Below are positions 1 to 64,000 of a DNA stretch of 64,000 nt, in pieces. The position numbers and the translations under genes were made by a program. The stretch comes from Holdemania sp. Marseille-P2844 (lineage in GTDB: Bacteria; Bacillota_I; Bacilli_A; Erysipelotrichales; Erysipelotrichaceae). Below the pieces are notes generated by a model. The model searched no databases and had not been told where the DNA came from. It worked only from the letters and a program-made list of their open reading frames with translations. The DNA is taken from contig NZ_LT635454.1 in assembly GCF_900120005.1 (NCBI RefSeq), positions 1-64,000 of the forward strand, in the 5' to 3' direction. The first letter of the stretch is position 1; every line of letters starts with the position of its first letter.

Positions 1-147
1 TATGCTACTGGAGCTGCACAACCGGGATTGGCTGTTAGCAATCTCGAAAAAATTCATGTTTCTGTACCGAAATTGTCCCTCCAGAAAAAGTTTGCAGACT
101 TCGCTCGTCAGAGCGATAAATCAAAATATGTCGCTCCACATAAGTGA
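1..147 (+). CDS. hsdS: Type I restriction specificity subunit, C-terminal fragment
   Basis: The first 48 codons of frame 1 are open to a TGA at 145-147. They read ATGAAQPGLAVSNLEKIHV, then a VPKLSLQKKFADFAR stretch. That is the end of a target-recognition domain plus the start of a conserved helix of HsdS, the DNA-recognition subunit of type I restriction-modification enzymes. The gene begins outside the window. It lies 37 nt upstream of hsdR on the same strand, which supports one hsd operon. Family assignment rests on the GAAQPGLAVSNLEKI signature; the specificity cannot be read from this piece. Confidence 0.8.
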   Translation, partial: YATGAAQPGLAVSNLEKIHVSVPKLSLQKKFADFARQSDKSKYVAPHK

Positions 148-184
148 ATGTAAGTGTATAATTAGATTAGAACGGAGGGAATTT

Positions 185-3100
185 ATGACTAACTTCGATT
201 ATTTGAAAGACGAAAAAGATTTTGATAGCTTTGTAGATATTGCGGTTGTCGCAGAAAAAACATTCAATATCGATGTTAGCTCATGTATTTTTAACTGCCG
301 ACGAGCGATGGAAGCGGCAATTAAATGGATGTATTCCGTTGATCGAGAATTGAAAGTTCCCTATCAGGATAATTTACATAGCTTGATGAATACTGATGCT
401 TTTAGGGATATCGTGGGTACTGATTTGTGGAATCGTTTAGAATTCATTCGCAGATATGGTAATAAAGCAGCCCATACCACAGATAAGAAAAGTGAAAACA
501 TAGCTAAAATATGTTTGCGTAACCTTTTCTATTTTCTTGACTTTATCGCTTACTGCTACGTCGAAAATTATGAACAGAGAGACTATGATGAAACCTTATT
601 AGAGACTCAAAAGATAAGTGAACCCGATAATAAAGTACAAGATATTGAATTACAGACTCTGATTGAAGAAAATAAAGCCTTAAAAGCTGAATTAAGTGAG
701 CGCAGAATTCAACAACAGGATACCTATGTTGCCAGGCCTTTGGATTTATCTGAGTTCAAAACAAGGAAGCTATATATTGATGCCATGTTAATTGATGCTG
801 GATGGACAGAAGGCAAAGATTGGCTGAATGAAGTAGAGTTAACTGGAATGCCAAATAAGTCGAATGTTGGTTATGCTGATTATGTTTTATTTGATGATGC
901 GCATAAACCATTAGCGATTATTGAAGCGAAAAAAACATGTGTTGATGTTTCTCAAGGAAGGCAGCAAGCCTCTTTATATGCTGATTTAATAGAAAAACAA
1001 TATCATGTAAGACCCGTTATTTTTCTGACGAATGGTTTTGATACCCGAATTATAGATAATCAATATCCGGAAAGAAAAGTTTCATCTATTTATTCTAAGC
1101 GAGATTTGGAAAAACATTTCAACTTGCAGAAGATGAAATCGCATTTGAAGTATATTGATATCAATAAGGAGATTGCTGGGCGTTATTACCAGGAAAATGC
1201 GATTAAAGCAGTTTGCGAAGCTTTCGATGCCAGAAATAGAAGAAAAGCACTACTGGTCATGGCAACTGGTTCAGGTAAGACAAGAGTTGTTATCGGACTT
1301 GTCGATGTATTATTAAAAAACGGATGGGTAAAAAACATTCTGTTTTTAGCAGACCGTAATTCTTTAGTTATTCAAGCAAAAAGAAGTTTTGTTAATTTGC
1401 TTCCAGAATTGTCAGCGACGAATCTGGTTGAGGAGAAAGATAATTATAACGCACATGCGGTTTTCTCTACCTATCAAACGATGATGGGCTGTATCGATTC
1501 AATTAAAGAAGAGGGCAAAAAACTTTTCACTTGCGGGCATTTCGATTTAATCATATGCGATGAAGCTCATAGATCCATCTATAATAAATATAAGGATATA
1601 TTCACGTATTTTGATGCACCGTTAGTGGGCTTGACCGCAACGCCAAAAGATGAAATTGATAAAAACACGTATGGAATTTTTGAACTTGAAAACCATGTTC
1701 CGACTTTTGGATATGAATTAGCTCAAGCTGTAAAAGATGGGTATTTAGTCGATTACTTATCAGTAGAAACAGATTTGAAATTTATTGTTGATGGAATTAG
1801 CTGGGATCAATTGAGCGACGAAGAAAAAGAAGAATACGAAAATACCTTTACGGATGAGAATGGAAATTTTCCAGAAAGGATTAGTCCTGAAGCGTTAAAT
1901 GAGTGGGTGTTTAATGAGGATACTATAAAGAAAGTTTTGAGAACCCTATTTCATTATGGAATTAAAATTGATTATGGCCAGAAAATAGGAAAAACAATTA
2001 TATTTGCTAAAAATCACAATCATGCGGAAAAAATATACGAAATTTTTAATAAAGAATATCCACAGTTAAAGGGATATGCAAAAGTAATTGACAATTATAT
2101 CAATTATGCACAAACTGCGATTGATGAGTTTTCGGATGCTAATAAGCTTCCTCAGATAGCAATATCTGTAGATATGTTGGACACGGGGATTGACGTGCCT
2201 GAAGTAGTAAATCTTGTTTTCTTCAAAAAGGTAATGAGCAAGGCAAAATTCTGGCAAATGATTGGACGTGGAACCCGTTTATGTCCTGGACTGCTGGATG
2301 GGGAAGATAAAAAAGAATTTTATATTTTCGATTTTTGTGGTAATTTTGAATTTTTCAGAATGAATAAAGGGAAAGCTTCTGCGAATATAACCGCTATTCA
2401 AGGAGCGATCTTTAACTTGAAATTTGAAATTGTGTGGAAACTTCAAGCTATGGCTTATCAGACAGAGGAATTAAAAGTGTGGAGAAGTACTTTAGTTGAT
2501 GAATTGGTGGCAAAGGTAAAAGAATTGGATCGTTCCAAATTTGATGTGCGCCAACATCTTAAATTTGTTGATTTTTACTCGAATCCAGAAAATTATGTAA
2601 CTTTGACCTCTGATGATTGTTCAATGGTTAAAAATGAGCTTACACCGCTGATTCAACCTGATGAAGATGAGATCAGCGCAGTGCGATTTGATGCTTTAAT
2701 GTATCAGATCGAGTTAGCGTATCTAATGAATAATCGGTATATGAAAGGGTATAGAGATTTAACTAATAAGGTTAAAGAAATTTCCAACGTAGCCAACATT
2801 CCGGAAATTCAGGTTCATTCAGACTTAATCAACAAAATCCTGCATACAGATTATTTGGACAATAGCGGAATTAATGAGTTTGAGGAAATCAGAGAAAAAC
2901 TTAGAAGTCTTATGAAATACTTGCCAAAAGGAAAAATAAGTAAATATGATACTAATTTTGAAGATGATATTCTTTCTATAGAATGGCATGAGTCAGAACT
3001 TAATCAAACTAACTTGGAAAATTATAAAGCGAAGATTGAATATTATATTAAGCAGCATCAACAAGACAATCCAGCCATCATAAAACTCAAGTCCAATGAA

Positions 3101-3481
3101 CCTCTAAATTCCAAGGATCTAAAGGATTTAGAATACATTCTTTGGATTGAATTGGGAACGCAACAAGACTATTATTCAGAGTTCGGAGATAAACCATTAG
3201 GTGAATTTGTCAGAGAAATTGTAGGCTTGGATATGAATGCCGCGAAAGGGGCGTTTGCGGAATATCTGGATGATGCGGAGCTGAATAGTAATCAGATTTA
3301 TTTTGTCAATCAGATTATTGAATATATTGTAAGAAACGGTATGCTAAAGGATCCAGAAGTGCTTAAACATACACCGTTTACAGATAAAGGTACGATCCTT
3401 GAATTGTTTGGTAATGATTTAAACATGTTAAATGGAATTCAGAATGTTATTAAAAGAATCAATTCTAATGCTTTATCCTGA
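185..3481 (+). CDS. hsdR: Type I restriction enzyme R subunit (HsdR), with DUF4145-like N-terminus
   Basis: A 1098-residue motor and nuclease subunit of a type I restriction system. The ATG at 185 is chosen because a GGAGGG box lies just upstream; the open frame running back to position 2 overlaps the end of hsdS. Domains in order: a DUF4145-like helical region (about 1-110, with LEFIRRYGNKAAHT); a PD-(D/E)xK nuclease (D232, E247-A-K249); a helicase with Walker A ATGSGKT (K365), DEAH box at 459-462, LTATP and motif VI QMIGRGTR; and a C-terminal EcoEI-type region. It should translocate DNA with HsdM and HsdS and cleave unmethylated DNA. All visible motifs are intact. Confidence 0.93.
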   Translation: MTNFDYLKDEKDFDSFVDIAVVAEKTFNIDVSSCIFNCRRAMEAAIKWMYSVDRELKVPYQDNLHSLMNTDAFRDIVGTDLWNRLEFIRRYGNKAAHTTDKKSENIAKICLRNLFYFLDFIAYCYVENYEQRDYDETLLETQKISEPDNKVQDIELQTLIEENKALKAELSERRIQQQDTYVARPLDLSEFKTRKLYIDAMLIDAGWTEGKDWLNEVELTGMPNKSNVGYADYVLFDDAHKPLAIIEAKKTCVDVSQGRQQASLYADLIEKQYHVRPVIFLTNGFDTRIIDNQYPERKVSSIYSKRDLEKHFNLQKMKSHLKYIDINKEIAGRYYQENAIKAVCEAFDARNRRKALLVMATGSGKTRVVIGLVDVLLKNGWVKNILFLADRNSLVIQAKRSFVNLLPELSATNLVEEKDNYNAHAVFSTYQTMMGCIDSIKEEGKKLFTCGHFDLIICDEAHRSIYNKYKDIFTYFDAPLVGLTATPKDEIDKNTYGIFELENHVPTFGYELAQAVKDGYLVDYLSVETDLKFIVDGISWDQLSDEEKEEYENTFTDENGNFPERISPEALNEWVFNEDTIKKVLRTLFHYGIKIDYGQKIGKTIIFAKNHNHAEKIYEIFNKEYPQLKGYAKVIDNYINYAQTAIDEFSDANKLPQIAISVDMLDTGIDVPEVVNLVFFKKVMSKAKFWQMIGRGTRLCPGLLDGEDKKEFYIFDFCGNFEFFRMNKGKASANITAIQGAIFNLKFEIVWKLQAMAYQTEELKVWRSTLVDELVAKVKELDRSKFDVRQHLKFVDFYSNPENYVTLTSDDCSMVKNELTPLIQPDEDEISAVRFDALMYQIELAYLMNNRYMKGYRDLTNKVKEISNVANIPEIQVHSDLINKILHTDYLDNSGINEFEEIREKLRSLMKYLPKGKISKYDTNFEDDILSIEWHESELNQTNLENYKAKIEYYIKQHQQDNPAIIKLKSNEPLNSKDLKDLEYILWIELGTQQDYYSEFGDKPLGEFVREIVGLDMNAAKGAFAEYLDDAELNSNQIYFVNQIIEYIVRNGMLKDPEVLKHTPFTDKGTILELFGNDLNMLNGIQNVIKRINSNALS

Positions 3482-3522
3482 GATGCAAGTTCTAGGTCTA
3501 AGTAAGAATGCGTTATATCATT

Positions 3523-3552
3523 AAAGCTGGGATAAATTGCTGCCCAGCTTTT
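3523..3552 (+). terminator. Stem-loop terminator after hsdR
   Basis: AAAGCTGGG at 3523-3531 pairs with CCCAGCTTT at 3543-3551, followed by a short T run. It lies 40 nt after the hsdR stop codon. The rest of the 382-nt gap up to 3863 is AT-rich, with no gene I can support apart from the operator region before the BlaI-like gene. Confidence 0.6.
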
Positions 3553-3772
3553 AAACTATTTGGGATTTTGATTCTCAGAGTAAATGATTTTATTAGATAA
3601 TTGCTATTCTTTTGTTCGTAGATTTCGATATCAGATAAATTTAAAAAATTTGATAAGTTATGCCGGAACGGGAATATTGTTTTTCAATTCACTTTAAGCT
3701 ATTAACAGCATATAAAATTGAGATGTAGAATTTTTTTGAAATTAAGAAAAGATAATTCCAGTAAAACAGATC

Positions 3773-3849
3773 AGACTACTCAAATCGTCTTGACATTAAT
3801 GGACTATTGTAGTAGTCTTTATTTAACAAGAAGACTATTGAAGTAGTCT
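3773..3849 (+). promoter_or_regulatory. Three BlaI-type operators over a promoter
   Basis: Three 18-bp partial palindromes lie at 3773-3790, 3801-3818 and 3832-3849. The outer two have AGAC/GTCT arms (AGACTATTGAAGTAGTCT for the last); the middle copy is the same with one changed end base (GGAC/GTCT). A -35 box TTGACA at 3790-3795 sits at the edge of the first repeat, and the second repeat covers the likely -10 (TAGTCT, 3813-3818). The third abuts the ribosome binding site AAAGGAGG. BlaI/MecI repressors bind TACTA/TAGTA-type dyads, so autorepression of the following gene pair is the simplest reading. Confidence 0.75.
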
Positions 3850-3863
3850 GAAAGGAGGACAGG

Positions 3864-4217
3864 ATGAAATTATTCGATTCTGAATTAAAAATCATGGACG
3901 TCTTATGGCGGAAAGGCAAAACACCGGCGAAGGAAATTGCCGATGAGCTGGGCCAGAGTATCGGCTGGAATAAGAATACGACGTATACCGTGATCAAAAA
4001 ATGTGTGGATAAGGGCGCGGTTTTGCGCACGGAACCCAACTTTCAATGTGAGGCGTTAGTCCGCCGGGAAGAGGTTCAGAAAGAGGAAACCGCGGAGCTG
4101 ATCAATAAAATGTTCGGTGGAAGCGACGAGCTGTTCTTTTCTTCCTTCTTAAAGAATAAGGGACTCAGCGATGAAAAAGCCGACGAACTTCTGAAGCTGA
4201 TCGAAAAGATGAAATGA
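3864..4217 (+). CDS. BlaI/MecI-family transcriptional repressor
   Basis: A 117-residue protein of the size and layout of BlaI/MecI: an N-terminal winged helix (FDSELKIMDVLWRKGK, then NTTYTVIKKCVDKGAV) and a short C-terminal helical dimerisation part. Family members repress a target gene and themselves until a partner M56 protease causes their cleavage. The start follows AAAGGAGGACAGG. It is 10 nt upstream of an M56 membrane protease gene, the usual partner. Three operator-like repeats lie directly upstream. The controlled function is unknown because no beta-lactamase gene is nearby. Confidence 0.9.
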   Translation: MKLFDSELKIMDVLWRKGKTPAKEIADELGQSIGWNKNTTYTVIKKCVDKGAVLRTEPNFQCEALVRREEVQKEETAELINKMFGGSDELFFSSFLKNKGLSDEKADELLKLIEKMK

Positions 4218-4227
4218 GGAAAAAATC

Positions 4228-5709
4228 ATGTGGATTGTTAAAATGAATATGCCGCTGGTGCTGATGAGTTTGGTCGGGGGCGGAATGATCGTCATCGTGG
4301 TGCTGCTCAAAAAAATATTCGGACGGTTTCTGCCGAAACGGTTGTTTCCGCTTTTATGGATCTGCGTCCTGATTCGTCTGCTTCTTCCCTTTTCATTATC
4401 GACGCCGTTCAATCTGACTTCACTGCCTGACTGGAAGCTGCCGGTATTCTTTGAACGGTTTGCGGAAAGCGCAGATGTGATCGTACAAGCCGGGACTGCC
4501 GGTCAGACTGCGGAAACAAGCGTAACCAAGGATCGGCAAATTGCTTATACAACGACTAACGAAGTCGCGCAGTCAGCGCTTCCGGCATTTCAATGGAATT
4601 GGGTAACAATTCGCATTGCCGGAACGCTGCTTTTGGGAGGATTTTTATTCTGGCGCTATACCCAGACGCGCCGCAAATTTGACGATAGTATTTTGATTGA
4701 AGACGATGAACGAGTCAGCTCCATTCTGGAAGAACGAAATGTGCGGGCGGAAGTATATCTCAACGATCAGATTGAAGGCCCGCTGGTTTCCGGCGTGCTG
4801 CGTCCACTGATTTTCCTGCCCGCGAGCCTGGATTTCCGGGATTCGGAACTGCTGCGGAACATCCTGCTTCACGAATGCGCGCATATCCGCCGCCGGGATA
4901 ACCTGATGAAGCTGGCCGCATTGCTTGCGCTCTGTATCCACTGGTTTAATCCGCTGGTCTGGCTGATGGTCAACTGGATCAGCCGGGATCTTGAGGAAGC
5001 GTGCGACGAAACGGTGCTGACGATCCTGGATATCCAGCAGCGTCAAAGCTATGCCCGGGCGCTGATTCAGATGTCGCGCAAACGTCTGAAATTTGCCTGG
5101 AACTACTGTGCATTCAGCCGCAATGAAGTGGAACGCCGGGTCCGCAGCATCGCTGCCTATAAACCGTTGAAGAAAATTATGACAGTCAGTTGTCTGGGCC
5201 TGTTGGTCAGCTTTACCATGATCACCGCGGCGGCAGCCCAAACCCCGTTTTCCTCAGAGCTGTCGTCCATGTGTTCCAGCGCGGACTCCCGCTTTATGCT
5301 GGAAGCGGAACTGACGCGGGATCTCAATCTGCCATCGACGCAGGAAATCCGCAGCCGTGCCGATCAAGCCTTGATCCAGGTATTGCGCCAGAATCCGCAG
5401 GATGGCCTGAACGTCTTGAGAGAAAAAGCCGCAGCCGCGCTGGTTGCCGAATTTCACGCCGAGCCGCGGGCCTTCCATATTGCCGCTTATCTCAACTTAA
5501 GCGATGAGATACTGGATCAGGAATATCAGGAACATGAGCTGATCTATGACCACGAAGGCTATACTTACCAGGGAAAAAAGGTCAGAGTGATGGAGGACAA
5601 AATGGCCGGCCGATACTCAATGCAGAGCGATGGTCAGGTCGACGTCTATATTGAACGCGATGACCACGGCCAGATCGTTGATCTGAAAATCTACAGGGTT
5701 CAAGATTAA
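4228..5709 (+). CDS. M56-family membrane metalloprotease, BlaR1/MecR1-like antirepressor
   Basis: A 493-residue membrane protein with N-terminal hydrophobic segments (about 5-25, 33-55 and 130-147). The cytoplasmic zinc-protease motif HECAH at 215-219 is followed by RRRDN and the hydrophobic stretch HWFNPLVWL. A further membrane segment lies at about 313-332. In BlaR1 this motif cleaves the BlaI repressor once the external penicillin-binding domain is acylated. Here the outer C-terminal part is only about 150 residues and shows no transpeptidase-like SxxK/SxN/KTG pattern that I can see. It probably senses something other than beta-lactam in the BlaR1 manner. It forms an operon with the upstream BlaI-like gene. 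Confidence 0.85.
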   Translation: MWIVKMNMPLVLMSLVGGGMIVIVVLLKKIFGRFLPKRLFPLLWICVLIRLLLPFSLSTPFNLTSLPDWKLPVFFERFAESADVIVQAGTAGQTAETSVTKDRQIAYTTTNEVAQSALPAFQWNWVTIRIAGTLLLGGFLFWRYTQTRRKFDDSILIEDDERVSSILEERNVRAEVYLNDQIEGPLVSGVLRPLIFLPASLDFRDSELLRNILLHECAHIRRRDNLMKLAALLALCIHWFNPLVWLMVNWISRDLEEACDETVLTILDIQQRQSYARALIQMSRKRLKFAWNYCAFSRNEVERRVRSIAAYKPLKKIMTVSCLGLLVSFTMITAAAAQTPFSSELSSMCSSADSRFMLEAELTRDLNLPSTQEIRSRADQALIQVLRQNPQDGLNVLREKAAAALVAEFHAEPRAFHIAAYLNLSDEILDQEYQEHELIYDHEGYTYQGKKVRVMEDKMAGRYSMQSDGQVDVYIERDDHGQIVDLKIYRVQD

Positions 5710-5822
5710 CTTGTCTCTGATTCAGAAAGGACACTTTGGGACAGGAAAGAAAAAGTTTTACATCGGAGTTTTTACGCTGATTAATTTTAAGAAAAGGATA
5801 AGATAAAAGGATAAGATAAAAG

Positions 5823-5906
5823 AAAACCAGAATGCAGATTGATACGTACAATGACAAGGATACAAAGTCCGTATCATTATTTGGAAGCAACAGGCATTCT
5901 GGTTTT
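5823..5906. terminator. Large bidirectional stem-loop between convergent genes
   Basis: AAAACCAGAATGC at 5823-5835 is the exact reverse complement of GCATTCTGGTTTT at 5894-5906, with a 58-nt loop that contains an inner GATAC/GTATC pair. It separates the plus-strand M56 gene from the minus-strand gene at 5967-6983, and its outer A/T runs could serve both strands. The long loop is unusual for a simple terminator. Confidence 0.6.
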
Positions 5907-5966
5907 TATCATGATTTTAGAAAGATGAATTTCGCAGTCTATCGACACAAGTCAATAAGTTAAGTT

Positions 5967-6983
5967 TTAAGGTTTGCATGTCTTGCATGGGATATAGCCC
6001 ATGTTGATCACTTCTTCTCGATCACCATGATAATCCCAACGATTACTGCTTTTTATGGTTTTGACGTGGCGGCAGCTTGGATAGTGAAATTTCATTGTAT
6101 TTGTATTTAATACATAATCCGCACCCTCACTTTGATATCCTTGCTGACTTGAGGATTCCGATTCCAGGACAATTTGTTTTTCGCTGACGGCAACGGTAAT
6201 ATAATCTTCCAATCCATCACCTTCAACATGAATTTTGGTTGTCCCTGCAGCGACGCCATTGACATTGCCTTGAGAATCGACCGTTGCAATTTCTTCATTA
6301 TCAGAATAATAGTTTAAATAAGAAGGTGTATTCCCGCCGCTTGAACCATACTGAACATAGGTGCTGACAGTATCTCCGATTTTGATTTGCCAGGCGTTGC
6401 TATAATAAGAAGTATTTGCGTATAATAAGAGGGTTTGAGGAGACTGTGCCGGTTCCGGCGTAGGCGCGGGAGTTGGAATCGGGGTAGACTTGACTGCCGG
6501 TGAAGGCGTTGGCGAAGGGAGCGGACTTGCAGCGGGCGAAGTGGATGAAGTTGGAGAACTCTCTCCAGCTTTCTGTTCCTGCTCCTTTTCTGCTCCGTTT
6601 GAAACGTTTTTTTCTTCTTTCTGCGATTCATTGAAATCGTTGACCGCAAGAGCATCGGGTTCCTGAGTTGCCTCAACTGTAGCGGCAGGTGTGGCAGCGG
6701 CGGCCGGTTTATCTGCGGAAGGAACATTGGAAAATAAGATCCCTGAAAAGAACAAAAGAAGCATAAGAACAACAGTCAGACTGGGCTTGACTCTGTATTT
6801 CTTCTTTATTTCTGCGATGGATTTGATCGGGGCAATGAACAAAGCTGCGAAAATGAACAGGACTGTTGCGAATAATCCACCTCCGGAAATAAAGTTGGCC
6901 AGAGCTATCAAGGCGATGAATGCAGCGAGAATTCCGGTAAAGCAACGTAAAAGGACGGGGCCTGGCGATGATTTCTTTTTCAT
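5967..6983 (-). CDS. Membrane-anchored protein with Pro-rich linker, BIG2-like domain and C-terminal Cys module
   Basis: A 338-residue protein. Three hydrophobic segments come first (about 11-31, 36-51, 68-86). A long low-complexity linker rich in Pro, Ser and Thr follows (about 95-185). Next is an Ig-like BIG2 fold (DNEEIATVDSQGNVNGVAAGTTKIHV). The end is a Cys/His module, YVLNTNTMKFHYPSCRHVKTI, closing with GYIPCKTCKP. The same C-terminal signature ends many Firmicute exported proteins and probably binds a metal. The layout suggests an outward-facing domain held to the membrane. The start follows GAAAGGAG. The function is not known to me. Confidence 0.75.
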   Translation of the reverse strand: MKKKSSPGPVLLRCFTGILAAFIALIALANFISGGGLFATVLFIFAALFIAPIKSIAEIKKKYRVKPSLTVVLMLLLFFSGILFSNVPSADKPAAAATPAATVEATQEPDALAVNDFNESQKEEKNVSNGAEKEQEQKAGESSPTSSTSPAASPLPSPTPSPAVKSTPIPTPAPTPEPAQSPQTLLLYANTSYYSNAWQIKIGDTVSTYVQYGSSGGNTPSYLNYYSDNEEIATVDSQGNVNGVAAGTTKIHVEGDGLEDYITVAVSEKQIVLESESSSQQGYQSEGADYVLNTNTMKFHYPSCRHVKTIKSSNRWDYHGDREEVINMGYIPCKTCKP

Positions 6984-7185
6984 GAAAATGAACTCCTTTC
7001 ATAACGGCCTGGAATATAAATTTATTATATCATTAAACATTCGTTACTCTAATTAATTTGAAAGAAGCAGAGTAAATGAGTCCTCGTTTTGTAAAACAGG
7101 AAGAAAGTTGTTTCATTAGTGTGATCAAGGCTCAGAAAGAGGACTGATGAAAGGATGTCAAAAATAAATCAGCAAGCTGAAAAGA

Positions 7186-7210
7186 ATAAAAAACAGGCAT
7201 ATTGCCTGAT
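7186..7210 (-). terminator. Terminator for minus-strand gene
   Basis: On the minus strand CAGGCAATATGCCTG forms a 6-bp stem (7194-7199 with 7203-7208) followed by a run of six T. It is about 70 nt after the stop of the 7279-7764 gene. Confidence 0.65.
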
Positions 7211-7278
7211 GTGATATCGGAAAACCCGCGGTTCAATTTTTTGATGTGATTTTCATTCTTTGATAATCATTTATCATT

Positions 7279-7764
7279 TTATCGGTAAAGCAGAATCGAA
7301 GGAAATAAGAACAAATACGGCGCCGTCAAAACCGCCAGAACCAACGCCGCTTTGCGCTTCTCACTGAGCGACCAGTCCAGCTTGCGGAAACTGATTTTGA
7401 GGTTGAAAAAATAAATCAGAGCCCCTGCTGTCGCCACTATCAGCGCAACAAGCAGAAATCCGGCAAAGTTGGAAAATGGATTAAACTGCATTGCGTAGGG
7501 AAACGGATCGCTCAAAACGGTGGAGAGGATAAGCAATATTGCGGCGCCGATGAAATCGGCCAGATAACCAAACGCAAAGATCCCAGGAAAGCTCTTTTTC
7601 CAGGCTGAAACGAAAGACTTATGATTCATTTTGCAGCCCAGGGCCAACACCAGCGAATCAATCGCGGCGTTCCCAAGGAATGTGATCAGGAAAAGCCAGG
7701 TGGAAGGAATAAACAAAAAGAACCAGATGGGAAACAGAATATTATAGAAGCGATCTTTTTTCAT
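7279..7764 (-). CDS. Four-segment integral membrane protein of unknown function
   Basis: 161 residues, mostly hydrophobic, with likely membrane segments at about 10-35, 65-85, 100-122 and 138-158. The start follows a good GTAAAGGAG box. I do not recognise a family. The gene stands alone on the minus strand, with the BIG2 protein gene downstream and the divergent ywzB/spoIIQ/mbl block upstream. No catalytic motif is visible. Confidence 0.6.
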   Translation of the reverse strand: MKKDRFYNILFPIWFFLFIPSTWLFLITFLGNAAIDSLVLALGCKMNHKSFVSAWKKSFPGIFAFGYLADFIGAAILLILSTVLSDPFPYAMQFNPFSNFAGFLLVALIVATAGALIYFFNLKISFRKLDWSLSEKRKAALVLAVLTAPYLFLFPSILLYR

Positions 7765-7975
7765 AAGCTCTCCTTTACTGAATCAGGCCATTGCGCCAGC
7801 TCTGGATTTTCAGCAGCGGCGTATCATTGCCTTGTGAAGATTCCGGTTATCTCTATTATATAAGGAAAAACGATGTGAAGGAAGAAGACCGGCGAAACGT
7901 AAGAAAATTGTAATGGGCCGGTATGAATCACTTACCTTTTTATGCCGGCAAGGAAACCAGAGATAAAAGTAACGT

Positions 7976-8005
7976 TTGACAGCCAGCCTCTTAATCCAGT
8001 ATGAT
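7976..8005 (+). promoter_or_regulatory. Promoter for the DUF1146 gene
   Basis: TTGACA at 7976-7981 and TATGAT at 8000-8005 are separated by 18 nt. The 90-nt leader that follows contains two competing pairings: CCGCTGCCGC (8022-8031) with GCGGAAGCGG (8066-8075), or the local hairpin TCCGCT/AGCGGA (8051-8069). Confidence 0.6.
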
Positions 8006-8098
8006 GAACGAAACAAGGCTGTCCGCTGCCGCCTAGGGAAAATGGATTTTGTCCGCTGGAAATAAGCGGAAGCGGCAAAGAGGGAAAGGAAGGATCTT

Positions 8099-8299
8099 AT
8101 GGAAGCGATCGTTCGTGTCGTTGTGCATCTGGCCTGTTTTGCGCTGGCACTGTACGCCATGCAGGCCCTGAACTATGAAAAACTGATCCGCAAAGGGCGT
8201 GTCGTGCAGGCCCAGCTGCTGTATATTCTGACCGCGATGTGCATCGCTTTGTTAGCGGCGCAGTTTTTACTCAATCTCGTCATCAAGATCCATGTATAA
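8099..8299 (+). CDS. ywzB: DUF1146 family membrane protein (YwzB-like)
   Basis: A 66-residue protein with two membrane segments (about 5-22 and 42-62) joined by a basic loop (NYEKLIRKGR), which is the DUF1146/YwzB pattern. The start follows GGAAAGGAAGG. In Bacillus ywzB lies near spoIID, spoIIQ and mbl, and here a SpoIIQ-like gene and mbl follow directly. The function of the family is not established. Confidence 0.8.
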   Translation: MEAIVRVVVHLACFALALYAMQALNYEKLIRKGRVVQAQLLYILTAMCIALLAAQFLLNLVIKIHV

Positions 8300-8341
8300 A
8301 CAAAAAGGACATGGACATACTCACCACTAGAGGTGAAATCC

Positions 8342-8980
8342 ATGTATATGTACGAAAAGAAAAGTACCAAAGGCAAAGCAACCGCCGTGATCCTGATGAC
8401 GATGATTCTGATTCTGATCTCCGGTTTCTTCATTGCCAATTCCACTTTATTCAACAACAAACCCGTCCTTCCGGTCAATCAGCCGGACGCCGTGGCTTCC
8501 CTGCATATCCCGGTCGTACTGCCGGCAGACGAAACCGTCGCCGCGCCGTTTGCGATCAACGCCAAGGAAGTCCTGCATTTCTTCGATAAAACAAAAAGCG
8601 AAGACGTGCTCAGTCAGGCCGTTACGGAATTTGAAGGCGTGTATCGTCCGAATCAGGGACTCGATTACGCGTATGACGGCAAAGTCTTCGAGGCCACGGC
8701 GATGCTTGGCGGAACGGTGACGGAAGTCAAAGAAGACGCGATGTTCGGCAAGAGCGTCACGGTGAAAACCGGGGAAGATCTGGAAATTACCTATCAGAGC
8801 TTATCCCAGGTATCGGTGAAAAAAGATCAGGTTGTCAATCAGAACGATGTCCTTGGCCTGGCAGGCGAAAACATCTATAACAAGGATCTGGGAATCCATC
8901 TTCATGTCGTGGTGCAGAAGGACGGTAAGCTGATTGATCCGGCAACGGTCATCGGCATGAAGCCGGCTGAAATAAAATAG
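8342..8980 (+). CDS. SpoIIQ-like M23 (LytM) protein with degenerate zinc site
   Basis: 212 residues: one N-terminal membrane anchor (about 16-34), then a LytM/M23 domain (about 95-205). The zinc motif HxxxD is replaced by NQGLD (N104 to D108), while the later HLH (H186, H188) remains, so peptidase activity is doubtful. Bacillus subtilis SpoIIQ also lost this His and acts as a structural partner of SpoIIIAH during engulfment. Position between ywzB and mbl matches SpoIIQ. The ATG at 8342 is chosen because AGAGGTGA lies 6 nt before it; the GTG at 8333 is inside that box. Confidence 0.75.
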   Translation: MYMYEKKSTKGKATAVILMTMILILISGFFIANSTLFNNKPVLPVNQPDAVASLHIPVVLPADETVAAPFAINAKEVLHFFDKTKSEDVLSQAVTEFEGVYRPNQGLDYAYDGKVFEATAMLGGTVTEVKEDAMFGKSVTVKTGEDLEITYQSLSQVSVKKDQVVNQNDVLGLAGENIYNKDLGIHLHVVVQKDGKLIDPATVIGMKPAEIK

Positions 8981-9000
8981 CACTTCGGTGCTGTTTTTTT
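8979..9000 (+). terminator. Terminator after spoIIQ-like gene
   Basis: AGCAC-TTCG-GTGCT (8979-8992) is a short tetraloop hairpin that starts within the stop codon of the SpoIIQ-like gene. A seven-T run follows at 8994-9000. Confidence 0.85.
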
Positions 9001-9054
9001 CTGACAGGTACGCGCTGCGATAGCCCTTGAAATAGTTACAAATTCATTAATTCT

Positions 9055-9083
9055 GGTGTTATTTTAAGGAGTTGTGTTATAAT
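9055..9083 (+). promoter_or_regulatory. Extended -10 promoter for mbl
   Basis: TGTTATAAT (9075-9083) is an extended -10 box, 34 nt before the mbl ATG. The -35 region (GGTGTT, 9055-9060, 17-nt spacing) is weak, as often tolerated with an extended -10. Confidence 0.6.
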
Positions 9084-9116
9084 GTTTGTGTTTACACGAG
9101 ATGCGGAGGTTGGTTT

Positions 9117-10106
9117 ATGTTGTTTACCAAAGAAGTAGGTATCGACTTAGGTACCGCGAATACATTAATTTACGTTAAAGGAGAGGGCATCGTGTTGAAC
9201 GAGCCTTCCGTTGTTTCATTAGATGCAGAAACGAAGAAGTGCCTGGCTGTCGGCCAGGACGCGAAGGAAATGCTGGGCAGAACCCCGGGCCGCGTCAGCG
9301 CGATCCGTCCGTTAAAGGATGGCGTCATCGCCGATTTTGAAGTCACCGAGCTGATGCTTGAGCATTTTATCCGCAAACTGAAACTCAAGGGAATGTTCTC
9401 CCGTCCGACGATTCTGATCTGCTGCCCGTCGAACATCACGTCCGTCGAACGCAACGCGATCCGGGACGCGGCTTACCGCTGCGGCGCCAAGCGCGTTTAC
9501 ATCGAAGAGGAACCAAAGGTTGCGGCGATCGGTGCGGGTCTGGATATCGCCAAGCCGACAGGCTCGATGGTTCTGGATATCGGCGGCGGAACGACCGACG
9601 TTGCGATTCTTTCCCTGGGTGAAATCGTCACCAGCACGTCCTTAAAGATTGCGGGCGATAAGCTCGACCGCGATCTGATCAAATATGTGAAGGAAAGCTA
9701 TAAGCTCTTGATCGGCGACCGCACTGCGGAAGAAATCAAGAAGCGCATCGGCACGGCCTGGAGAGGCAGCCGCAGCGATTCGATGGACGTCAGTGGGCGT
9801 GACCTGGTCACCGGTCTGCCGCACACGATCACGCTGAATTCGGAAGAAACAGAACTGGCCATGCGCGAAAGCCTGCAGGACGTCGTCCGGGCCTGCCGTA
9901 CAGTTCTGGAACAGACACCTCCGGAATTGAGTGCGGATATCGTCAGCCGCGGCGTAGTCTTAACCGGCGGCGGCGCGCTGCTGCAGGGGATCGATCAGCT
10001 GCTGATCAACGAGCTGAACGTTCCGGTGTATGTCGCTGAAAACGCGCTGTCCTGCGTGGCGGAAGGCACGGGCGTCATGCTTGAAAATCTGCATCTTGTT
10101 CGCTAG
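9117..10106 (+). CDS. mbl: MreB/Mbl rod-shape-determining actin homologue
   Basis: 329 residues with the actin-family nucleotide-binding signatures: GIDLGTANTLIYVKGEGIVLNEPS at the N-terminus, EEPKVAAIGAGLDI, LDIGGGTTDVAILSLG in the middle, and VVLTGGGALLQGID near the end. It forms membrane-associated filaments that organise side-wall peptidoglycan synthesis. The start at 9117 follows GCGGAGGTTGG. The position after ywzB and a SpoIIQ-like gene matches mbl rather than mreB of Bacillus. I cannot distinguish Mbl from MreB by sequence alone. It is flanked by terminators and so probably monocistronic. Confidence 0.9.
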   Translation: MLFTKEVGIDLGTANTLIYVKGEGIVLNEPSVVSLDAETKKCLAVGQDAKEMLGRTPGRVSAIRPLKDGVIADFEVTELMLEHFIRKLKLKGMFSRPTILICCPSNITSVERNAIRDAAYRCGAKRVYIEEEPKVAAIGAGLDIAKPTGSMVLDIGGGTTDVAILSLGEIVTSTSLKIAGDKLDRDLIKYVKESYKLLIGDRTAEEIKKRIGTAWRGSRSDSMDVSGRDLVTGLPHTITLNSEETELAMRESLQDVVRACRTVLEQTPPELSADIVSRGVVLTGGGALLQGIDQLLINELNVPVYVAENALSCVAEGTGVMLENLHLVR

Positions 10107-10114
10107 TAACCAAC

Positions 10115-10140
10115 AATATCGCTGATTCAGCGATATTTCT
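10115..10140 (+). terminator. Terminator after mbl
   Basis: AATATCGCTGA (10115-10125) pairs perfectly with TCAGCGATATT (10127-10137), leading into T-rich sequence. It lies 8 nt after the mbl stop codon. Confidence 0.75.
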
Positions 10141-10165
10141 TTATCGTAGTCTGGGGGTACTTTCA

Positions 10166-11425
10166 ATGCTGCATTTGATTGAAGGCGCCTTTCCGTTCTT
10201 TGCGCTGCCGTTTGTGATTTCTCTGATCTGCGTACCGATTGCCAAGCGCATCGGATTCGCCTTAAAGGTGTACGCAGTGGAAAACAACCGAACGGTTCAT
10301 CACGGAAAGATAGTGCAGATGGGCGGTCTGGCCGTTTTCGTCGCCTTTATGATTTCAATGGCCTGTTTTTTGAAGGCCGACTCGACCATCAACGGGATCC
10401 TGATCGGAGGCTCGGTGGTCTTTTTGGGCGGCTTGCTCGACGACATGATCAATTTGTCGCCATTAAAAAAACTGTTGTTTGAAGTCGCCGGGGCGCTGAT
10501 CGCGATTCTGGTCGGCGGCATCGGCCTGACGTCGATCACCCTGCCGTTTGGCATTGAGATCAATATGATGCCGTTTTCCTTTCTTGTTTCGTTTATCTGG
10601 ATTGTCGGCGTGACCAACGCGATCAACCTGATCGACGGGCTGGACGGCTTATCGGCAGGCATCTGCTTTATCGTCGTCTGCACGATCGGCTTCATCGGTT
10701 TCTTTATGGGACGCCGGGATATTCCGGTGATCTCCTTGATCCTGGCGGGTGCGATCGCCGGATTTCTGCCGTACAATTTCCATCCGGCGTCGATCTTCCA
10801 GGGCGACTGCGGGGCGTTGTTCCTCGGATTCACGCTGGCCTGTCTGTCGCTGCTGGGGTTTAAGACGACGACGTTCATCACGCTGGGCTTCCCGGTGATC
10901 ATTCTGTTCGTTCCGATTTCCGACACGCTGATCGCAATGGTGCGGCGGAAGCTGAGCGGCAAGGGGATCATGCAGGCAGACCGCTCGCATTTGCATCACA
11001 TCTTAATGTATAAGCTGAAACTGGGACACCGCAACACCGTGCTGGTGCTGTATCTGGTGACGGCGCTGTTTGGCGGCTGTGCCGTCTTGAGCTATTTTAA
11101 TGAACAATGGGGCATGATCATGCTTGTGTTGCTGACGATTGTGGCCGAGATCTTTGTGGAAGCGACCGAAATGATCAATCCAAAGTGGCATCCGTTATTG
11201 GGACTGTGCCGGCGCCTGACGGGACATCCGAAGAAGAAGGCGTTAGTCGAGGAAACAGATCCGAGCGACGCCAGCGAAATCCTGAGTGAAACAGAGTCCG
11301 ATGCGGAGCATACGGAAGCAAAGGATCAGGAAGAGAAGGGGCCGGCAAAGACGAAAGCCTCGAAAGAGGAAGAGCCATCGGATGAAAATGAAGCAGATTC
11401 CGAGAAGAACGAAGACCTGAAATAA
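10166..11425 (+). CDS. tagO: Undecaprenyl-phosphate N-acetylglucosaminyl-1-phosphate transferase, TagO/WecA family
   Basis: A 419-residue polytopic membrane enzyme with about ten hydrophobic segments and the family motifs GGLLDDMI (catalytic Asp pair), NLIDGLDGLSAG and the HIS loop HLHH. It transfers GlcNAc-1-phosphate from UDP-GlcNAc to undecaprenyl phosphate, the first step of wall teichoic acid or related glycopolymers. An acidic, Glu/Lys-rich hydrophilic tail of about 65 residues (from about 355) is an extension with no visible domain. A GGGGGT box precedes the ATG. Terminators on both sides suggest single-gene transcription. Confidence 0.9.
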   Translation: MLHLIEGAFPFFALPFVISLICVPIAKRIGFALKVYAVENNRTVHHGKIVQMGGLAVFVAFMISMACFLKADSTINGILIGGSVVFLGGLLDDMINLSPLKKLLFEVAGALIAILVGGIGLTSITLPFGIEINMMPFSFLVSFIWIVGVTNAINLIDGLDGLSAGICFIVVCTIGFIGFFMGRRDIPVISLILAGAIAGFLPYNFHPASIFQGDCGALFLGFTLACLSLLGFKTTTFITLGFPVIILFVPISDTLIAMVRRKLSGKGIMQADRSHLHHILMYKLKLGHRNTVLVLYLVTALFGGCAVLSYFNEQWGMIMLVLLTIVAEIFVEATEMINPKWHPLLGLCRRLTGHPKKKALVEETDPSDASEILSETESDAEHTEAKDQEEKGPAKTKASKEEEPSDENEADSEKNEDLK

Positions 11426-11439
11426 AAGAAATAAAAAAG

Positions 11440-11485
11440 ACACGGAATTGGAAGGGTTTGCGAACTTCATGAATTCCGTGTTTTT
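11440..11485 (+). terminator. Terminator after tagO
   Basis: ACACGGAATT (11440-11449) pairs with AATTCCGTGT (11472-11481), followed by TTTT. The loop is 22 nt. Confidence 0.75.
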
Positions 11486-11520
11486 AAATGCATAAAAACT
11501 GTTTTTTTTACGGTGGGGAA

Positions 11521-11577
11521 AGACAGAAGAAAGGCAGAAGAAAGGCTAAAGAAAGGCAGAAGAAAGACAAGAAAGAC
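11521..11577. repeat. 11-nt purine-rich tandem repeat
   Basis: Four consecutive 11-nt units close to AGGCAGAAGAA (11521-11531, 11532-11542, 11543-11553, 11554-11564) and a shorter fifth one. It is non-coding, between the tagO terminator and the end of the LysR gene. Slippage could vary the copy number. Confidence 0.7.
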
Positions 11578-11599
11578 TGTTAGCCGTCAGCCATTTTCG

Positions 11600-12475
11600 T
11601 TAAGCTTCAAACAACGCTTCGAAATAATGAATGAGATAATGATAAAACGGATGAATCAGAGCTGTCCGGGCGCTGTCCTGCGGATGCAGGGAGATTCTTA
11701 ATTCGCGGGCACATTGCGGACTGGCTATCGGAATCAGCTTCACGTCTTCGCCGATGGCTCCCCAGGTATGTTCGGGCCAGAAACCGATGCCGCTGCCTGC
11801 CCCGATCAGATTGCGCACCGTTGCCGGGCTGTCGCTTTCAAAGATAATTTTCGGCTGAAAGCCTGCCGCCTGACAGAATTGATCGCAGATCTTCCGGAAT
11901 TTCCGGTTTCCGGCCAGACAGATAAAGCCTTCTTCCTTTAACTCTTTTAAATCAATGGAGCTCAGCCTGCTGTAAAGGGAGGCAGAAGGAACCGCAAGCA
12001 GAATCGGTTCCCGGAAAGAAACGGAATTGTCCACTTGGTGCGAAACCGCCGGCAGTTCTGTCAGCGTATCGACGGATAAATCACAAATTTGCGTCAGTTC
12101 ATTCTGCATGATGGAAAACAAGATTTCCGAATGATCATGTTTGTAGGCGATCACGGCGTCCGTCACAGCCCGGGAAGCCGCCAGGACATTGATGTGCAGC
12201 GTGCAGGCACTGCGCTGAGCCAGCTGCCGCATCTGCTCGGGGATCTGATCTAAAGCTGACAGAGGTTCGCGAAGCATACCGTAAAGCGCACGGCCATAGT
12301 CCGTCAGCACGATGTTGCGGCCGCGCGAGGCAACCAGGGGAATGCCGAGTTCATCCTCCAACCGGTGAATTGATTTGGTGATCGCCGGTTGTGCGACGTG
12401 CATCCGTTCTGCAGCCCGGGTCACGTGCTGAAGCTCGGCCACGGCGGCAAAATAGCGTAGCTGGGTTAACTCCAT
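11600..12475 (-). CDS. LysR-family transcriptional regulator
   Basis: 291 residues. The N-terminal winged helix is typical (MELTQLRYFAAVAELQHVTRAAERMHVAQPA, residues 1-31, then KSIHRLEDELG), with a substrate-binding-like domain from about 90. The start at 12475 follows AAAGGAGGAAGAATT; an upstream in-frame ATG at 12493 lies before that box and is not used. It is divergent from a MATE transporter gene, with about 110 nt between them. LysR regulators often control the divergent neighbour, so it may regulate the pump. Ligand unknown. Confidence 0.88.
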   Translation of the reverse strand: MELTQLRYFAAVAELQHVTRAAERMHVAQPAITKSIHRLEDELGIPLVASRGRNIVLTDYGRALYGMLREPLSALDQIPEQMRQLAQRSACTLHINVLAASRAVTDAVIAYKHDHSEILFSIMQNELTQICDLSVDTLTELPAVSHQVDNSVSFREPILLAVPSASLYSRLSSIDLKELKEEGFICLAGNRKFRKICDQFCQAAGFQPKIIFESDSPATVRNLIGAGSGIGFWPEHTWGAIGEDVKLIPIASPQCARELRISLHPQDSARTALIHPFYHYLIHYFEALFEA

Positions 12476-12582
12476 AATTCTTCCTCCTTTCATAACGGTT
12501 TGTTATTAATTCGATCAATATTAACTATTACTTATTATACATGAACGGTGCTATACTTGGAAAGTCTGATAGGGGGTTTTTT

Positions 12583-13989
12583 ATGAATAAGGATTTAACC
12601 GTAGGGAAACCGGCGGTTGTGCTGTGGAAATATTCGCTTCCCCTTTTCGGGAGTATTATTTTCCAACAGCTTTACAACATTGCCGACAGCTTTGTGGCCG
12701 GCCGCTGGATCGGTACGTCGGCCTTGGCGGCCGTGGGAAATTCCTATGAAATTACATTGATTTATATCGCGTTTGCGTTTGGCTGCAATATCGGCACGTC
12801 AGTCGTTGTAGCGCGGCACTTCGGATCGAAAAATTATAACCGGCTGAAGACGGCGGTGACGACCTCGCTGATCACCAGCACGGTGATCGGACTGGCGCTG
12901 ACCGGGCTGGGCTTGATCGGCGCGGACTTCCTGTTGAAGCTGATTCAGACGCCGGCGGAAATCTTCGGGGATTCGTTAGAATATCTGTTAATTTATCTGG
13001 GCGGCTTCCTGTTTCTTTTAATTTACAACATTGCGACGGGGATTTTTTCAGCGCTGGGTGATTCGCGGACGCCGTTTTATTTCCTGGCGGTGTCTTCCGT
13101 TACGAATGTGTTTGTCGATATTCTGTTTGTCGCGCAGCTGAACATGGGCGTGGCTGGCGTAGCATGGGCGACGTTTCTTTGTCAGGGCGTTGCGGCGGCC
13201 GCGGCGTTGACCGTCGTGTTGAAACGGCTGCAAAGTCTTCCGGAAAGCGGAAAGGCGCCGCTGTTTTCCACTGTTTGTCTGAGAGAGCTGACGCTGATCG
13301 CGGTGCCGAGTATCTTACAACAGGGCTTTATTTCCGTTGGCAATATCATGATTCAAAGCATGATCAACGGCTTTGGCATGGCGGCGGTGGGCGGCTATTC
13401 CGCGGCGGTGAAGCTGAATAATATGACGATCACTTCGATTACGGCGATCGGCAACGGGATGTCCAATTATACGGCGCAGAATGCCGGGGCCGGAATCCCG
13501 GAACGGATTGAAGCGGGACTTTCGGCTGGAATCAAACTGGCGGGGATGATCGCGCTGGTGTTCGCGGGGCTGTATCTGGCGGCCGGTCCGGCGTTTGTCG
13601 GCTTGTTTATCACCGACGGCAATCAGGCGGCCTTATCCGCCGGCGTGATGTTCTTGCGCATCGTTTCGCCGTTCTATCTGGTGATCGCGGTGAAGCTGAT
13701 CGCGGATGGAGTGCTGCGCGGAGTGAATCGGATGAAGCTGTTTATGACGGCGACGTTGACGGATCTGGTTATCCGCGTCGTCTGCGCTGGTCTTTTCTCA
13801 ACGGTTCTGGGGCTGGGCTTAACCGGAATCTGGCTGTCCTGGCCGGTTGGCTGGCTGATCGCAGCCACAATGTCGGTGTCCTTCTACCGTGCGGTGAAGC
13901 AGCAGCGCTTCGATATCCCGCAGGAAGCGATCCAGCCGGAAATGCCGGCCGAAGAAACGGCGGCGGAATGGATCGAAAGTGAAGCATGA
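12583..13989 (+). CDS. MATE-family multidrug/sodium efflux transporter
   Basis: 468 residues with about twelve membrane segments and MATE motifs near the start (PLFGSIIFQQLYNIADSF, VGRWIG-like AGRWIGTSALAAVG). MATE pumps expel cationic drugs or metabolites using a sodium or proton gradient. The ATG at 12583 is chosen because AGGGGG precedes it; a -10-like TATACT is at 12552-12557. It is divergent from the LysR gene. The substrate cannot be read from sequence. Confidence 0.88.
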   Translation: MNKDLTVGKPAVVLWKYSLPLFGSIIFQQLYNIADSFVAGRWIGTSALAAVGNSYEITLIYIAFAFGCNIGTSVVVARHFGSKNYNRLKTAVTTSLITSTVIGLALTGLGLIGADFLLKLIQTPAEIFGDSLEYLLIYLGGFLFLLIYNIATGIFSALGDSRTPFYFLAVSSVTNVFVDILFVAQLNMGVAGVAWATFLCQGVAAAAALTVVLKRLQSLPESGKAPLFSTVCLRELTLIAVPSILQQGFISVGNIMIQSMINGFGMAAVGGYSAAVKLNNMTITSITAIGNGMSNYTAQNAGAGIPERIEAGLSAGIKLAGMIALVFAGLYLAAGPAFVGLFITDGNQAALSAGVMFLRIVSPFYLVIAVKLIADGVLRGVNRMKLFMTATLTDLVIRVVCAGLFSTVLGLGLTGIWLSWPVGWLIAATMSVSFYRAVKQQRFDIPQEAIQPEMPAEETAAEWIESEA

Positions 13990-14055
13990 TCCAAACTGAG
14001 CCAGATCTGAAATAACGCTGTATATTCTGATTTTTGATCCATTGGGTCAAGATGG

Positions 14056-14157
14056 AAACCTGATGCAATGATTCAATCCCGCATCGGTGGTGAACGCTTT
14101 CTGGATTTGCGTTGCCGCCGGTAAAGGGGATTGGATCGGAAGTCAGGTTTTTCTTTT
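14056..14157 (+). ncRNA. Long imperfect hairpin ending in a T run; candidate structured RNA or terminator
   Basis: Three nested pairings form one rod. AAACCTGA (14056-14063) pairs with TCAGGTTT (14143-14150). ATTCAATCCC (14071-14080) pairs with GGGATTGGAT (14127-14136). CGGTGGTGAACGC (14085-14097) pairs with GCGTTGCCGCCG (14109-14120) with one bulge. TTCTTTT follows. The whole is about 95 nt, far longer than a normal terminator, and lies in the 317-nt gap between MATE and the MazF-like gene. A small hairpin TTGATCC/GGGTCAA precedes it at 14034-14050. It may simply be the MATE terminator, or a small RNA. Confidence 0.5.
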
Positions 14158-14306
14158 GGAACCGGATGAGGTTGAATTAATTTTTCTGCAATACTTGTGA
14201 GCGGCAGGCAGGGAAATTCGTATGCAGAAAAAAAGTATTCTCGCAAACCGAGAAGAAAGCAGGCAAAATGTGAAATCGGGCAACATTATAATCAGGAAGG
14301 TGAAGA

Positions 14307-14882
14307 ATGATGAAAAACAACCTGATGCTTGAACGTCCGGCTTTGAATTTGTCGCCGATTTACAGTGAAGATCCTTCGCTCAAGGAACAGTGGGGAGCGT
14401 ATCTCTCATTAAAGGAAGAAGAATTTTCCGCGCTGTCGGTCCGGCAGGCGCATTGCCATCTGGTCAGCGAAGCGAACTGGCTCAACCGCAAGGATGCCCG
14501 CAGCTGTGTCCAGCTGGGCGTGAAAGCGAAGATCGGTGATATCTGTTACATCGACTTTGGCCAGGCGTATCTGAATGAAGCGGGTTTTCAGCACTTCGGC
14601 GTGATCCTGTCCTTCTGCAATGGCAAAGCGTTCGTCGTGCCGATGACGTCCAATCCGGTAACCTATAAAATGGCGTATGATCCGATCGAATGTCCGAACG
14701 GCCGCCGGCATCTGATGCGGATTGGTCTGATCGAAGGCATGAAGAAAGAGTCGGTGCTGTTTCTGAACGACTGCAAATACATCAATACCGCCCGGATTAT
14801 AGACGTCAAAGCGACGATCCCTGAAAACAGCGCGCTGTTCCGTCATATTGTCAACCGCGTCAAAGAATGCCTGATGCTTTAG
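14307..14882 (+). CDS. PemK/MazF-like domain protein
   Basis: 191 residues. The C-terminal two thirds read like a MazF/PemK fold: KIGDICYIDFGQAYLNE, then FQHFGVILSF and AFVVPMTSNP. The N-terminal 60 residues are an extra helical part. MazF proteins are sequence-specific RNA endoribonucleases, usually with a small antitoxin gene just upstream; none is visible here. It may be an orphan, a divergent family member, or have its control built into the N-terminal extension. A second ATG at 14310 is an equal start choice. RBS is GGAAGGTGAAG. Confidence 0.65.
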   Translation: MMKNNLMLERPALNLSPIYSEDPSLKEQWGAYLSLKEEEFSALSVRQAHCHLVSEANWLNRKDARSCVQLGVKAKIGDICYIDFGQAYLNEAGFQHFGVILSFCNGKAFVVPMTSNPVTYKMAYDPIECPNGRRHLMRIGLIEGMKKESVLFLNDCKYINTARIIDVKATIPENSALFRHIVNRVKECLML

Positions 14883-14903
14883 AAATTGAAAAGAACTGGA
14901 AGA

Positions 14904-14937
14904 TTCGACAGGGTTTTCAGCGAAGCTTTCTTACAAT
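14904..14937 (+). promoter_or_regulatory. Spo0A-type promoter of spoIIE
   Basis: TTCGACA (14904-14910) is a perfect reverse 0A box (TGTCGAA). Its TCGACA part serves as a -35, separated by 21 nt from a -10 TACAAT at 14932-14937. The Bacillus spoIIE and spoIIG promoters have this same unusual 21-22 nt spacing and need phosphorylated Spo0A. The -10 lies 22 nt before the spoIIE ATG. Confidence 0.7.
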
Positions 14938-14958
14938 AGCCTTAAGAAGGTGAAAAAC

Positions 14959-16854
14959 ATGAGTCAGCTGACCCTAAAGAAGTCTACGGCATGGCTCCGG
15001 AAGTTTCATAGGAGCGATGGGTTTTTAGTTTTCAGTTTTTTCTTCACTGCGCTTTCATTTCGATCCGCAGTGTTTCTTTATCCCGGACTGGCCTTTTTCT
15101 ATCAGCGCAACCGCAGGGAGGGAATGGCGGCGGCAATCGGCACGCTGGCTGGCAGCTGTTTCTCTGGCTTTGCCGGATTTTACTGTCAATTACTGCTGCT
15201 GGTCTTCTTCCTGCTGCTGATTTGTCTGATCCAGCTTTTGCGGCAGAATTTATTCGCGTGGTTTCCAATGATCTGCGGTCTGAACGTCCTGCTGGCCAGT
15301 CTGGCGACCGGAACGGCCTTCGCGCAGGGGTTGGCCGCGGCGGGGGCGGGGGTTCTGATCTGCCGCTTCACCCAGTCGGACTGGATGTGGATCGACACGG
15401 AATTCAAGCTCAGCATGATGATGCTGGGAATTCTCGGAAGCAGTCTGATCTATCCGATCATGACCATCTTTCCATTGGAAGGCGCATGGATGGCGTCGGT
15501 GCTGGTGATGGCATGTCTGGCCATGACGATGCCGGTGCGTGAATATCTGGCGTTGTGTTTAGGCTTGTTATTCTGTTTTCCCATCGGCAGTCATACGCCG
15601 GTCTGGTGCGCGGCGTTGTTATTGTTGAACATCCTGCGGCAGGATATGGGCTGGCTGCGCTTCTTAGGCTGGATGGTGCCGTTAATCTGGACCCGGCAGC
15701 CAGCCTGGTCGCTGGCTTCAGCGATCGTGATCTTTCTGGCGGCGCAGCAGTTCCCGGCCTCGCAGATCACGCAGCGCTGGGTGAGCGAGGAAAAACAGAC
15801 GCTGAACGGTCAGCGGATCGAAGGCCGCAAGCGGACTTTACTGCACCAGCTATCGCAGTTTTCGCATATCTTTGATTTGATCGCCGATTATTTCAAACCG
15901 ATTCACCCAAGTCAGTCGCGGATTCTGGAAGGGATGGCCGATGCACTGGATACCGTGGCGATGCAGATGAAGCAAAGCGTCGTGGATGACGAAGCGCTGA
16001 GCGATAAACTGGTGAATCTGTTGGAAGGGTATCACTTTGAAGTCAAGCGCGTCCATGTTCAGCAATGGGAGGAAGGTCCGCTGCAGGTAGTGATCGACTT
16101 CTCCCAGCTGTCGCACAGCGAATTGGAGGAAGTCGTCCTGCCTCTGATCCACATGGTCGTCGACCCGGATCTGAAGGTGACGCGGTTTCAGCGCAACCGG
16201 ATTTTCTATACCGGCAGCCGGCTGGAGTTGTCGACCTCTCAGCCTTCAACATTGAAAACACGATTATTTACTTTAAAGAAGGATCCTGAGGTTTCCGGCG
16301 ATACCAGCGCGGTGTTCCGCAACGGTCAGACAACGATCTGTACGATCAGCGACGGGATGGGCTGCGGCCCCCAGGCGGCCCGCAGTTCCCAATTTGTCAC
16401 GCAGGTGCTGCAGCGGATGCTGAGCGCCAAGCTGCCGGTGGAAGCGGCGGTGCAAAGCATTAATGCCCTGCTTCATGCCGATCAGCGGGAGTTGTTCGCA
16501 ACCTTGGATTTCCTGTGTTATGACCAACGCCGCCATCAGGCATTCCTGAGTAAGTCCGGGGCGTGTCCGACGTATCTGATCCGGGAGGATCAGATCATGG
16601 AAATCAGCGGCGAATCACTGCCGATCGGGATCATTCAGGAAATCGAAACGGATTGCTTTCAAATTGACTGTCAGGATCAGGATTGCTTTGTGATGAGCAG
16701 CGACGGCGTGGAAAAACAAGTGCTCGATCAGTGGATCCGCGGCGGCGATCCGGATCAGATTCTGCAGCGGATTGAAACCGGTCTGCGTGCGATGGAGGAA
16801 ACCGGCTGCGCCGACGACGTGACCGTGTTAATCGCCCGTGTCAGCAAGCGCTGA
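14959..16854 (+). CDS. spoIIE: Stage II sporulation protein E, PP2C-type phosphatase
   Basis: 631 residues. An N-terminal polytopic membrane region (about 20-270) is followed by a central region and a C-terminal SpoIIE/PP2C phosphatase with metal-binding ISDGMG (D465), SSDGVEKQ and DDVTV (D619, D620). SpoIIE dephosphorylates the anti-anti-sigma factor SpoIIAA at the polar septum and so activates sigma F in the forespore. The protein is shorter than the 827 residues in Bacillus. The start at 14959 follows GAAGGTG; a GTG at 14950 is inside that box. The order spoIIE-tilS-hpt-ftsH matches Bacillus. Confidence 0.92.
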   Translation: MSQLTLKKSTAWLRKFHRSDGFLVFSFFFTALSFRSAVFLYPGLAFFYQRNRREGMAAAIGTLAGSCFSGFAGFYCQLLLLVFFLLLICLIQLLRQNLFAWFPMICGLNVLLASLATGTAFAQGLAAAGAGVLICRFTQSDWMWIDTEFKLSMMMLGILGSSLIYPIMTIFPLEGAWMASVLVMACLAMTMPVREYLALCLGLLFCFPIGSHTPVWCAALLLLNILRQDMGWLRFLGWMVPLIWTRQPAWSLASAIVIFLAAQQFPASQITQRWVSEEKQTLNGQRIEGRKRTLLHQLSQFSHIFDLIADYFKPIHPSQSRILEGMADALDTVAMQMKQSVVDDEALSDKLVNLLEGYHFEVKRVHVQQWEEGPLQVVIDFSQLSHSELEEVVLPLIHMVVDPDLKVTRFQRNRIFYTGSRLELSTSQPSTLKTRLFTLKKDPEVSGDTSAVFRNGQTTICTISDGMGCGPQAARSSQFVTQVLQRMLSAKLPVEAAVQSINALLHADQRELFATLDFLCYDQRRHQAFLSKSGACPTYLIREDQIMEISGESLPIGIIQEIETDCFQIDCQDQDCFVMSSDGVEKQVLDQWIRGGDPDQILQRIETGLRAMEETGCADDVTVLIARVSKR

Positions 16855-16865
16855 CGCGGGTTTTT
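16835..16865 (+). terminator. Terminator overlapping the end of spoIIE
   Basis: CCCGTGTCAGC (16835-16845) pairs over 11 bp with GCTGACGCGGG (16850-16860), followed by TTTTT. The stem includes the spoIIE stop codon at 16852-16854. Confidence 0.85.
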
Positions 16866-17003
16866 CACATTTTGGACTTCAAAACAGAAAAAAGCCTGAA
16901 TTTATACAATAATCCGGGATTGTCGCAGGCGAATCGCTTGGCAACGGAATACTTCTGTGGTTCAATAAATAAAACCAGGATTCAAGCGGAAGGAGGCGGT
17001 ACG

Positions 17004-18227
17004 ATGCGGTGGAATCAACTGGCGGAAAAAAAGTGGATCGTGGGTGTTTCCGGGGGGCCGGATTCGATGGCGCTTCTGGATTTGTGCCGCCGACATCGTG
17101 TGAGCGTTGTGTGCGCCCATGTGAATTATCATCATCGGCCGACTGCTGACCGCGATCAACAGATCGTTGAAGCGTATTGCCGCAGCTATGCGATCCCGTT
17201 TTATTCGCTGGATCCGGTCAAGGAAACGTCCGGAAACTTTCAAGCCTGGGCGCGCGAGGCGCGGTATGCCTTCTTTGCGCGGCTGGCCGATCAGGAAGCG
17301 GCGGCAGGTGTTCTGATTGCTCAGCATCTGGACGATTTTCTGGAAACGGCGCTGCTTCAGCAGGAGTCTGGAAGGCAGTGCGAAGTGCTGGGCATCCGGG
17401 AAGAAGGCCGGGTGCTGGGCGTGGTCGTCGTCCGGCCGTTGTTAAGCTGGACGAAGCGGCAGCTGCAGGAATACTGCGGCCGGCATAAAATTGCCTATGG
17501 GATCGACGAATCCAATCTGAGCGACGATTACCGCCGCAATCAGCTGCGTCATCATGAACTGGCGGAACTCAGCGAAGCGCAAAAGCGGAGTGAAGTCAGA
17601 AAACTGAAAGTGCGCAACCGCAATCGTCAGAAAAAGAAGGAAGCTGTCAAAGCGAAGCTGAATCCCGCGGATCCAGTCATTTCCCAGGAAATATTTCTCA
17701 CGCTGAGCGAAGCGGAACAACGAATTTTTCTGCGTGCGTGGATGCAGGAACAGGGCGTGGTTCCGCCTTCAGAAGCCTTTCTCATCGAGCTGATCAAAGC
17801 GCTGAAGCAGAAAAACGGGAATTTCGACGTGAGTTTCAGTAAAGACCGCCGGTTTCAGGCGGCTTACGGATTCTTTTCACTTGACTTCACAGATGAGGTA
17901 TCTTATTGTTATGTTCTGGATAAAATAGAATTGTTCGCGACGCCGTATTTCAGGATCGCGGAGAACGGAGAATCCACGGAAGCGGTCACACTCTATCAGG
18001 AAGACTTTCCGATCACGATCCGCAATCCCCGTCCCCAAGACGCGATTCAGCTCCGATTCGGCACAAAACGCTTAAACCGGTGGTTTATCGACAGGAAGAT
18101 CCCGCCGGATCAGCGCCGGCGCTGGCCGGTTGTCGTCAACTGCCGCGGCGAGATCATTCTGGTCCCGAAAATAGGCTGTAATGTCGCACATTACTCTAAC
18201 AATCCAACTTGTTTTGTGATAAAATAG
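17004..18227 (+). CDS. tilS: tRNA(Ile)-lysidine synthase
   Basis: 407 residues. The N-type ATP pyrophosphatase P-loop SGGPDS is at 16-21, and the C-terminal TilS domain ends near NRWFIDRKIPPDQRRRWPVV. The enzyme converts the wobble cytidine of tRNA-Ile(CAU) to lysidine so that it reads AUA; it is normally essential. The ATG at 17004 is chosen for its AAGGAGGCGGT box. The next gene, hpt, follows after 21 nt. A basic stretch in the middle (about 195-215, rich in Arg and Lys) fits tRNA binding. Confidence 0.92.
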   Translation: MRWNQLAEKKWIVGVSGGPDSMALLDLCRRHRVSVVCAHVNYHHRPTADRDQQIVEAYCRSYAIPFYSLDPVKETSGNFQAWAREARYAFFARLADQEAAAGVLIAQHLDDFLETALLQQESGRQCEVLGIREEGRVLGVVVVRPLLSWTKRQLQEYCGRHKIAYGIDESNLSDDYRRNQLRHHELAELSEAQKRSEVRKLKVRNRNRQKKKEAVKAKLNPADPVISQEIFLTLSEAEQRIFLRAWMQEQGVVPPSEAFLIELIKALKQKNGNFDVSFSKDRRFQAAYGFFSLDFTDEVSYCYVLDKIELFATPYFRIAENGESTEAVTLYQEDFPITIRNPRPQDAIQLRFGTKRLNRWFIDRKIPPDQRRRWPVVVNCRGEIILVPKIGCNVAHYSNNPTCFVIK

Positions 18228-18248
18228 GGATATTCTGGAGGTTTGGCT

Positions 18249-18788
18249 ATGCATCCGTGTTTAGAAAAAGTTTTACTTAATGAAGAAGAAATTGTAGCTC
18301 GCTGCAAAGAGTTGGGACAACAAATTACCCAAGAGTACAAAAACAATGAACAACCACCGCTGTTAGTCGCGCTGCTGAAGGGATCCGTCCCTTTTTTGGC
18401 AGAATTGATCAAGCACATTGATCTGGACATTCAGTTTGATTTTATGGACGTTTCCAGCTATGAGGGAACAGAGTCGATCGGCGATATCAAGATTATCAAG
18501 GATCTGGACTGCTCTGTCAAAAATCTGGACATCCTGTTGGTCGAAGACATCGTCGATACCGGCAGAACGTTAAAAACGGTCAAGACGATGCTGAAAAACA
18601 AAGGGGCGCGGACTGTCCGCGTCGTCACGCTGCTCGATAAGCCGGACCGCCGGGTTGTCGATATTGAGGCGGATTATACCGGCTTTGAAATTCCAAACGA
18701 ATTCGTAGTCGGATTTGGACTGGACTTCAATCAGAAGTACCGCAATTTCCCTTTTGTCGGTGTCCTGAAAGAAGAATGCTACAAGTAA
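18249..18788 (+). CDS. hpt: Hypoxanthine-guanine phosphoribosyltransferase
   Basis: 179 residues with the PRPP-binding signature VEDIVDTGRT (98-107) and an N-terminal ALLKGSVPFLAEL that fits a type I PRTase. It salvages hypoxanthine and guanine to IMP and GMP. The start is the ATG at 18249, 6 nt after GGAGGT; a TTG two codons upstream is less likely. The tilS-hpt-ftsH order is conserved in Firmicutes, and in some species TilS and HprT act together on ftsH expression. Confidence 0.93.
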   Translation: MHPCLEKVLLNEEEIVARCKELGQQITQEYKNNEQPPLLVALLKGSVPFLAELIKHIDLDIQFDFMDVSSYEGTESIGDIKIIKDLDCSVKNLDILLVEDIVDTGRTLKTVKTMLKNKGARTVRVVTLLDKPDRRVVDIEADYTGFEIPNEFVVGFGLDFNQKYRNFPFVGVLKEECYK

Positions 18789-18809
18789 CGCTAGCGAAGG
18801 AGTGATACA

Positions 18810-20732
18810 ATGCGTAATAATCGTTGGATCAATTTTGTTCCGTATCTGATTGTGATCCTGGCGCTGTTCAGTTTGATGAACATGAATACCGGGACTGCGA
18901 CACAGAATCTGACCTACAACGAGTTTCAAAAGTTAGTTGAAGAACAGAAAGTCACCGAAAGCGCAGTGACGGTCGGCGACAATGTGATTAAAATCAAGGG
19001 TGTTTTTGAACAGGACGGCAAGAAGGTCGGCTTTACCGCTTCTGTGCCGCGCTCGGAAACCGAAGTCGACGCGCTGATGAGCGCGCTGGAAGCTGCCGAC
19101 GTCAAGGTCAGCGACATGAACGAATCGAATCTGTTTTTAGATACGATCTTATCGTTGATTCCGTTTGTGATTTTCGGTGCGATGGCGTTTTTCCTGATTT
19201 CCAAGATGAACGGCGGCGGCAATAACAAGGCCTTTGAATTCTCAAAATCCCGGGCCCGGCTGGAAGGCAACATCAAGGTTCGCTTTGACGACGTCGCCGG
19301 GTGCGATGAAGAAAAACAGGAAATGGCGGAAATTATCGACTACCTGAAATCGCCGAAGAAGTTTGCCAAGATGGGCGCGCGGATTCCGAAGGGCATCCTG
19401 ATGGTCGGCTCGCCAGGTACTGGTAAAACATTATTGGCGAAGGCGGTTGCGGGTGAAGCAGACGTTCCGTTCTATTCGATTTCCGGCTCGGATTTCGTTG
19501 AAATGTTCGTCGGCGTCGGCGCGAGCCGTGTCCGCGACATGTTTAAAAAAGCGCAGCAGACAGCCCCGTGTATGATCTTCATTGATGAAATCGATGCGGT
19601 CGGCCGCCAGCGCGGCGCGGGTTTAGGCGGCGGTCATGATGAACGGGAACAGACATTAAACCAGCTGTTAGTCGAGATGGACGGCATTACGGACAATGCC
19701 GGTATCGTCGTGATTGCGGCGACCAACCGGCCCGACGTCCTCGATCCGGCGCTGTTGCGGCCGGGCCGTTTTGACCGTCAGATTACCGTTTCTCTGCCGG
19801 ATCGCAGAGGCCGTAAGGCCATTCTGGAAGTCCATGCCCGCAACAAGAAGCTGGCTCCGGAAATTGATCTGGACGCTTTAGCGAAGCGGACGCCGGGCTT
19901 TTCCGGCGCGGATCTGGAAAACGTGCTGAACGAGGCCGCGATTCTGGCGGTGCGGGAAAACAGCGATCTGATCCACATGCACAATCTGGACGAAGCGATT
20001 GACCGCGTCATGATGGGCCCGGCCAAAAAGTCCAGAAAATATGATGAAAAATCCAAGAAACTGGTGGCTTACCATGAATCCGGCCATGCGATCGTCGGCC
20101 TGAATCTGGAAAACTCCAATATTGTTCAGAAAGTAACGATCATTCCGCGCGGCACCGCCGGGGGCTACAACCTGATGACGCCGAAGGAAGAAAAGATCAT
20201 GAACACGAAGAACGACCTGATGTCGGCGATCACCGGCTACATGGGCGGCCGCGTCGCGGAAGAAGTGTTCTTTGACGATATCACAACCGGTGCGGTGAAC
20301 GATATCGAGCAGGCGACGAAGATGGCGCGGGATATGGTCACGCTGTACGGCATGAGCGATCTCGGCCCGGTTCAGTATGATCATGGTCAGCAGAACGTCT
20401 TTTTGGGCCGCGATTACAACTCGGCGAGCAACGTATCCGGACAGGTTGCGTTTGAAATTGATCAGGAGATTCGCAAGATCATCGACCAGTGCCATGATGA
20501 AGCCAAGAAGATTATTCTGGAGCACAGAGATGAACTGATCAAAATCGCGGAAGCGCTGATTGAAAATGAAACGCTGACTGCCGAACAGATTGATAAGATC
20601 ATTAAAGGCGAACCGTTTTTGGATCTGCCGACACCGGAGATGAAAGCGGCAGCTGCCACGGAATCGGCGGAATCTGCGTCCACGATTGCGGAAACGCCGG
20701 AAAATTCACGTCCGGAAGCGGAAGCTGAATAA
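18810..20732 (+). CDS. ftsH: ATP-dependent zinc metalloprotease FtsH
   Basis: 640 residues. Membrane segments at about 10-23 and 113-131 enclose an extracytoplasmic domain. The AAA+ module has Walker A GSPGTGKT (200-207), Walker B IFIDE (256-260) and the second region of homology with RPGRFDR. The protease has HESGH (422-426). It extracts and degrades damaged or regulatory membrane proteins. It is the last gene of the spoIIE-tilS-hpt-ftsH group before the accessory block; in Bacillus coaX and hslO come next, whereas here hslO is 40 kb away. Confidence 0.95.
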
Positions 20733-20738
20733 GTTAAC

Positions 20739-20768
20739 AAAAGGTGGTCTATGCGGCCATCTTTTCTT
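20739..20768 (+). terminator. Terminator after ftsH
   Basis: AAAAGGTGG (20739-20747) pairs with CCATCTTTT (20757-20765), with one G-U pair, followed by more T. It lies 6 nt after the stop codon. The remaining sequence to 21046 (about 280 nt) shows no gene. Confidence 0.8.
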
Positions 20769-20978
20769 GTTTGCAAAGGATGAGCGTATGATCTGTTATA
20801 CAGCGGATCGTTTTGAAATGATTCTGGCTTAGGGGAAGAGGATCATATTCCAGATTTGGAATACAGAACAAGGCTGCCGAAGCGTTGGAATCGAAGCAAG
20901 TTGGAAATCAGGTATGGTTTATTGGACCGGGAATCGATTATAATTAAGAAGTTCAGAGTTTATTGCAACCTTCTCAAA

Positions 20979-21007
20979 TTGACAATAACCTGAAAAAACA
21001 GAATAAA
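20979..21007 (+). promoter_or_regulatory. Promoter before the XRE gene
   Basis: TTGACA (20979-20984) and AATAAA (21002-21007) are separated by 17 nt, 40 nt upstream of the XRE-family gene. Confidence 0.5.
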
Positions 21008-21046
21008 CGATGGACATGCAGGCTATGAAGTAAGGCAGGAATAACT

Positions 21047-21328
21047 ATGGAATACAATCAAATTTTAGCGAAACGGATACAGGAACTATGCAGGCTTAAA
21101 CACATCTCAGTGGAGATTTTGGGGAAAAAAGCGAAGATTAACGAGCGGACGTTGACGCGGATCGTAGAGGGAATGTATAAAAATCCAGGTATGGCAACAA
21201 TTTTCCGCATTGCCTGTGCTTTTGATATGACTTTGGCGGAATTTCTGGATTTCCCTGAAATCAATGATTATGAATTTTCCGAATCCGGATGCGCCTCTTT
21301 GTCGAAGCCGAAGGATTCCGAGGGATAA
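21047..21328 (+). CDS. Small XRE-family helix-turn-helix regulator
   Basis: 93 residues, almost entirely one Cro/cI-type DNA-binding domain: an N-terminal helix (YNQILAKRIQELCRLKH), the turn region ISVEILGKKAKINERTLTRIVEG, and the closing helices to DMTLAEFLDF. The C-terminal 20 residues are polar and have no visible domain. Its target is unknown. It ends 64 nt before the start of the NIF3-like gene. Confidence 0.8.
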   Translation: MEYNQILAKRIQELCRLKHISVEILGKKAKINERTLTRIVEGMYKNPGMATIFRIACAFDMTLAEFLDFPEINDYEFSESGCASLSKPKDSEG

Positions 21329-21392
21329 AACGGGCGATTCAGGCATAGAAAAAGCCGGAAAAAGGGGTTACAATACAAACAGGAGGTTTGTT

Positions 21393-22238
21393 ATGAAAAT
21401 TAGTGAAGTCATACAGAAAATGAAACAGTATCATCGCGGAATCGCCAATGGCAAACCGATTGACGACGCGGTAACCCGGGATCAGATCCTTTACGGAAAT
21501 CCGGATCAGGAATGTACCGGCATCGTGACGACGTGTTATGCTTCAGTCGACGTCATCCGCAAGGCCAGCGCCAGCGGCGCCAATCTGATCATCAGTCATG
21601 AAGCGCTGTTCTGGAATCACGGCGATCATACCGACTGGCTGGACGAAGCTCGGAATAAAACCTTTCTGGCAAAAAAGCAGCTGCTGGATGAAACCGGCAT
21701 CGTCGTCTGGCGGGATCATGATTATATCCATTCCGGGATTCCGATGAACGGCGGCTATGTAGACGGGATTTTTCATGGCGTTATGGTCACTTTAGGCTGG
21801 GAAAAATATTTATGCTGCGATCCGGTCCGCCCGATGGTTTTTGAGATACCGGAAACGCCGGTTAAGGAAATTGGACGCCTGATCATGGAGAAATTCCATC
21901 TGACCGGATTGAAAATGCTGGGAAACACCGAGGCGAAGGTCAGGAAAGTCGCGATTGCCAGTCACATCCTGGGCGGCGACAACGATATGATCACCCGGAT
22001 TGATCAGGAAAATATCGACTTGTTGATCTCGATGGAACTGATCGATTTTACCGTCAGCGAATACATCCGCGACAGTGCGATGCTGGGGATGCCGAAAGCG
22101 ATTCTGGCAGTCGGCCATTTTAATACGGAGGAACCGGGAATGGAATACATGGTCAGCTATATCCCAAAAGCGCTGGGCGAAGCCGTTCCGTGCCGTTATA
22201 TCCAGTCCGGCGATATGTATGAATTCATGACTGCTTAA
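21393..22238 (+). CDS. NIF3 / DUF34 family metal-binding protein
   Basis: 281 residues, in the size range of short NIF3 proteins. Motifs include CTGIVTTCYASVDVIRKASA, the metal-site stretch NLIISHEALFWNH near the N-terminus, and a C-terminal GHFNTEEPGMEYM. NIF3 proteins bind two metal ions; some have GTP cyclohydrolase or adduct-hydrolase activity, but the general role is unsettled. The start follows AGGAGGTTTGTT. It is the last gene before PTS locus 1 and has its own terminator. Confidence 0.85.
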   Translation: MKISEVIQKMKQYHRGIANGKPIDDAVTRDQILYGNPDQECTGIVTTCYASVDVIRKASASGANLIISHEALFWNHGDHTDWLDEARNKTFLAKKQLLDETGIVVWRDHDYIHSGIPMNGGYVDGIFHGVMVTLGWEKYLCCDPVRPMVFEIPETPVKEIGRLIMEKFHLTGLKMLGNTEAKVRKVAIASHILGGDNDMITRIDQENIDLLISMELIDFTVSEYIRDSAMLGMPKAILAVGHFNTEEPGMEYMVSYIPKALGEAVPCRYIQSGDMYEFMTA

Positions 22239-22309
22239 ACGATGGCATAATTTTCTTAAGGGGCAAAGGTGTTCAGATGCCGCCGGATAAGCTTAAACAG
22301 AAGGAATCA

Positions 22310-22342
22310 AAGTCAGTTGTTAAACGACAGCTGGCTTTTTTT
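22310..22342 (+). terminator. Terminator after NIF3-like gene
   Basis: AAGTCAGTTGT (22310-22320) pairs over 11 bp with ACAGCTGGCTT (22327-22337), followed by a seven-T run. The AT-rich 22343-22702 stretch downstream holds no convincing gene, only the regulatory sites of locus 1. Confidence 0.85.
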
Positions 22343-22549
22343 ATTGTATCGAAGATCAGTTTTCTGATCCCCATTGCTCTGAAAAATTCCTGCGTCAAAA
22401 CAACGGGGGAACTGAATGTAAAAAATATAAGAGATAAAAATATAGTCATATTATTGAATGATTATACATATATAGTGCTAGGCGTAAGGCGAGAGAGAGG
22501 GCGAAAGACAAAGAGAGAAAGCGAAAATAAATAACATAATAAAGCAATA

Positions 22550-22562
22550 AATGATTACAAAG
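22550..22562 (+). promoter_or_regulatory. Copy of the PTS-locus shared motif
   Basis: AATGATTACAAAG, 66 nt upstream of the locus 1 -35 box. The same 13-mer forms the core of an 18-nt motif before loci 3 (42268-42285) and 4 (54489-54506, reversed). The binding protein is unknown. Confidence 0.45.
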
Positions 22563-22628
22563 TCACTGATTTACGATGCTTTCATTCCAACTCAAAAAGA
22601 AAATCCTACAAAAATCTACAAATTTATC

Positions 22629-22668
22629 TTGACGTAAGCGTATTCACGAAATATATTATGTATATACA
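22629..22668 (+). promoter_or_regulatory. Locus 1 promoter with GntR-type palindrome
   Basis: TTGACG (22629-22634) and TATATT (22652-22657) are 17 nt apart. A perfect palindrome TGTATATACA at 22659-22668 covers the likely transcription start. HutC-subfamily GntR regulators often bind GTNTANAC-type dyads, and the operon encodes such a regulator at 27818-28522. Confidence 0.65.
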
Positions 22669-22702
22669 ATAAACAAAAACATGATTATACAGGAGGAGAA
22701 AA

Positions 22703-23809
22703 ATGGAAAAACCGACGATGGCTGGATATATTCTGGATCAAGGCCGGGCACTTCGTCAGTCGTTTGCCGAAAGAGCCTGTTTCGTCAATCCGATGATTGA
22801 ATTGTTCCTGAATCAAGATATCCGGAAAGTTTATTTTCTGGGTTCAGGAACAAGCTATCATGCGGCGCTGAGCTTTAAGAACTGGTTTGAAAAATACCTG
22901 AAGGTGGAAGCGGAAGTCGTGATTCCGACGGTATTTACGAATTATACGCAGATCAATAACAATGAGATCTATCAGCCGCATCAGATTCTGGTCGTCGGCA
23001 TCAGTCAGTCAGGCACCAGCGTTTCCACGGTGGAGGCGATGCGCAAAGCTAAAAATGCGGGCTACTTTACCGTTGCGCTGACGGAAGCGTTGTCCAGCCT
23101 GATCACCCGCGAGGTCGACGTCGTCGTGCCGTTAACCTGCGGCAAGGAAGAAATCCCGATCGAAACCCGAGGCTACATCATCACGCTGCTGACCGGTTAT
23201 CTGTGGGCTGTTGAAATTGCCTCGGCGCTGGGACAGCTGGAGAAAGCGCAAAGCGAGCAGAAACTGCAGGAAGCGGAAACGATGCTCGAGCATTTCGATG
23301 CGTTGATCGAAGAAGTCCAGCAATGGATCGACCGCAATCAGCCGGAGCTGCTGGACATGAAAAAGGGGCATATCGCCGCTTATGGAACAAATTATCCAAC
23401 CGCGCTGGAAGGCGTTCTGAAAATGTATGAAACCTTCCACAAGCCGCTGAGCGCCTATGAATTGGAGGAACTGATCCACGGGCCGCAGATGGCGTTCGAC
23501 GATCAAACCTACCTGTATTTCATCGCAAGCAATGAAGTTGAACGCACGCGGATTCCACTGTTTCTGGACTGGATCCGGGAGAATGAAGTGACCGAGCACG
23601 TCTTTGTCTTTTATGCCGATCAACAAGCAACAAATCCGAAGGATCTGCATTTCCGCAGTCCGATCGCGCCCGACTTGAGTCCGCTGGCCTTCGTTGTTCC
23701 CTTCCAGCTGATGGCGGCCCGTAATTGTGAGGAAATCGGCTACGACACCAGCGTCTATCCGCCGAAACGCCGGGCGTTCGCTCATAAGAAACCGGAGGAA
23801 CAAGCATGA
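22703..23809 (+). CDS. SIS-domain sugar-phosphate deglycase/isomerase (locus 1, first copy)
   Basis: 368 residues with two SIS folds. The first contains VYFLGSGTSYHAAL and GISQSGTSVST, the phospho-sugar binding loops. The second contains GTNYPTALEGVLKM and YELEELIHGPQ, where Glu and His are the expected catalytic and lid residues. The length and the link to a mannose-family PTS resemble GfrF/GfrE of Salmonella (fructoselysine- and glucoselysine-6-phosphate deglycases) and AgaS. It belongs to an ETRGY subgroup shared with the locus 2 SIS protein. First gene of the operon, RBS AGGAGGAG; it overlaps EIIA by 4 nt. Exact substrate unknown. Confidence 0.85.
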   Translation: MEKPTMAGYILDQGRALRQSFAERACFVNPMIELFLNQDIRKVYFLGSGTSYHAALSFKNWFEKYLKVEAEVVIPTVFTNYTQINNNEIYQPHQILVVGISQSGTSVSTVEAMRKAKNAGYFTVALTEALSSLITREVDVVVPLTCGKEEIPIETRGYIITLLTGYLWAVEIASALGQLEKAQSEQKLQEAETMLEHFDALIEEVQQWIDRNQPELLDMKKGHIAAYGTNYPTALEGVLKMYETFHKPLSAYELEELIHGPQMAFDDQTYLYFIASNEVERTRIPLFLDWIRENEVTEHVFVFYADQQATNPKDLHFRSPIAPDLSPLAFVVPFQLMAARNCEEIGYDTSVYPPKRRAFAHKKPEEQA

Positions 23810-24228
23810 ATCAATTTCTGATCGCCACTCATTCCACGCTCGCCGAAGGGCTGGCCAACGCGATTCATTTCTTCAACAGCGACGCCGCTAACATTCATTA
23901 TATCAACGCCTATGTCGAGGATAATGAATTTGAAAAAGCACTGCGTGCCAAGCTGGCGGCAATGGAACCGGGCAACCTTGTCATTCTGACCGACCTGGCC
24001 GGAGGCAGCGTGAATCAGATCGCTGCGAAGCTGATGCGGGAAATCCCGTTTGTGCTGGTCACAGGCGTCAACTTTCCGTTAGTGCTGGAAATGGTTTATC
24101 AGAGCGAAGACATTACACCGGAGCTGGCCGCGCAGATCGTCGAGTGTGCAAGAGCGGAAATGATGTGCATGAACACGCTGAACGCTGAAGCTGAAGAAGC
24201 AGATCTAACCGAGGACGACGAGCTGTAA
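23806..24228 (+). CDS. PTS mannose-family EIIA component (locus 1)
   Basis: 140 residues of the mannose-type EIIA fold (EIIA-Man). Phosphorylation His9 lies in LIATHSTLAEG, and LTDLAGGSVNQIAA is the second conserved loop. It accepts phosphate from HPr and passes it to EIIB. The start codon overlaps the SIS stop (ATGA), so translation is coupled. A 12-residue acidic tail follows the domain. It is the first of four adjacent PTS subunit genes. Confidence 0.93.
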   Translation: MNQFLIATHSTLAEGLANAIHFFNSDAANIHYINAYVEDNEFEKALRAKLAAMEPGNLVILTDLAGGSVNQIAAKLMREIPFVLVTGVNFPLVLEMVYQSEDITPELAAQIVECARAEMMCMNTLNAEAEEADLTEDDEL

Positions 24229-24291
24229 ACAAAATCATTGAGGTAATGACCTGAACTGAATCAGGCGTTATAAAAAGGAAAGGAGGATTTT

Positions 24292-24789
24292 ATGATTATT
24301 TTAGTCAGAGCGGACGACCGGTTAATTCACGGCATGGTGGCTGTGTCCTGGACTTCCGCGATCAAGCCGGAAACGATTCTGGTAGCCAACGACGAAGCGG
24401 CAGGGGACAGCTTTAAGGCCGCGACGATGAAACTGGCCAAACCGGCGGGCGTCAAACTGATCATCAAGACCCGCGATGATTCGATCAAGGCGCTGAACAA
24501 TCCGATCAACGACCGGAAAAAAATATTCCTGGTCACGGAAACCGTCGAGGATGCCTGCTACATCTGGGAACGCGTCAAGGGGATCGCCAAGCTCAACATC
24601 GGCACGGCCGGCGTCAACAAGAAGCCGGGCGAAGACTACATTCCGACGCTGCCGCAGGTCTTCATGACGCAGAAGGAATTTGAATGCGCCAAGAAAATGG
24701 CCGACGCCGGTGTGGAAGTCTTTGCGCAGATCACACCGTCTCAGGACCGCATGAACTTCAAAGACATTGAAAAAATATTTGCCAAATAA
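24292..24789 (+). CDS. PTS mannose-family EIIB component (locus 1)
   Basis: 165 residues. The N-terminal signature VRADDRLIHGMVAVSW carries the phosphorylated His13, and the fold continues with LVANDEAAGD and KLAKP. It receives phosphate from EIIA and gives it to the incoming sugar at the EIIC-EIID channel. RBS is AAAGGAGGA. It follows EIIA by 63 nt and precedes EIIC by 25 nt. Confidence 0.94.
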   Translation: MIILVRADDRLIHGMVAVSWTSAIKPETILVANDEAAGDSFKAATMKLAKPAGVKLIIKTRDDSIKALNNPINDRKKIFLVTETVEDACYIWERVKGIAKLNIGTAGVNKKPGEDYIPTLPQVFMTQKEFECAKKMADAGVEVFAQITPSQDRMNFKDIEKIFAK

Positions 24790-24814
24790 AAAATTATAAG
24801 GAGGGCAAAAACTT

Positions 24815-25582
24815 ATGCTTCAGGGATTCTTAGTCGCGCTCGTCGCAACCTTGATCTACATGGAAAGCCGCATCGGCGGTCAGCACATGCTGGACCGGCC
24901 AATTCTCATCGGCCCGATCGTCGGCCTGATCATGGGGGATTTCACCATGGGCCTGATCATCGGCGGTAATCTGGAACTGGTCTGGATGGGCTTAGTCGGT
25001 ATCGGAACATCCACGCCGCCGGATGTCGTTGTCGGCAGTGCGCTGGCCACTGCGCTGGCAATCAAAACCGGCGCTTCCTACGAAACCACGCTGGCCCTGG
25101 CGATTCCAATCGCACTGCTGGCCCAGGTCGGTTCCATCGGCGTCTGCATCCTCAACACCACCTTCGCGCACCGCGCTGACAAATGCGCCGACAAGGGCGA
25201 CTGGAAGGGCGTTGAAATGTCCAACTGGATGGGCAGCGCGCTGTACTTCGTCTTCAAATTCACGATGATTTTCTTAGGCTTCTTGATCGGCGGCGACGTC
25301 ATCACGGCGATCGTCAACAACATTCCGGCCGTTATCCAGTCCGGTTTGGCTCAGTCCGGCAACCTGCTTCCGGCGTTAGGAATCGCGATGTTGATTCAGC
25401 TGACCTTTGACAAGAAGTTCGCGGCGTTCTTATTCCTGGGCTTCGCTTTAGTCGCTTTCTTCAACGTCAGCACGATTGCCGCAGCGGTGATCGGCGTAAT
25501 CTGCGCTTATGTTTACTACCAGTTCGCTCCGAGCGGCAAGTCCGGCTCCATGAGCGCCAGCGATGAAAGTGAGGAACTGTAA
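24815..25582 (+). CDS. PTS mannose-family EIIC component (locus 1)
   Basis: 255 residues, a multi-pass membrane protein with EII-Sor/EIIC features: GGQHMLDRPILIGPIVGLIMGD and GGNLELVWMGLVGIGTSTPPD. Together with EIID it forms the sugar channel. RBS is AAGGAGGG. Its end is followed within 2 nt by the EIID start, so the two are made together. Confidence 0.94.
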   Translation: MLQGFLVALVATLIYMESRIGGQHMLDRPILIGPIVGLIMGDFTMGLIIGGNLELVWMGLVGIGTSTPPDVVVGSALATALAIKTGASYETTLALAIPIALLAQVGSIGVCILNTTFAHRADKCADKGDWKGVEMSNWMGSALYFVFKFTMIFLGFLIGGDVITAIVNNIPAVIQSGLAQSGNLLPALGIAMLIQLTFDKKFAAFLFLGFALVAFFNVSTIAAAVIGVICAYVYYQFAPSGKSGSMSASDESEEL

Positions 25583-25583
25583 G

Positions 25584-26405
25584 ATGACGATCGGCATGAA
25601 GAAATTAAGCTCGAAAACCTTAAAGAAAGTTTATAATCGTCACTATCAATTATTGGGATGCTTCAACTATGAACGCCAGATGTCGACAGGCTACGCCTGG
25701 ACGATGATGCCCGCTATCCGCGAGCTGTACGGCGAAGATGAAGCGAAGATGAAGGCCGGCGTCAAACGCCACCTGGAATTCTTCAACTGCGCGACCACAC
25801 CGAGTCCATTTATCATCGGGATCACCTGCGCGATGGAGGAACAGTGCGCCAGCGCCCCGGACGGCGAATTTGACGTCGCTTCGATCAACTCCGTCAAGGC
25901 AGCTCTGATGGGACCGTTAGCCGGCATCGGTGACAGCTTCTTCTGGGGTACCTTCCGCGTCATCGGCGTCGGCGTTGGCGCGCCGTTAGCGGTCGCCGGC
26001 AACATCTTAGGTCCGATCCTGTATTTCCTGATCAACTTTATTCCATCGGAAATCGTCCGCCGCGTCGGCTTCAAAATCGGTTATGAAGGCGGCAGCGAAT
26101 TCCTGACCCGGATTTCCGAAGACGGCACACTGAATAAGCTGACGGAAGCTGCCCGCATCATGGGCCTGGTCGTTATCGGCGCGATGATGGCTTCAATGGT
26201 CAACGTCAATCTGGTTACGGTGCTGAATATCAACGGCGCGCAGGTTGTCCTGCAGGAGATCTTTGACGCGATCTGCCCGAAGATTCTGCCGCTGGGTCTG
26301 ACCTTCGCGTGCTACTGGGGCTTACAGAAACGCTATTCCGGTACGGTCATCATGATCGCCCTGCTGGTTCTGGGTGTCCTGGCTGTCGCTTTGGGTCTGT
26401 TGTAG
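25584..26405 (+). CDS. PTS mannose-family EIID component (locus 1)
   Basis: 273 residues. EIID signatures are the N-terminal YNRHYQLLGCFNYERQMSTG, the central CAMEEQCAS, and KAALMGPLAGIGDSFFWGTFRVI. The C-terminal part has membrane segments. The ATG at 25584, just after the EIIC stop, is preferred over codons inside EIIC; a second ATG at 25596 is possible. EIID forms the transport channel with EIIC. Confidence 0.94.
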   Translation: MTIGMKKLSSKTLKKVYNRHYQLLGCFNYERQMSTGYAWTMMPAIRELYGEDEAKMKAGVKRHLEFFNCATTPSPFIIGITCAMEEQCASAPDGEFDVASINSVKAALMGPLAGIGDSFFWGTFRVIGVGVGAPLAVAGNILGPILYFLINFIPSEIVRRVGFKIGYEGGSEFLTRISEDGTLNKLTEAARIMGLVVIGAMMASMVNVNLVTVLNINGAQVVLQEIFDAICPKILPLGLTFACYWGLQKRYSGTVIMIALLVLGVLAVALGLL

Positions 26406-26430
26406 TCGAATGAAACAGGGGTGAAACGGA

Positions 26431-27153
26431 ATGAAAAAACAAGAAGTGCTGGAAAGTCTGAAAGACGGCTTAATCGTTTCCTGCCAGGCGGTGCCGGAGG
26501 AACCTCATTATATGGAAGGCATCACCGTTAAATTCGCGGAGTGCGCGGCCTGGGCAGGAGCGAAAGGCATTCGCGCGAATTCCCCGGAGGATATCCGGGC
26601 GATCAAGGCGCAGGTCGATCTGCCGGTCATCGGGATCTGGAAAATTAACCGCAATGTGAAGGACGTTTATTTAACGCCGAATCTGGAAGCGGCGAAAGCG
26701 GTCTGGGAAGCCGGCGCGGAGATCATCGCCGTGCAGGCGACGCATCACTACCGCGACGATGGCAAGCTGGCGTATGAAACGATCCGGGAAATCAAGGAAA
26801 ACATTCCGGAGGCGTTGATCTTCGCCGATGTCAGCACCGCGGAGGACGCGCGGATCGCCGCGGAAATGGGGGCGGATTTCGTCGCTCCGACTTTAGCCGG
26901 GTATACGAAAGCCGGCGCCTTCGACAAGCTGGAAATCAAGGACGCTCCGGATTATATTCTGCTTCGGGATATCGTCGATGCCGTCAAAGGCACCGGCGCC
27001 CGCGTTATCATGGAGGGCAAGGTCGCCACACCGGAGATCGCGGTCCAGTGCCTGTATATGGGGGCTTACGCCGTCGTTGTCGGCAACGCGATTACGCGTC
27101 CGCACATCACGGCCAAACGGTTTGCCCGGGCGCTGAACCGGTTCCATGACTAA
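26431..27153 (+). CDS. NanE-like 2-epimerase with altered active-site motifs
   Basis: 240 residues, a TIM barrel of the N-acetylmannosamine-6-phosphate 2-epimerase family: GLIVSCQAVPEEPHY, GAKGIRANSPEDI, LPVIGIWK (K71) and VIMEGKVATPE (E195), where K71 and E195 match the catalytic Lys and Glu. Two motifs depart from canonical NanE: the LDAT-type strand reads VQAT, and the Arg-rich loop after it reads HHYRDDG. No nanA or nanK is nearby; instead it sits among PTS and SIS deglycase genes. It may epimerise the C2 amine position of a different sugar-6-phosphate. RBS is AGGGGTG; the next gene overlaps it by 8 nt. Confidence 0.82.
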   Translation: MKKQEVLESLKDGLIVSCQAVPEEPHYMEGITVKFAECAAWAGAKGIRANSPEDIRAIKAQVDLPVIGIWKINRNVKDVYLTPNLEAAKAVWEAGAEIIAVQATHHYRDDGKLAYETIREIKENIPEALIFADVSTAEDARIAAEMGADFVAPTLAGYTKAGAFDKLEIKDAPDYILLRDIVDAVKGTGARVIMEGKVATPEIAVQCLYMGAYAVVVGNAITRPHITAKRFARALNRFHD

Positions 27154-27817
27154 TCCGATCCTCTGGATCACGCTGCTGTGTTTGTTCGGCAGCGTGATCT
27201 ATAAAAAATGGGTGAGCGAGAAAGCGCTGCGGAAGCTGTATACATTCAAAATGAAACAGGATACGGACAGCTTTTTCAAACTGCTCGATTCCCCTTACTG
27301 CCGATTTAATTTTTCCAAGGTGTCGCTGTTGATGATGAAGCTGAACTATTTTATTGATCTGCAGGATCATGATCAGGTTCGCGCGACCTACGCGCAGTTC
27401 GCTTCGCTGAAGATGAATGCGGATGAAAAGATCGCGCTTGATTCCCGGATGTTCGGCTACGCCCTGCAATTTCGCGACCGCGCGCTGGCCGAGACCTGCC
27501 GCGACCAGCTGATGCCGTTGTTAAATGGGAAAAAGGGGCAGAAAGCGGAACTGATCCGCGGGGAAGTGGAACAGCTCGACCGTATTTACATCCAGAAAGA
27601 CACCACGTTAATCCAGGAGCTGACCGAGGCGCTGCCGGAATGTGAAAACGACGAAATCAAGTCGCTGATCGCCTTCCGTCTGGCTAAACTTTACCATTAT
27701 AAAAACCAGCCGGAACAGGTAGAGATTTACCTGAACCAGGCAATGAGGTATACTAATAATGATAAGAATAGAAAGTCGCTGATGGCGATGATCAGCGATC
27801 CCTCGGAGCTGGATTAA
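27146..27817 (+). CDS. Membrane-anchored helical-repeat protein of unknown function
   Basis: 223 residues: one N-terminal membrane segment (about 5-20, PILWITLLCLFGSVIY) followed by basic residues and a long helical, soluble part that reads like degenerate TPR units (KLYHYKNQPEQVEIYLNQAM near the end). I do not recognise a family. It overlaps the NanE-like gene by 8 nt and ends directly before the GntR ATG, so it is firmly part of the operon. A role in assembling or regulating the membrane PTS is a guess. Confidence 0.65.
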   Translation: MTNPILWITLLCLFGSVIYKKWVSEKALRKLYTFKMKQDTDSFFKLLDSPYCRFNFSKVSLLMMKLNYFIDLQDHDQVRATYAQFASLKMNADEKIALDSRMFGYALQFRDRALAETCRDQLMPLLNGKKGQKAELIRGEVEQLDRIYIQKDTTLIQELTEALPECENDEIKSLIAFRLAKLYHYKNQPEQVEIYLNQAMRYTNNDKNRKSLMAMISDPSELD

Positions 27818-28522
27818 ATGAATAAATATGAACAAATAATTAATTACTACCGTCAACAGATCGTCGATAAAGTGCTCAAGCCGGGCGATCAACTACCTAA
27901 CGAAATTGAAATTGCGCAGGCGTTTAAGGTTTCGCGCATGACCGCGAACAAGGCCCTGAACATTCTGGCCCAGGAAGGCTGTATCCGCCGGGTCAAAGGA
28001 CAGGGGAGCTTTGTCGACAACCAACAGATCGTCAAGGCGATCGGCAACCTGACGAGTTTTACCGACGACATCACGAAGATGGGGCAGAAGCCGGGCGCGA
28101 TTCTGATCGAATATCGGATCGAGCGGGCGGATAAACTGCCGAAGCTGATGGAAAAAATGAAGCTGAGTCCGGACGATGCGATTCATTATATCGTGCGCAT
28201 CCGCACGGCGGATGAAACGCCGATCGCGATCAGCTATACCTATCTGTCGCAGAAATACATGTCGAGCGTGGATCTGCGGAAGATCGAAGGCTCGGTCTAT
28301 CAGATCATGCAGGAAAACGGGGCGCAGTTTAAGTACAGCGACGGCGAGATGACGGCGATGATGCCGACGGAAGAAGAAAAGCGGTTGTTGAAAATCAAGG
28401 ATGTGGCGTTATTGCGCAACATCACCTGGATGTACGACCAGGACGATGATCTGATCGAATACACGGAGATGCTGTATATCGGTTCCCGTTATAACTATTA
28501 CTACCGGACAGTCAATCAATAA
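27818..28522 (+). CDS. GntR/HutC-family regulator with UTRA domain (locus 1)
   Basis: 234 residues. An N-terminal winged helix (YEQIINYYRQQIVDKVLKPG, VSRMTANKALNILAQEG, VKGQGSFV) precedes a UTRA effector domain (about 75-230). HutC-type regulators usually sense a phosphorylated sugar made by the pathway they repress. It begins at the base after the previous stop codon and is followed 12 nt later by a second SIS gene. The palindrome at 22659-22668 in the operon promoter is the likely operator. Confidence 0.9.
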   Translation: MNKYEQIINYYRQQIVDKVLKPGDQLPNEIEIAQAFKVSRMTANKALNILAQEGCIRRVKGQGSFVDNQQIVKAIGNLTSFTDDITKMGQKPGAILIEYRIERADKLPKLMEKMKLSPDDAIHYIVRIRTADETPIAISYTYLSQKYMSSVDLRKIEGSVYQIMQENGAQFKYSDGEMTAMMPTEEEKRLLKIKDVALLRNITWMYDQDDDLIEYTEMLYIGSRYNYYYRTVNQ

Positions 28523-28534
28523 GGAGGCTAATTC

Positions 28535-29623
28535 ATGACGGAAAAAAACTGGGATATGTACCAGTATATCCTGGAATCCAAGCCGGCGGTGCGCAACATC
28601 GTCGAGCACCAGGATGAAATATTCAAAGAAGCGCTGGATTACTGTGCAGACGGCACGATCGAACAGATCTATGTCGTCGGCTCAGGCACATCCTATCACG
28701 GCGCGCTGGCTTGTAAAAAGCTGCTTGAGGATGTGCTGAAGGTTAAGGTCTTTGCCAGCTATCCGATGCAGTTTAAGGACAATGAATTGATTCTGAACCC
28801 GCATACGCTGGTCATTGGAATTTCCCAGGCCGGCCGCAGTTCTTCCACGATCGCGGCGCTGGATAAAGCGCGGAAACTGGGCTTAAAGACGATCGTCGTT
28901 ACCGGCGAGGCCGGCAAGCCGGTCAGCGATCATGCGGACGTCACGATATTGCTGGCAATCGGCATGGAATATGCCGGCCCGAAGACCAAGGGGTATATCG
29001 GCACGATGGCGACGATTATGCTTCTGGGCATGAAGCTGGCGGTGCGTTTAGGCCGGATTTCAGAAGAAGAGAAAACGCGGTTAACGGAACAGATGGTGAA
29101 AACCTGCGACAACATTCCGGAGATTGCGGAACAGGCGAGCCAGTGGTATCTGCGCAATAAGGAAGATCTGCTTCCTTGCCGCCGGATGATTCTGGTGGGC
29201 TATGAAAGCTGTATTTCGGCCATGATGGAAGGCACGCTGAAAATTCTGGAAGCGGTGCGTTACAGCGTCGTCGGCTACGAGCAGGAAGAATTCATGCACG
29301 GCGTATATCATTCGATTCACGAAGACACGATGATGGTTTATCTGGCTTGCCCGGGACAGTATTTTGAACGCTGTCTGCGGATGCGGGATTACTTCGCCCG
29401 CGAGCGGCATAACCCGAACTATGTGATCACTTCGGAGGCTTCCCAGGCTGAGGATCCGCATAATTTCGTTTACCCGTTTGTTAATGATCCGTATTTCGCA
29501 ACGATGGAGTATATTGTGCCGCTGCAGGTGCTGGCGAGAAAATTATCGCTGGATCTGGGCATAGACTGCAACGTTGCCAGCGATCCGGATTTCCACAAAA
29601 AGATGGGCAGCTATACTTACTAG
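28535..29623 (+). CDS. SIS-domain sugar-phosphate deglycase/isomerase (locus 1, second copy)
   Basis: 362 residues with two SIS domains: IYVVGSGTSYHGAL and GISQAGRSSST, then a second half with MMEGTLKILEAVRYSVVGYEQEEFMHGVYHS. It carries the variant PKTKGY where the first locus 1 SIS has ETRGY, so the two represent different subgroups. The Salmonella gfr operon likewise has two SIS deglycases of different specificity. RBS is AAGGAGG. Last gene of the operon, closed by a terminator. Substrate not known. Confidence 0.85.
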   Translation: MTEKNWDMYQYILESKPAVRNIVEHQDEIFKEALDYCADGTIEQIYVVGSGTSYHGALACKKLLEDVLKVKVFASYPMQFKDNELILNPHTLVIGISQAGRSSSTIAALDKARKLGLKTIVVTGEAGKPVSDHADVTILLAIGMEYAGPKTKGYIGTMATIMLLGMKLAVRLGRISEEEKTRLTEQMVKTCDNIPEIAEQASQWYLRNKEDLLPCRRMILVGYESCISAMMEGTLKILEAVRYSVVGYEQEEFMHGVYHSIHEDTMMVYLACPGQYFERCLRMRDYFARERHNPNYVITSEASQAEDPHNFVYPFVNDPYFATMEYIVPLQVLARKLSLDLGIDCNVASDPDFHKKMGSYTY

Positions 29624-29706
29624 ATCGTTTTCCTCCCTTTCCTCGAATCTAGGAAGTGAAATGCTGCGGCTGCCGGAGGATCATTCTCGGCAGAAAATTC
29701 AATTAG

Positions 29707-29735
29707 AAAGCGTTGTCTCTGATGGCAGCGTTTTT
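29707..29735 (+). terminator. Terminator of PTS locus 1
   Basis: AAAGCGTTG (29707-29715) pairs with CAGCGTTTT (29726-29734, two G-U pairs), continuing into T-rich sequence, 84 nt after the last stop codon. Confidence 0.65.
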
Positions 29736-29820
29736 CATTTCTATTAGGAAAGTGCATGGCAGAGGAAAGGAAAAAAATAAAACTCCCTAAAATTATAATT
29801 TGCTAAAGCGTTTTAAAGGG

Positions 29821-29841
29821 ATGGAAATTAATCATTTCCAT
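29821..29841. repeat. Perfect inverted repeat in a 530-nt gap
   Basis: ATGGAAAT-TAATC-ATTTCCAT. Its 12-mer TAATCATTTCCA recurs at 54499-54510, overlapping the shared PTS motif before locus 4. No gene is supported between 29736 and 30263; a small open frame on the minus strand (29914-30165) has no recognisable features. Confidence 0.4.
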
Positions 29842-30179
29842 GCCGCACTGAAAAGAAAGAGAGGCAGGATTATTCAGTTTTAGAAACTTTCTGCAGGACA
29901 CTCCCAGGAAGCATCAGAGAGTCACAGCGAATACAATAAGCGGAAAAACATAAAATTTTGCTCGCAGTAAACCGATCACAAACTTTTTCCGCAATGTTAA
30001 GATCATAATCCTAGTCTTCAATCCAGCTTTGAGCAATGACGGGCCGGCCTGCATAACGGATGATGGAACCACGCCATCTAGAGTGGTTTTATCAGAGGAA
30101 GGCGGACAATAGACATAAAAGCCGTCGGAATAATCACGGTAACATCGATTTTTTACGTATTGCATATCTTTTGAAATAA

Positions 30180-30243
30180 TATATGCAGAAAAAAAGTGTA
30201 ACTGTTTGAATTACTGCATATAATATGGTAAATTTATATGCAG
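30180..30243 (+). promoter_or_regulatory. Promoter of fic with three TATATGCAG repeats
   Basis: TATATGCAG occurs at 30180-30188 and 30235-30243, and inverted (CTGCATATA) at 30214-30222, where it overlaps a -10 box TATAAT (30219-30224). Several copies around one promoter suggest an operator, perhaps used by the Fic protein itself through its C-terminal winged helix. Confidence 0.5.
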
Positions 30244-30263
30244 AAAAGAATGGAGACTATGGA

Positions 30264-31313
30264 ATGAGGATATTTGATTATTCCTTTTTAAACAATGGTT
30301 TGCTGCCTGCAAACCTTATCAACCTGACATCCAGCATTGCATCGCTGAAAACCATGGCGGGTATGCGGAAGGAGGAGTACACGCGGATTTTTACGGAACT
30401 GGAGGCCATTGCCAAGGTCCAGTCGGTCAAAAGCTCCAACGCCATCGAGGGTATTGTCACCAGTGATGAGCGTATCAACGCGATTGTTAATCAAAACAGT
30501 GCTCCTTTGAATCATAACGAAGCGGAGATTGCCGGGTACAGGGATGCGTTGAATACCATCCATCTGGGATACGATCATATGGACTTTCGGCAGAGTGATA
30601 TTTTACGGCTTCATGAAATGTTGATGTCCATTGCCGGATATGAGTACGGCGGTCAATATAAGACCGATGACAACGTGATTTTGGAAGTGGATGCCCAGGG
30701 CCAGCGGCGGGTACGTTTTCGTCCCACGCCTGCGGCAGAAACATCCCAGGCGATGGAGCAGTTGGAGCTGGCTTATCTGGAGGCAAGAAATGACGCCAAT
30801 ATCAATCAGCTTCTTCTTATTCCCTGTGTGATTTTGGATTTTCTATGTATCCACCCGTTCAGGGATGGTAATGGAAGAATGTCCCGGTTACTTTCCCTGC
30901 TTTTGCTTTATAAAAACGGATATGACGCTGGAAAGTATGTTTCTTTCGAGGAGCAGATCAACAACTATAAAGCTTATTACTACGAAGCTCTGCGTCAATC
31001 TTCAGAGGGCTGGGAAAACAACGAGAACAGTTATTTTCCTTTTATAGAAAACTTTCTTTCTACGCTGTATATGTGCTATAAGGAACTGGACAAGCGGTTT
31101 GCTGTTGTGCATGGTAAGAAAATCACGAAGAAGGCCCGTGTGGAGGCAACCGTGCTAAACAGCCTTACGCCCATTTCCAAAGCTGAGATTTGCCGCATCC
31201 TGCCGGATGTCAGCCCCACTACGGTGGAGGCTGTGCTGGGGGCTATGGTGAAAAGCGGAAGTATTAAACGGATCGGGCAGGCTCGGAGTGCGCGATATAT
31301 TAAGGCAGAATAA
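30264..31313 (+). CDS. Fic-family AMP transferase with N-terminal inhibitory helix
   Basis: 349 residues. The Fic active-site motif HPFRDGNGR starts at H197. An SSNAIEG motif at 57-63 (Glu62) matches the class II inhibitory helix that blocks ATP binding until released. A C-terminal winged-helix-like part (about 290-345, ISKAEICRILPDVSPTTVEAVLGAMVKSG) may bind DNA. Fic enzymes usually transfer AMP to a protein hydroxyl. The ATG at 30264 follows a GGAG box; the next upstream in-frame ATG at 30225 overlaps the promoter. Targets unknown. Confidence 0.9.
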   Translation: MRIFDYSFLNNGLLPANLINLTSSIASLKTMAGMRKEEYTRIFTELEAIAKVQSVKSSNAIEGIVTSDERINAIVNQNSAPLNHNEAEIAGYRDALNTIHLGYDHMDFRQSDILRLHEMLMSIAGYEYGGQYKTDDNVILEVDAQGQRRVRFRPTPAAETSQAMEQLELAYLEARNDANINQLLLIPCVILDFLCIHPFRDGNGRMSRLLSLLLLYKNGYDAGKYVSFEEQINNYKAYYYEALRQSSEGWENNENSYFPFIENFLSTLYMCYKELDKRFAVVHGKKITKKARVEATVLNSLTPISKAEICRILPDVSPTTVEAVLGAMVKSGSIKRIGQARSARYIKAE

Positions 31314-31435
31314 TAAAGAGTGTCTTAAACTTGGGTCGAATATAAGAATACAATTTCGATTTATGAAGTTTTACATTTAATAATTTTACGACAAGAGGGT
31401 GAGTATTGGAATTTTAAGAAGGAAGGGTACACTTC

Positions 31436-31465
31436 AGTCAGCTGTATAAAGGGCTGACTTTTTTT
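31436..31465 (+). terminator. Terminator after fic
   Basis: AGTCAGC (31436-31442) pairs with GCTGACT (31453-31459), then a run of seven T. Confidence 0.8.
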
Positions 31466-31540
31466 CTTTATCAGGCTCATGGTAGACTACGCCGGCTGCT
31501 CTGAATTCGTTGTACTATGCCGCAAATGGATCATAACGAA

Positions 31541-32524
31541 TTAGTCAGAATAAATATATTCGGGTGATATATCAATTTTCCAGGTTTTCAATACCTGGGC
31601 GGTAATCTGTTTGATTGACCAGTCAGGGTGATTTCGAATTATTGTCAGGATACATCGAATGAGTTCTCCATCCTCATCTAAATCGTCTGCGATTTCTATG
31701 GCGGATAATCCTTTCTTTGCCTTTTTCATAACGGAACCGATGAGTTTGATGAGTCTTCCTTCTGCCAACGCTTCTTTCCGCATGTCGCATTTCCATTGAT
31801 TCATTTCCAGCTCAAGGCCTATTTCTCTTGTTTCTTGAATGTAAGCCAACACTTCCGGACTCCATGTTGCCATTTTTAACACCGCCCTTTCACAGTTTTT
31901 ATCTATATCAATGATCTGATGGATCAGTTCTTTTTTTGCGGGATCTTCCGCATATTGGAAAACAAGCGCCCAACGCTCACGGACAGTTAATTTTCCAACA
32001 GGTTTATTTTCAAATAAGAAGCATCTGCCTACATTCAATATACTCAGATGAAGCATACTTGTCAAGCTTTGCTCAAAAGGAACGTCATCGTCAGGCCAAT
32101 CTGCGACTAATATCAGCCAGGCAGGCTTTAACTGATCAAAAGACTTTCCGCGCAGCTCTTGTGCATTGAACAAACGCGTCAAATAATAGGCGATCCGTCT
32201 TTCCTGATCCCGGGCATTTCCATACCGCTGGAACTCCATATCGAATAATAGCGTGTTATTGATGATTCCATGAACATCATAGCGGATAGTTTTATCCGCG
32301 GGAAAGCGTGCGATCATTTCGCCGGAATGCAGCTGAATGTCCGACATCGGATATTCCGGACGCATCGCCTGCAGAAAGCCCAATGGCGTCCAGGGGTCGG
32401 CAGGATCATTAAAAACAAATTTTGAAACCATGTCATCCATCAACGAAAATCGTCGCGCTTTCTGGTTTTTATCAGGTGTAACCGCATCTTCAGTATTCTT
32501 TTCAGGAAGTTTAAGTTTATCCAT
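31541..32524 (-). CDS. Rpn/PD-(D/E)xK family nuclease (PDDEXK_2 transposase-like)
   Basis: 327 residues. The N-terminal half fits the Rpn/PDDEXK_2 family: FSLMDDMVSKFVFND, DIQLHSGEM, YDVHGIINNTLLFDMEFQR and RIAYYLTRLF, where Asp and Glu of DVHG...DMEFQ are the likely metal ligands. The C-terminal half is helical, with GLSAIEIADDLDEDGE near the end. Such proteins include recombination-promoting DNA nucleases and are often multi-copy. The ATG at 32524 follows GGAG by 9 nt; in-frame codons further upstream lack a binding site. No inverted repeats were found around it. Confidence 0.8.
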   Translation of the reverse strand: MDKLKLPEKNTEDAVTPDKNQKARRFSLMDDMVSKFVFNDPADPWTPLGFLQAMRPEYPMSDIQLHSGEMIARFPADKTIRYDVHGIINNTLLFDMEFQRYGNARDQERRIAYYLTRLFNAQELRGKSFDQLKPAWLILVADWPDDDVPFEQSLTSMLHLSILNVGRCFLFENKPVGKLTVRERWALVFQYAEDPAKKELIHQIIDIDKNCERAVLKMATWSPEVLAYIQETREIGLELEMNQWKCDMRKEALAEGRLIKLIGSVMKKAKKGLSAIEIADDLDEDGELIRCILTIIRNHPDWSIKQITAQVLKTWKIDISPEYIYSD

Positions 32525-32861
32525 CCATATCATCTCCATTAAGAATATTGCGGTTTTTTTGAAAAAGCCTCTCTGAAATATAAAAAACACATAATTTTAC
32601 ATAATCTTCTGTTTGATGAATCCTTTATCATTACAGCAGCATCGTTAGCAACAGGTCCCAGGATAAAGTCAAATGTTTCTCCCGCATAGTTGCCTGATCT
32701 GTTATCTGATACGAATAAAAATAGTATATCCTAATTTCAGAAACCCTCAATAAAATACTAAGATCAACTGAATATCCCACACATGATTTGTTCTTAATAT
32801 CAATAGTTTATGCTCATCTAAACCTATATCGAATAGGATACTTTATTCTTACTTCTATATA

Positions 32862-32891
32862 TGAAAAAGCAGGCGATCTCTCAGCCTGCTT
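32862..32891 (-). terminator. Terminator of the locus 2 PTS operon
   Basis: On the minus strand AAGCAGGC and GCCTGCTT (32884-32891 with 32867-32874) form an 8-bp stem followed by a T run. It ends the EIIA-B-C-D transcript. The remaining 32525-32861 sequence is AT-rich with no gene supported. Confidence 0.85.
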
Positions 32892-32914
32892 ATCCTGAAA
32901 CTATCTTTGCCAGC

Positions 32915-33739
32915 TTATCCCATTGGGAAGAAACCGACCGCCGTTAATAAAATGCCTAAGCCTAACAGAAGGAATAACAGCTTGTTGACGCTGACGCCTT
33001 TCTGGATGTAATGATAAACAACGACGGATAAGATCAACGGCAGTAAATTCGGCATGATGCTGTTGAGAACATCCGCCAGAATGAACGAACCGCCGCCCAT
33101 GTTCAGCTCCAGGGAAACCGGCACCGCGACGATCGCCGGCACCAGTCCGCCGATGACGACCAGACCCAAAATCTTTGCGGCCTCCGTCACTTTTTCAAGA
33201 GTGCCGTCAGCCTGGATTTTCGCCAGGAATTCCCGGCCACCCTGATACCCCAGCTTAAAGCCATAGACACGGGTCAAGGTTGACGGCAGTAAATTTAACA
33301 ACAGATACAGCACGACCCCGAGCAGATTGCCGGCCGCAGCCAGCGGAGCGCCGATCCCGCAGGCGATTACCCGGAACGTTCCCCAGAAGAAGCTGTCGCC
33401 GATCCCGGCTAGCGGTCCCATCAAAGCGATCTTGACGGAGCTGATCGACTGCGGATCAAACGTACCTTCCGGGGCGTTGGCGTATTCCTCTTCCATCGCG
33501 CAGGTGATGCCCAGACAGAACGGTACGAAAGCGCAGGTCGTATTAAACATGACGTTGTGACGGATCAGGGCTTCTTTCAGATCTTCCGGATCCGGATAGA
33601 GTTTCTGCAGCGCCGGAAGCAGGGCGCGCATGTAGGAAATCCCCTGCTGCTTATCGTAGGTATAACACCCCAGCGCCTGATAGGAACGCCAGAATACCTT
33701 ATTCAGTTCCTTTTTTGATAATTGAACCGGATTTGTCAT
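32915..33739 (-). CDS. PTS mannose-family EIID component (locus 2)
   Basis: 274 residues. Signatures: FWRSYQALGCYTYDKQQGISYMRALLPALQKLYPD, GITCAMEEEYANAPEG and KIALMGPLAGIGDSFFWGTFRVI, nearly the same layout as the locus 1 EIID. It is translated 2 nt after EIIC. It forms the sugar channel with EIIC. It is the last gene before the terminator. Confidence 0.94.
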   Translation of the reverse strand: MTNPVQLSKKELNKVFWRSYQALGCYTYDKQQGISYMRALLPALQKLYPDPEDLKEALIRHNVMFNTTCAFVPFCLGITCAMEEEYANAPEGTFDPQSISSVKIALMGPLAGIGDSFFWGTFRVIACGIGAPLAAAGNLLGVVLYLLLNLLPSTLTRVYGFKLGYQGGREFLAKIQADGTLEKVTEAAKILGLVVIGGLVPAIVAVPVSLELNMGGGSFILADVLNSIMPNLLPLILSVVVYHYIQKGVSVNKLLFLLLGLGILLTAVGFFPMG

Positions 33740-33741
33740 GA

Positions 33742-34482
33742 TTAGTCGTCCTCCTCTGCTCTCGGTTTAAATTGATAATAGATGTATGCGCAGACCAGTC
33801 CAGTGAGTGCGACGCCCATCGTGCCCATTCCCAGATAGGTTGGAAGCAGGAAGCCCAGCGCAAAGAAGCCGGCATATTTCCAATCGAACGTAAATTTCAG
33901 CAGAATGCCGATGCCGATCGCAGGCAGGAGCTTGCTAGCGTTGGTCAGACCGTAGCGGACGACGCCTGGAATGGAATCAATGACCGCCTGGATCGCGACG
34001 GATCCGGCCATAAAGCCCAGGGCGATAACGACAAAGTAGACGATGAAATAAATGATGCCTCCGCCGATGCCGGTCCACCAGATCATCTTGGTATCACAGT
34101 TTTCCACCGCTTTGTTCGTCAAGGAAGACAGAACGGCAGAGTTCACCGACGAGATAAACGTATTCATAACGCTGGCCAGCAGCGCGACCGGGATCGCCAG
34201 CGCGACGCCTTCCTCGACGGTCAGACCACTGGTGATGACCAGCGCCGAGGCCAGCACGCTGCCGCTGACAACCTCTGTCGGTGCAGCGCCGATCTGAACG
34301 ACGCCGGCCCAGATCAACTCCAGCGTGCCGCCGATGATGACACCTTGCTTTAAATCTCCTAACAAAAGTCCGACGAGCGTACACAGCCAGATCGGCCGCG
34401 CGATCATCTGCTGCCCAAACCAGGATTGTTCGATCCGTCCGTAACCCGCGACAAGACCGACGAGAATAGCTTGTAAAATCAT
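33742..34482 (-). CDS. PTS mannose-family EIIC component (locus 2)
   Basis: 246 residues, polytopic, with GQQMIARPIWLCTLVGLLLGD and GGTLELIWAGVVQIGAAPTEVVSG, the EIIC-Man/Sor signatures. It lies between EIIB and EIID with spacings of 15 and 2 nt. RBS is GAAGGAG. Confidence 0.94.
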   Translation of the reverse strand: MILQAILVGLVAGYGRIEQSWFGQQMIARPIWLCTLVGLLLGDLKQGVIIGGTLELIWAGVVQIGAAPTEVVSGSVLASALVITSGLTVEEGVALAIPVALLASVMNTFISSVNSAVLSSLTNKAVENCDTKMIWWTGIGGGIIYFIVYFVVIALGFMAGSVAIQAVIDSIPGVVRYGLTNASKLLPAIGIGILLKFTFDWKYAGFFALGFLLPTYLGMGTMGVALTGLVCAYIYYQFKPRAEEDD

Positions 34483-34497
34483 ACCCTTTTCTCCTTC

Positions 34498-34998
34498 TTA
34501 TTCAAATTTTTGAGCGAAATCCGTAAAATCAACGGCCGGCATTTGCGGAGTGATCTGCGCGAACACCTCGACGCCCCGATCATGAATGCGTTTCAGACAT
34601 GCGAATTCTTCCGGGGAGGCAAAGACGCCGTCGCTGATCTCCACTTTTCCTTCGGTTACCCGACCCTTTGTGCCGTCGACTTCAGGGCCGACATTGACGC
34701 GGCGAATCTCCGGACATTGGCTGACGAGCGCTTCCGCGTCGGCGATTGTGCCGACCGTGATAAAGATTTTCTTCGCTTTGTATTTCGGTCCATTCAAGCG
34801 GTCAACCGCCTTGGCCAGCGTCCAGACGTACATGTCCACATTGGCCGGCTTGGCCAGCTTTAACGTCATTGTGTGAAAACTGTCGTTGGCTGCCGCATCG
34901 TTGGCAACCACTAAAACGTTCGGCTTGAGTTCCCCGACCCAGGTTACGGCGACCATGCCGTGAACCAGCCGTCCGTCGACGCGCAATAAACTGATCAT
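34498..34998 (-). CDS. PTS mannose-family EIIB component (locus 2)
   Basis: 166 residues with LLRVDGRLVHGMVAVTW (active His13) and LVVANDAAANDSF. The family Asp-Asp/Glu of the motif is Asp-Gly here. The ATG at 34998 follows AAAGGAAAATC, 14 nt after the EIIA stop; the frame open further upstream lies inside EIIA in another frame. Closest in pattern to the locus 1 EIIB. Confidence 0.93.
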   Translation of the reverse strand: MISLLRVDGRLVHGMVAVTWVGELKPNVLVVANDAAANDSFHTMTLKLAKPANVDMYVWTLAKAVDRLNGPKYKAKKIFITVGTIADAEALVSQCPEIRRVNVGPEVDGTKGRVTEGKVEISDGVFASPEEFACLKRIHDRGVEVFAQITPQMPAVDFTDFAQKFE

Positions 34999-35012
34999 AT
35001 TGATTTTCCTTT

Positions 35013-35411
35013 CTAGTCGTCCTCTTCCCCGCAATGAAGCAACAAGTCGTTCATGTAACAGGTTTGACGGCAGGCATTGGCGATGATTTCTTTTAACTGC
35101 GACGCATCCAGATCGGTTTCCGTGAAAGCACATTCCAGAATCATCGCTAAATTCATGCCGGTGATCAGATGAAAGGCATGATCCCGCAGGTTTTTGAAAA
35201 AGATCTGATTGACGGAACCGCCGTACAGATCGGTAAAGACAATGCAGTTTTGGCCGGCGCATTGCTGCAGGATCTGTTCAGCCTTGGCCTCAAAGCCGGT
35301 TTCCTGAACGGTTTGTTCAAGAATGATGATGTTTCGGGCGCCGAAAAATTCCAGCGTTTCCTTCATGCCCGACGCAAGCCGGCCATGGGCGGCGATGATA
35401 ATTTGATTCAT
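35013..35411 (-). CDS. PTS mannose-family EIIA component (locus 2)
   Basis: 132 residues with IIIAAHGRLASGM (His9) and FTDLYGGSVNQIFFKN. First gene of the minus-strand operon. RBS is GAAAGGGGG. The promoter lies at 35472-35500 and is shared in a divergent region with the SIS-GntR operon. Confidence 0.93.
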   Translation of the reverse strand: MNQIIIAAHGRLASGMKETLEFFGARNIIILEQTVQETGFEAKAEQILQQCAGQNCIVFTDLYGGSVNQIFFKNLRDHAFHLITGMNLAMILECAFTETDLDASQLKEIIANACRQTCYMNDLLLHCGEEDD

Positions 35412-35471
35412 TCGATGTTTTTTCCCCCTTTCAATGGATGAAACTGGATGAGAGCTGCCTGATTTAAACTC

Positions 35472-35526
35472 AGTATAATCTATAAATATATATTTGTAAA
35501 TATAAAACTTGTAAAAATATATATTA
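35472..35526 (-). promoter_or_regulatory. Locus 2 PTS promoter with palindromic operator
   Basis: Minus-strand -35 TTTACA (35495-35500) and -10 TATACT (35472-35477) are 17 nt apart. The perfect palindrome AAATATATATTT (35484-35495) fills the spacer. A near copy (AAATATATATTA) lies at 35515-35526. A second perfect copy is at 35663-35674 next to the opposite promoter. Confidence 0.7.
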
Positions 35527-35541
35527 AAAATTATAGTAACA

Positions 35542-35551
35542 AATGATTACA
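35542..35551 (+). promoter_or_regulatory. Partial copy of the shared PTS motif
   Basis: AATGATTACA, the first ten bases of the motif found at 22550, 42268 and 54489. It sits in the middle of the 343-nt divergent region. A 10-nt match in AT-rich DNA is weak evidence alone. Confidence 0.3.
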
Positions 35552-35662
35552 TCCTAATATATGACAGATTTGTATGATTTCACGCATATTCCTGACAAAA
35601 AACCGCAGAATATCCTGAATCCTTGGAGAACACAAATTATTTTCAAGAAAGAAATTTATATC

Positions 35663-35706
35663 AAATATATATTTACTGTTGATTTTTGAACGGTATGTGG
35701 TATATT
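35663..35706 (+). promoter_or_regulatory. Promoter of locus 2 SIS-GntR with operator
   Basis: AAATATATATTT (35663-35674) lies just upstream of -35 TTGATT (35679-35684), which is 16 nt from -10 TATATT (35701-35706). The palindrome matches the one in the divergent PTS promoter, so one regulator, probably the GntR protein of this locus, can control both directions. Confidence 0.6.
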
Positions 35707-35754
35707 TGGGATGAGCTGCCCGGTGATTCAAGAAAAAGGAGAACAGAATAAAGC

Positions 35755-36891
35755 ATGGAAAAAGAAAAACTCTCAATGATCGGTCATATTCAGGATACAC
35801 CCCGGGTTTTAAAGAAGGCCTACGCTACCCGCAATGAATATATGACCCGCTTTGTTGACGCTTTTGTCGAGCATGATTTTAAGAAAGTCTATTTCCTGGG
35901 GTCCGGTACTTCCAATCATGTTTCGATGGTTATTAAAAATCTCTTTGTCGAGCTGCTGCACGTTGAAGGCGTTGCCTGCGCACCGACGTTGTTTACCTAT
36001 CATGAGAATCCGAATCCGTCCGGAATTTTTAAGAAAGAAGAAATCTGCGTCATCGGCTTTTCACAGCACGGCGACAGTATCTCAACCTGTGAAGCGGTAA
36101 AAAAAGCTGCGGAGGACGGGTATTTCACCATTGCGGTGACCGAACAATTAAACAGTGTGCTGGAAGAATTGGCTGACGTATACTGTCATTTAGTCTGCGA
36201 AGAAGAAGAAATCGGTCCGGAAACGCGCGGTTATACGGAAACCATCTTCCAGTTTTACATCCAGGCCATTGAGATCGCGCGGCGTAAAAAACTGATTGAT
36301 CAAGCCTATTATCAGCAGTTGGATGAAGCGGCTAAGGCGTTGGCCGACAACCTGGAAATAGTTGTCAATGAGTCGATCGACTGGTATAATCGTAATAAAG
36401 AAGAATTTTATCAAATGACAAAATCCTCTATCGCAGGCTATGGTCTGAACTATCCAACGGCGCTGGAATCACGCCTGAAATTCTTTGAAACGTATTCCCG
36501 GCCGTGTACCGGTTATGAAATGGAAGAACAGATGCATGGACCGATGCGGGCTTACAATCAGGATAACTATATCTTTATGATCGCTTCCGAGGGCCGGAAA
36601 GAACTGGAACGCTTGAAGGAGTTAGTTCCGTATTATAAAGACGTCTTTACAGAGCATGTATTTGTGGTCACCTGTGAGGAGGATGTGGCAAGTTCAGAAA
36701 GAGATCTGAAATTCTCAGTGAAAACGACGGATCTGCTTTCGCCGATTCTCTATGTGATTCCTTTTCAGGTGCTTTCAGCTCTGATCTGCGAAGACACGGG
36801 AATCGACACGAAGGTCAGTCCGGTCAAAAAGCGTTACGTCTCGTCGCATTATCCAAGCCTCAGACATGGAAATGTGGAAGAAACGAAATAA
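35755..36891 (+). CDS. SIS-domain sugar-phosphate deglycase/isomerase (locus 2)
   Basis: 378 residues with two SIS domains: VYFLGSGTSNHVSM, then GFSQHGDSIST, where the usual SQSG reads SQHG. PETRGYTETIF places it with the first locus 1 SIS. The second half has GLNYPTALESRLKFFETY and YEMEEQMHGPMRAY. It should act on the phosphorylated product delivered by the divergent EIIA-D genes. The His in the phosphate loop is unusual and may alter specificity. The gene precedes GntR by 63 nt with a hairpin between. Confidence 0.83.
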   Translation: MEKEKLSMIGHIQDTPRVLKKAYATRNEYMTRFVDAFVEHDFKKVYFLGSGTSNHVSMVIKNLFVELLHVEGVACAPTLFTYHENPNPSGIFKKEEICVIGFSQHGDSISTCEAVKKAAEDGYFTIAVTEQLNSVLEELADVYCHLVCEEEEIGPETRGYTETIFQFYIQAIEIARRKKLIDQAYYQQLDEAAKALADNLEIVVNESIDWYNRNKEEFYQMTKSSIAGYGLNYPTALESRLKFFETYSRPCTGYEMEEQMHGPMRAYNQDNYIFMIASEGRKELERLKELVPYYKDVFTEHVFVVTCEEDVASSERDLKFSVKTTDLLSPILYVIPFQVLSALICEDTGIDTKVSPVKKRYVSSHYPSLRHGNVEETK

Positions 36892-36899
36892 ACAGAACA

Positions 36900-36928
36900 C
36901 GGCAATTCTGAGAACAAAAGAATTGCCG
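36900..36928 (+). repeat. Hairpin between SIS and GntR genes
   Basis: CGGCAATTC (36900-36908) and GAATTGCCG (36920-36928) form a perfect 9-bp stem with an 11-nt loop and no T run. It could stabilise the upstream message or partially attenuate transcription. Confidence 0.6.
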
Positions 36929-36954
36929 AAAGTTTGAAAAGCAGGGGGTAAAAC

Positions 36955-37725
36955 ATGCCGAAACTTCCAAAATATGTGGAAATCGTGAATTACTTTAAAG
37001 AGAAAATCGAAAGTGGAGAGATTGCTAACGATGAACCGTTTCCGCCGGAAAGCGAGATCTGCGCCAGGTTTTCCACCAGTCATATGACGGTTTCCCGGGC
37101 CATGAACGAATTAGCCGTGCATGGGTTTATCAAACGGATAAAAGGCAAGGGCACGTTCGCAGATGACAAATTCAAGGCGAAGATCAAAAAAAGCTCGGTG
37201 CGGACTGAAAGCATTACGGATATGATCCGCAACGCCGGTTTGGAACCGTCGGCTGAATTGATTAAATATGGAATTATCAAAGGTAAGGAAGCTCCGGACA
37301 TCGCTGCTCTGCTGCATGTAGCGGAGGACGACTTTCTGCATTTCTTCATCCGGACGCGTTTCGGCAACGGCAGTCTGATCTGTATTTCGTATTCCTATAT
37401 TTCGCAGAATATTCTGCCGACGATGGATATTAAACGGCTGGAAGGTTCGCTGAACCAGTACATCGAAGAATTGGGGATTGAGCGGTCCTATGGGTATATG
37501 GAACTGGGTGCCTGTCTGCCAAGCGCGGAACAGGCCAAACTGATCGGCTCCAATCATGTTCCTCTGCTTCGTCAGACGATCCTGTGGAATGTCAACGACG
37601 AACCTTTTGAATTAACAACCCACTATTTTGTTGGAGATAAGTTTACGATCACGCAGGACAAGATCACGGCGCGGCCAACACAAACGACGCTGTCGGATCA
37701 CGCGCGGGAACCGCTGGTCAAGTAA
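36955..37725 (+). CDS. GntR/HutC-family regulator with UTRA domain (locus 2)
   Basis: 256 residues: winged helix (YVEIVNYFKEKIESGEI, TSHMTVSRAMNELAVHG, IKGKGTFAD) followed by a UTRA domain. A GGGGG box precedes the ATG. It likely represses both directions of locus 2 through the AAATATATATTT palindromes and is released by a phosphorylated substrate. The C-terminal 20 residues are a polar extension compared with the locus 1 regulator. Confidence 0.9.
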   Translation: MPKLPKYVEIVNYFKEKIESGEIANDEPFPPESEICARFSTSHMTVSRAMNELAVHGFIKRIKGKGTFADDKFKAKIKKSSVRTESITDMIRNAGLEPSAELIKYGIIKGKEAPDIAALLHVAEDDFLHFFIRTRFGNGSLICISYSYISQNILPTMDIKRLEGSLNQYIEELGIERSYGYMELGACLPSAEQAKLIGSNHVPLLRQTILWNVNDEPFELTTHYFVGDKFTITQDKITARPTQTTLSDHAREPLVK

Positions 37726-37802
37726 GGACTTTCCGGCAGAGCAGTCGGATCTGAATGGATTGTTCTTCCTCCATTCTGCTTCGAACAAAAAAATGTAAAA
37801 AG

Positions 37803-37833
37803 AAGGGACGCTCTCATCGAAGGAGTGTCCCTT
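37803..37833. terminator. Stem-loop after the locus 2 GntR gene
   Basis: AAGGGACGCTC (37803-37813) pairs over 11 bp with GAGTGTCCCTT (37823-37833). There is no clear T run on the plus strand, but T-rich DNA follows on the minus strand. The 330-nt gap 37726-38056 holds nothing else that I can support. Confidence 0.5.
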
Positions 37834-38056
37834 TGGCGCTCTTCCGGCTTCCGCACAATTCGGGTAAACAGAACACTTTTGAAATCGGAAGTTCCATAAC
37901 AAAGGCGGAGAGGGCTTGGACATCAATAAGAAATTCAATACAGTCCATGATCAGGAAAAATAGAAAACCGTAAGAAATCCGTTATAAAAATTCACAATTC
38001 TTCGCTTTTTCTTTTCCCCAGGCAGGCGTATAGTGGTGTCAAAGGAGTGTGAAGTT

Positions 38057-39010
38057 ATGCGATTTGGAATATTAGGTTATGGTGGGATCGCGCAGCGATT
38101 CGTTCATGACAGCGCCCAGGTTGAAGAAGCGGAGATCACATGGATTGCTTCTCAGACCCCAGCCAAGCGGGAAGCGGCGGCCGCGGCAGTGCCCGGCGCA
38201 CGGATTGCCGACAACTATCAAGCCTGTCTGGCCAGTCCTGAGGTTGACTGCGTTTACATTGCACTGCCGCATGCGCAGCATAAAGCGATGACGCTGGCGG
38301 CGCTGGCGCAGCATAAACATGTCCTGGTGGAGAAACCCGCCGCATTTACCAGCGCGGACTGGGATCAGCTGTGCGCGGAAGCGAAACGTCAGGATTGCTT
38401 CTTAATGGAAGCGCTGAAGACGCCGTTTTACCCGACCAGCGCGATCGTCAAAAATCTGATCGAAGACGGGGCTATCGGTCAAGTGACCGGCGCCGATGTC
38501 AATTACTGTTACGATTTAAAAGGCCAGACAAAACCGGGCTGGTACATCCTGGATCCCCTTCAGGGCGGCGCGCTGTACGACATCGGCAGCTATCTTTATT
38601 ATTTCGTGTTGGATTTGTTTCCGGACCTGACGCCGACTTTGAACGTGACGGCCCAGCTGCGCGATCACATCGACGTTCACTTCCAATGCGAACTGACGAC
38701 GGCCAGTGGCGCGCGCATTCTGACCGAAGGCGCGATCGACCGTGAACGTCCGCGCGAAGCCGTGATCCGGGGAACAGAAGGCACGCTGCGGATTCCTTAC
38801 TATTACCGGGCGGAGGAAATCATTCTGGAAAACGCCCAGGGAACGCAGATGATCCGGCCGACAATTCAGTATACCGATCTGGCGGGGGAGATTGCGGAAG
38901 TCTGCCGCTGTGTTGGCAACGGCTGGCGGGAAAGCCCGCTCTATCCACAAGCCAAGACCCGGGAAGTGCTGGCGCTGATGGAAGCGATCCGCAGCCAGTT
39001 TCCCCATTGA
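38057..39010 (+). CDS. Gfo/Idh/MocA-family NAD(P)-dependent oxidoreductase
   Basis: 317 residues. An N-terminal Rossmann fold (FGILGYGGIAQRFVHD), the conserved EKP at 92-94 (VLVEKPAAFT), and a C-terminal substrate domain with GGALYDIGSY. Enzymes of this family oxidise or reduce sugars, inositols and related compounds. It stands between PTS loci 2 and 3 and could process their sugars, but no operon link is visible. The start at 38057 follows AAAGGAGTGTG. Confidence 0.88.
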   Translation: MRFGILGYGGIAQRFVHDSAQVEEAEITWIASQTPAKREAAAAAVPGARIADNYQACLASPEVDCVYIALPHAQHKAMTLAALAQHKHVLVEKPAAFTSADWDQLCAEAKRQDCFLMEALKTPFYPTSAIVKNLIEDGAIGQVTGADVNYCYDLKGQTKPGWYILDPLQGGALYDIGSYLYYFVLDLFPDLTPTLNVTAQLRDHIDVHFQCELTTASGARILTEGAIDRERPREAVIRGTEGTLRIPYYYRAEEIILENAQGTQMIRPTIQYTDLAGEIAEVCRCVGNGWRESPLYPQAKTREVLALMEAIRSQFPH

Positions 39011-39102
39011 AATCATGGGAATCAACGTGTGCGAAGACCTTCGTTTCTAATCCGCAAACAATAAAATCTTCTGTTGATTCAGCCCAGAGGAGAAAGAAAA
39101 CT

Positions 39103-39125
39103 TCACCAGAAATGGTGATTTTTTT
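39103..39125 (+). terminator. Terminator after the oxidoreductase gene
   Basis: TCACCA-GAAA-TGGTGA (39103-39118) followed by seven T. Confidence 0.85.
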
Positions 39126-39194
39126 CAGCTTCTGACGCTGAACTGGACTTTCTATACTAAAGGAAGAATGAAAGTCAGAGCGGAGGGGAAAGGG

Positions 39195-40682
39195 ATGGAG
39201 AAGTATCAGGAATCAATGAAACACTTTTACCGGCAGGCCCTGTATCTCTGTCTGGCGATGATCGCGCAGCAGCTGATTCTCAACCTGATCACGATTATCG
39301 ACAACGTGATGGTCGGCCGGTACGGCGATCTCTTCGTTTCATCGGCTGCGATTGTCAACCGCCTGTTTACGGTGCCGAGCAGTTTCCTCAACGGCATTCT
39401 GGCGGGCGGGGTTGTGTTTCTCGCCCAATATGCCGGAATTGATCAGCCGCAGCGGATGGTTCAGACGTTCCGCTTTTCTCTGACATCTTCGATCGCGCTG
39501 TTGTTTCCGTTTATCCTGGCTGGCCTTGCCTTCCCGCAAACGCTGGTCCGGCTGTTTTCCTCCGATCCGGCGCTGGAAGGCCCGGCGGCGGTCTATCTTC
39601 AGCTGCTGGCGCTGTCGATGATTCCTTATGTGCTGTCGCAGGCGATTGCCAATGCGATGCGGGCGATCGGACAGGTGCGCCTTCCGCTGTGGGGCAGCTG
39701 CGCCGCCGTCATCGTTAAGATTTTGGCGAATCTGATTTTGCTGGAAGAGATCCCTGGCGGCATGTTGGGGGCGGGTCTGGCGATGCTGCTGTGCCGGTGT
39801 GCGGAAGCGCTGATCATGATGGTCCTGATGAAACGCTCGCGGTGCGTCTATGCGCAGGCGTGGAAGACGACGCCGAAAATGCCGCGTTCGCTGGCAATTC
39901 AGATTGGAAAAACGATGCTTCCGATCGGATTGAACGAATTATTCTATGGCTTGGGGTTGGCGATGTTATTTAAAGGCTACTCGTCGTTCAGTACGCCGAT
40001 GACGGCCGGATATGCCATTGCGATGACCTACTATGAGCTGTTCCGGGTGCTTTTTCCCGCGGCCGGCACGGTGCTGACCATTCTGGTCGGTCCGGTTCTG
40101 GGGCAGGGAAAGAAAGCGGAGGCCAGGGAGGTTGTGCGGCGTGTGTTCAAACTGGCGCTGGGACTTTCCATCGCGTTTGGAATCCTGATTGATCTCTGCC
40201 GCTGGACAATCCCGCTGATCTACACAGGTTCTGCGCTTTCGCTGCGGACGGCGGATCAGCTAATGCAGATCATGGCACTGTTATTCCCGCTGGCGACCGG
40301 ACATTTTCTTGTGTATTTCGTCTTCCGCAGCGGCGGGGACAGCCGGTCGATCTATCTGATTGATTCGCTGTTCATGTGGATCGTTCCGATTCCCTTGTTG
40401 ATCGGATTGACGAGGGGAACCGACTTGCCGCTGACTGCGGTTTACTTTCTGGTTGAAATCAGTTATGTACTGAAATGTCTGTTAGCGCTGGGTTTGTTGA
40501 AAAAGGAACGATGGCTTAACAATCTGACCCAGCCGGAGGTTTCGCCAAAAGAGCTGTCGGCTTTGAAGCGGGAAATTGAAAACCGCAGCCCGGCAGTACC
40601 ACAGACAAACCGGATCGAAGCGTTTGCGGAAAACCCGGATGCTCCAACTTTGAAAATCCCGCATTCCGGATCGAATAGTTAA
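39195..40682 (+). CDS. MATE-family efflux transporter, second copy
   Basis: 495 residues with about twelve membrane segments. MATE features near the start: LYLCLAMIAQQLILNLITIIDNVMVGRYG, then SSAAIVNRLF and LAGGVVFLAQYAG. A hydrophilic C-terminal tail of about 50 residues extends beyond the last segment. The ATG at 39195 follows GGAGGGGAAAGGG. It has terminators on both sides. The substrate is unknown; it is not closely similar to the copy at 12583. Confidence 0.87.
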   Translation: MEKYQESMKHFYRQALYLCLAMIAQQLILNLITIIDNVMVGRYGDLFVSSAAIVNRLFTVPSSFLNGILAGGVVFLAQYAGIDQPQRMVQTFRFSLTSSIALLFPFILAGLAFPQTLVRLFSSDPALEGPAAVYLQLLALSMIPYVLSQAIANAMRAIGQVRLPLWGSCAAVIVKILANLILLEEIPGGMLGAGLAMLLCRCAEALIMMVLMKRSRCVYAQAWKTTPKMPRSLAIQIGKTMLPIGLNELFYGLGLAMLFKGYSSFSTPMTAGYAIAMTYYELFRVLFPAAGTVLTILVGPVLGQGKKAEAREVVRRVFKLALGLSIAFGILIDLCRWTIPLIYTGSALSLRTADQLMQIMALLFPLATGHFLVYFVFRSGGDSRSIYLIDSLFMWIVPIPLLIGLTRGTDLPLTAVYFLVEISYVLKCLLALGLLKKERWLNNLTQPEVSPKELSALKREIENRSPAVPQTNRIEAFAENPDAPTLKIPHSGSNS

Positions 40683-40692
40683 CTATAAATAA

Positions 40693-40745
40693 AAAAGAAT
40701 TCAGTTTTGACGGTTCATTGTCGTCAAAAGACTGAATTCTTTTTC
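40693..40745. terminator. Strong bidirectional terminator
   Basis: AGAATTCAG (40696-40704) pairs with CTGAATTCT (40732-40740), and inside it TTTTGACG pairs with CGTCAAAA. T runs leave both sides. It separates the convergent MATE gene and the minus-strand gene at 40845. Confidence 0.9.
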
Positions 40746-40844
40746 TGTGATCTGATCGGGCGAACTTTTACTTTGCTGCGCTGTCCGGCTGGCGGATAAA
40801 GTGATTTTCCGCTTCATTCTGAATCCTGTTTTTTCAGTGCGCGA

Positions 40845-41423
40845 TTAAGACTCAGAGTCCGGCATCAGTGCGGGCTTGCAGAGAATCTCATGGATCCGGG
40901 TGGTGAGGATGGAGGCCGAATAGCCCGGCGTGATCACGACGGCGGTATCCGCTCCGCTTGCGGTTCCGCCCAAAGCTACGACCGGTTTTCCCCATTCGAT
41001 CGCGTCGGCGTCCAGCGCCATCACCGCGCATTCAAAACAGACCTTGACGCCCTGTCCCAAAGTCCGCAGTGTGGCGGCCATGATTTCCAGCGGATAAATC
41101 CCGCTGAACTGACGGCTCAGTCCCCGTTCCCCACTGCTTAACGCGTGGCCGGCGGTGACGATTACGACGCCCTGAGCTTCCAGTTCACGTTTGGTTTTTG
41201 CGTCCATCCGGTTGAGACCGCGAGCTTGCACGTCGGTGACGGAACGGACGTCGATCAGTTTTCCGGTAAATCCCTGTTTTCGGGCTTCGGCGATGACGAT
41301 TTTGGCGGTCGCGCCGGAGGATGAGGCGAAGACGAGATCGGTATTCAGCTGTTTGACTTTGCGGATGCCCTCGGCCACCGCCGCGTTGGTGTTGTGAGGT
41401 CCGGGTTGAGCAAATAAAAGCAT
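40845..41423 (-). CDS. Stand-alone pyruvate kinase alpha/beta-domain protein
   Basis: 192 residues that match only the C-terminal alpha/beta domain of pyruvate kinase: LLFAQPGPHNTNAAV, LVFASSSGATAKI at the start, and a GTASGADTAVVI region later. The catalytic barrel is absent, so it cannot be a pyruvate kinase. Free-standing proteins of this type are common in Firmicutes and their role is unknown; an effector-binding role is possible. RBS is AAGGGAGCG. It is monocistronic on the minus strand. Confidence 0.75.
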   Translation of the reverse strand: MLLFAQPGPHNTNAAVAEGIRKVKQLNTDLVFASSSGATAKIVIAEARKQGFTGKLIDVRSVTDVQARGLNRMDAKTKRELEAQGVVIVTAGHALSSGERGLSRQFSGIYPLEIMAATLRTLGQGVKVCFECAVMALDADAIEWGKPVVALGGTASGADTAVVITPGYSASILTTRIHEILCKPALMPDSES

Positions 41424-41515
41424 GATTGATCGCTCCCTTCTGTTTCTATTATAGCGGATTGCCGCACAGAAATCAGGGGGAACGCTGCACTAAGCTTGGT
41501 GATCTTTTTCCGTTT

Positions 41516-41543
41516 TTGTTCCAAAGCACAATCTTCCTATAAT
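41516..41543 (+). promoter_or_regulatory. Promoter of the HAD hydrolase gene
   Basis: TTGTTC (41516-41521) and TATAAT (41538-41543) are 16 nt apart, 33 nt before the start codon. Confidence 0.5.
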
Positions 41544-41575
41544 AAATCCGCAGGAACACAGAAAGGAGGTTGAAG

Positions 41576-42229
41576 ATGGAGAAAATCGTCATCTTTGATA
41601 TGGACGGCGTGCTCGTCGATACCGAACCGGTTTATTACAAACGGCTTGAAGATTTTCTGATCAGCCGGGGTTATGCGTTTCCCCGCGCGGTGCTCGACCG
41701 GCTTGTCGGCGAAAGCAGCCGCAAAACATTTTCGATTCTAAAACAGGCGGATCCAGCATTTTATGATAGTGAGGAAACCTATCGCCGCGATTACCGGGCG
41801 TACCATCAGGGGCAGCGGATCGCGTACCGCGAGCTGGCGAATCCTCACGTACATCAAACGCTGAATCAGCTGAAAAACTCCGGCTGGCGCCTGGCTCTGG
41901 CGTCCAGCTCGCCGCGCGCCAACATCGAACAAGTGCTCCGGGAGCTCGCGATCCTGCCCTTGTTTGAAGTGATCGCCAGCGGCAATGATTTCCGGGAAAG
42001 CAAGCCGAATCCGGAAATCTATCTGCACGTCGCCGCCCAGCTTCAGGCCAAGCCCCAACAATGCACCGTGATTGAAGATTCCACCTACGGCATTCAGGCT
42101 GCCATCCGCGCCGGCATGCGCGTGCTGGCCAAGCGCGACCAGCGGTATGGATTTGATCAATCCCCGGCGCACGCCTTGTTTGACGATCTGGCGGAAATTC
42201 CGGCGCTGCTTCACGCCCCGGACGGCTGA
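41576..42229 (+). CDS. HAD-superfamily hydrolase, beta-phosphoglucomutase-like
   Basis: 217 residues. Motif I FDMDGVLVDTEP, motif II LALASSS, a Lys in RESKPNPEIY and motif IV VIEDSTYGIQAA are all present, with an alpha-helical cap between I and II. These enzymes dephosphorylate or isomerise small sugar phosphates. The ATG at 41576 lies 6 nt after GGAGG; a TTG at 41570 sits next to that box. It stands just before locus 3 and could support sugar metabolism there, but has its own promoter. Confidence 0.88.
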   Translation: MEKIVIFDMDGVLVDTEPVYYKRLEDFLISRGYAFPRAVLDRLVGESSRKTFSILKQADPAFYDSEETYRRDYRAYHQGQRIAYRELANPHVHQTLNQLKNSGWRLALASSSPRANIEQVLRELAILPLFEVIASGNDFRESKPNPEIYLHVAAQLQAKPQQCTVIEDSTYGIQAAIRAGMRVLAKRDQRYGFDQSPAHALFDDLAEIPALLHAPDG

Positions 42230-42267
42230 TGCACTGCACTAGAATTAGTGAAATTAATTGAGTAGTT

Positions 42268-42291
42268 AATGATTACAAAGCTTTCTATAAT
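42268..42291 (+). promoter_or_regulatory. Locus 3 promoter region with the shared 18-nt motif
   Basis: AATGATTACAAAGCTTTC (42268-42285) runs directly into a -10 box TATAAT (42286-42291). The same 18 bases occur in reverse at 54489-54506 before locus 4. The motif overlaps the spacer of the promoter, so a bound protein would block or reshape polymerase binding. The -35 is weak. Confidence 0.6.
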
Positions 42292-42325
42292 GGCATTGAA
42301 AAGGACGAATGGAAAGAGGAATAAT

Positions 42326-42727
42326 GTGAAATATCTGATCGCGAGTCATGGCGAATACGCCGCCGGACTGACCAGCGCGGTGTGCCGGCTGGCAGGCGAA
42401 AATCCGGACGTGACAGCCCTGTGTGCCTATACCGACGAAACGCCTCTGGAAACCCGCATGCAGAAGATCATGGAGGGCCACGAAGCGGAAACCTGGATTA
42501 TCATGACCGACCTGCTGGGCGGCAGCGTCAATCAATACATGATGCGCAGCCTGCTGAAGCCCAACTGCCACATCCTCGCCGGGGTCAATCTCGAATTGAT
42601 TCTCAACGTGCTGAAACTGGAAGAAACAGACGATCTGGCCGCTGATCTGCAGCGCTGCGTCAGCGAAGCGCAGAGCCGGATCTGTTATGTTAATTCATTT
42701 ATTCAAAAGAAAGGAAGCGAGAGCTGA
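42326..42727 (+). CDS. PTS mannose-family EIIA component (locus 3, first copy)
   Basis: 133 residues from a GTG start that follows AGAGGAATAAT; this start gives the normal EIIA length, and the nearest upstream in-frame ATG lies within the -10 box. YLIASHGEYAAGL holds the active His8, and MTDLLGGSVNQYMM is the second loop. First gene of locus 3, followed by the fused EIIC-EIID. Confidence 0.9.
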   Translation: MKYLIASHGEYAAGLTSAVCRLAGENPDVTALCAYTDETPLETRMQKIMEGHEAETWIIMTDLLGGSVNQYMMRSLLKPNCHILAGVNLELILNVLKLEETDDLAADLQRCVSEAQSRICYVNSFIQKKGSES

Positions 42728-42785
42728 AAACAAACCGACAGGCCCACCGCATCACAGACCAAGGTTAAGAAAGGGGTAAACACTT

Positions 42786-44357
42786 ATGTTACTAAACGCA
42801 CTGCTTCTGTCGTTGATCTATCTCGTGTCGAGAACCGATATGATCAACGGTTACATGATGCTGACCAAACCGATCGTTCTCGGACCGCTGGTCGGCCTGG
42901 TTTTGGGGGATCTGCAAGCCGGAATTCTGATCGGCGCCACGCTGGAGCTGGCCTTCATCGGCGTCATGAACATCGGTATTTCGGTATCCATGGACGTTTC
43001 CATCGCAACGATCGTCGGCGGCGGGCTGGCGATTCTGTCCGGTCAGGACGCGGCGTTCGCGCTGACCATCGCAATTCCGACCGGCATTCTGTTCAATATG
43101 TTAAAAACGTTCATCCGCGTCGTCATGCAGTACTGGATCGTCGAGATGCAGAAAGCCTGCGAAATCGGCGATTACAAGAAGGTGGAACGGTATCACTGGC
43201 TGACCTGGTGGCTGTTCAGTCTGATCATGATGATTCTGGTCTTCGCGTCCATCTATTTAGGCACCGGCGCAGTTCAGGCGGTCGTCGATTTCATTCCGCA
43301 GTGGATCTACAACGGCTTGAAGGTCGGCACGTCGATCTTGCCGGCACTGGGCTTCGCGATGCTGCTGAATATGATCTGGACCCGCGAAATCGGCGCGTTC
43401 TACTTCATCGGCTTCGTGCTGTCAGCCTTCCTGGGCATGACCAACACGGGCGTCGCGATCCTGGGCGCAGCCTTCGCGGTGATCGCCTTCTTCTTCATCA
43501 AGTCGGAGGACAAGGAAGCGGCGGAAGAGGAAGTCACGGACGAAAAGCGCGAAACCAAGCGTCTGAGCCGCAAGGCGTTAATGGGCGTGTACTGGCGCGC
43601 ACATACGCTGGAAGCTTCGTTCAACTATCAGAATTATCAGGGCTCGGGTTATTGCTACGCGATGATTCCGGCGTTAAAAGAACTCTATCCGGATAAGAAG
43701 GATCTGGCGATGGCGCTCAGCCGTCACTATGAATTCTTCAACACGACGCCGCAGGTATCGACACTGATCTTCGGTATCTCCTGCGCGATGGAAGAAGAAA
43801 TCTCGAGCAATCCGGATCTGGCTCCGGCTTCGGTCAACGCTGTCAAAGCAGCGCTGATGGGACCGCTGGCCGGCATCGGCGATTCGCTGTTCCAGGGCAC
43901 CTTCCGCGTCATCGCGGCCGGCGTCGCGGCGCAGTTAGGCTTACAGGGCAACGTGCTGGCGCCTTTCGTCTTCATTCTGCTCTACAACGCACCGCATTTC
44001 CTGGCCCGCTGGTATCTGATGTGGAAGTCGTATGATTTCGGAAGCAAGTTTATCAACAAGATCTACAAGTCGAACATCATGGACAAGCTGACGCTGTGCT
44101 TCGGCATCCTGGGCCTGATGGTGATCGGCGCGATGACGATGTCGATGGTTTCGGTTTCGACGCCGTTAGTCATTCAGTTTGGCCAGATGGAACCGTTAGC
44201 GCTGCAGTCGCTGTTTGATGAAATTCTGCCGGGCCTGCTGCCGCTGTGCATTACGTGGGCGACCGCCTGGCTGTTAAAGAAGCAGGTCAACATGCTGCAC
44301 ATCATGATCGGCATGTTCATTCTGGGCATCGTCTGCAACGTCATCGGCATTCTCTAA
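42786..44357 (+). CDS. Fused PTS EIIC-EIID protein (locus 3)
   Basis: 523 residues in one uninterrupted frame. Residues 1-240 are EIIC (MLTKPIVLGPLVGLVLGD, GATLELAFIGVMNIG). A charged linker follows at about 239-261 (acidic, then Lys/Arg). Residues 262-523 are EIID (YWRAHTLEASFNYQNYQG, CAMEEEISSN, KAALMGPLAGIGDSLFQGTFRVI). In the other three loci these are two adjacent genes. The fusion keeps both domains full length, so it is likely active. RBS is AAAGGGG. Confidence 0.93.
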   Translation: MLLNALLLSLIYLVSRTDMINGYMMLTKPIVLGPLVGLVLGDLQAGILIGATLELAFIGVMNIGISVSMDVSIATIVGGGLAILSGQDAAFALTIAIPTGILFNMLKTFIRVVMQYWIVEMQKACEIGDYKKVERYHWLTWWLFSLIMMILVFASIYLGTGAVQAVVDFIPQWIYNGLKVGTSILPALGFAMLLNMIWTREIGAFYFIGFVLSAFLGMTNTGVAILGAAFAVIAFFFIKSEDKEAAEEEVTDEKRETKRLSRKALMGVYWRAHTLEASFNYQNYQGSGYCYAMIPALKELYPDKKDLAMALSRHYEFFNTTPQVSTLIFGISCAMEEEISSNPDLAPASVNAVKAALMGPLAGIGDSLFQGTFRVIAAGVAAQLGLQGNVLAPFVFILLYNAPHFLARWYLMWKSYDFGSKFINKIYKSNIMDKLTLCFGILGLMVIGAMTMSMVSVSTPLVIQFGQMEPLALQSLFDEILPGLLPLCITWATAWLLKKQVNMLHIMIGMFILGIVCNVIGIL

Positions 44358-44470
44358 TCGTAGTCTTCAAACGGCTTATGTCTCCCTGTCCGTGGACTGA
44401 AGCGTCCATTTTGGGTCAAGTTTAGCGCGTTTTAAAGCGGCAGGGCAGGCAGACCGCATTGCACAAGGAG

Positions 44471-44510
44471 GGGAACAAGGCTTTTGCGAAGGGCCTTGCT
44501 TCCTCTTTTC
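44471..44510 (+). terminator. Intra-operon stem-loop, possible attenuator
   Basis: GGGAACAAGGC (44471-44481) pairs with GCCTTGCTTCC (44493-44503, one mismatch), followed by TCTTTTC. It lies in the 182-nt gap between EIICD and SIS and could reduce expression of the later genes. Confidence 0.5.
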
Positions 44511-44539
44511 CATGAAAAACATAAGGAGGAATTGTCGAA

Positions 44540-45628
44540 ATGGAAACGATGATGGGTTATATTGAAGAAAGCGCGGCGCAGTGCCGCCGCAACATCGAAC
44601 AAGCTTCACAGCTGGTACAGCCGGCCGTCGATCTGTATACGAAAAAGGAGTACAACCGGATCCTGATCATCGCCTCCGGATCTTCCTACAACGGCTCCTG
44701 TCTGGCAAAATACTTTGTCGAAAAGGTCCTCAAGGTCAGAACGGAAGTCGTCACTTCGTTTACCTTTAATCATTATGAAACGATCTTTGATGAAAAGACG
44801 TTTGTCTTCGGCGCGGGGCAGAGCGGCCGTTCGACCAACACCAACGACGCCCTGCAGAAAGCCCGCGATCATGGCCTGACGGCGATCGGCCTGACCGGCA
44901 ATGTCGAGAGCGTCATGAAGGAGCATTGCGATCTGTGTCTGAACTGGGGCATGGGGATTGAAAAGATCGGTTTTGTCACCAAGGGCGTCGTCACGCTCGG
45001 CTTATACTACATGTTGTTCGCGATTGAGGCGGGCAAGGCCAAGGGCCTGATCAGCGCGGAAGAAGCCGCCGGATATTATGAACAGCTGAAGCAGGCCTGT
45101 GACACGATGGATCAGACGGTGGAAAAAGCAAAACTCTGGTATGCCGCCAATGAAGCAGAGCTGACCGACCTCAAGCGCGTGCAGATTCTGGGCTATGGCC
45201 CGAATCACGCCGTTGCACTGGAAGGGGCGTTGAAGATCGCGGAGACGACCGGCCATGCCGCGACCGCTTATGAGATGGAGGAATTCCTGCATGGACCATC
45301 GATTGAGACCAACGCTGAGCGCACGGTGATCATCGTCGATTCGCTGGGACAGCCGAGCGACCGCGCGGTCAAAATGTACGAAAGCGTCCATGAGCTCACC
45401 TCCCGCGTCTATCTGATCACCAACCGCAAGATCGACGATCCGAAAGTGCTGACGATCAATCATCATCTCGACGAACATTTCAGCGTCCTGTTCAACGTCA
45501 TCCCATTCCAGGTGATCTCCGCGATGGGCCGCGACAAATGGGTCAATCCGCTGGACGAAGCCCGCAAACGGATGAACGACATCATGGGCTCCAAAGCGCC
45601 GAAAACCGGCAACGAAGTCGGCTTGTAA
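44540..45628 (+). CDS. SIS-domain sugar-phosphate deglycase/isomerase (locus 3)
   Basis: 362 residues with two SIS domains: ILIIASGSSYNGSC and GAGQSGRSTNT, then GYGPNHAVALEGALKIAETTG and YEMEEFLHGPSIE. The sequence FVTKGVV at the equivalent position groups it with the second locus 1 SIS (TKG subgroup). RBS is AAGGAGG. It likely releases an amine or amino acid from the phosphorylated adduct, or deaminates an amino sugar phosphate. EIIB follows after 21 nt. Confidence 0.84.
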   Translation: METMMGYIEESAAQCRRNIEQASQLVQPAVDLYTKKEYNRILIIASGSSYNGSCLAKYFVEKVLKVRTEVVTSFTFNHYETIFDEKTFVFGAGQSGRSTNTNDALQKARDHGLTAIGLTGNVESVMKEHCDLCLNWGMGIEKIGFVTKGVVTLGLYYMLFAIEAGKAKGLISAEEAAGYYEQLKQACDTMDQTVEKAKLWYAANEAELTDLKRVQILGYGPNHAVALEGALKIAETTGHAATAYEMEEFLHGPSIETNAERTVIIVDSLGQPSDRAVKMYESVHELTSRVYLITNRKIDDPKVLTINHHLDEHFSVLFNVIPFQVISAMGRDKWVNPLDEARKRMNDIMGSKAPKTGNEVGL

Positions 45629-45649
45629 AAAACAAGGAGGAACAAGCGA

Positions 45650-46129
45650 ATGATAAAATTACTGCGTGTTGACGACCGTCTGATCCACGGCGCGGTCGGA
45701 TTTTCCTGGACGAAGCAGCTGTCGATCAACATGATCATCCTTGCCAACGACGCGATCGCCAAGGATGATTTCCAGAAGATGACGCTGGATATCGCCAAGC
45801 CGCGGGGAACGAAGCTGGTCTGCGAAAGCGTGGAGAAAGCGAAGGCGCTGATCCGCACTCACTTAAAAAGCAGCACCAACGTCATGGTCATCACCAACAA
45901 CATCCCTGACGCCGCCGATATCCTCACCAGCATCCCGGAAATCGGTTCGCTGAATCTGGGCGGAATCCGCAAGAACGCTGAAACGAAGGAGAACCTGATC
46001 GGCGCGATCGCGGTATCGCAGAAGGATATCGAGCTGTGCAACAAGCTGGTCAGCGACGGCTTTGAGGTCGAGCTGCGCCTGATTCCGGATGGGAAGAAGA
46101 CGTACTTCAAGGATTATAAGCTGCAGTAG
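45650..46129 (+). CDS. PTS mannose-family EIIB component (locus 3, first copy)
   Basis: 159 residues with LLRVDDRLIHGAVGFSW (His13), ILANDAIAKDDF and DIAKPRG. RBS is AAGGAGG. It is 51 nt before the PRD regulator ATG. It would phosphorylate the sugar carried by the fused EIICD. Confidence 0.93.
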   Translation: MIKLLRVDDRLIHGAVGFSWTKQLSINMIILANDAIAKDDFQKMTLDIAKPRGTKLVCESVEKAKALIRTHLKSSTNVMVITNNIPDAADILTSIPEIGSLNLGGIRKNAETKENLIGAIAVSQKDIELCNKLVSDGFEVELRLIPDGKKTYFKDYKLQ

Positions 46130-46180
46130 CACATCATGCAGGGGCAACCCTGCATTCTTTTAAGAGAGGAGGGGAAGCGG

Positions 46181-48100
46181 ATGGAATACATCAGCGACCG
46201 CCTGGAACAAATTTTGATTTTGCTGGGGGAAGCCTCCCAGCCGCTGACCAGCGCTCAGCTGGCGGAAAAGGTCAAGGTGTCGGCGCGCACGGTCAAAAAA
46301 GACATCGGCGAGCTGAACGCGATCCTCAAGGACTACGACGCGGCGATTCTGGCCCGGACCGGGGTCGGTTACCAGCTGTCGGTGGGCGATGAATTTCTCT
46401 ATAATCAGTTTCTGACGGAGCTGAAGCGGCGTGAGCTGCGAACCGCGCAGACCGTGCCGAAGTACCGCTACGAACGCGTCAATTACATCGTGAAGAAGCT
46501 GTTGACGGTGGATTACTATCTGACGATCGAGGATTTAGTCGACGAGCTGTATATCAGCCGCTCCACGCTGACCGCCGATCTGAAGGAAGTGCGGGAAATC
46601 TTCAAGGACTACAATTTGGAGCTGATTTCCCGGCCGAATTATGGAATATTGTTAGTTGGGGAGGAAATCGCCAAACGGCTGTGCATCGCCGAATATTTCT
46701 TTCACGCCAATGTCTCGACCGGCTATTTTGCGGCTGACAACGCGATGTTTGTTTCCAGCACCAATCAGAATGAAATCCGGTTTGTGCGCGACCTGTTGGA
46801 AGAAATTATGGAAAAATACGGCATTCACATGTCCGATCAGTCGCTGCAGAATTTCGTGATCCACATCATCGTCTCCATCCGGCGCTGGAAATTCTACAAT
46901 TACGTAAAAATTGAGAACGGAAATCTGGATGAGTTTCGAACGAGCGTCGCGCGGGAATGGCCGGCGGCACAGGATTTGGTGCAGCGGCTGCAGGACAAGC
47001 TGGAAATCTTATTGCCGCAGGAGGAGATTCTCTACTTCGCGCTGCATTTCAAGTCCAAGCACATCACGGAACTGGACGAAATTACCAGCGAGGAAATCGA
47101 ACAGGTGGAGAAAACGCTGTACGATATTTACCGGATGCTGCAAAAGCGCTTCGGCGTGATCGCGATCAATAAGGATCGCTACGAGGAATATCTGCGGATG
47201 CACATCCCGGCGATGGTTGCGCGGCTGCGCAGCGGTCTGGTCATGCGCAATCCGATGATCTATGAATTCCTGAATAAATATTTGTTTTCCACTCACATCA
47301 CGATGATGATCAGCGATATTCTGGAACAGAATTTCAACGTCCGGATGAATAAAAACGAATTCGCCTATCTCGTGCTGTATACCAATCTGTTGTTCTCCAC
47401 GGAGAGCCGTCCGCACGGCGCCAAGATTTTAGTCGTGTGCGGACGGGGCCGGCCGGAAACGATCACGCTGATCAATGAGATCAACGAAAACCACGCGGCG
47501 CTGGCGAACATGATTGAGATCTGCGACGTCGGCGAGCTGGAAAATCATGATCTGCATCAGGCGGAACTGATCCTCAGCACGGTGCCGCTGCAGGCATCCT
47601 ATCCGGTGCCGTCGATTTATATGGATGGCCGGCTGTCGTATGGCGAACAGATCCAGCAGTCGATCAAGCACAACCGCCTGTCCTTCCGCAAGCTGGCGCG
47701 CTATTTCTCCCCGCGCTATTTCAACGGCAGTCTTAAGGGGAGCGTGCGCGACGAGGTGTTCCGCGAGGTGGCTAAAGCGTTTGACAACTGGAAAGAGATT
47801 CTGGCGATGTTTTGGGAAGCGGAGCATATCCTGTCGCATGAAACGACCAAAGGCGTCGTCTTCCTGCACACGCTGAAACCCCTGCCGGAAAGCTTCATCT
47901 ATATCGGTTTTCTGAAAAAGCCGATCATCTGGAACAAGCTGTGGGCGCAGGCGGTCATCTTCGTCAACATCAACGGCGATCTGGATTCGCTGCGGCTGGG
48001 CTATGATTTCATCAGCGAGATGATCAACGATCCCCGCGAACCGTTTTCAGGGAAAATCACGGAGTATGAAGATTTGATTGAAGTGTTAAGTAAAAATTAG
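46181..48100 (+). CDS. PRD-containing BglG/MtlR-type regulator (locus 3)
   Basis: 639 residues. An N-terminal HTH (residues about 5-60, LTSAQLAEKVKVSARTVKKDI) and a second HTH (about 95-150, YISRSTLTADL) precede two PRD-like regions (about 170-400). An EIIB-like domain (ILVVCGRGRPETI) and an EIIA2-like end (about 500-639) with a conserved-type His in VVFLHTL follow. Such regulators are switched by PTS phosphorylation of PRD and EII-like His/Cys residues. Start chosen for GAGGAGGGGAAGCGG. The first HTH and domain order fit a DNA-binding activator rather than an RNA-binding antiterminator. Confidence 0.86.
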   Translation: MEYISDRLEQILILLGEASQPLTSAQLAEKVKVSARTVKKDIGELNAILKDYDAAILARTGVGYQLSVGDEFLYNQFLTELKRRELRTAQTVPKYRYERVNYIVKKLLTVDYYLTIEDLVDELYISRSTLTADLKEVREIFKDYNLELISRPNYGILLVGEEIAKRLCIAEYFFHANVSTGYFAADNAMFVSSTNQNEIRFVRDLLEEIMEKYGIHMSDQSLQNFVIHIIVSIRRWKFYNYVKIENGNLDEFRTSVAREWPAAQDLVQRLQDKLEILLPQEEILYFALHFKSKHITELDEITSEEIEQVEKTLYDIYRMLQKRFGVIAINKDRYEEYLRMHIPAMVARLRSGLVMRNPMIYEFLNKYLFSTHITMMISDILEQNFNVRMNKNEFAYLVLYTNLLFSTESRPHGAKILVVCGRGRPETITLINEINENHAALANMIEICDVGELENHDLHQAELILSTVPLQASYPVPSIYMDGRLSYGEQIQQSIKHNRLSFRKLARYFSPRYFNGSLKGSVRDEVFREVAKAFDNWKEILAMFWEAEHILSHETTKGVVFLHTLKPLPESFIYIGFLKKPIIWNKLWAQAVIFVNINGDLDSLRLGYDFISEMINDPREPFSGKITEYEDLIEVLSKN

Positions 48101-48114
48101 AAAGGAGCGGGCAC

Positions 48115-48498
48115 ATGCGATATTTGATTGCCGGACATGGCGACTATGCCCAGGGCGTGGCCAACACGCTGAAATTTTTTAAGGATGATCTGAACAATGT
48201 GGATCTGCTTCCGTACAATAACGATTTTGAACAACAGCTGCAGGCGTATCTGGACCGGCGGGATCCGGCGGAGCCGTTGTGCGTCGTGACGGATCTGGTC
48301 GGGGGGAGCGTCAATCTGGAAGCGATGCGGCAGCTGCGAACGCGGGATTTCTATCTGATCAGCGGAGCGAATATTTCGGTGTTATTGGAAATGTTGTTTT
48401 CCGAGGTGAGCGACGGGACGCAGATCGAGGAGATTGTAAACGCGGCGAAGGATCAGATGGTTTATGTCAATGCCATGATGGGAGCGCGGTCTGAATGA
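48115..48498 (+). CDS. PTS mannose-family EIIA component (locus 3, second copy)
   Basis: 127 residues with YLIAGHGDYAQGV (His8) and VTDLVGGSVNLEAM. RBS is AAAGGAG. It follows the PRD regulator by 14 nt and overlaps the next EIIB by 4 nt. The locus already has an EIIA, so this one may serve regulation of the PRD protein, a second sugar, or a channel encoded elsewhere. Confidence 0.9.
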   Translation: MRYLIAGHGDYAQGVANTLKFFKDDLNNVDLLPYNNDFEQQLQAYLDRRDPAEPLCVVTDLVGGSVNLEAMRQLRTRDFYLISGANISVLLEMLFSEVSDGTQIEEIVNAAKDQMVYVNAMMGARSE

Positions 48499-48977
48499 TC
48501 CGACAGGTCAGCGTGGACGATCGCCTGCTTCATGGACAGGTGGCGTTTTACTGGACCAGCTATTACAATCTGGATATGATTCTCGTCCTGAACGACGAGG
48601 CGGCAAACGACGAATTCACCAAGATGATTCTGGGGCTGGCGAAGCCGCGCGAGGTGCGCTTACAGATCGCGGAGGTGGAAGCGGGCTTTGAGATCGTACG
48701 CAGGCAGCTGGAATCGCCGGACAACGTGCTGATCATCGTCGGCAGTCTGTTCGACGCCAATCAGGTGCTGGAACATTTCCGCGAGCTGAAAACGCTGAAT
48801 CTGGGCGGCCTGCGGATGCGCCCCAACGGGAAGATCCTGAACGAGCGGACGGCGCTGACCAGCGAGGACATCGCGATCTGCCGGCGGTTGTTAGAACGGA
48901 AGATTACGATCACGGTGCGGCATTCGCCCGAGGCAGCGGAAAGCTTGTTGACGGAGAGCGTGCTGAAGCAGCTTTAG
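48495..48977 (+). CDS. PTS mannose-family EIIB component (locus 3, second copy)
   Basis: 160 residues with VSVDDRLLHGQVAFYW (His13), LVLNDEAANDEF and GLAKPREV. It overlaps the EIIA stop (ATGA) and ends locus 3. The pair lacks its own EIIC-EIID. Confidence 0.9.
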   Translation: MIRQVSVDDRLLHGQVAFYWTSYYNLDMILVLNDEAANDEFTKMILGLAKPREVRLQIAEVEAGFEIVRRQLESPDNVLIIVGSLFDANQVLEHFRELKTLNLGGLRMRPNGKILNERTALTSEDIAICRRLLERKITITVRHSPEAAESLLTESVLKQL

Positions 48978-49161
48978 AAGTCAGGATCAGACAAGGCTAT
49001 CCTGAGCTTTTAACCGAGGCGGTTTTCGCCAAAGGATTTCGCATTCCCGACCGCGGAACAAACGGCGAGGGCAGGCATATGATCGAGAACGCGATCAGCC
49101 AGCGGAGGCAGCGCAAGCTTGCTTCATTTCAGTCGGGAGAGAATGCGGCCTCTAAAGATAT

Positions 49162-49205
49162 AAAAAAATCAGGGTTTCGCGGCTTAAGCGCCGGAGCCCT
49201 GATTT
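49162..49205 (-). terminator. Terminator of the AraC gene
   Basis: On the minus strand ATCAGGGC (49196-49203) pairs with ACCCTGAT (49169-49176; 7 bp), followed by a seven-T run. The stem includes the last AraC codons. Confidence 0.75.
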
Positions 49206-50068
49206 TTAAAATGCTTTCTGAACTGCGTCGGGGTTACCCCCAGCGCGGTTTTAAAGGTGCTGCAGAACAAATAGATGGAGGAGAAGCCGGTCGCGTCCGC
49301 AATCGCGGTGATCGAATCATCCGTTGTTTTCAGCAATTCCTGGCTTTTCTGCAGCTTAAACTGCAGGATAAACTGGCTGGGCGACTGCTGGACGAGCTTT
49401 TTAAAGCAGCGGTATAAATAACTCTGCGAGACATGCGCGATTTCGCACAGCTTGTCGACTGTGATATTTTCGCTCAAATGCTCCTGCAGATAGCGGACGC
49501 ATTGGTTGAATACCGTTTCCTCGCTGGAGCGGACATGCGGGGAAGCTGCCCGCTGATGATCACCTTCCTGCCGCAGAATCCGCAGCCGCAGCATCAGGCT
49601 TTGCAGAAGCAGGACTGCTTCCAGATAATAACCCGGCTCCTGCTCGTTGACCTTTTTAATCGTGTGCTGCAGCTGATGCACCAGCACTTCGTTGATCGTA
49701 TCGTGCAGCACCAGAATCTGCGTCAGCTCCAGCGACTCGATAAACCGTGCGATTTTATGCACCGGCTGAACGGTAAAATGGAGAAAGAAAAACTCGATTG
49801 TGTCTTCGCCGACGGAACTGACCGTATAAAAGGCGTTGATCGGCACGATCAGCAGATCGCCCGGCCCGACCTGGTATTCCTGATCCTCAACGATAATCCG
49901 GCAATGTCCATGCAGGAAGAACAGGATCTTGAAATGGTTCATGAAAATGCTGTGATTGATCAAAGGCGGCTTCTTGGAAAACCTTCCTATTTTAAGAATT
50001 TCATAATCAAATTCTTCTTCGATTTTGGAGAAATTATCTTTCTTTATGGGCGTATAAATTGAATTCAT
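49184..50068 (-). CDS. AraC-family transcriptional regulator
   Basis: 294 residues. An N-terminal cupin-like sensor domain (about 30-130, YQVGPGDLLIVPINAFYTV) and a C-terminal pair of helix-turn-helix motifs (about 190-290, LCEIAHVSQSYLYRCFKKLVQQSPSQFI and IADATGFSSIYLFCSTFKTALGVTP). Such proteins usually activate sugar or stress genes when the ligand binds the cupin. It is divergent from the flavin reductase gene at 50222, about 150 nt away, and may control it. Confidence 0.9.
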   Translation of the reverse strand: MNSIYTPIKKDNFSKIEEEFDYEILKIGRFSKKPPLINHSIFMNHFKILFFLHGHCRIIVEDQEYQVGPGDLLIVPINAFYTVSSVGEDTIEFFFLHFTVQPVHKIARFIESLELTQILVLHDTINEVLVHQLQHTIKKVNEQEPGYYLEAVLLLQSLMLRLRILRQEGDHQRAASPHVRSSEETVFNQCVRYLQEHLSENITVDKLCEIAHVSQSYLYRCFKKLVQQSPSQFILQFKLQKSQELLKTTDDSITAIADATGFSSIYLFCSTFKTALGVTPTQFRKHFKNQGSGA

Positions 50069-50221
50069 TCCACAATCACCTCAGTTTCTGTTGAATTAAG
50101 TATAACATAGATTTCCATAATGCAAAAATGAAGGTTCTGAAATTCTTAAAATCAGGAGTGAATTTGATATTGTGAAAACATTCTTAAATGATAAACTTAC
50201 AATCAGAAGGGAAGGAAAGAA

Positions 50222-52183
50222 ATGAAGAAAACAGTAGCCTTATGTTCAGCCTTCTTGTTGATGGTTTCCGCGATGAGCGGATGCTCAACGTCCAACAACA
50301 AGCCTGTGGAACAACAACCGTCAGCGCCGGCTACGGCGTATGATGAAGAGAAAACAGCCGACGTCATCGTCGTAGGCGCAGGCGGAGCGGGGTTATCCGC
50401 TGCGATCGCGGCCACCGACAACGGCGCGCAGAACGTCATCATTATTGAAAAGACAAACCGTACCGGCGGGAATCTGAATCTGACGTCCGGATCGATGTCT
50501 GCGGCGGAAACCTCGCTGCAGAAGGAAGCCGGCATCGAAGACACGAAGGCTTCCTTTGTGGAAGACATCATGAAAAACGGCGCTCAGCTGGGCAACCGCG
50601 AACTGATCGAAACCTTTGTTAACGAAGATACCGACATGTTCGAATGGATGCTGGAGCACGGCTTAGCCGACAACGAATTCTCGTTAGACAAAGCGACCGG
50701 CGGCAAAGCGGTCTTCGCGCCGGAACATCAGTTATATTCCGTTCAGCGGACCTACAAACCGAAGGCCGACGACAAGGAACATTATTCCAGCGCAGCGCAT
50801 GAGGTGCTCGATCAGTACATCAAGACGCTGGACAACGTTACGATTGATTTCAACACCGACGGCGTGAAGCTGCTGGCGAACGACAAGGGTCAGGTCTTAA
50901 GCGTTGAAGCGGTTGCCGAAGACGGCAAGACGATTAAATATACTGCCAACAAAGGCGTCGTGATGGCGACCGGCGGTTATTCCGGAAACTTCAAGCTGAT
51001 GGGCAAATACGCGGAACACGGCGCGGATTACCTCAGCTCTACAACCTCGATGGGCGAAGGGCTGCGGATGATGCAGGAAGTCGGCGCCAACGTCGATGAG
51101 ACAGCGATGAGCTACATCCCGACGTTCCCGATGGGCGTGCAGACAGGTCCGCAGAGCGGAACGATCGGTTCTACTTACACCTGGAAGGCCGGCGGCATCT
51201 GCGTCAATCAGGAAGGCAAGCGGTTTGTCAACGAACAGGAAGCGCGCGTCGATGTGCGTGAAGTCGCGCTGGAAGAACAGCCGGGCGCGGTTCAATATGA
51301 TATCTTCACCGACAAGATCGTTGCGGATCTTTCTGCAGCCGGCGGCGATATGATGTATCAGCTTTATTTCAATCCGGAAACCGGACGGGCGAAGAACCTG
51401 GTGAAGTCGGCGGCGACGCTGGACGAACTGGCCGCGCTGATCAACGTTCCGGCGGATGCGCTGAAGGCTACGGTTGAAACTTACAACAAAGCCGTCGACG
51501 GCGAAGTTGAAGATGAATTCGGACGCAGCTTTGACGCGACGCCATCCGCTTACAGCCTGGCGGTCAACAAGATCGAAGGCGACAAGTATTATGCGATTCC
51601 GTTAAAAGCGTTGGTTGTGATGACGCTGGGCGGCGTTTCGATCGACACGCAGACGCATGTTCTGGATGAAAGCGGCAACGTCATTCCGGGTCTGTACGCG
51701 GCAGGCGAATGCACCGGCGGCATCTGGGGCAAGTTCGTTTCCGGCGGCACCGGCGTCATGGGCCCGATCACCTTCGGACGGATTGCAGGCCGTACTGCAA
51801 TGACGGACACCTTGGCGGAAGGCTATACCGTGAAAGCGGCATCCAACCTGTTCGACGCTTCCTTGTTTGAGAAGGAAACGGCGTCCGCGGATCGCTTCGA
51901 TATGAGCAAGACGCTGAAAGACGGCGAATACACGGCGACGGTCGAAGGCCAGGAAGGTCAGATGACAGTCAAGACGACAATCGCAGACGGCAAGATCAGC
52001 GCGGTTGAAATCGTTGAACAGCATGAAACAGCGGGTGTCGCCGATAAGGCGATCAGCGATCTGCCAGCGGCGATCGTTGCGGAAAACTCCGTCAATGTCG
52101 ACACGATCTCGGGCTGCACGCTGTCCAGCGGCAGAATTCTTGATGCGGTCACCGACTGCCTGAACCAGGCTTCCGCACAGTAA
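50222..52183 (+). CDS. Exported FAD-dependent reductase with C-terminal FMN-binding domain
   Basis: 653 residues. A lipoprotein signal ends at Cys21 (AMSGC). An FAD-binding fold starts at about 46 (ADVIVVGAGGAGLSAAIAA) and runs through a fumarate reductase-like domain (GGVSIDTQTHVLDESGNVIPGLYAAGECTGG). An FMN-bind domain ends the protein (about 560-653), with SGCTLSSGRILDA in place of the usual SGAT(x)S/T flavin-attachment motif. This matches extracellular flavin-linked fumarate, urocanate or related reductases used as respiratory sinks. The acceptor is unknown. RBS is AGGGAAGGAAAG. Confidence 0.87.
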   Translation: MKKTVALCSAFLLMVSAMSGCSTSNNKPVEQQPSAPATAYDEEKTADVIVVGAGGAGLSAAIAATDNGAQNVIIIEKTNRTGGNLNLTSGSMSAAETSLQKEAGIEDTKASFVEDIMKNGAQLGNRELIETFVNEDTDMFEWMLEHGLADNEFSLDKATGGKAVFAPEHQLYSVQRTYKPKADDKEHYSSAAHEVLDQYIKTLDNVTIDFNTDGVKLLANDKGQVLSVEAVAEDGKTIKYTANKGVVMATGGYSGNFKLMGKYAEHGADYLSSTTSMGEGLRMMQEVGANVDETAMSYIPTFPMGVQTGPQSGTIGSTYTWKAGGICVNQEGKRFVNEQEARVDVREVALEEQPGAVQYDIFTDKIVADLSAAGGDMMYQLYFNPETGRAKNLVKSAATLDELAALINVPADALKATVETYNKAVDGEVEDEFGRSFDATPSAYSLAVNKIEGDKYYAIPLKALVVMTLGGVSIDTQTHVLDESGNVIPGLYAAGECTGGIWGKFVSGGTGVMGPITFGRIAGRTAMTDTLAEGYTVKAASNLFDASLFEKETASADRFDMSKTLKDGEYTATVEGQEGQMTVKTTIADGKISAVEIVEQHETAGVADKAISDLPAAIVAENSVNVDTISGCTLSSGRILDAVTDCLNQASAQ

Positions 52184-52202
52184 TTCAAGTTTACCTCAAG
52201 AA

Positions 52203-52240
52203 AAAAGACAGAATGATCAAAAGCGATTGTTCTGTCTTTT
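52203..52240. terminator. Bidirectional terminator after the reductase gene
   Basis: AAAAGACAGAA (52203-52213) pairs with TTCTGTCTTTT (52230-52240). T-rich flanks on both strands serve the reductase gene and the minus-strand AbiE pair. Confidence 0.85.
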
Positions 52241-52283
52241 CTTATAGTATGAATGGGAAAGAGTTTGCAGCGGATTCAGTTTA

Positions 52284-53354
52284 TCAACTCAATGTTTTCT
52301 CCCAAAGTAATTGCTCTAAATCCATTAAATTCAAAGTCTCGCATAGATAACCAAATGCATCGAAATTAAATTTTTTGAGATAGAATAATGTTTTCAAAGG
52401 ATCAGGTAACTTTCTAATTTCTTTGCAATTCACTAAATTAACGGTTTTTTCAAATTCATGATCCGTGAGTAAGCATCCGCAAAGATATAAAACTTTTGAG
52501 GCTTGATCTGCAGCAATATCCGGGTTATATTTGTAACCCAATAGATGTCCTTTTATTTTTCGTATCCCTTGTAAGAATAATTCATAATCATTCTTAAGTA
52601 TAGAACCTTTAGCCATAATACATAGACAAGAACGTATCGTATCAATTAAACAGTCTTTATAGTGAATGTTCAAATTTCTGAATCCAATTTCCATTTCTGC
52701 TGTTTTGATGTAGGTTGCTTTTACTGCGTGAAAGTCCTCAAGTTCATCAAATAAACAAGCAATGTCGTTTAATTGCTTAATAATTTCTAACTCTTTATCC
52801 ACACCAAATGGAATTCCTATTGTATAGGGAGCAAATGCCGTTAATTTATCTCCTAGAATACAATCCACAGTGGGTATCTTTACAAAAATGTTGGGTTGTT
52901 TAACATTCAGAAAACGATTTTCGATATTTCTCTCTAAAAGCTTAACATATGGACATTCCTCAAAAACGACATCTAAAATGATATTAGTATTTGTTGACTG
53001 GATAGGTGAGTCATAGTAGAAACGATAATGTCTTTTCTCAATGTTGTTTCCGCCTCTTCTGATATTCTCCTCCATGTGCTTAAATGGAAAAACTTGTTCT
53101 GCTTTATGCAAATATTCATTTAAATCAGTATTTGGTTCCACGATGATGTCAATATCCGTAGATAATCGTTTAGGATTATCCAAAAGTAATAACAAACATG
53201 TCCCGCCTTTGAAAATGAATGGCATTTTCACTCTCGATAAGGCTTCAAGTAATCCGAAGGCAAAGAGACATCTTTCTACAAGATTGCGGTCTGCTTTTAT
53301 ATCCTCGGTTAAACTTTGAATATAGTTTTGTGTATAAATATTGGTATCAATCAT
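52284..53354 (-). CDS. AbiEii-type nucleotidyltransferase toxin
   Basis: 356 residues. The nucleotidyltransferase signature FKGGTCLLLLLDNPKRLSTDIDI has G50-G51-T52, R63, S65, D67 and D69. AbiEii/MenT toxins modify tRNA or other targets with nucleotides and can give phage abortive infection. The gene is AT-rich compared with its neighbours. It follows the partner gene by 8 nt, typical of type IV toxin-antitoxin pairs. Confidence 0.85.
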   Translation of the reverse strand: MIDTNIYTQNYIQSLTEDIKADRNLVERCLFAFGLLEALSRVKMPFIFKGGTCLLLLLDNPKRLSTDIDIIVEPNTDLNEYLHKAEQVFPFKHMEENIRRGGNNIEKRHYRFYYDSPIQSTNTNIILDVVFEECPYVKLLERNIENRFLNVKQPNIFVKIPTVDCILGDKLTAFAPYTIGIPFGVDKELEIIKQLNDIACLFDELEDFHAVKATYIKTAEMEIGFRNLNIHYKDCLIDTIRSCLCIMAKGSILKNDYELFLQGIRKIKGHLLGYKYNPDIAADQASKVLYLCGCLLTDHEFEKTVNLVNCKEIRKLPDPLKTLFYLKKFNFDAFGYLCETLNLMDLEQLLWEKTLS

Positions 53355-53362
53355 TTCCCCCG

Positions 53363-54073
53363 TTATCCTTTCACTTTATTTAATAGTTCTTTTATTTTTT
53401 TTTCTGCATTTCTCCTTCGCGCATAACGCAGAATTTTTTTTACATCAATGTTATATTGCTTAAAGCAATATTCATAGATGTCAGCAGTCTCTGAATTGTT
53501 AATCAGACCTGAAGTGAACTTATCAGCGACCAAATCTACTAATAATTTTTCTAACCTTAGTTGATGTGGAGTATCCATGTCGTATGGAGATTCAGTAATC
53601 AGTTTCTTAACGACAATCGTACCCCATTCAGCATACCTATAGAACTCCTCAACAGTAGGTGTTAATTGAACTTTAGAATACTTTTCTTTTAAAATATCAA
53701 AAAACGATTCAACAAAAGAAGATTCTACCTCAATGACGTAAGTCTTGTTAGCAAGTAAATGATTCAGAAACTCATTTAATTGAGAAAATTCCCATACTTG
53801 AAAGTTAATTTCTGGATATCGTTCTTCTAAAAAATCATGAATTTCTTTTAATTCCTGACTTAACTGATAAGTGTAAGTTTTTTTGTTGGTAATGACTGTG
53901 TATTGATCTTTATCTATTTTTTTAATTAAATTCTGTCGCAAATATCTCTCTAATAAAGAGCTAAGATTATTAAAATTAAAATCAGGATTTTTTTGCCTAA
54001 TTACTTTTCGTAAATCTTTACGGCTAAATTCTCTTTCATCTCGCATAGAATCGATGATTTCATAATAAATCAA
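53363..54073 (-). CDS. AbiEi-like antitoxin / winged-helix partner
   Basis: 236 residues from a TTG at 54073, chosen because GGAGG lies 8 nt before it; an ATG at 54079 and a TTG at 54088 are alternatives. The N-terminal 60 residues look like a winged helix (YYEIIDSMRDEREFSRKDLRKVIR). The rest resembles AbiEi-type antitoxins that accompany AbiEii. It directly precedes the toxin gene and lies beneath large palindromes that may be its operators. AT-rich; probably acquired horizontally. Confidence 0.75.
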   Translation of the reverse strand: MIYYEIIDSMRDEREFSRKDLRKVIRQKNPDFNFNNLSSLLERYLRQNLIKKIDKDQYTVITNKKTYTYQLSQELKEIHDFLEERYPEINFQVWEFSQLNEFLNHLLANKTYVIEVESSFVESFFDILKEKYSKVQLTPTVEEFYRYAEWGTIVVKKLITESPYDMDTPHQLRLEKLLVDLVADKFTSGLINNSETADIYEYCFKQYNIDVKKILRYARRRNAEKKIKELLNKVKG

Positions 54074-54087
54074 GACCATCACCTCCA

Positions 54088-54221
54088 ACGTGATATTTTG
54101 GCAAAAATTTAAAATTTTGCCGATAATTCATCTACTGACATATTATACCACAAAATAGAATGAAGATAACTATCACGTGGAAAATTGGCAAATTTTTAAA
54201 TTTTTGCCAATTTTCCACGTG
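54088..54221 (-). promoter_or_regulatory. AbiE promoter flanked by large palindromes
   Basis: A minus-strand extended -10 TGGTATAAT (TATAAT = 54142-54147) lies between two dyads. The far one, 54174-54221, is a 48-bp near-palindrome whose outer 19 bp match exactly (CACGTGGAAAATTGGCAAA). The near one, 54088-54121, contains ACGTGATATTTTGGCAAA and a GGCAAAA/TTTTGCC dyad. Both share the TTTGCCAA-N5-CACGT half-site on the minus strand. This fits autorepression by the AbiEi-like protein. Confidence 0.7.
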
Positions 54222-54488
54222 GATCTTGTGTTGAGTAAATACCTCGTTGCTTGAAGTGTCCTGCTGCCAGTAGTAAAGAACGTGATTTTATGGAAGTTTA
54301 GGCCAGGAAAAAGCTTTATTTGGTATCAGATTATTTATCAAAATTGTTTACTGTTTACTGTTAATCAACGCAGAAGTTAAATGATATTGATGTCTGTAAT
54401 TGAATTTTCATCTTTATATGCTTCTACTATAGTTCCAGATATTTTATTTTATAATAAACTAGGTAAGCTGTTGAAATTCCCTTTGTCA

Positions 54489-54551
54489 GAAAGCTTTGTA
54501 ATCATTTCCAGAAATTAACAGGTTGCTTTGGTCAGGGAATTTCGTTACACT
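54489..54551 (+). promoter_or_regulatory. Locus 4 regulator promoter with the shared 18-nt motif
   Basis: GAAAGCTTTGTAATCATT (54489-54506) is the exact reverse complement of 42268-42285 before locus 3. A promoter TTGCTT (54523-54528)-17 nt-TACACT (54546-54551) lies 16 nt downstream. The rest of the 367-nt gap 54222-54589 has no gene I can support. Confidence 0.6.
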
Positions 54552-54589
54552 GTAAATAAAGCCGGGATAAATTCGAAGAGGCATAAAAA

Positions 54590-56569
54590 ATGAGAAATGA
54601 ACGGATAATCTATCTGATTATGAAGGAAGATAATTACATTACAGCGAAGCAGATTTCTGAGATTATGGGAATCAGTCGGAAATTAGTGGTTCAGTCAATA
54701 CAGGAAATTAAAGACGAACTTCCGGAATATGGCGCCCTGCTTGAAGTGAAAAAGGGACGGGGATATCGTATCCAAATTCATGATAAAACGAATTTCGACG
54801 CTCATTTTCAGATTCCGCTGACTCAGAACATGATTAAAACACAGACTTCCGACAGTCATTCTGAACGTGTCATTTTTCTCTGCCGTAAATTATTATCCCA
54901 GGAAAAGCCGATTACCATCAGCAGTCTGGCAGCCCAGATGTATCTGTCCAAGGGCGCGATTGAAGAAGATCTGAAGCAAGCGTATGAACTGCTTGCCGAC
55001 TATCAGCTGTCCGTGGAAGCCTGGCAGAATAAAGGCCTGATCGTCATCGGGGAAGAGAAAAACAAACGGTTTGCGATTACTGATCTGATTGGAGTTTATT
55101 ATAATTTTTATCTGTTAAAGGAAGTCGATCCGGATTACTGGCGATGGATTGCCTGCGAAAATGATGAAGCTTCAAAAATCAGACATCTTATCTACGATGT
55201 TCTGCAAAGCTGTCATATCCGGATCAAAGATATCAACGTTCAGAGAATTACAGCCTATCTGATTGTAATGCGGCATCGCTGTTCGGCCTGGTATCCTTTA
55301 TATTTGACTGACGAAGAGAAAGTTGAAATGCGGACATGGCCGGAAATTCAATATGTTCACCTGCTTTTTGATCAGCTGGTAAAGGAAAATCCGGATTTTT
55401 GCGTAGATGAAGATGAAAGAGGGATCGTTGCCCAATTACTCCGCATCAGTCAGGAGACTGCTGGAACTTCCGGTTTTCTTTCCTCGCCAGAACTTTGCAG
55501 CCGTGGGTATCAGGTTATCCACGCAATAGAAGAACATCCGGTTAATCCCTGGATTCGCATGTTAATCACGATTGAAACACTGCATGGAGCATTGATAAAC
55601 CTGATATGCAAAGCATTATTCCGCAAGCAATGGAACTTGCCGGAAAACGGCCATTTCATCAATCAAATTACCGATATTGTCGTCTTGAACTCGCCGATTT
55701 GTTATTATGCTGCATGTAAGCTCGCCACCCTCGTTAAAGAAGAAATCCATTATTCATTCAGCGTGGAAGAAATCACAAAATTAGTTCAGATTATTTATCA
55801 TGAATGCGAACAAATTGAAATTCCGCACCGGCAATTAAAAATGCTTACACACTGTGAGAACGGTATGGATATGGCGGAGCTGATGATCCAAAGATGGAAC
55901 CGACTTTTCGGTGATTTCATCGAAAGCAATCAAGCTGTTGAGCTTTATGAGGTAAGAGAATTAGCGCGGAAGAATTACGACTGCATTTTACTTCTGACTT
56001 TGGATTTTGCATATAAAGAAACGATTCCGCCGTTTTTTACAGCGTTTATTCCTGACAAAGACGATATCAGCCAGTTTATTAACGATTACATTTTGCCTTG
56101 TTATGAGTTGGAATTTTATCTGCCAGACAAGGAGAAGATCTCACTTCATGAACACAGCGCGTTCAAAAGTGAAGCGCAGTTCATTCACCAACTCGCATAC
56201 AAAGTCTGCCTGCAGATAAAAGAAGGAAAACTCCTTGAGAAGCAGTTAAAGCAAGATTTTCTTTCTTCCTTTCTCGTTTTAAACGAAGAAGTCATCGTAT
56301 TGCTTGGCGATCAGGAAATCGTTAAAAAAGAAATTTTTCAAATTCACAGGTTTAAACATGCCATCCGCTGGAAAGGCCGAACGGTGAAGACGATTTGTTT
56401 CGCAGTTCTGGCTCTGGACAATCCTGTCAGGATGAAACTTCTGGAAATTTTATGCCGGAAACTCAGCGCAGGAAGAATTCTTTCCCGTTATGAGGTAAAA
56501 AGTAAAGCTTTGATTGAAGCCATGGAGCATGCGGTCAGAGCGGAATTAAAAATTAATTTAATTCGTTGA
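54590..56569 (+). CDS. PRD-containing BglG/MtlR-type regulator (locus 4)
   Basis: 659 residues with an N-terminal HTH (about 5-55, AKQISEIMGISRKLVVQSIQEI), a second HTH near 110-150 (MYLSKGAIEEDL), two PRD-like helical regions (about 190-430), then EIIB/EIIA-like remnants to the end. The C-terminal EIIA-like part keeps a His-rich IHRFKHAIRW region. The architecture is like the locus 3 regulator. Start: the ATG at 54590 has only a weak Shine-Dalgarno. A terminator separates it from EIIB, so it may be a separate transcript. Confidence 0.83.
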   Translation: MRNERIIYLIMKEDNYITAKQISEIMGISRKLVVQSIQEIKDELPEYGALLEVKKGRGYRIQIHDKTNFDAHFQIPLTQNMIKTQTSDSHSERVIFLCRKLLSQEKPITISSLAAQMYLSKGAIEEDLKQAYELLADYQLSVEAWQNKGLIVIGEEKNKRFAITDLIGVYYNFYLLKEVDPDYWRWIACENDEASKIRHLIYDVLQSCHIRIKDINVQRITAYLIVMRHRCSAWYPLYLTDEEKVEMRTWPEIQYVHLLFDQLVKENPDFCVDEDERGIVAQLLRISQETAGTSGFLSSPELCSRGYQVIHAIEEHPVNPWIRMLITIETLHGALINLICKALFRKQWNLPENGHFINQITDIVVLNSPICYYAACKLATLVKEEIHYSFSVEEITKLVQIIYHECEQIEIPHRQLKMLTHCENGMDMAELMIQRWNRLFGDFIESNQAVELYEVRELARKNYDCILLLTLDFAYKETIPPFFTAFIPDKDDISQFINDYILPCYELEFYLPDKEKISLHEHSAFKSEAQFIHQLAYKVCLQIKEGKLLEKQLKQDFLSSFLVLNEEVIVLLGDQEIVKKEIFQIHRFKHAIRWKGRTVKTICFAVLALDNPVRMKLLEILCRKLSAGRILSRYEVKSKALIEAMEHAVRAELKINLIR

Positions 56570-56587
56570 TTTTTATCAGCGACGCTG

Positions 56588-56615
56588 AAAAGTACTCTTT
56601 TAAAGGAGTATTTTT
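56588..56615 (+). terminator. Terminator between regulator and EIIB (locus 4)
   Basis: AAAAGTACTC (56588-56597) pairs with GAGTATTTTT (56606-56615), ending in a T run. An additional small dyad TCAGCGACGCTGA precedes it at 56577-56589. Confidence 0.7.
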
Positions 56616-56643
56616 CTTTGTTTCTTAAAAACAACAGTGTTCC

Positions 56644-56675
56644 TATAATAAAAGTATCTCATGAAAGCGCTTAAA
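56644..56675 (+). promoter_or_regulatory. Locus 4 promoter with catabolite-responsive (cre) site
   Basis: A -10 box TATAAT (56644-56649) is followed by TGAAAGCGCTTAAA (56662-56675), which fits the CcpA cre consensus at 13 of 14 positions. The site lies just downstream of the expected transcription start, where CcpA bound there acts as a block. It implies glucose repression of the locus 4 transporter. Confidence 0.65.
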
Positions 56676-56698
56676 TTGAGAGGTGGGAGGAGAAGAGA

Positions 56699-57205
56699 AT
56701 GATCACTCTATTTCGAATCGACGAACGTCTGATTCATGGCCAGATTGCGATTAAATGGTCTAAGCATTACAACATCAATCGGATTGTGGTCGCCAATAAT
56801 CAGGCTGCGTCAAGTCCGCTGATTCAGAATACGCTGCGAATGGCTGCCCCCGATCAGGTGAAAACCGCTATTTTGCCGATTGGCAAGGCGATTGCTTTAC
56901 TGAAGGATCCCCGCTGTGCGGAGTTAAGAATTCTGGTTTTAGTGGATTGCCCGCATGATGCCCGGCTGATCGTCAGCGAGCTGCAGGACATTGAAATGAT
57001 CAATGTCGGAAACTATGGCAGGATTGGAAAAGAAGAAGTACTTCGTTCCCGCAGACGATATTCTAAGAATATTTATTGCAACGAACAGGAAGCCTCGGAT
57101 TTTCTATCTTTGATCGAAACCGGCATTCCTTGTATCTATCAAACAGTACCGGAGGAAGCACCGGTAAATGTTGCGCAGTGGTTTACGCATAAAGGGGGAA
57201 TTTAA
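56699..57205 (+). CDS. PTS mannose-family EIIB component (locus 4)
   Basis: 168 residues with LFRIDERLIHGQIAIKW (His13) and VVANNQAASSP. RBS is GGTGGGAGG. It is the first of the transporter genes after the cre-controlled promoter. The EIIC start follows the stop codon by one nucleotide. Confidence 0.93.
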   Translation: MITLFRIDERLIHGQIAIKWSKHYNINRIVVANNQAASSPLIQNTLRMAAPDQVKTAILPIGKAIALLKDPRCAELRILVLVDCPHDARLIVSELQDIEMINVGNYGRIGKEEVLRSRRRYSKNIYCNEQEASDFLSLIETGIPCIYQTVPEEAPVNVAQWFTHKGGI

Positions 57206-57206
57206 A

Positions 57207-57998
57207 ATGCTGCAAAGTGCGTTAATCTGTACCTTCGTCTTCTGGCTGGCAGGGGCTATGGACTTTACCTGCTTTAGCTGGGCTTTATTTACACGGCCGC
57301 TAATCTGCGGGCCGATCACCGGATTGCTTTTAGGCGATCTGAGGACTGGAATCATCATGGGCGGCGCGATTGAAGGCATCTACATGGGCGTCAGCAATAT
57401 CGGCGGCTCCACGCCGGCAGATCCATGTCCGGCAACCATCATCGCCGTCGCTTACTCCATTCTGACCGGCAGCGATATTGCCACCGGCGTTATGCTTTCA
57501 CTGCCGATCGGTACACTTATGCAATCCTTTACGAATATCTTAACGCCATTCTATGCTTCATTATCCGTTTACTGGGAGAAATTAGCGGCTTCGGGAAATA
57601 CGAAAAAAATGGGGCGGCAGGTTGTCTTGTTTGATTTATTCCTGCAGCGGATTGCCCAGATGCTTGTTCTGTTTCTCAGCATCGCTTATGGAATCGAAGG
57701 AATCCAAACTGTTTTTAATTCTCTGCCAGGCTGGGTGCTGAACGGATTTAATGCGGCCAGTGGAATGATGACAGCGGTTGGCTTTGCAATTTTGATGACA
57801 ATGATCTGGTCGAAGGAAGTCGGCGGATTCTTCTTTGTTGGATTTGTTCTGGCCAAGTATCTGGGGCTGGGTACACTTCCGATCGCGATTTTATTGGCGG
57901 TCGTAGCGCTGTGTGTCTTCTTTAACGAGAAGCGATTTATTGAAATCTCAGCCGTTTCTAAAAACGTCAAAGAGAGTCAAGAGGAGGATTTTTTCTAA
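57207..57998 (+). CDS. PTS mannose-family EIIC component (locus 4)
   Basis: 263 residues, polytopic, with TRPLICGPITGLLLGD and GGAIEGIYMGVSNIGGSTPADP. The ATG at 57207 lies after AAAGGGGG, next to the EIIB stop; an upstream in-frame start would lie inside EIIB. EIID begins immediately after its stop codon. Confidence 0.93.
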   Translation: MLQSALICTFVFWLAGAMDFTCFSWALFTRPLICGPITGLLLGDLRTGIIMGGAIEGIYMGVSNIGGSTPADPCPATIIAVAYSILTGSDIATGVMLSLPIGTLMQSFTNILTPFYASLSVYWEKLAASGNTKKMGRQVVLFDLFLQRIAQMLVLFLSIAYGIEGIQTVFNSLPGWVLNGFNAASGMMTAVGFAILMTMIWSKEVGGFFFVGFVLAKYLGLGTLPIAILLAVVALCVFFNEKRFIEISAVSKNVKESQEEDFF

Positions 57999-58817
57999 AT
58001 GGCGAAAAATCAGATAACATCGGCGGAAAAGAAGATTTTAAATTCTATGTATTGGCGGTCAGGATGTTGCTTTGCGACGTTTAATATGGTAAAGATGGAA
58101 GGCAATGCTTTTACCCTGACCATGGCTCCGGCGATCAATGAAATTTTTAAAGATGACGAGGAGGAACGCTGCCGGACACTGTTGAGGCATAATAATTTCT
58201 TCAATACACATGCGGTTTTCCTGCCCTTTATCGCGGGACTGTGCTTTGCGATGGAAAAAGAAAGAAAAGAAAAAGGGACGGTGGACGCTGATACCATAGA
58301 AAGTATAAAAGTTGCGTTAATGGGACCGGCAGCGGGGATCGGCGACGCCTTCTTCTTCAACTGCGTCCGCGTGATCGCCGCAGGGATTGGAATTGGTCTG
58401 GCGGCGCAGGGAAATCTGCTCGGATCGATCATTTTCGCGATCATTTATGGCGGTTCCCAGATGCTGCTGCGCTGGTATTTCCTGCATATTGGGTTTCATG
58501 CAGGTACGGATTTTATCAATACAGTATTTGAAACCGGATTGATCAAGGCGGTTACGAAGGCAGCTTCCATTTTAGGTGTGGGCATGGTCGGCGCTATGGC
58601 GGCTCAAATGGTAAATGTTCCGCTGGCCTGGACGATTCAGATCGGGGAAGCCGCGGTTGTGGTCAACGACGTGATCAATTCAATCATGCCGGGTTTCCTG
58701 TCCATCGTTTTGCTCTTTGTTCTGATGAACCTGATTCGAAAAGGCAAACGACCGGCGATGTTGATTTTCAGCATTATGGTTATTTCTCTGATTCTGGCAT
58801 TCCTGGGTATTTTCTGA
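57999..58817 (+). CDS. PTS mannose-family EIID component (locus 4)
   Basis: 272 residues with YWRSGCCFATFNMVKMEGNAF, FAMEKERKEKG and KVALMGPAAGIGDAFFFNCVRVI. It differs from the other EIIDs in the GPAAGIGDAFFFNC segment (GPLAGIGDSFFWGT elsewhere), which points to a different substrate. The next gene starts one nucleotide after its stop. Confidence 0.92.
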   Translation: MAKNQITSAEKKILNSMYWRSGCCFATFNMVKMEGNAFTLTMAPAINEIFKDDEEERCRTLLRHNNFFNTHAVFLPFIAGLCFAMEKERKEKGTVDADTIESIKVALMGPAAGIGDAFFFNCVRVIAAGIGIGLAAQGNLLGSIIFAIIYGGSQMLLRWYFLHIGFHAGTDFINTVFETGLIKAVTKAASILGVGMVGAMAAQMVNVPLAWTIQIGEAAVVVNDVINSIMPGFLSIVLLFVLMNLIRKGKRPAMLIFSIMVISLILAFLGIF

Positions 58818-58818
58818 T

Positions 58819-59451
58819 ATGCTGCGGCAGATCGTCTGCCTGATCCTTGCCATCCCTTTTGCCGCGCTCGGTTCGTCGCTTATATTGAAAGCCGGGATCG
58901 GAGTTGGCGCCTGGGATGCGCTGAGCAAGTGTGCGGCGCAGCTGTGCGGAATCAAGATCGGTACACTCGGAATGATGACGAACAGTCTCTGCGTCATAGG
59001 ACAAATCCTGTTGTTAAGAAAAGCGTTCAAGCCGCTGCAGCTGCTTCAGTTTGGAATGGCCTTTCTGCTCGGCAGTCTGGTCAACTTCTTCTATTATGAC
59101 ATCCTTAGCCAGCTGGCCGTTCCAACCTATGGTCTTTCGATCATATTCCTGCTTGTCGGCAATGGGATCAATGCCGCGGCAGTGGCCCTGATCCTCAGCC
59201 TGAATATTGTGACCTTTCCAGTCGGCGGCCTGGTTCTGGCCGTTTCGCAGGTGACAAACCATGCGTATGGGAAATGCCGACAGAGCTTGGATGGAATCTG
59301 CATCTTGATGATTCTGATTCTTGTTTTCGGATTTCAAGGGGAAATGACGCTGCGGGAAGGCACGATTGTCAGTATGCTTATGTTTGGTCCGCTGGTGGAT
59401 CGGTTCATGGCTTTATTTCACACGTATTTAAAGAAGGGAGCAAGAATTTGA
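58819..59451 (+). CDS. YczE/YyaS-type membrane protein
   Basis: 210 residues, five to six membrane segments, with the family start FAALGSSLILKAGIGVGAWDALS and a later GNGINAAAVALILSLNI. Relatives are YczE, YyaS and YitT-type proteins, whose function is not established. It is tightly placed between EIID and the NagA-like gene (one nucleotide after EIID; the stop overlaps the next start), so it likely acts with this transporter. Confidence 0.8.
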   Translation: MLRQIVCLILAIPFAALGSSLILKAGIGVGAWDALSKCAAQLCGIKIGTLGMMTNSLCVIGQILLLRKAFKPLQLLQFGMAFLLGSLVNFFYYDILSQLAVPTYGLSIIFLLVGNGINAAAVALILSLNIVTFPVGGLVLAVSQVTNHAYGKCRQSLDGICILMILILVFGFQGEMTLREGTIVSMLMFGPLVDRFMALFHTYLKKGARI

Positions 59452-60563
59452 TTATTGTTCATGGTAAAGTTTTTATTGACGGCCAGTTTCATGAAACTGA
59501 CTTGAGAATCACCGGAAAGAAAATTTCAGAAATAGCTCCGCGGCTGCAGGATGAAGAAAAGATTGATGTGCAAGGGGCTCTGATTTTTCCAGGGTTTATC
59601 GACACGCATATTCATGGAGCGGAGCAGGTTAATTGCGGGGAAAGCGCAGCGGCAATGCGAAAAATCTGTGCGGCATTGCCCCGATACGGAGTAACAAGCT
59701 TTACGCCGACGCCGATCGCCGACGATATTGAAACATCGCAAAAGGCGGTTCAGGTAATCAGGGAAGCAAAGGGTTCTTTGGGAAGCGATATCTTAGGGAT
59801 CTTTTTATACACCGGTTATAAAAACCGATCGATTTCGTATTACGCTCCGCCGACGCTGCCCACACCGGAACATACTCGGGCGTTAGCGGGGCAGGATCTG
59901 TCGCTGATTTTTTCGGCCCTGATCGCGCCTGAACTGGACGGCGGCCTGGAATGGATTGATTGGGCAGTGGAACAGGGGATGCTTCCTGTTATCGGCTTTT
60001 CAGAAGGAAGTCCGGATATCATTCATCAGGCTGTCGCCCGCGGTGCACGGCTGACCGATCATTTCCCAAATGGTTTTCCGGCGATCGATCATCATCTTTC
60101 ACAAGGGGTCGTTCAGTGTTTGTTGGAAGATGATTTGGCAATGCAGGTGAATTGCGATTGTATTCATGTCGCGCCGGAGTTTTTAAGAATGATGATCCGA
60201 TGCAAAGGCTTAGATCATCTCGTAGCGGTTTCTGATAGTTCCTGCCTGCTGGGGTGCCCTGACGGTGAATATCAAATGGGGGATAAGAAAGTGTTTTTGA
60301 AGGATGGAGCGGTTCGTGATGTTAACGGGAAACTGGTGACAGGAGCGCATTCTTTTGATGAGAACATGCGGACATTACGCGAAAGGGGTTTCACATTAGA
60401 AGAAATCGGGGCCTTGTGTGCTGAAAATGCGGCTAAAGCTTTGAATTTAAAAGATCGCGGGAAGATCGAAGTTGGCCGCAGGGCAGATTTAGTCATCATG
60501 GATGAAGGCTTGCATGTCCGGAAAACGATGATCGAGGGTGAATGGTGTTATCAGAATGATTAA
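59448..60563 (+). CDS. NagA-like amidohydrolase (sugar-phosphate deacetylase)
   Basis: 371 residues from a TTG at 59448, preceded by AAGGGAG and overlapping the upstream TGA. Amidohydrolase ligands: HIH at 54-56 in DTHIHGAE, H in NCDCIHVAPEF, and D in VAVSDSSCLLG. NagA removes acetyl from GlcNAc-6-phosphate. Two family motifs differ: the HLFNAM-type loop reads DHFPNGFPAID, and the residues after the metal Asp are SSCLLGCPDG. It may act on another N-acyl sugar phosphate. It overlaps EIIA by 8 nt. Confidence 0.82.
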   Translation: MIIVHGKVFIDGQFHETDLRITGKKISEIAPRLQDEEKIDVQGALIFPGFIDTHIHGAEQVNCGESAAAMRKICAALPRYGVTSFTPTPIADDIETSQKAVQVIREAKGSLGSDILGIFLYTGYKNRSISYYAPPTLPTPEHTRALAGQDLSLIFSALIAPELDGGLEWIDWAVEQGMLPVIGFSEGSPDIIHQAVARGARLTDHFPNGFPAIDHHLSQGVVQCLLEDDLAMQVNCDCIHVAPEFLRMMIRCKGLDHLVAVSDSSCLLGCPDGEYQMGDKKVFLKDGAVRDVNGKLVTGAHSFDENMRTLRERGFTLEEIGALCAENAAKALNLKDRGKIEVGRRADLVIMDEGLHVRKTMIEGEWCYQND

Positions 60564-60966
60564 GATTTTAATTGCCAGTCATGATCGGATGGCCAGCGGT
60601 ATGAAGGCGTCAGCTGAATTTTTCACCGGTCCTTGCGACCGACTGATGGCGATTGATGCGTATACCGATGAACAAGATTTTGAGAAACAGATTCGCAATT
60701 ATTTAGCGAAGCAGAACGATGCGGAACAGATTCTATTTCTTTCCGATCTGTATGGCGGCAGTGTTAATCAAATCATGGCCCGCGTGATGAGCGAAAGAAA
60801 AAATATCCAGCTGATTTCGGGCTTCAACTTTTCCTTGCTTCTGGAATTAATGGAGTGGAATGAAGCGTATTTGAGTGAAGCGCAATTAGATATTATGATT
60901 GAACAGGCCAGGCAATCAATGAGCCGGGTTATCTTGAAGGAATCAGAAGCTGAAGCATTCTTTTGA
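60556..60966 (+). CDS. PTS mannose-family EIIA component (locus 4)
   Basis: 136 residues with KILIASHDRMASGM (His9) and LSDLYGGSVNQIMARVM. The ATG at 60556 overlaps the NagA-like stop, so it is translationally coupled. As the last gene it completes the EIIB-EIIC-EIID set. Confidence 0.92.
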   Translation: MIKILIASHDRMASGMKASAEFFTGPCDRLMAIDAYTDEQDFEKQIRNYLAKQNDAEQILFLSDLYGGSVNQIMARVMSERKNIQLISGFNFSLLLELMEWNEAYLSEAQLDIMIEQARQSMSRVILKESEAEAFF

Positions 60967-61015
60967 GGAACTGCCAGGCTGGGATAAACGAATTGGAAGG
61001 CCAATAATTTAAAAT

Positions 61016-61057
61016 AAGGAAGAGGTAATTCTGGTTTAGGATAGTTCTTCCTTTTTT
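61016..61057 (+). terminator. Terminator of PTS locus 4
   Basis: AAGGAAGA (61016-61023) pairs with TCTTCCTT (61046-61053), followed by TTTT. The further 61058-61241 stretch shows no gene. Confidence 0.75.
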
Positions 61058-61241
61058 ATATTATTTGAGGGAATTCTAAAGCCAGAACGCAAAGAGGTGT
61101 TTTTCAAGTAAAGCATTTTCCGGTTTATTTTTGTTTTGATGCTGGAATATCTTCGCGAAGCAGATCAGGATGTTTGACAAGCGCCGGGTTTAATAATAAA
61201 CTTAGGGTGCAAAAAAACAGGCTAGAAAAGAGGTTTTTTCA

Positions 61242-62129
61242 ATGAACGATACATTAATTCACGCAATCAGTGCGAACGGGCATATTCGGGTGCTGACCTG
61301 CACCTCCACGCAGCTGGCGGAACAGGCGCGGAAGCAGCATGATCTGTGGCCGACCAGTGCGGCGGCGTTAGGCCGCGTGCTGACGATCACCGCGATCTTG
61401 GGCAGCATGTTAAAGACGGAAAAAGAAAAGGTGACCGTTCAGATCAACGGCGGCGGTCCTATCGGAACGATCATGGCCGACGGCTGGGCGAATGGCGATG
61501 TGCGCGGATTTGTCGGCGATCCGGAAATTTATCTGAAATATAACGATACCGGCAAGCTGGCGGTCGGGACGGCAGTTGGCAAGGATGGCTATTTAAAGGT
61601 CATCAAACGGATGAACATGAAGAACGACTTCACCGGTCAGGTTGCGCTGGTCAGCGGCGAGATCGGCGAGGACTTCGCGTATTACTTTACAATTTCGGAA
61701 CAGACGCCTTCTGCCGTATCGCTGGGCGTACTGGTTGATACGGATAACTCGGTGATGGCGTCGGGCGGAATTCTGATCCAGATGATGCCGGAGGCTACGG
61801 AAGACGATATCAAGCTGGCGGAAGCCGCGGTCGCGAAGCTGCGCCCGGTTTCGGAGATGGTGAAGGAAGGCCATGACGCCCGGGCGTTAGCGGCGATGTT
61901 GTTTGACGATCTGGAAATTCTTGAAGAAAAGCCGATCCAGTGGCATTGCGACTGCAGCAAGCAGCGCTTTAAAGCGGCGCTGACAACGCTGGATCGCTCG
62001 GAATTGGAAAAGATGCTGGAAGAAGACCACGGCTGTGAAGTAAAGTGCGAATACTGCAACAATAAAGTTCAGTTTACCGAAGATGATCTCCGCAGCATTT
62101 TGGAGTTCAAAGCGGCATGTGGAAAATAA
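61242..62129 (+). CDS. hslO: Redox-regulated chaperone Hsp33
   Basis: 295 residues. The substrate-binding N-terminal domain contains [29 protein letters not shown]. The C-terminal zinc site has CDC at 236-238 and CEYC at 269-272; oxidation of these four Cys activates the holdase. The following dusB gene starts 13 nt before its stop. In Bacillus it lies close downstream of ftsH, but here an accessory block of 40 kb intervenes. Confidence 0.95.
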
Positions 62130-63118
62130 GAAATCTTGAAATTGCCAATCCGGTCGTCATCGCGCCGATGGCCGGGATTTCCAACGCGGCGTTCCGGACG
62201 ATCGCGCATGAATTCGGCGCGGGTCTGATCTATACGGAAATGATCAGCGACAAAGCGATCTGTTATTCCAATAAAAAGACGATGGAGATGACACAGCTGG
62301 CTCCGGATGAGCATCCGATCGCGATGCAGCTGTTCGGTCATGAAGAAGCGTCGATGATTCAGGCGGCGCAGGTGCTGGATAAAACGGACTGCGACGTGAT
62401 CGACATCAATATGGGCTGTCCAGTACCGAAGGTTGTCAATTCCGGTTCCGGCAGCGCGATGATGAAGGATCCGGAAGCGACCTGTCAGCTGGTGCGTAAA
62501 ATTGTGGCAGCGGTGGAAAAGCCGGTGACGGCCAAGATCCGTCTGGGCTGGGACAGTTCTTCGATCAATGTGCTGGAAATGGCGCGGGGATTGGAAGCAG
62601 CCGGCGTCAGCGCGCTGGCGGTTCATGGCCGGACGCGCAGTCAGCTGTATGAGGGCAAGGCCGATTGGAGCTGGATCAAGAAGGTGAAAGAAGCTGTTTC
62701 GATTCCAGTGATAGGCAACGGTGATCTGCGCAGTGTGGAAGACGCTGTGGCAAAAATTCAGGAGACTGGAGTCGATGCGGTGATGATCGGCCGGGGCGTA
62801 TTGGGCAATCCGTGGCTGATCCGCGATCTGGTCTGCGCGTTCTCCGGGGAAGGGTCAGCCGAACCCGTCAGCGATCATGAAAAATTTGAGATTGCGCTGG
62901 AACACGCCCGCCGGTTGTGCACATTAAAAGGCGAACGGATTGGTATGAAGGAGATGCGCGGGCACGCCTGCTGGTACATCCAGGGCATTCCCTACTCCAA
63001 CCGGATGAAAGATCGTATCAATCAGATGACAACCTATGCTGAATTTGAGTCGATGCTAAAGCTTTATGAAGAAGCGCTGGTCAGCGGTAATTTCGACAGG
63101 CTGTATCCGGCAGAGTAA
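62117..63118 (+). CDS. dusB: tRNA-dihydrouridine synthase B
   Basis: 333 residues, a flavin-dependent TIM barrel: [15 protein letters not shown], catalytic Cys101 in [32 protein letters not shown], and IGNGDLRS / [12 protein letters not shown] for FMN binding. It reduces uridines in the tRNA D-loop. It overlaps hslO by 13 nt, so the two are co-translated. Confidence 0.94.
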
Positions 63119-63133
63119 ATGAATCAAGAACGA

Positions 63134-63166
63134 AAGCCATTCCTGAAATCCGGGAGTGGTTTTTTT
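63134..63166 (+). terminator. Terminator after dusB
   Basis: AAGCCATTCC (63134-63143) pairs with GGGAGTGGTTT-like sequence (63152-63162, some G-U pairs), then a T run. Confidence 0.8.
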
Positions 63167-63176
63167 CCTTTCGAAA

Positions 63177-63203
63177 TTGACAAACGGAAAAGATTGTTAT
63201 ACT
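63177..63203 (+). promoter_or_regulatory. Promoter of the S41 peptidase gene
   Basis: TTGACA (63177-63182) and TATACT (63198-63203) are 15 nt apart, a slightly short spacing. Confidence 0.55.
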
Positions 63204-63277
63204 GTATTATTATGAATAGTACAGATTGCGGATACGCAATCCAGCAGATCCTTTTGCGATCTTGGGGGATAATCAGA

Positions 63278-64000
63278 ATGGGAAAGAAATTGTTTGCGAT
63301 GTTGACGATGGCCTTCATGCTTTGCGGGTGCGCAACGGAAATGAATGCGCTGCAGGAAGAAAAAGTGGGAGAACAATGCACGAAACCGGTAGAGCTGAGA
63401 GTCGCTGCATTATCTGAAGTCTGGTCAACCGCGCAGTATTATTATGGATATTGGAATCAGATGCCGGAGGATTTTGACTGGGATGAGAAATATCAGGAAT
63501 TTTTACCGCGGGTGATGAATGCGGAAACGGATGATGAATATGTTGACGCCATGCGGGAATTTGTTGCTTTGCTTCATGATGGACATACCAACTTTATTCC
63601 CGCGTCAGAATATCAGCTGAACAAAGCCTACCTGCCTTTTGACCTGGAAGATCTTGATGGCAGGCTGTTTCTCAAAGCTGCCAGCCGGAATTATGAAGTT
63701 CCTTTAGGCAGTGAACTCCTTGAAGTGGAAGATCAGCCCGCACTCGATTACATCTTGAAGAATTTTGAAAAGTATGTACCGGTGCTGACGGAACCCGCCC
63801 ATGAAATCGAAACGGTAGAGCAGTTTTTAAAAGATGAAAAAGGAAAAGAGATTACATTAAAATGGTTAACCCCGCAGGGTGAATTTGTAGATTCAAAAGC
63901 CAGTTATGAAACCTCAGGTTCCATTTATGTAAATCAGTTAAAAACACCGTCACTTTCAGATAAGAAACTTCTGCTTAAATCCAGTCCTTATTTTATGTGT
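63278..64000 (+). CDS. S41-family peptidase-like lipoprotein, N-terminal part
   Basis: An open frame from an ATG at 63278, preceded by GGGGGATAATCAGA, runs off the window end after 241 codons. The signal FMLCGC gives a lipoprotein Cys at 18. The motif FVALLHDGHTNF is the one found near the start of S41 (C-terminal processing protease-like) proteins. The peptidase catalytic Ser-Lys part lies outside the window. Likely an outer-surface peptidase; substrate unknown. Confidence 0.72.
   Translation, partial: MGKKLFAMLTMAFMLCGCATEMNALQEEKVGEQCTKPVELRVAALSEVWSTAQYYYGYWNQMPEDFDWDEKYQEFLPRVMNAETDDEYVDAMREFVALLHDGHTNFIPASEYQLNKAYLPFDLEDLDGRLFLKAASRNYEVPLGSELLEVEDQPALDYILKNFEKYVPVLTEPAHEIETVEQFLKDEKGKEITLKWLTPQGEFVDSKASYETSGSIYVNQLKTPSLSDKKLLLKSSPYFMC

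Follow-up and report, generated by a model that had tools for sequence, protein, structure and literature searches.

A diverged NanE-family epimerase within a conserved cassette of SIS enzymes and a mannose-family PTS in Holdemania: possible catabolism of sugars with an amine at C2

What does a NanE-family epimerase do when its neighbours are a mannose-family PTS and two SIS enzymes? The question is raised by a gene at positions 26431 to 27153 of the window, by which we mean the whole stretch of 64,000 nucleotides from Holdemania sp. Marseille-P2844 that was analysed. Annotation pipelines label this gene as a ManNAc-6-P epimerase, and the use of sialic acid or ManNAc would then be credited to the host bacteria. 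An earlier note on this DNA had instead placed it in a deglycase operon and proposed that it processes the epimers of Heyns products. It appears that the epimerase belongs to a self-contained set of genes for the breakdown of a sugar with an amine at C2, a reading to which we assign a probability of about 0.52. The data point to a pathway for amine-substituted sugars, possibly fructose-derived glycation products from the diet, and if this is true the cassette is an example of the re-use of a sialic acid enzyme. The cassette in the window consists of the following genes:

22703-23809, plus strand: SIS1, SIS enzyme of the GfrE/GlmS-isomerase type (PF01380)
23806-24228, plus strand: PTS EIIA, mannose family (NCBIfam)
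24292-24789, plus strand: PTS EIIB (NCBIfam)
24815-25582, plus strand: PTS EIIC (NCBIfam)
25563-26405, plus strand: PTS EIID (NCBIfam; ORF as listed, the true start is probably slightly further in)
26431-27153, plus strand: NanE-family epimerase of the "VQAT" subfamily (PF04131, catalytic residues, AlphaFold2 model, clade)
27146-27817, plus strand: hyp223, one N-terminal hydrophobic segment followed by a soluble domain (hydropathy)
27818-28522, plus strand: GntR/UTRA regulator (PF00392, PF07702)
28535-29623, plus strand: SIS2, likely deglycase/deaminase of a 2-amino-aldose 6-phosphate (cassette conservation, neighbours of its relatives)

The earlier note was thus right to describe the neighbours as two SIS enzymes (22703-23809 and 28535-29623) and a PTS (EIIA, B, C and D, 23806-26405). 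It had also placed the ORF correctly in the NanE family: the gene has an ATG start and encodes 240 amino acids on the plus strand, and its product scores above the cut-off of both the Pfam NanE profile PF04131 (157.7 bits, cut-off 27) and the NCBIfam profile NF002231, "putative ManNAc-6-P 2-epimerase" (233.8 bits, cut-off 189). The protein of H. filiformis is identical. The AlphaFold2 model is a TIM barrel (mean pLDDT 90), and its first 17 matches in the PDB are all NanE chains; the fold is shared with NanE of S. aureus (6vva/7mfs) and C. perfringens (4utu), with TM scores of about 0.84-0.91 and about 36-41% identity. Judged from its sequence, the protein is nevertheless a diverged NanE and not an ordinary one. 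In a tree of 71 homologues, ten distinct sequences form one clade with a support of 100/100, apart from canonical NanE, whose members share at least 69% identity with one another and no more than 55% with any sequence outside. The clade comprises sequences from Holdemania, two other Erysipelotrichaceae, Clostridiaceae A68, Oscillospiraceae ABMPRH_151_3 and the Bacillaceae, the latter being Bacillus ISL-18, Neobacillus drentensis (two copies) and a third Neobacillus-family genome. An isolated oddity can be dismissed, as both clade and cassette recur in four or more families.

The active site of S. aureus NanE (SaNanE) is formed by Gln11, Arg40, Lys63, Asp124, Glu180 and Arg208 (PMC8482478). All six residues align with identical residues of the epimerase (Q19, R48, K71, D133, E195 and R223), and all six are invariant in the ten clade members. 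The claim that the catalytic Lys and Glu are kept therefore holds (K71 and E195 align with K63 and E180), and extends to the four further residues Q19, R48, D133 and R223. With this set retained, the enzyme should carry out C2 inversion of an open-chain aldose 6-phosphate. A degenerate or dead enzyme is rejected: the catalytic residues are invariant, and the epimerase, with 73-83% identity outside Holdemania, is more conserved than its SIS and EIIA neighbours. Two stretches of the gene set it apart from canonical NanE:

26734-26754, plus strand: codons 102-108 (Q102 to R108), the end of strand 4 and the next loop, with a clade-specific D to Q change and H106
26911-26925, plus strand: codons 161-165, a loop insertion after Y158, 5 residues extra relative to C. 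perfringens NanE

The change from LDAT to VQAT seen by the earlier note is real. Gln is found at position 102 in all ten clade members and in none of the 95 other homologues, which have Asp (94) or Glu (1). The position corresponds, by alignment, to Asp94 of SaNanE at the end of strand 4, which lies outside the residues mutated in the consulted passages of PMC8482478. That source does describe an Asp124Gln mutant as inactive, but Q102 is not this killing change, since the Asp in question belongs to strand 5 and is still present, as D133. The Arg loop, also said to be changed, differs indeed (HHYRDDG against KRKRPNG in C. perfringens NanE), whereas R108 itself is kept in 10/10 sequences; H106 is present throughout the clade and in 0/95 others. 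Furthermore, a clade-specific Arg (R74) and N75 follow directly after the catalytic Lys. In total, 23 positions are conserved in at least nine of the ten clade members and in at most 5% of the 95 other homologues, and many of them lie on loops at the active-site face (H26, M28, R74, N75, Q102, H106, A161, G162, F164 and N219).

In SaNanE, Tyr149 packs on the acetamide methyl (PMC8482478). Its equivalent Y158 is kept, and the loop insertion, in which A161, G162 and F164 are invariant (10/10), lies beside the N-substituent pocket; residues 161-167 have a low pLDDT in the model. Such a pattern of clade-specific residues would fit an altered N-substituent. PMC8482478 also gives two NanE signature motifs, X-P-X-I-G-I-X-K-Z with a basic Z and V-G-U-A-X-T-R with Ser or Gly at U. 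Both are broken here: Z is I72 in 10/10 sequences, a weak criterion since many other homologues also have a non-basic residue, and U is N219 in 10/10, where 89 of the 95 others have G or S. N219 lies in the phosphate loop, but need not abolish binding of the 6-phosphate, because in SaNanE the phosphate is held via backbone NH groups (PMC8482478).

Ten loci had enough flanking sequence for a comparison of gene order (the window, L055, L056, L058-L063 and L152). EIIA-B-C-D, the epimerase and SIS2 are found together and in that order in all ten, and since these loci come from several families the arrangement is not due to chance. SIS2 recurs at 57-65% identity in all cassettes outside Holdemania. 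Nine of the ten loci also have SIS1 with an identity of at least 40%, the second SIS of L063 being more diverged. In the window hyp223 starts before the epimerase stop, with an overlap of 8 bases, and the two genes are translationally coupled; hyp223 follows the epimerase in nine loci, with an apparently truncated form in H. massiliensis, and is missing from L058. The window protein matches no Pfam or NCBIfam profile. Small proteins with one hydrophobic segment also recur in other operons with SIS2 relatives and a mannose PTS (L172, L178, L182, L183, L188 and L189). The transporter forms a group of its own, since EIIC and EIID are 74-78% and 70-80% identical within the cassette, versus at most 46% and 48% to the other operons compared. 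Of 193 Neobacillus-family genomes, three encode SIS2 (E <= 1e-60), and precisely these three also encode the VQAT NanE; no other full-length NanE was found in Neobacillus drentensis. In this soil member of the Bacillaceae the entire cassette is duplicated (L060 and L061, about 25 kb apart), with closely similar copies.

The epimerase was said not to lie with nanA or nanK, and this applies to all ten cassettes: around it they hold EII, SIS, hyp223 and GntR genes only, with no deacetylase, NanA or NanK, and neither nagA nor nagB as neighbours. Canonical NanE genes, in contrast, have nan or nag genes beside them.

The promoter region of the operon contains two elements:

22629-22657, plus strand: sigma-70-like promoter TTGACG-17-TATATT (consensus scan, 10/12 matches)
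22660-22667, plus strand: GTATATAC, candidate HutC-type GntR operator, immediately 3' of the -10 box

The 8-mer GTATATAC precedes the operon in 9/9 loci examined, whereas the pattern GTnTAnAC is expected 0.08 times per 420 bp. The regulator gene lies inside the operon in Holdemania and is divergent upstream in the other cassettes. In a 13-base form the operator has a single match in H. massiliensis, located at the cassette operon. The window genome has two such matches, one at the cassette and one on contig C14 among polysaccharide-type genes; the latter was taken as a chance match.

A mannose-family EIIABCD together with two SIS enzymes is also encoded by gfrABCDEF of Salmonella, Enterococcus and Klebsiella, which serves the use of fructoselysine and glucoselysine, and the EIID of the cassette is 46% identical to the gfr EIID of E. 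faecium. GfrE cleaves glucoselysine-6-P and GfrF fructoselysine-6-P (text of PMC12675984; its figure legend swaps E and F). As references we used annotated gfr-like operons on plasmids of E. faecium and Klebsiella, which combine a sigma-54 regulator with EIIABCD and two SIS genes; GfrE and GfrF were assigned in them by gene order. SIS1 and SIS2 are 24-30% identical to GfrE (SIS1 27-30%) and share with it the catalytic-type Glu and His, both kept in SIS1, yet they belong to other clades than GfrE. Both score to the GlmS isomerase-domain and NagB-II profiles. Neither showed a significant match to GfrF (best E 0.001, 14-18% identity), and GfrF matches 3eua, a putative fructose-amino-acid-6-P deglycase, whereas SIS2 does not. 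SIS1 and SIS2 would thus be classed with the GfrE/GlmS type and not with the Amadori type (GfrF/FrlB).

Relatives of SIS2, 35-58% identical, are found in mannose-PTS operons of Erysipelotrichaceae that lack the VQAT epimerase. In five loci (L178, L183, L184, L185 and L189) they hold the position of GfrE beside a GfrF/FrlB-type deglycase, and two of these loci (L184 and L189) also have a GfrR-like regulator; in two others (L186 and L187, the latter from the window genome) they adjoin NagA. Because its relatives adjoin either GfrF-type deglycases or NagA, the SIS2 group would work on amino-sugar phosphates. The five deglycase loci also make "deglycase-like operon" a reasonable label, and to that extent the description of the operon in the earlier note stands, although it is not gfr itself. 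A standard gfr operon is rejected: the cassette lacks a deglycase of the GfrF/FrlB branch and carries a GntR/UTRA regulator with a conserved GntR-type operator instead of the LevR/GfrR-type sigma-54 regulator GfrR. Compared with gfr it also has an epimerase and a membrane protein in addition. In the five operons with GfrF and a SIS2 relative, genes for MATE-type transporters and HAD phosphatases seem to recur, and the window has a MatE gene at 39168-40682. In L181 (8058-11043), EIIABCD and a SIS2 relative precede a HAD-like gene and one for a type II asparaginase, an arrangement that recalls the use of fructose-asparagine.

For the substrate class, the direction of the reaction and the division of labour between the SIS enzymes we infer the following. 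EIIABCD would import the sugar and phosphorylate it at C6. Next, by normal NanE chemistry, the VQAT NanE would convert the manno and gluco forms of the open-chain 6-phosphate into each other at C2: K71 would take the C2 proton, E195 activate the C5 hydroxyl and R48 stabilise the enolate. SIS2, as a GfrE/GlmS-type enzyme, would isomerise the product and hydrolyse the C2-N bond to yield fructose 6-phosphate and the amine, and SIS1 would perhaps perform the same reaction on a related adduct. Since SIS chemistry needs an amine and not an amide, and the cassette contains no deacetylase even though NagA homologues are numerous (more than ten over the cut-off) elsewhere in the genome, the substrate is most likely non-acetylated: tentatively an N-alkylated adduct of the Heyns type or, with less probability, a free hexosamine.

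A Heyns-type substrate would make the VQAT NanE a C2 epimerase that interconverts, for instance, mannoselysine-6-P and glucoselysine-6-P, or the adducts of another amino acid. We consider this plausible and a good, testable hypothesis, but hold it only tentatively, at odds well short of even. The Heyns reaction was said to yield both gluco- and manno-configured adducts, and it does: one synthesis with lysine gave 39% glucosyl and 19% mannosyl product (PMC8172402), and such a pair is also found in PMC12431902. The GfrE-type SIS enzymes of the cassette, the relatives of SIS2 beside GfrF-type deglycases and the longer loop at the N-substituent pocket agree with a substrate of this kind, and the added R74 could meet its carboxylate. 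On the other hand, the cassette holds no marker of the use of lysine or another amino acid, and with no GfrF/FrlB-type enzyme it differs from a standard glycation operon.

The earlier statement that no such step was known in the gfr and frl pathways overlooks the E. coli fructoselysine 3-epimerase, which works on the same principle at C3. Reportedly, as described by Wiame and Van Schaftingen in 2004, this enzyme enables the use of psicoselysine. It is not known to be related to NanE and inverts a ketosamine at C3, turning psicoselysine into fructoselysine, whereas C2 of an aldosamine 6-phosphate is proposed here; in both cases an adduct that the deglycase cannot use would be turned into one that it can, and the frl enzyme is a precedent for an epimerase that feeds a deglycase. 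A reference to it is listed in PMC3781023. If the Heyns-type reading is true, one cassette with a gluco-specific deglycase consumes both epimers, and the catabolism of glycation products would gain its first C2 epimerase, present in gut Erysipelotrichaceae and soil Bacillaceae. No such C2 epimerase was found described in a literature search that covered few subscription journals, nor did the literature searched contain a description of the VQAT variant.

That the enzyme is an ordinary ManNAc-6-P 2-epimerase seems rather unlikely. The mannose-type PTS would then import ManNAc, with NagA supplied from elsewhere and the SIS enzymes acting as GlcN-6-P deaminases. ManXYZ and NanE form such a pair in E. 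coli. The best structural and sequence matches of the epimerase are ManNAc-6-P epimerases, and the retained catalytic residues and acetamide contacts (the equivalents of K63 and Tyr149) would also suit ManNAc-6-P. Deacetylation could be carried out by a NagA encoded outside the cassette: NagA genes occur elsewhere in the six genomes searched, and the window genome has more than 10 NagA homologues over the TIGR00221 cut-off and several just below it, with a similar picture in H. massiliensis. However, none of the cassettes contains NagA, while it does adjoin related SIS enzymes in the acetylated-sugar operons L186 and L187, both published signature motifs are broken, and the D to Q change, R74, N219 and the loop insertion are fixed throughout the clade.

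About as probable is the use of a free hexosamine, the other form of the main reading, with the PTS importing mannosamine or glucosamine, the epimerase converting ManN-6-P to GlcN-6-P and a SIS deaminase releasing Fru-6-P. No deacetylase would be necessary, and the similarity of SIS1 and SIS2 to the GlmS isomerase-domain and NagB-II profiles agrees with this. Free mannosamine, however, is a rare nutrient, and two different SIS enzymes and a lengthened N-substituent loop would be left unexplained. Quite improbable is another reaction on a 6-phosphate that uses the retained Lys and Glu with no net C2 epimerisation (e.g. an isomerisation before the SIS step), as every residue of the epimerase mechanism is kept, even though genes for a glycyl radical enzyme or a sulfatase are found beside the closest sister clades.

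These neighbours of the sister clades indicate that this NanE branch has been recruited to different pathways. The nearest large clade, about 50-56% identical to the VQAT NanE and found in Erysipelotrichaceae and Parabacteroides, keeps the Asp (IALDCT) and lacks the loop insertion. Its members (L042-L054 and L145) lie with a glycyl radical enzyme similar to pyruvate formate-lyase and with the activase of this enzyme, joined in Parabacteroides by a ROK kinase, and neither SIS enzymes nor EIIABCD are found beside them; this clade may represent another recruitment of NanE into a different pathway. In the Neobacillus family, a further NanE-like clade (L149-L151) is accompanied by EIICB-like and EIIA-like PTS proteins and a sulfatase, and in L149 and L150 by a radical-SAM-like protein, which suggests a pathway for a sulfated amino sugar.

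The window genome encodes three further NanE paralogues (C11:52048, C11:321282 and C17:87385; loci L035, L036 and L037). All three directly adjoin mannose-family EIIC and EIID genes, as would also be in line with an ordinary ManNAc-6-P epimerase beside such a PTS, and in the paralogue at C11:52048 the conserved Arg208 is replaced by Asn (AITN). Within the window, three more loci carry genes of a mannose-family PTS: EIIABCD with a third SIS gene (SIS3) and a GntR/UTRA gene (32915-37725), an EIIC-EIID fusion with a GfrE-clade SIS (44540-45628), EIIB and a PRD regulator (42786-48100), and EIIB, EIIC and EIID with a NagA-like amidohydrolase at 59274-60563 (54590-60563).

Follow-up and report, generated by a model that had tools for sequence, protein, structure and literature searches.

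A natural EIIC-EIID gene fusion in Holdemania and the probable recurrence of single-chain mannose-family PTS permeases

The window analysed here is a stretch of 64,000 nucleotides from Holdemania sp. Marseille-P2844 (contig NZ_LT635454.1). On its plus strand, at 42786..44357, lies a gene that joins the two membrane subunits of a PTS permease, EIIC and EIID (IICD): it has an ATG start, 523 codons and no internal stop, and encodes 523 amino acids. The EIIC domain (42792..43484, plus strand, residues 3-233) is ManY-like in both sequence and fold and is full length: it covers positions 2-233 of the 233 of the Pfam profile EII-Sor (PF03609), with an E-value of 1.4e-66 and a score of 224.7 bits against a cut-off of 26.3. 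The EIID domain (43563..44354, plus strand, residues 260-523) has a ManZ-like fold and is full length too, matching positions 2-265 of the 265 of EIID-AGA (PF03613) with an E-value of 2.4e-97 and 325.7 bits against a cut-off of 25. The two are connected by an acidic linker (43500..43556, plus strand, residues 239-257) within a charged stretch of about residues 238-259. A first-pass annotation had described one frame of 523 residues with complete EIIC and EIID domains and a charged linker between them; open reading frame and Pfam matches agree with this description, and the linker is present.

The same frame is found unbroken in Holdemania filiformis DSM 12042 (100% identity), in H. massiliensis AP2 (97% identity) and, with 43-45% identity, in an uncultured Erysipelotrichaceae MAG. 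Between the window gene and that of H. massiliensis, 17 of 523 residues differ and dN/dS is 0.034 overall, 0.031 for the EIIC domain and 0.022 for the EIID domain: both domains are under strong purifying selection. A missed stop codon or frameshift between the domains, named in the first-pass annotation as the observation that would speak against a fusion, is excluded by the open frame shared by four genomes. An isolated stop can be present in a frame of this kind, as a related locus (L140) shows, but with this shared frame and a dN/dS of 0.034 we attach practically no probability to a sequencing or assembly artefact. Judged from its sequence, the gene is a genuine, natural EIIC-EIID fusion that encodes one polypeptide.

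The fused gene is part of an operon with the order EIIA, fused gene, SIS-domain protein, EIIB, PRD-type regulator and second EIIA/EIIB, all on the plus strand. The first EIIA (42326..42727) matches Pfam EIIA-man and has the histidine of its motif in LIASHGEYA; its frame has an ATG at 42269, but a GTG at 42326, preceded by a ribosome-binding-like site, is more in keeping with the starts of the family. The EIIB (45650..46129) matches Pfam PTSIIB_sorb and carries the motif DRLIHGAVG. The linked EIIA and EIIB expected of a man-family PTS are therefore both found, with the histidine motifs present, and these histidines are presumably the active, phosphorylatable ones. The transcriptional regulator (46136..48100) has Pfam HTH_11, Mga and PRD domains, and it is followed by a second EIIA (48115..48498) and a second EIIB (48495..48977), both conserved with the fused system.

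The SIS-domain protein (44540..45628; Pfam SIS) is, from its domain, probably a sugar-phosphate isomerase, deaminase or deglycase of the pathway; its matches to the NCBIfam models of GlmS, NagB-II and fructoselysine 6-phosphate deglycase are below cut-off. These matches weakly suggest an amino sugar or an Amadori product as the substrate. All matches to the NCBIfam substrate models for mannose, GalNAc and galactosamine, subfamily as well as equivalog, were below the curated cut-offs, and for this reason we give the system no substrate name.

We inspected the surroundings of seven loci from the fused clade to which the window gene belongs. At four of the seven (the window, L045, L118 and L119) the SIS protein and the PRD regulator are accompanied by two EIIA and two EIIB; L112 and L113 have one EIIA, one EIIB and a PRD gene, and at L120, on a contig of 6 kb, only a PRD gene was seen. 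Across the four complete loci the two EIIBs form two lines and so do the EIIAs, less sharply, with the histidine kept in all of them. One permease is thus accompanied by two EIIA/EIIB relay pairs at these four loci; the second pair may, as a conjecture, serve the PRD regulator alone.

The window contains three further EIIC/EIID loci, at 24815/25563 (plus strand), 33742/32915 (minus strand) and 57168/57999 (plus strand), and all three have separate genes, as the first-pass annotation had noted. In the whole genome (3.68 Mb, 17 contigs) there are 29 EIID matches, two of them fused. With 29 EIID genes in 3.68 Mb, the genome is rich in man-family PTS permeases. The second fusion (C17:448694-450271, corresponding to 6695-8272 of L039) has confirmed EIIC and EIID domains and belongs to a different fused clade from the window gene. 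In H. filiformis, with all 63 of 63 candidates scored, 37 matches were over the limit and one was a full-length, stop-free fusion; the second fusion of the window's genome was not seen among them.

An AlphaFold2 monomer model of the fused protein was built from 24 alignment rows and is of middling confidence (mean pLDDT 75.9, pTM 0.68); it replaced a model from three rows that was unusable (pLDDT 35.2). In this model both halves have a ManYZ-like fold: the EIID half aligns to ManZ (7dyr_C) with a Z-score of 20.0 and an rmsd of 3.7 over 265 residues (VIA-align), and the EIIC half to ManY (7dyr_B) with a TM-score of 0.71 by target length (Foldseek). At the sequence level, too, the EIIC half matches ManY chains from solved structures. 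The best VIA-align rows are ManZ-type chains; ManY chains are absent among the best 50, which hold one row per entry with its best chain. Rows for LeuT-type and SLC26 proteins, with Z-scores of 4-7, were treated as background.

The C-terminus of EIIC and the N-terminus of EIID are presumably both cytoplasmic. The two ends would then already be on the same side of the membrane, and a flexible tether should be enough to connect them. In the available parts of the literature, IIC and IID are described as oppositely oriented in the membrane (PMC11403280), and inverted halves can be fused when their number of spans is odd (PMC3962082); the sides of the IIC and IID termini were not found stated in the available parts of PMC8021565, PMC12915331, PMC10783117 and PMC5077127. 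Because of the odd helix number and the inverted orientation, the junction would stay on one side whatever the linker, and neither an extra helix nor a special linker should be needed. The first-pass annotation had proposed that the EIID N-terminus depends on the linker to reach the right side; odd helix number and inverted orientation would suffice for this (PMC3962082, as far as available), and the linker's length variation of 11-34 amino acids, its predicted disorder and its fast evolution speak against a special role. The annotation had also held that the fusion fixes a 1:1 stoichiometry. This is right by construction, the sequence being that of one polypeptide, but it is hardly a gain: separate man-PTS subunits, according to the part of PMC11403280 available to us, already assemble as trimers in which every protomer contains a single IIC and a single IID.

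The linker is the fastest-evolving part of the fused gene, and selection on it is much weaker than on the domains: its 19 codons account for six of the 17 residue differences from H. massiliensis (Fisher p 9.6e-6), and its dN/dS is 0.093, a value from few sites. Residues 241-255 have pLDDT values below 50 in the AlphaFold2 model and are thus predicted to be disordered. Linkers are 11-21 amino acids long in the first 31 fusions collected, with net charges from 0 to -12, and up to 34 amino acids in seven fusions added later. A comparable acidic C-terminal tail is present in several separate EIICs, so the linker is probably such a tail read on.

A start codon behind a ribosome-binding-like site, in frame at the junction, is present in one of 38 fusions and in 60 of 70 separate EIIDs, the scanned stretches not being identical in the two groups; at the junction of the window gene no such start was found. 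The rarity of such starts in the fusions argues for a single product. The idea of a fossil ribosome-binding site in the Glu-rich linker DNA was unsupported: GGAGG-like 5-mers are found in 12 of 38 fused linkers, codon-shuffled versions of these linkers give a mean of 10.3 (sd 2.3), and 59 of 70 separate junctions have one. The working complex could nevertheless consist of two proteins, if the fused product were cut after its synthesis or EIID were also made from an internal start. The linker, being charged, predicted disordered and fast-evolving, has the features that a protease site might have, and an ATG follows a weak AAGG where the EIID domain begins. The methionine that this ATG encodes (M266), however, is not conserved in L012, a member of the same clade, and with the window junction lacking a start behind a ribosome-binding-like site, as 37 of 38 fusions do, we regard a two-protein complex as improbable. 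A single chain is the reading that we retain.

The preferred explanation, very probably correct on the available sequence evidence, is that the gene encodes a single-chain membrane permease of the man-family PTS (mannose/fructose/sorbose, TC 4.A.6) with EIIC and EIID in one protein. The chain would fold into a ManY-like and a ManZ-like half of opposite orientation, with the short acidic linker in the cytoplasm, and three chains would form the usual trimer. EIIB would phosphorylate the sugar as it enters; from the SIS neighbour, this may be an amino sugar or an Amadori product. The PRD protein would control the operon.

Fusions of this type are not restricted to Holdemania. A profile of 12 fusions (A1), all 12 of which have both Pfam domains, found at least 35 stop-free fused loci in at least 28 of 272 genomes of the family; with an E-value limit of 1e-120 and at most five candidates scored per genome, these numbers are lower bounds. 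Among the family matches listed, 32 of 67 are interrupted by a stop, located within a domain or between the two. In a draw from the phylum, with three candidates scored per genome, 10 of 392 genomes had a fusion and a single one of them came from outside the family; in a draw around a Lachnoclostridium genome the number was three of 348 (four candidates scored per genome). The plasmid collection has 343 records that match the fusion, 285 of them with one place covering 80% or more; the ten best consist of two pieces each, with separate EIIC and EIID wherever annotated, and the ten rows listed for a query with another fusion (L143) were likewise in two pieces, one of these rows being unannotated. 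One locus in the viral contigs matches profile A1, and a query of the viral contigs with the EIIC half found none. On one contig of the viral collection (L142, 402-3769), genes that are phage-tail-like by eye are joined to manY- and manZ-like genes; transduction or a chimeric assembly may explain this.

A route from separate to fused genes is suggested by the separate pairs. The distance between their EIIC and EIID domains is 17-175 nucleotides, which matches linkers of 11-34 amino acids. The two genes share a frame in 14 of 56 separate pairs, and in 13 of these 14 the frame of EIID is open from immediately behind the stop codon of EIIC. The fused L137 and the separate L136, about 58-60% identical, have junctions of nearly equal length; that of L136 contains stops, a ribosome-binding-like site and an ATG. 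Loss of the EIIC stop together with loss of the EIID ribosome-binding site would give the fusion, and as the separate genes are near neighbours that fairly often share a frame, these two losses are enough. For the same reason, fusion would be a simpler event than fission.

The number of such events was estimated from phylogenetic trees. The loci first used were 31 distinct fusions and 56 distinct separate pairs; after one separate pair with a short EIIC (SEP_L044) had been dropped, the tree of 86 rows required at least seven changes between fused and separate. Forcing all fusions into one clade was rejected (delta lnL 361, p-AU 9.6e-44) on a subset of 41 rows (18 fused, 23 separate) that was chosen by us and analysed with a simpler model. 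An enlarged tree has 103 rows (38 fused, 65 separate); from 108 rows, two short ones were left out, as were L140, L033, whose junction contains ambiguous bases, and L091, in which three stops are not followed by a start. It shows ten fused clades, dispersed among the separate pairs, and ten changes, of which at least eight are left when weak branches are collapsed, and the window gene is in a clade of ten fused rows with a support of 100. Trees of EIIC alone and EIID alone have 11 and 10 changes, with L140 still counted as separate. L140 and the fused gene L143 are close to each other, with 79-82% identity; L140 has a stop inside the start of EIID with no new start after it and looks like a broken fusion or a misread.

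Parsimony does not fix the direction of these changes, and some of them may be fissions: a separate root requires 10 changes and a fused root 11, and the numbers are equal (8 and 8) once weak branches are collapsed. This small difference, and a backbone of low support in places, would suit a single ancient fusion with the separate pairs among the fusions arising by fission. Rejected monophyly of the fusions counts against such a history only in part, as a fused ancestor with many fissions would break monophyly too. The fusions are, however, a minority in both genome draws, and each fission requires a stop, a ribosome-binding site and a start to arise anew; we therefore consider a single origin unlikely. 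On the sequence data, the fusion probably arose repeatedly.

Clostridium beijerinckii belongs to the class Clostridia. The transporter family is an ordinary one, and the EIIC-EIID architecture has been published before: in Table 2 of PMC3024867 (2010), Cbei_2901-2903 of C. beijerinckii NCIMB 8052 are entered as IICD/IIB/IIA. Like the window gene, Cbei_2901 has EIIC and then EIID in one gene, with separate EIIB and EIIA adjoining; it is known to us from this table entry, and its host is a distant Firmicute. This paper is the only one in which we found an IICD gene named, and in its available part we found no discussion of the fusion; nor was an EIIC-EIID fusion found mentioned in the available parts of PMC2405797, PMC2848229 and PMC6872149. 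As far as these searches go, the recurrence of the fusion seems to be undescribed.

Both halves match E. coli ManYZ (PDB 6k1h, 7dyr) by sequence and fold, whereas ManYZ, as well as the man-PTS of Listeria and Lactococcus, consists of two separate polypeptides. Domain fusion inside a man-family enzyme II is also known from ManX-type IIAB proteins (PMC6872149, in the part available), but these join soluble domains and the window gene joins membrane domains. A further parallel in architecture is seen in DUF606 and other antiparallel two-domain membrane proteins, in which an antiparallel related pair also exists as a fusion (described in the available part of PMC3962082); DUF606 is another family, and the gene studied here is a PTS permease.

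We slightly favour the view that the man-family permease is an antiparallel pair that has repeatedly become a single-chain inverted-repeat transporter, with at least eight fusion or fission events in Erysipelotrichaceae and other Firmicutes. A single fused gene is a modest curiosity; its recurrence matters more, as a worked example of the fusion step proposed for the evolution of inverted-repeat transporters. Fused and separate versions within one family are matched pairs, on which the effect of fusion on assembly, stoichiometry and regulation could be studied. If the view is true, fused and separate sisters would allow a direct comparison across the final step that has been postulated for the evolution of such transporters.
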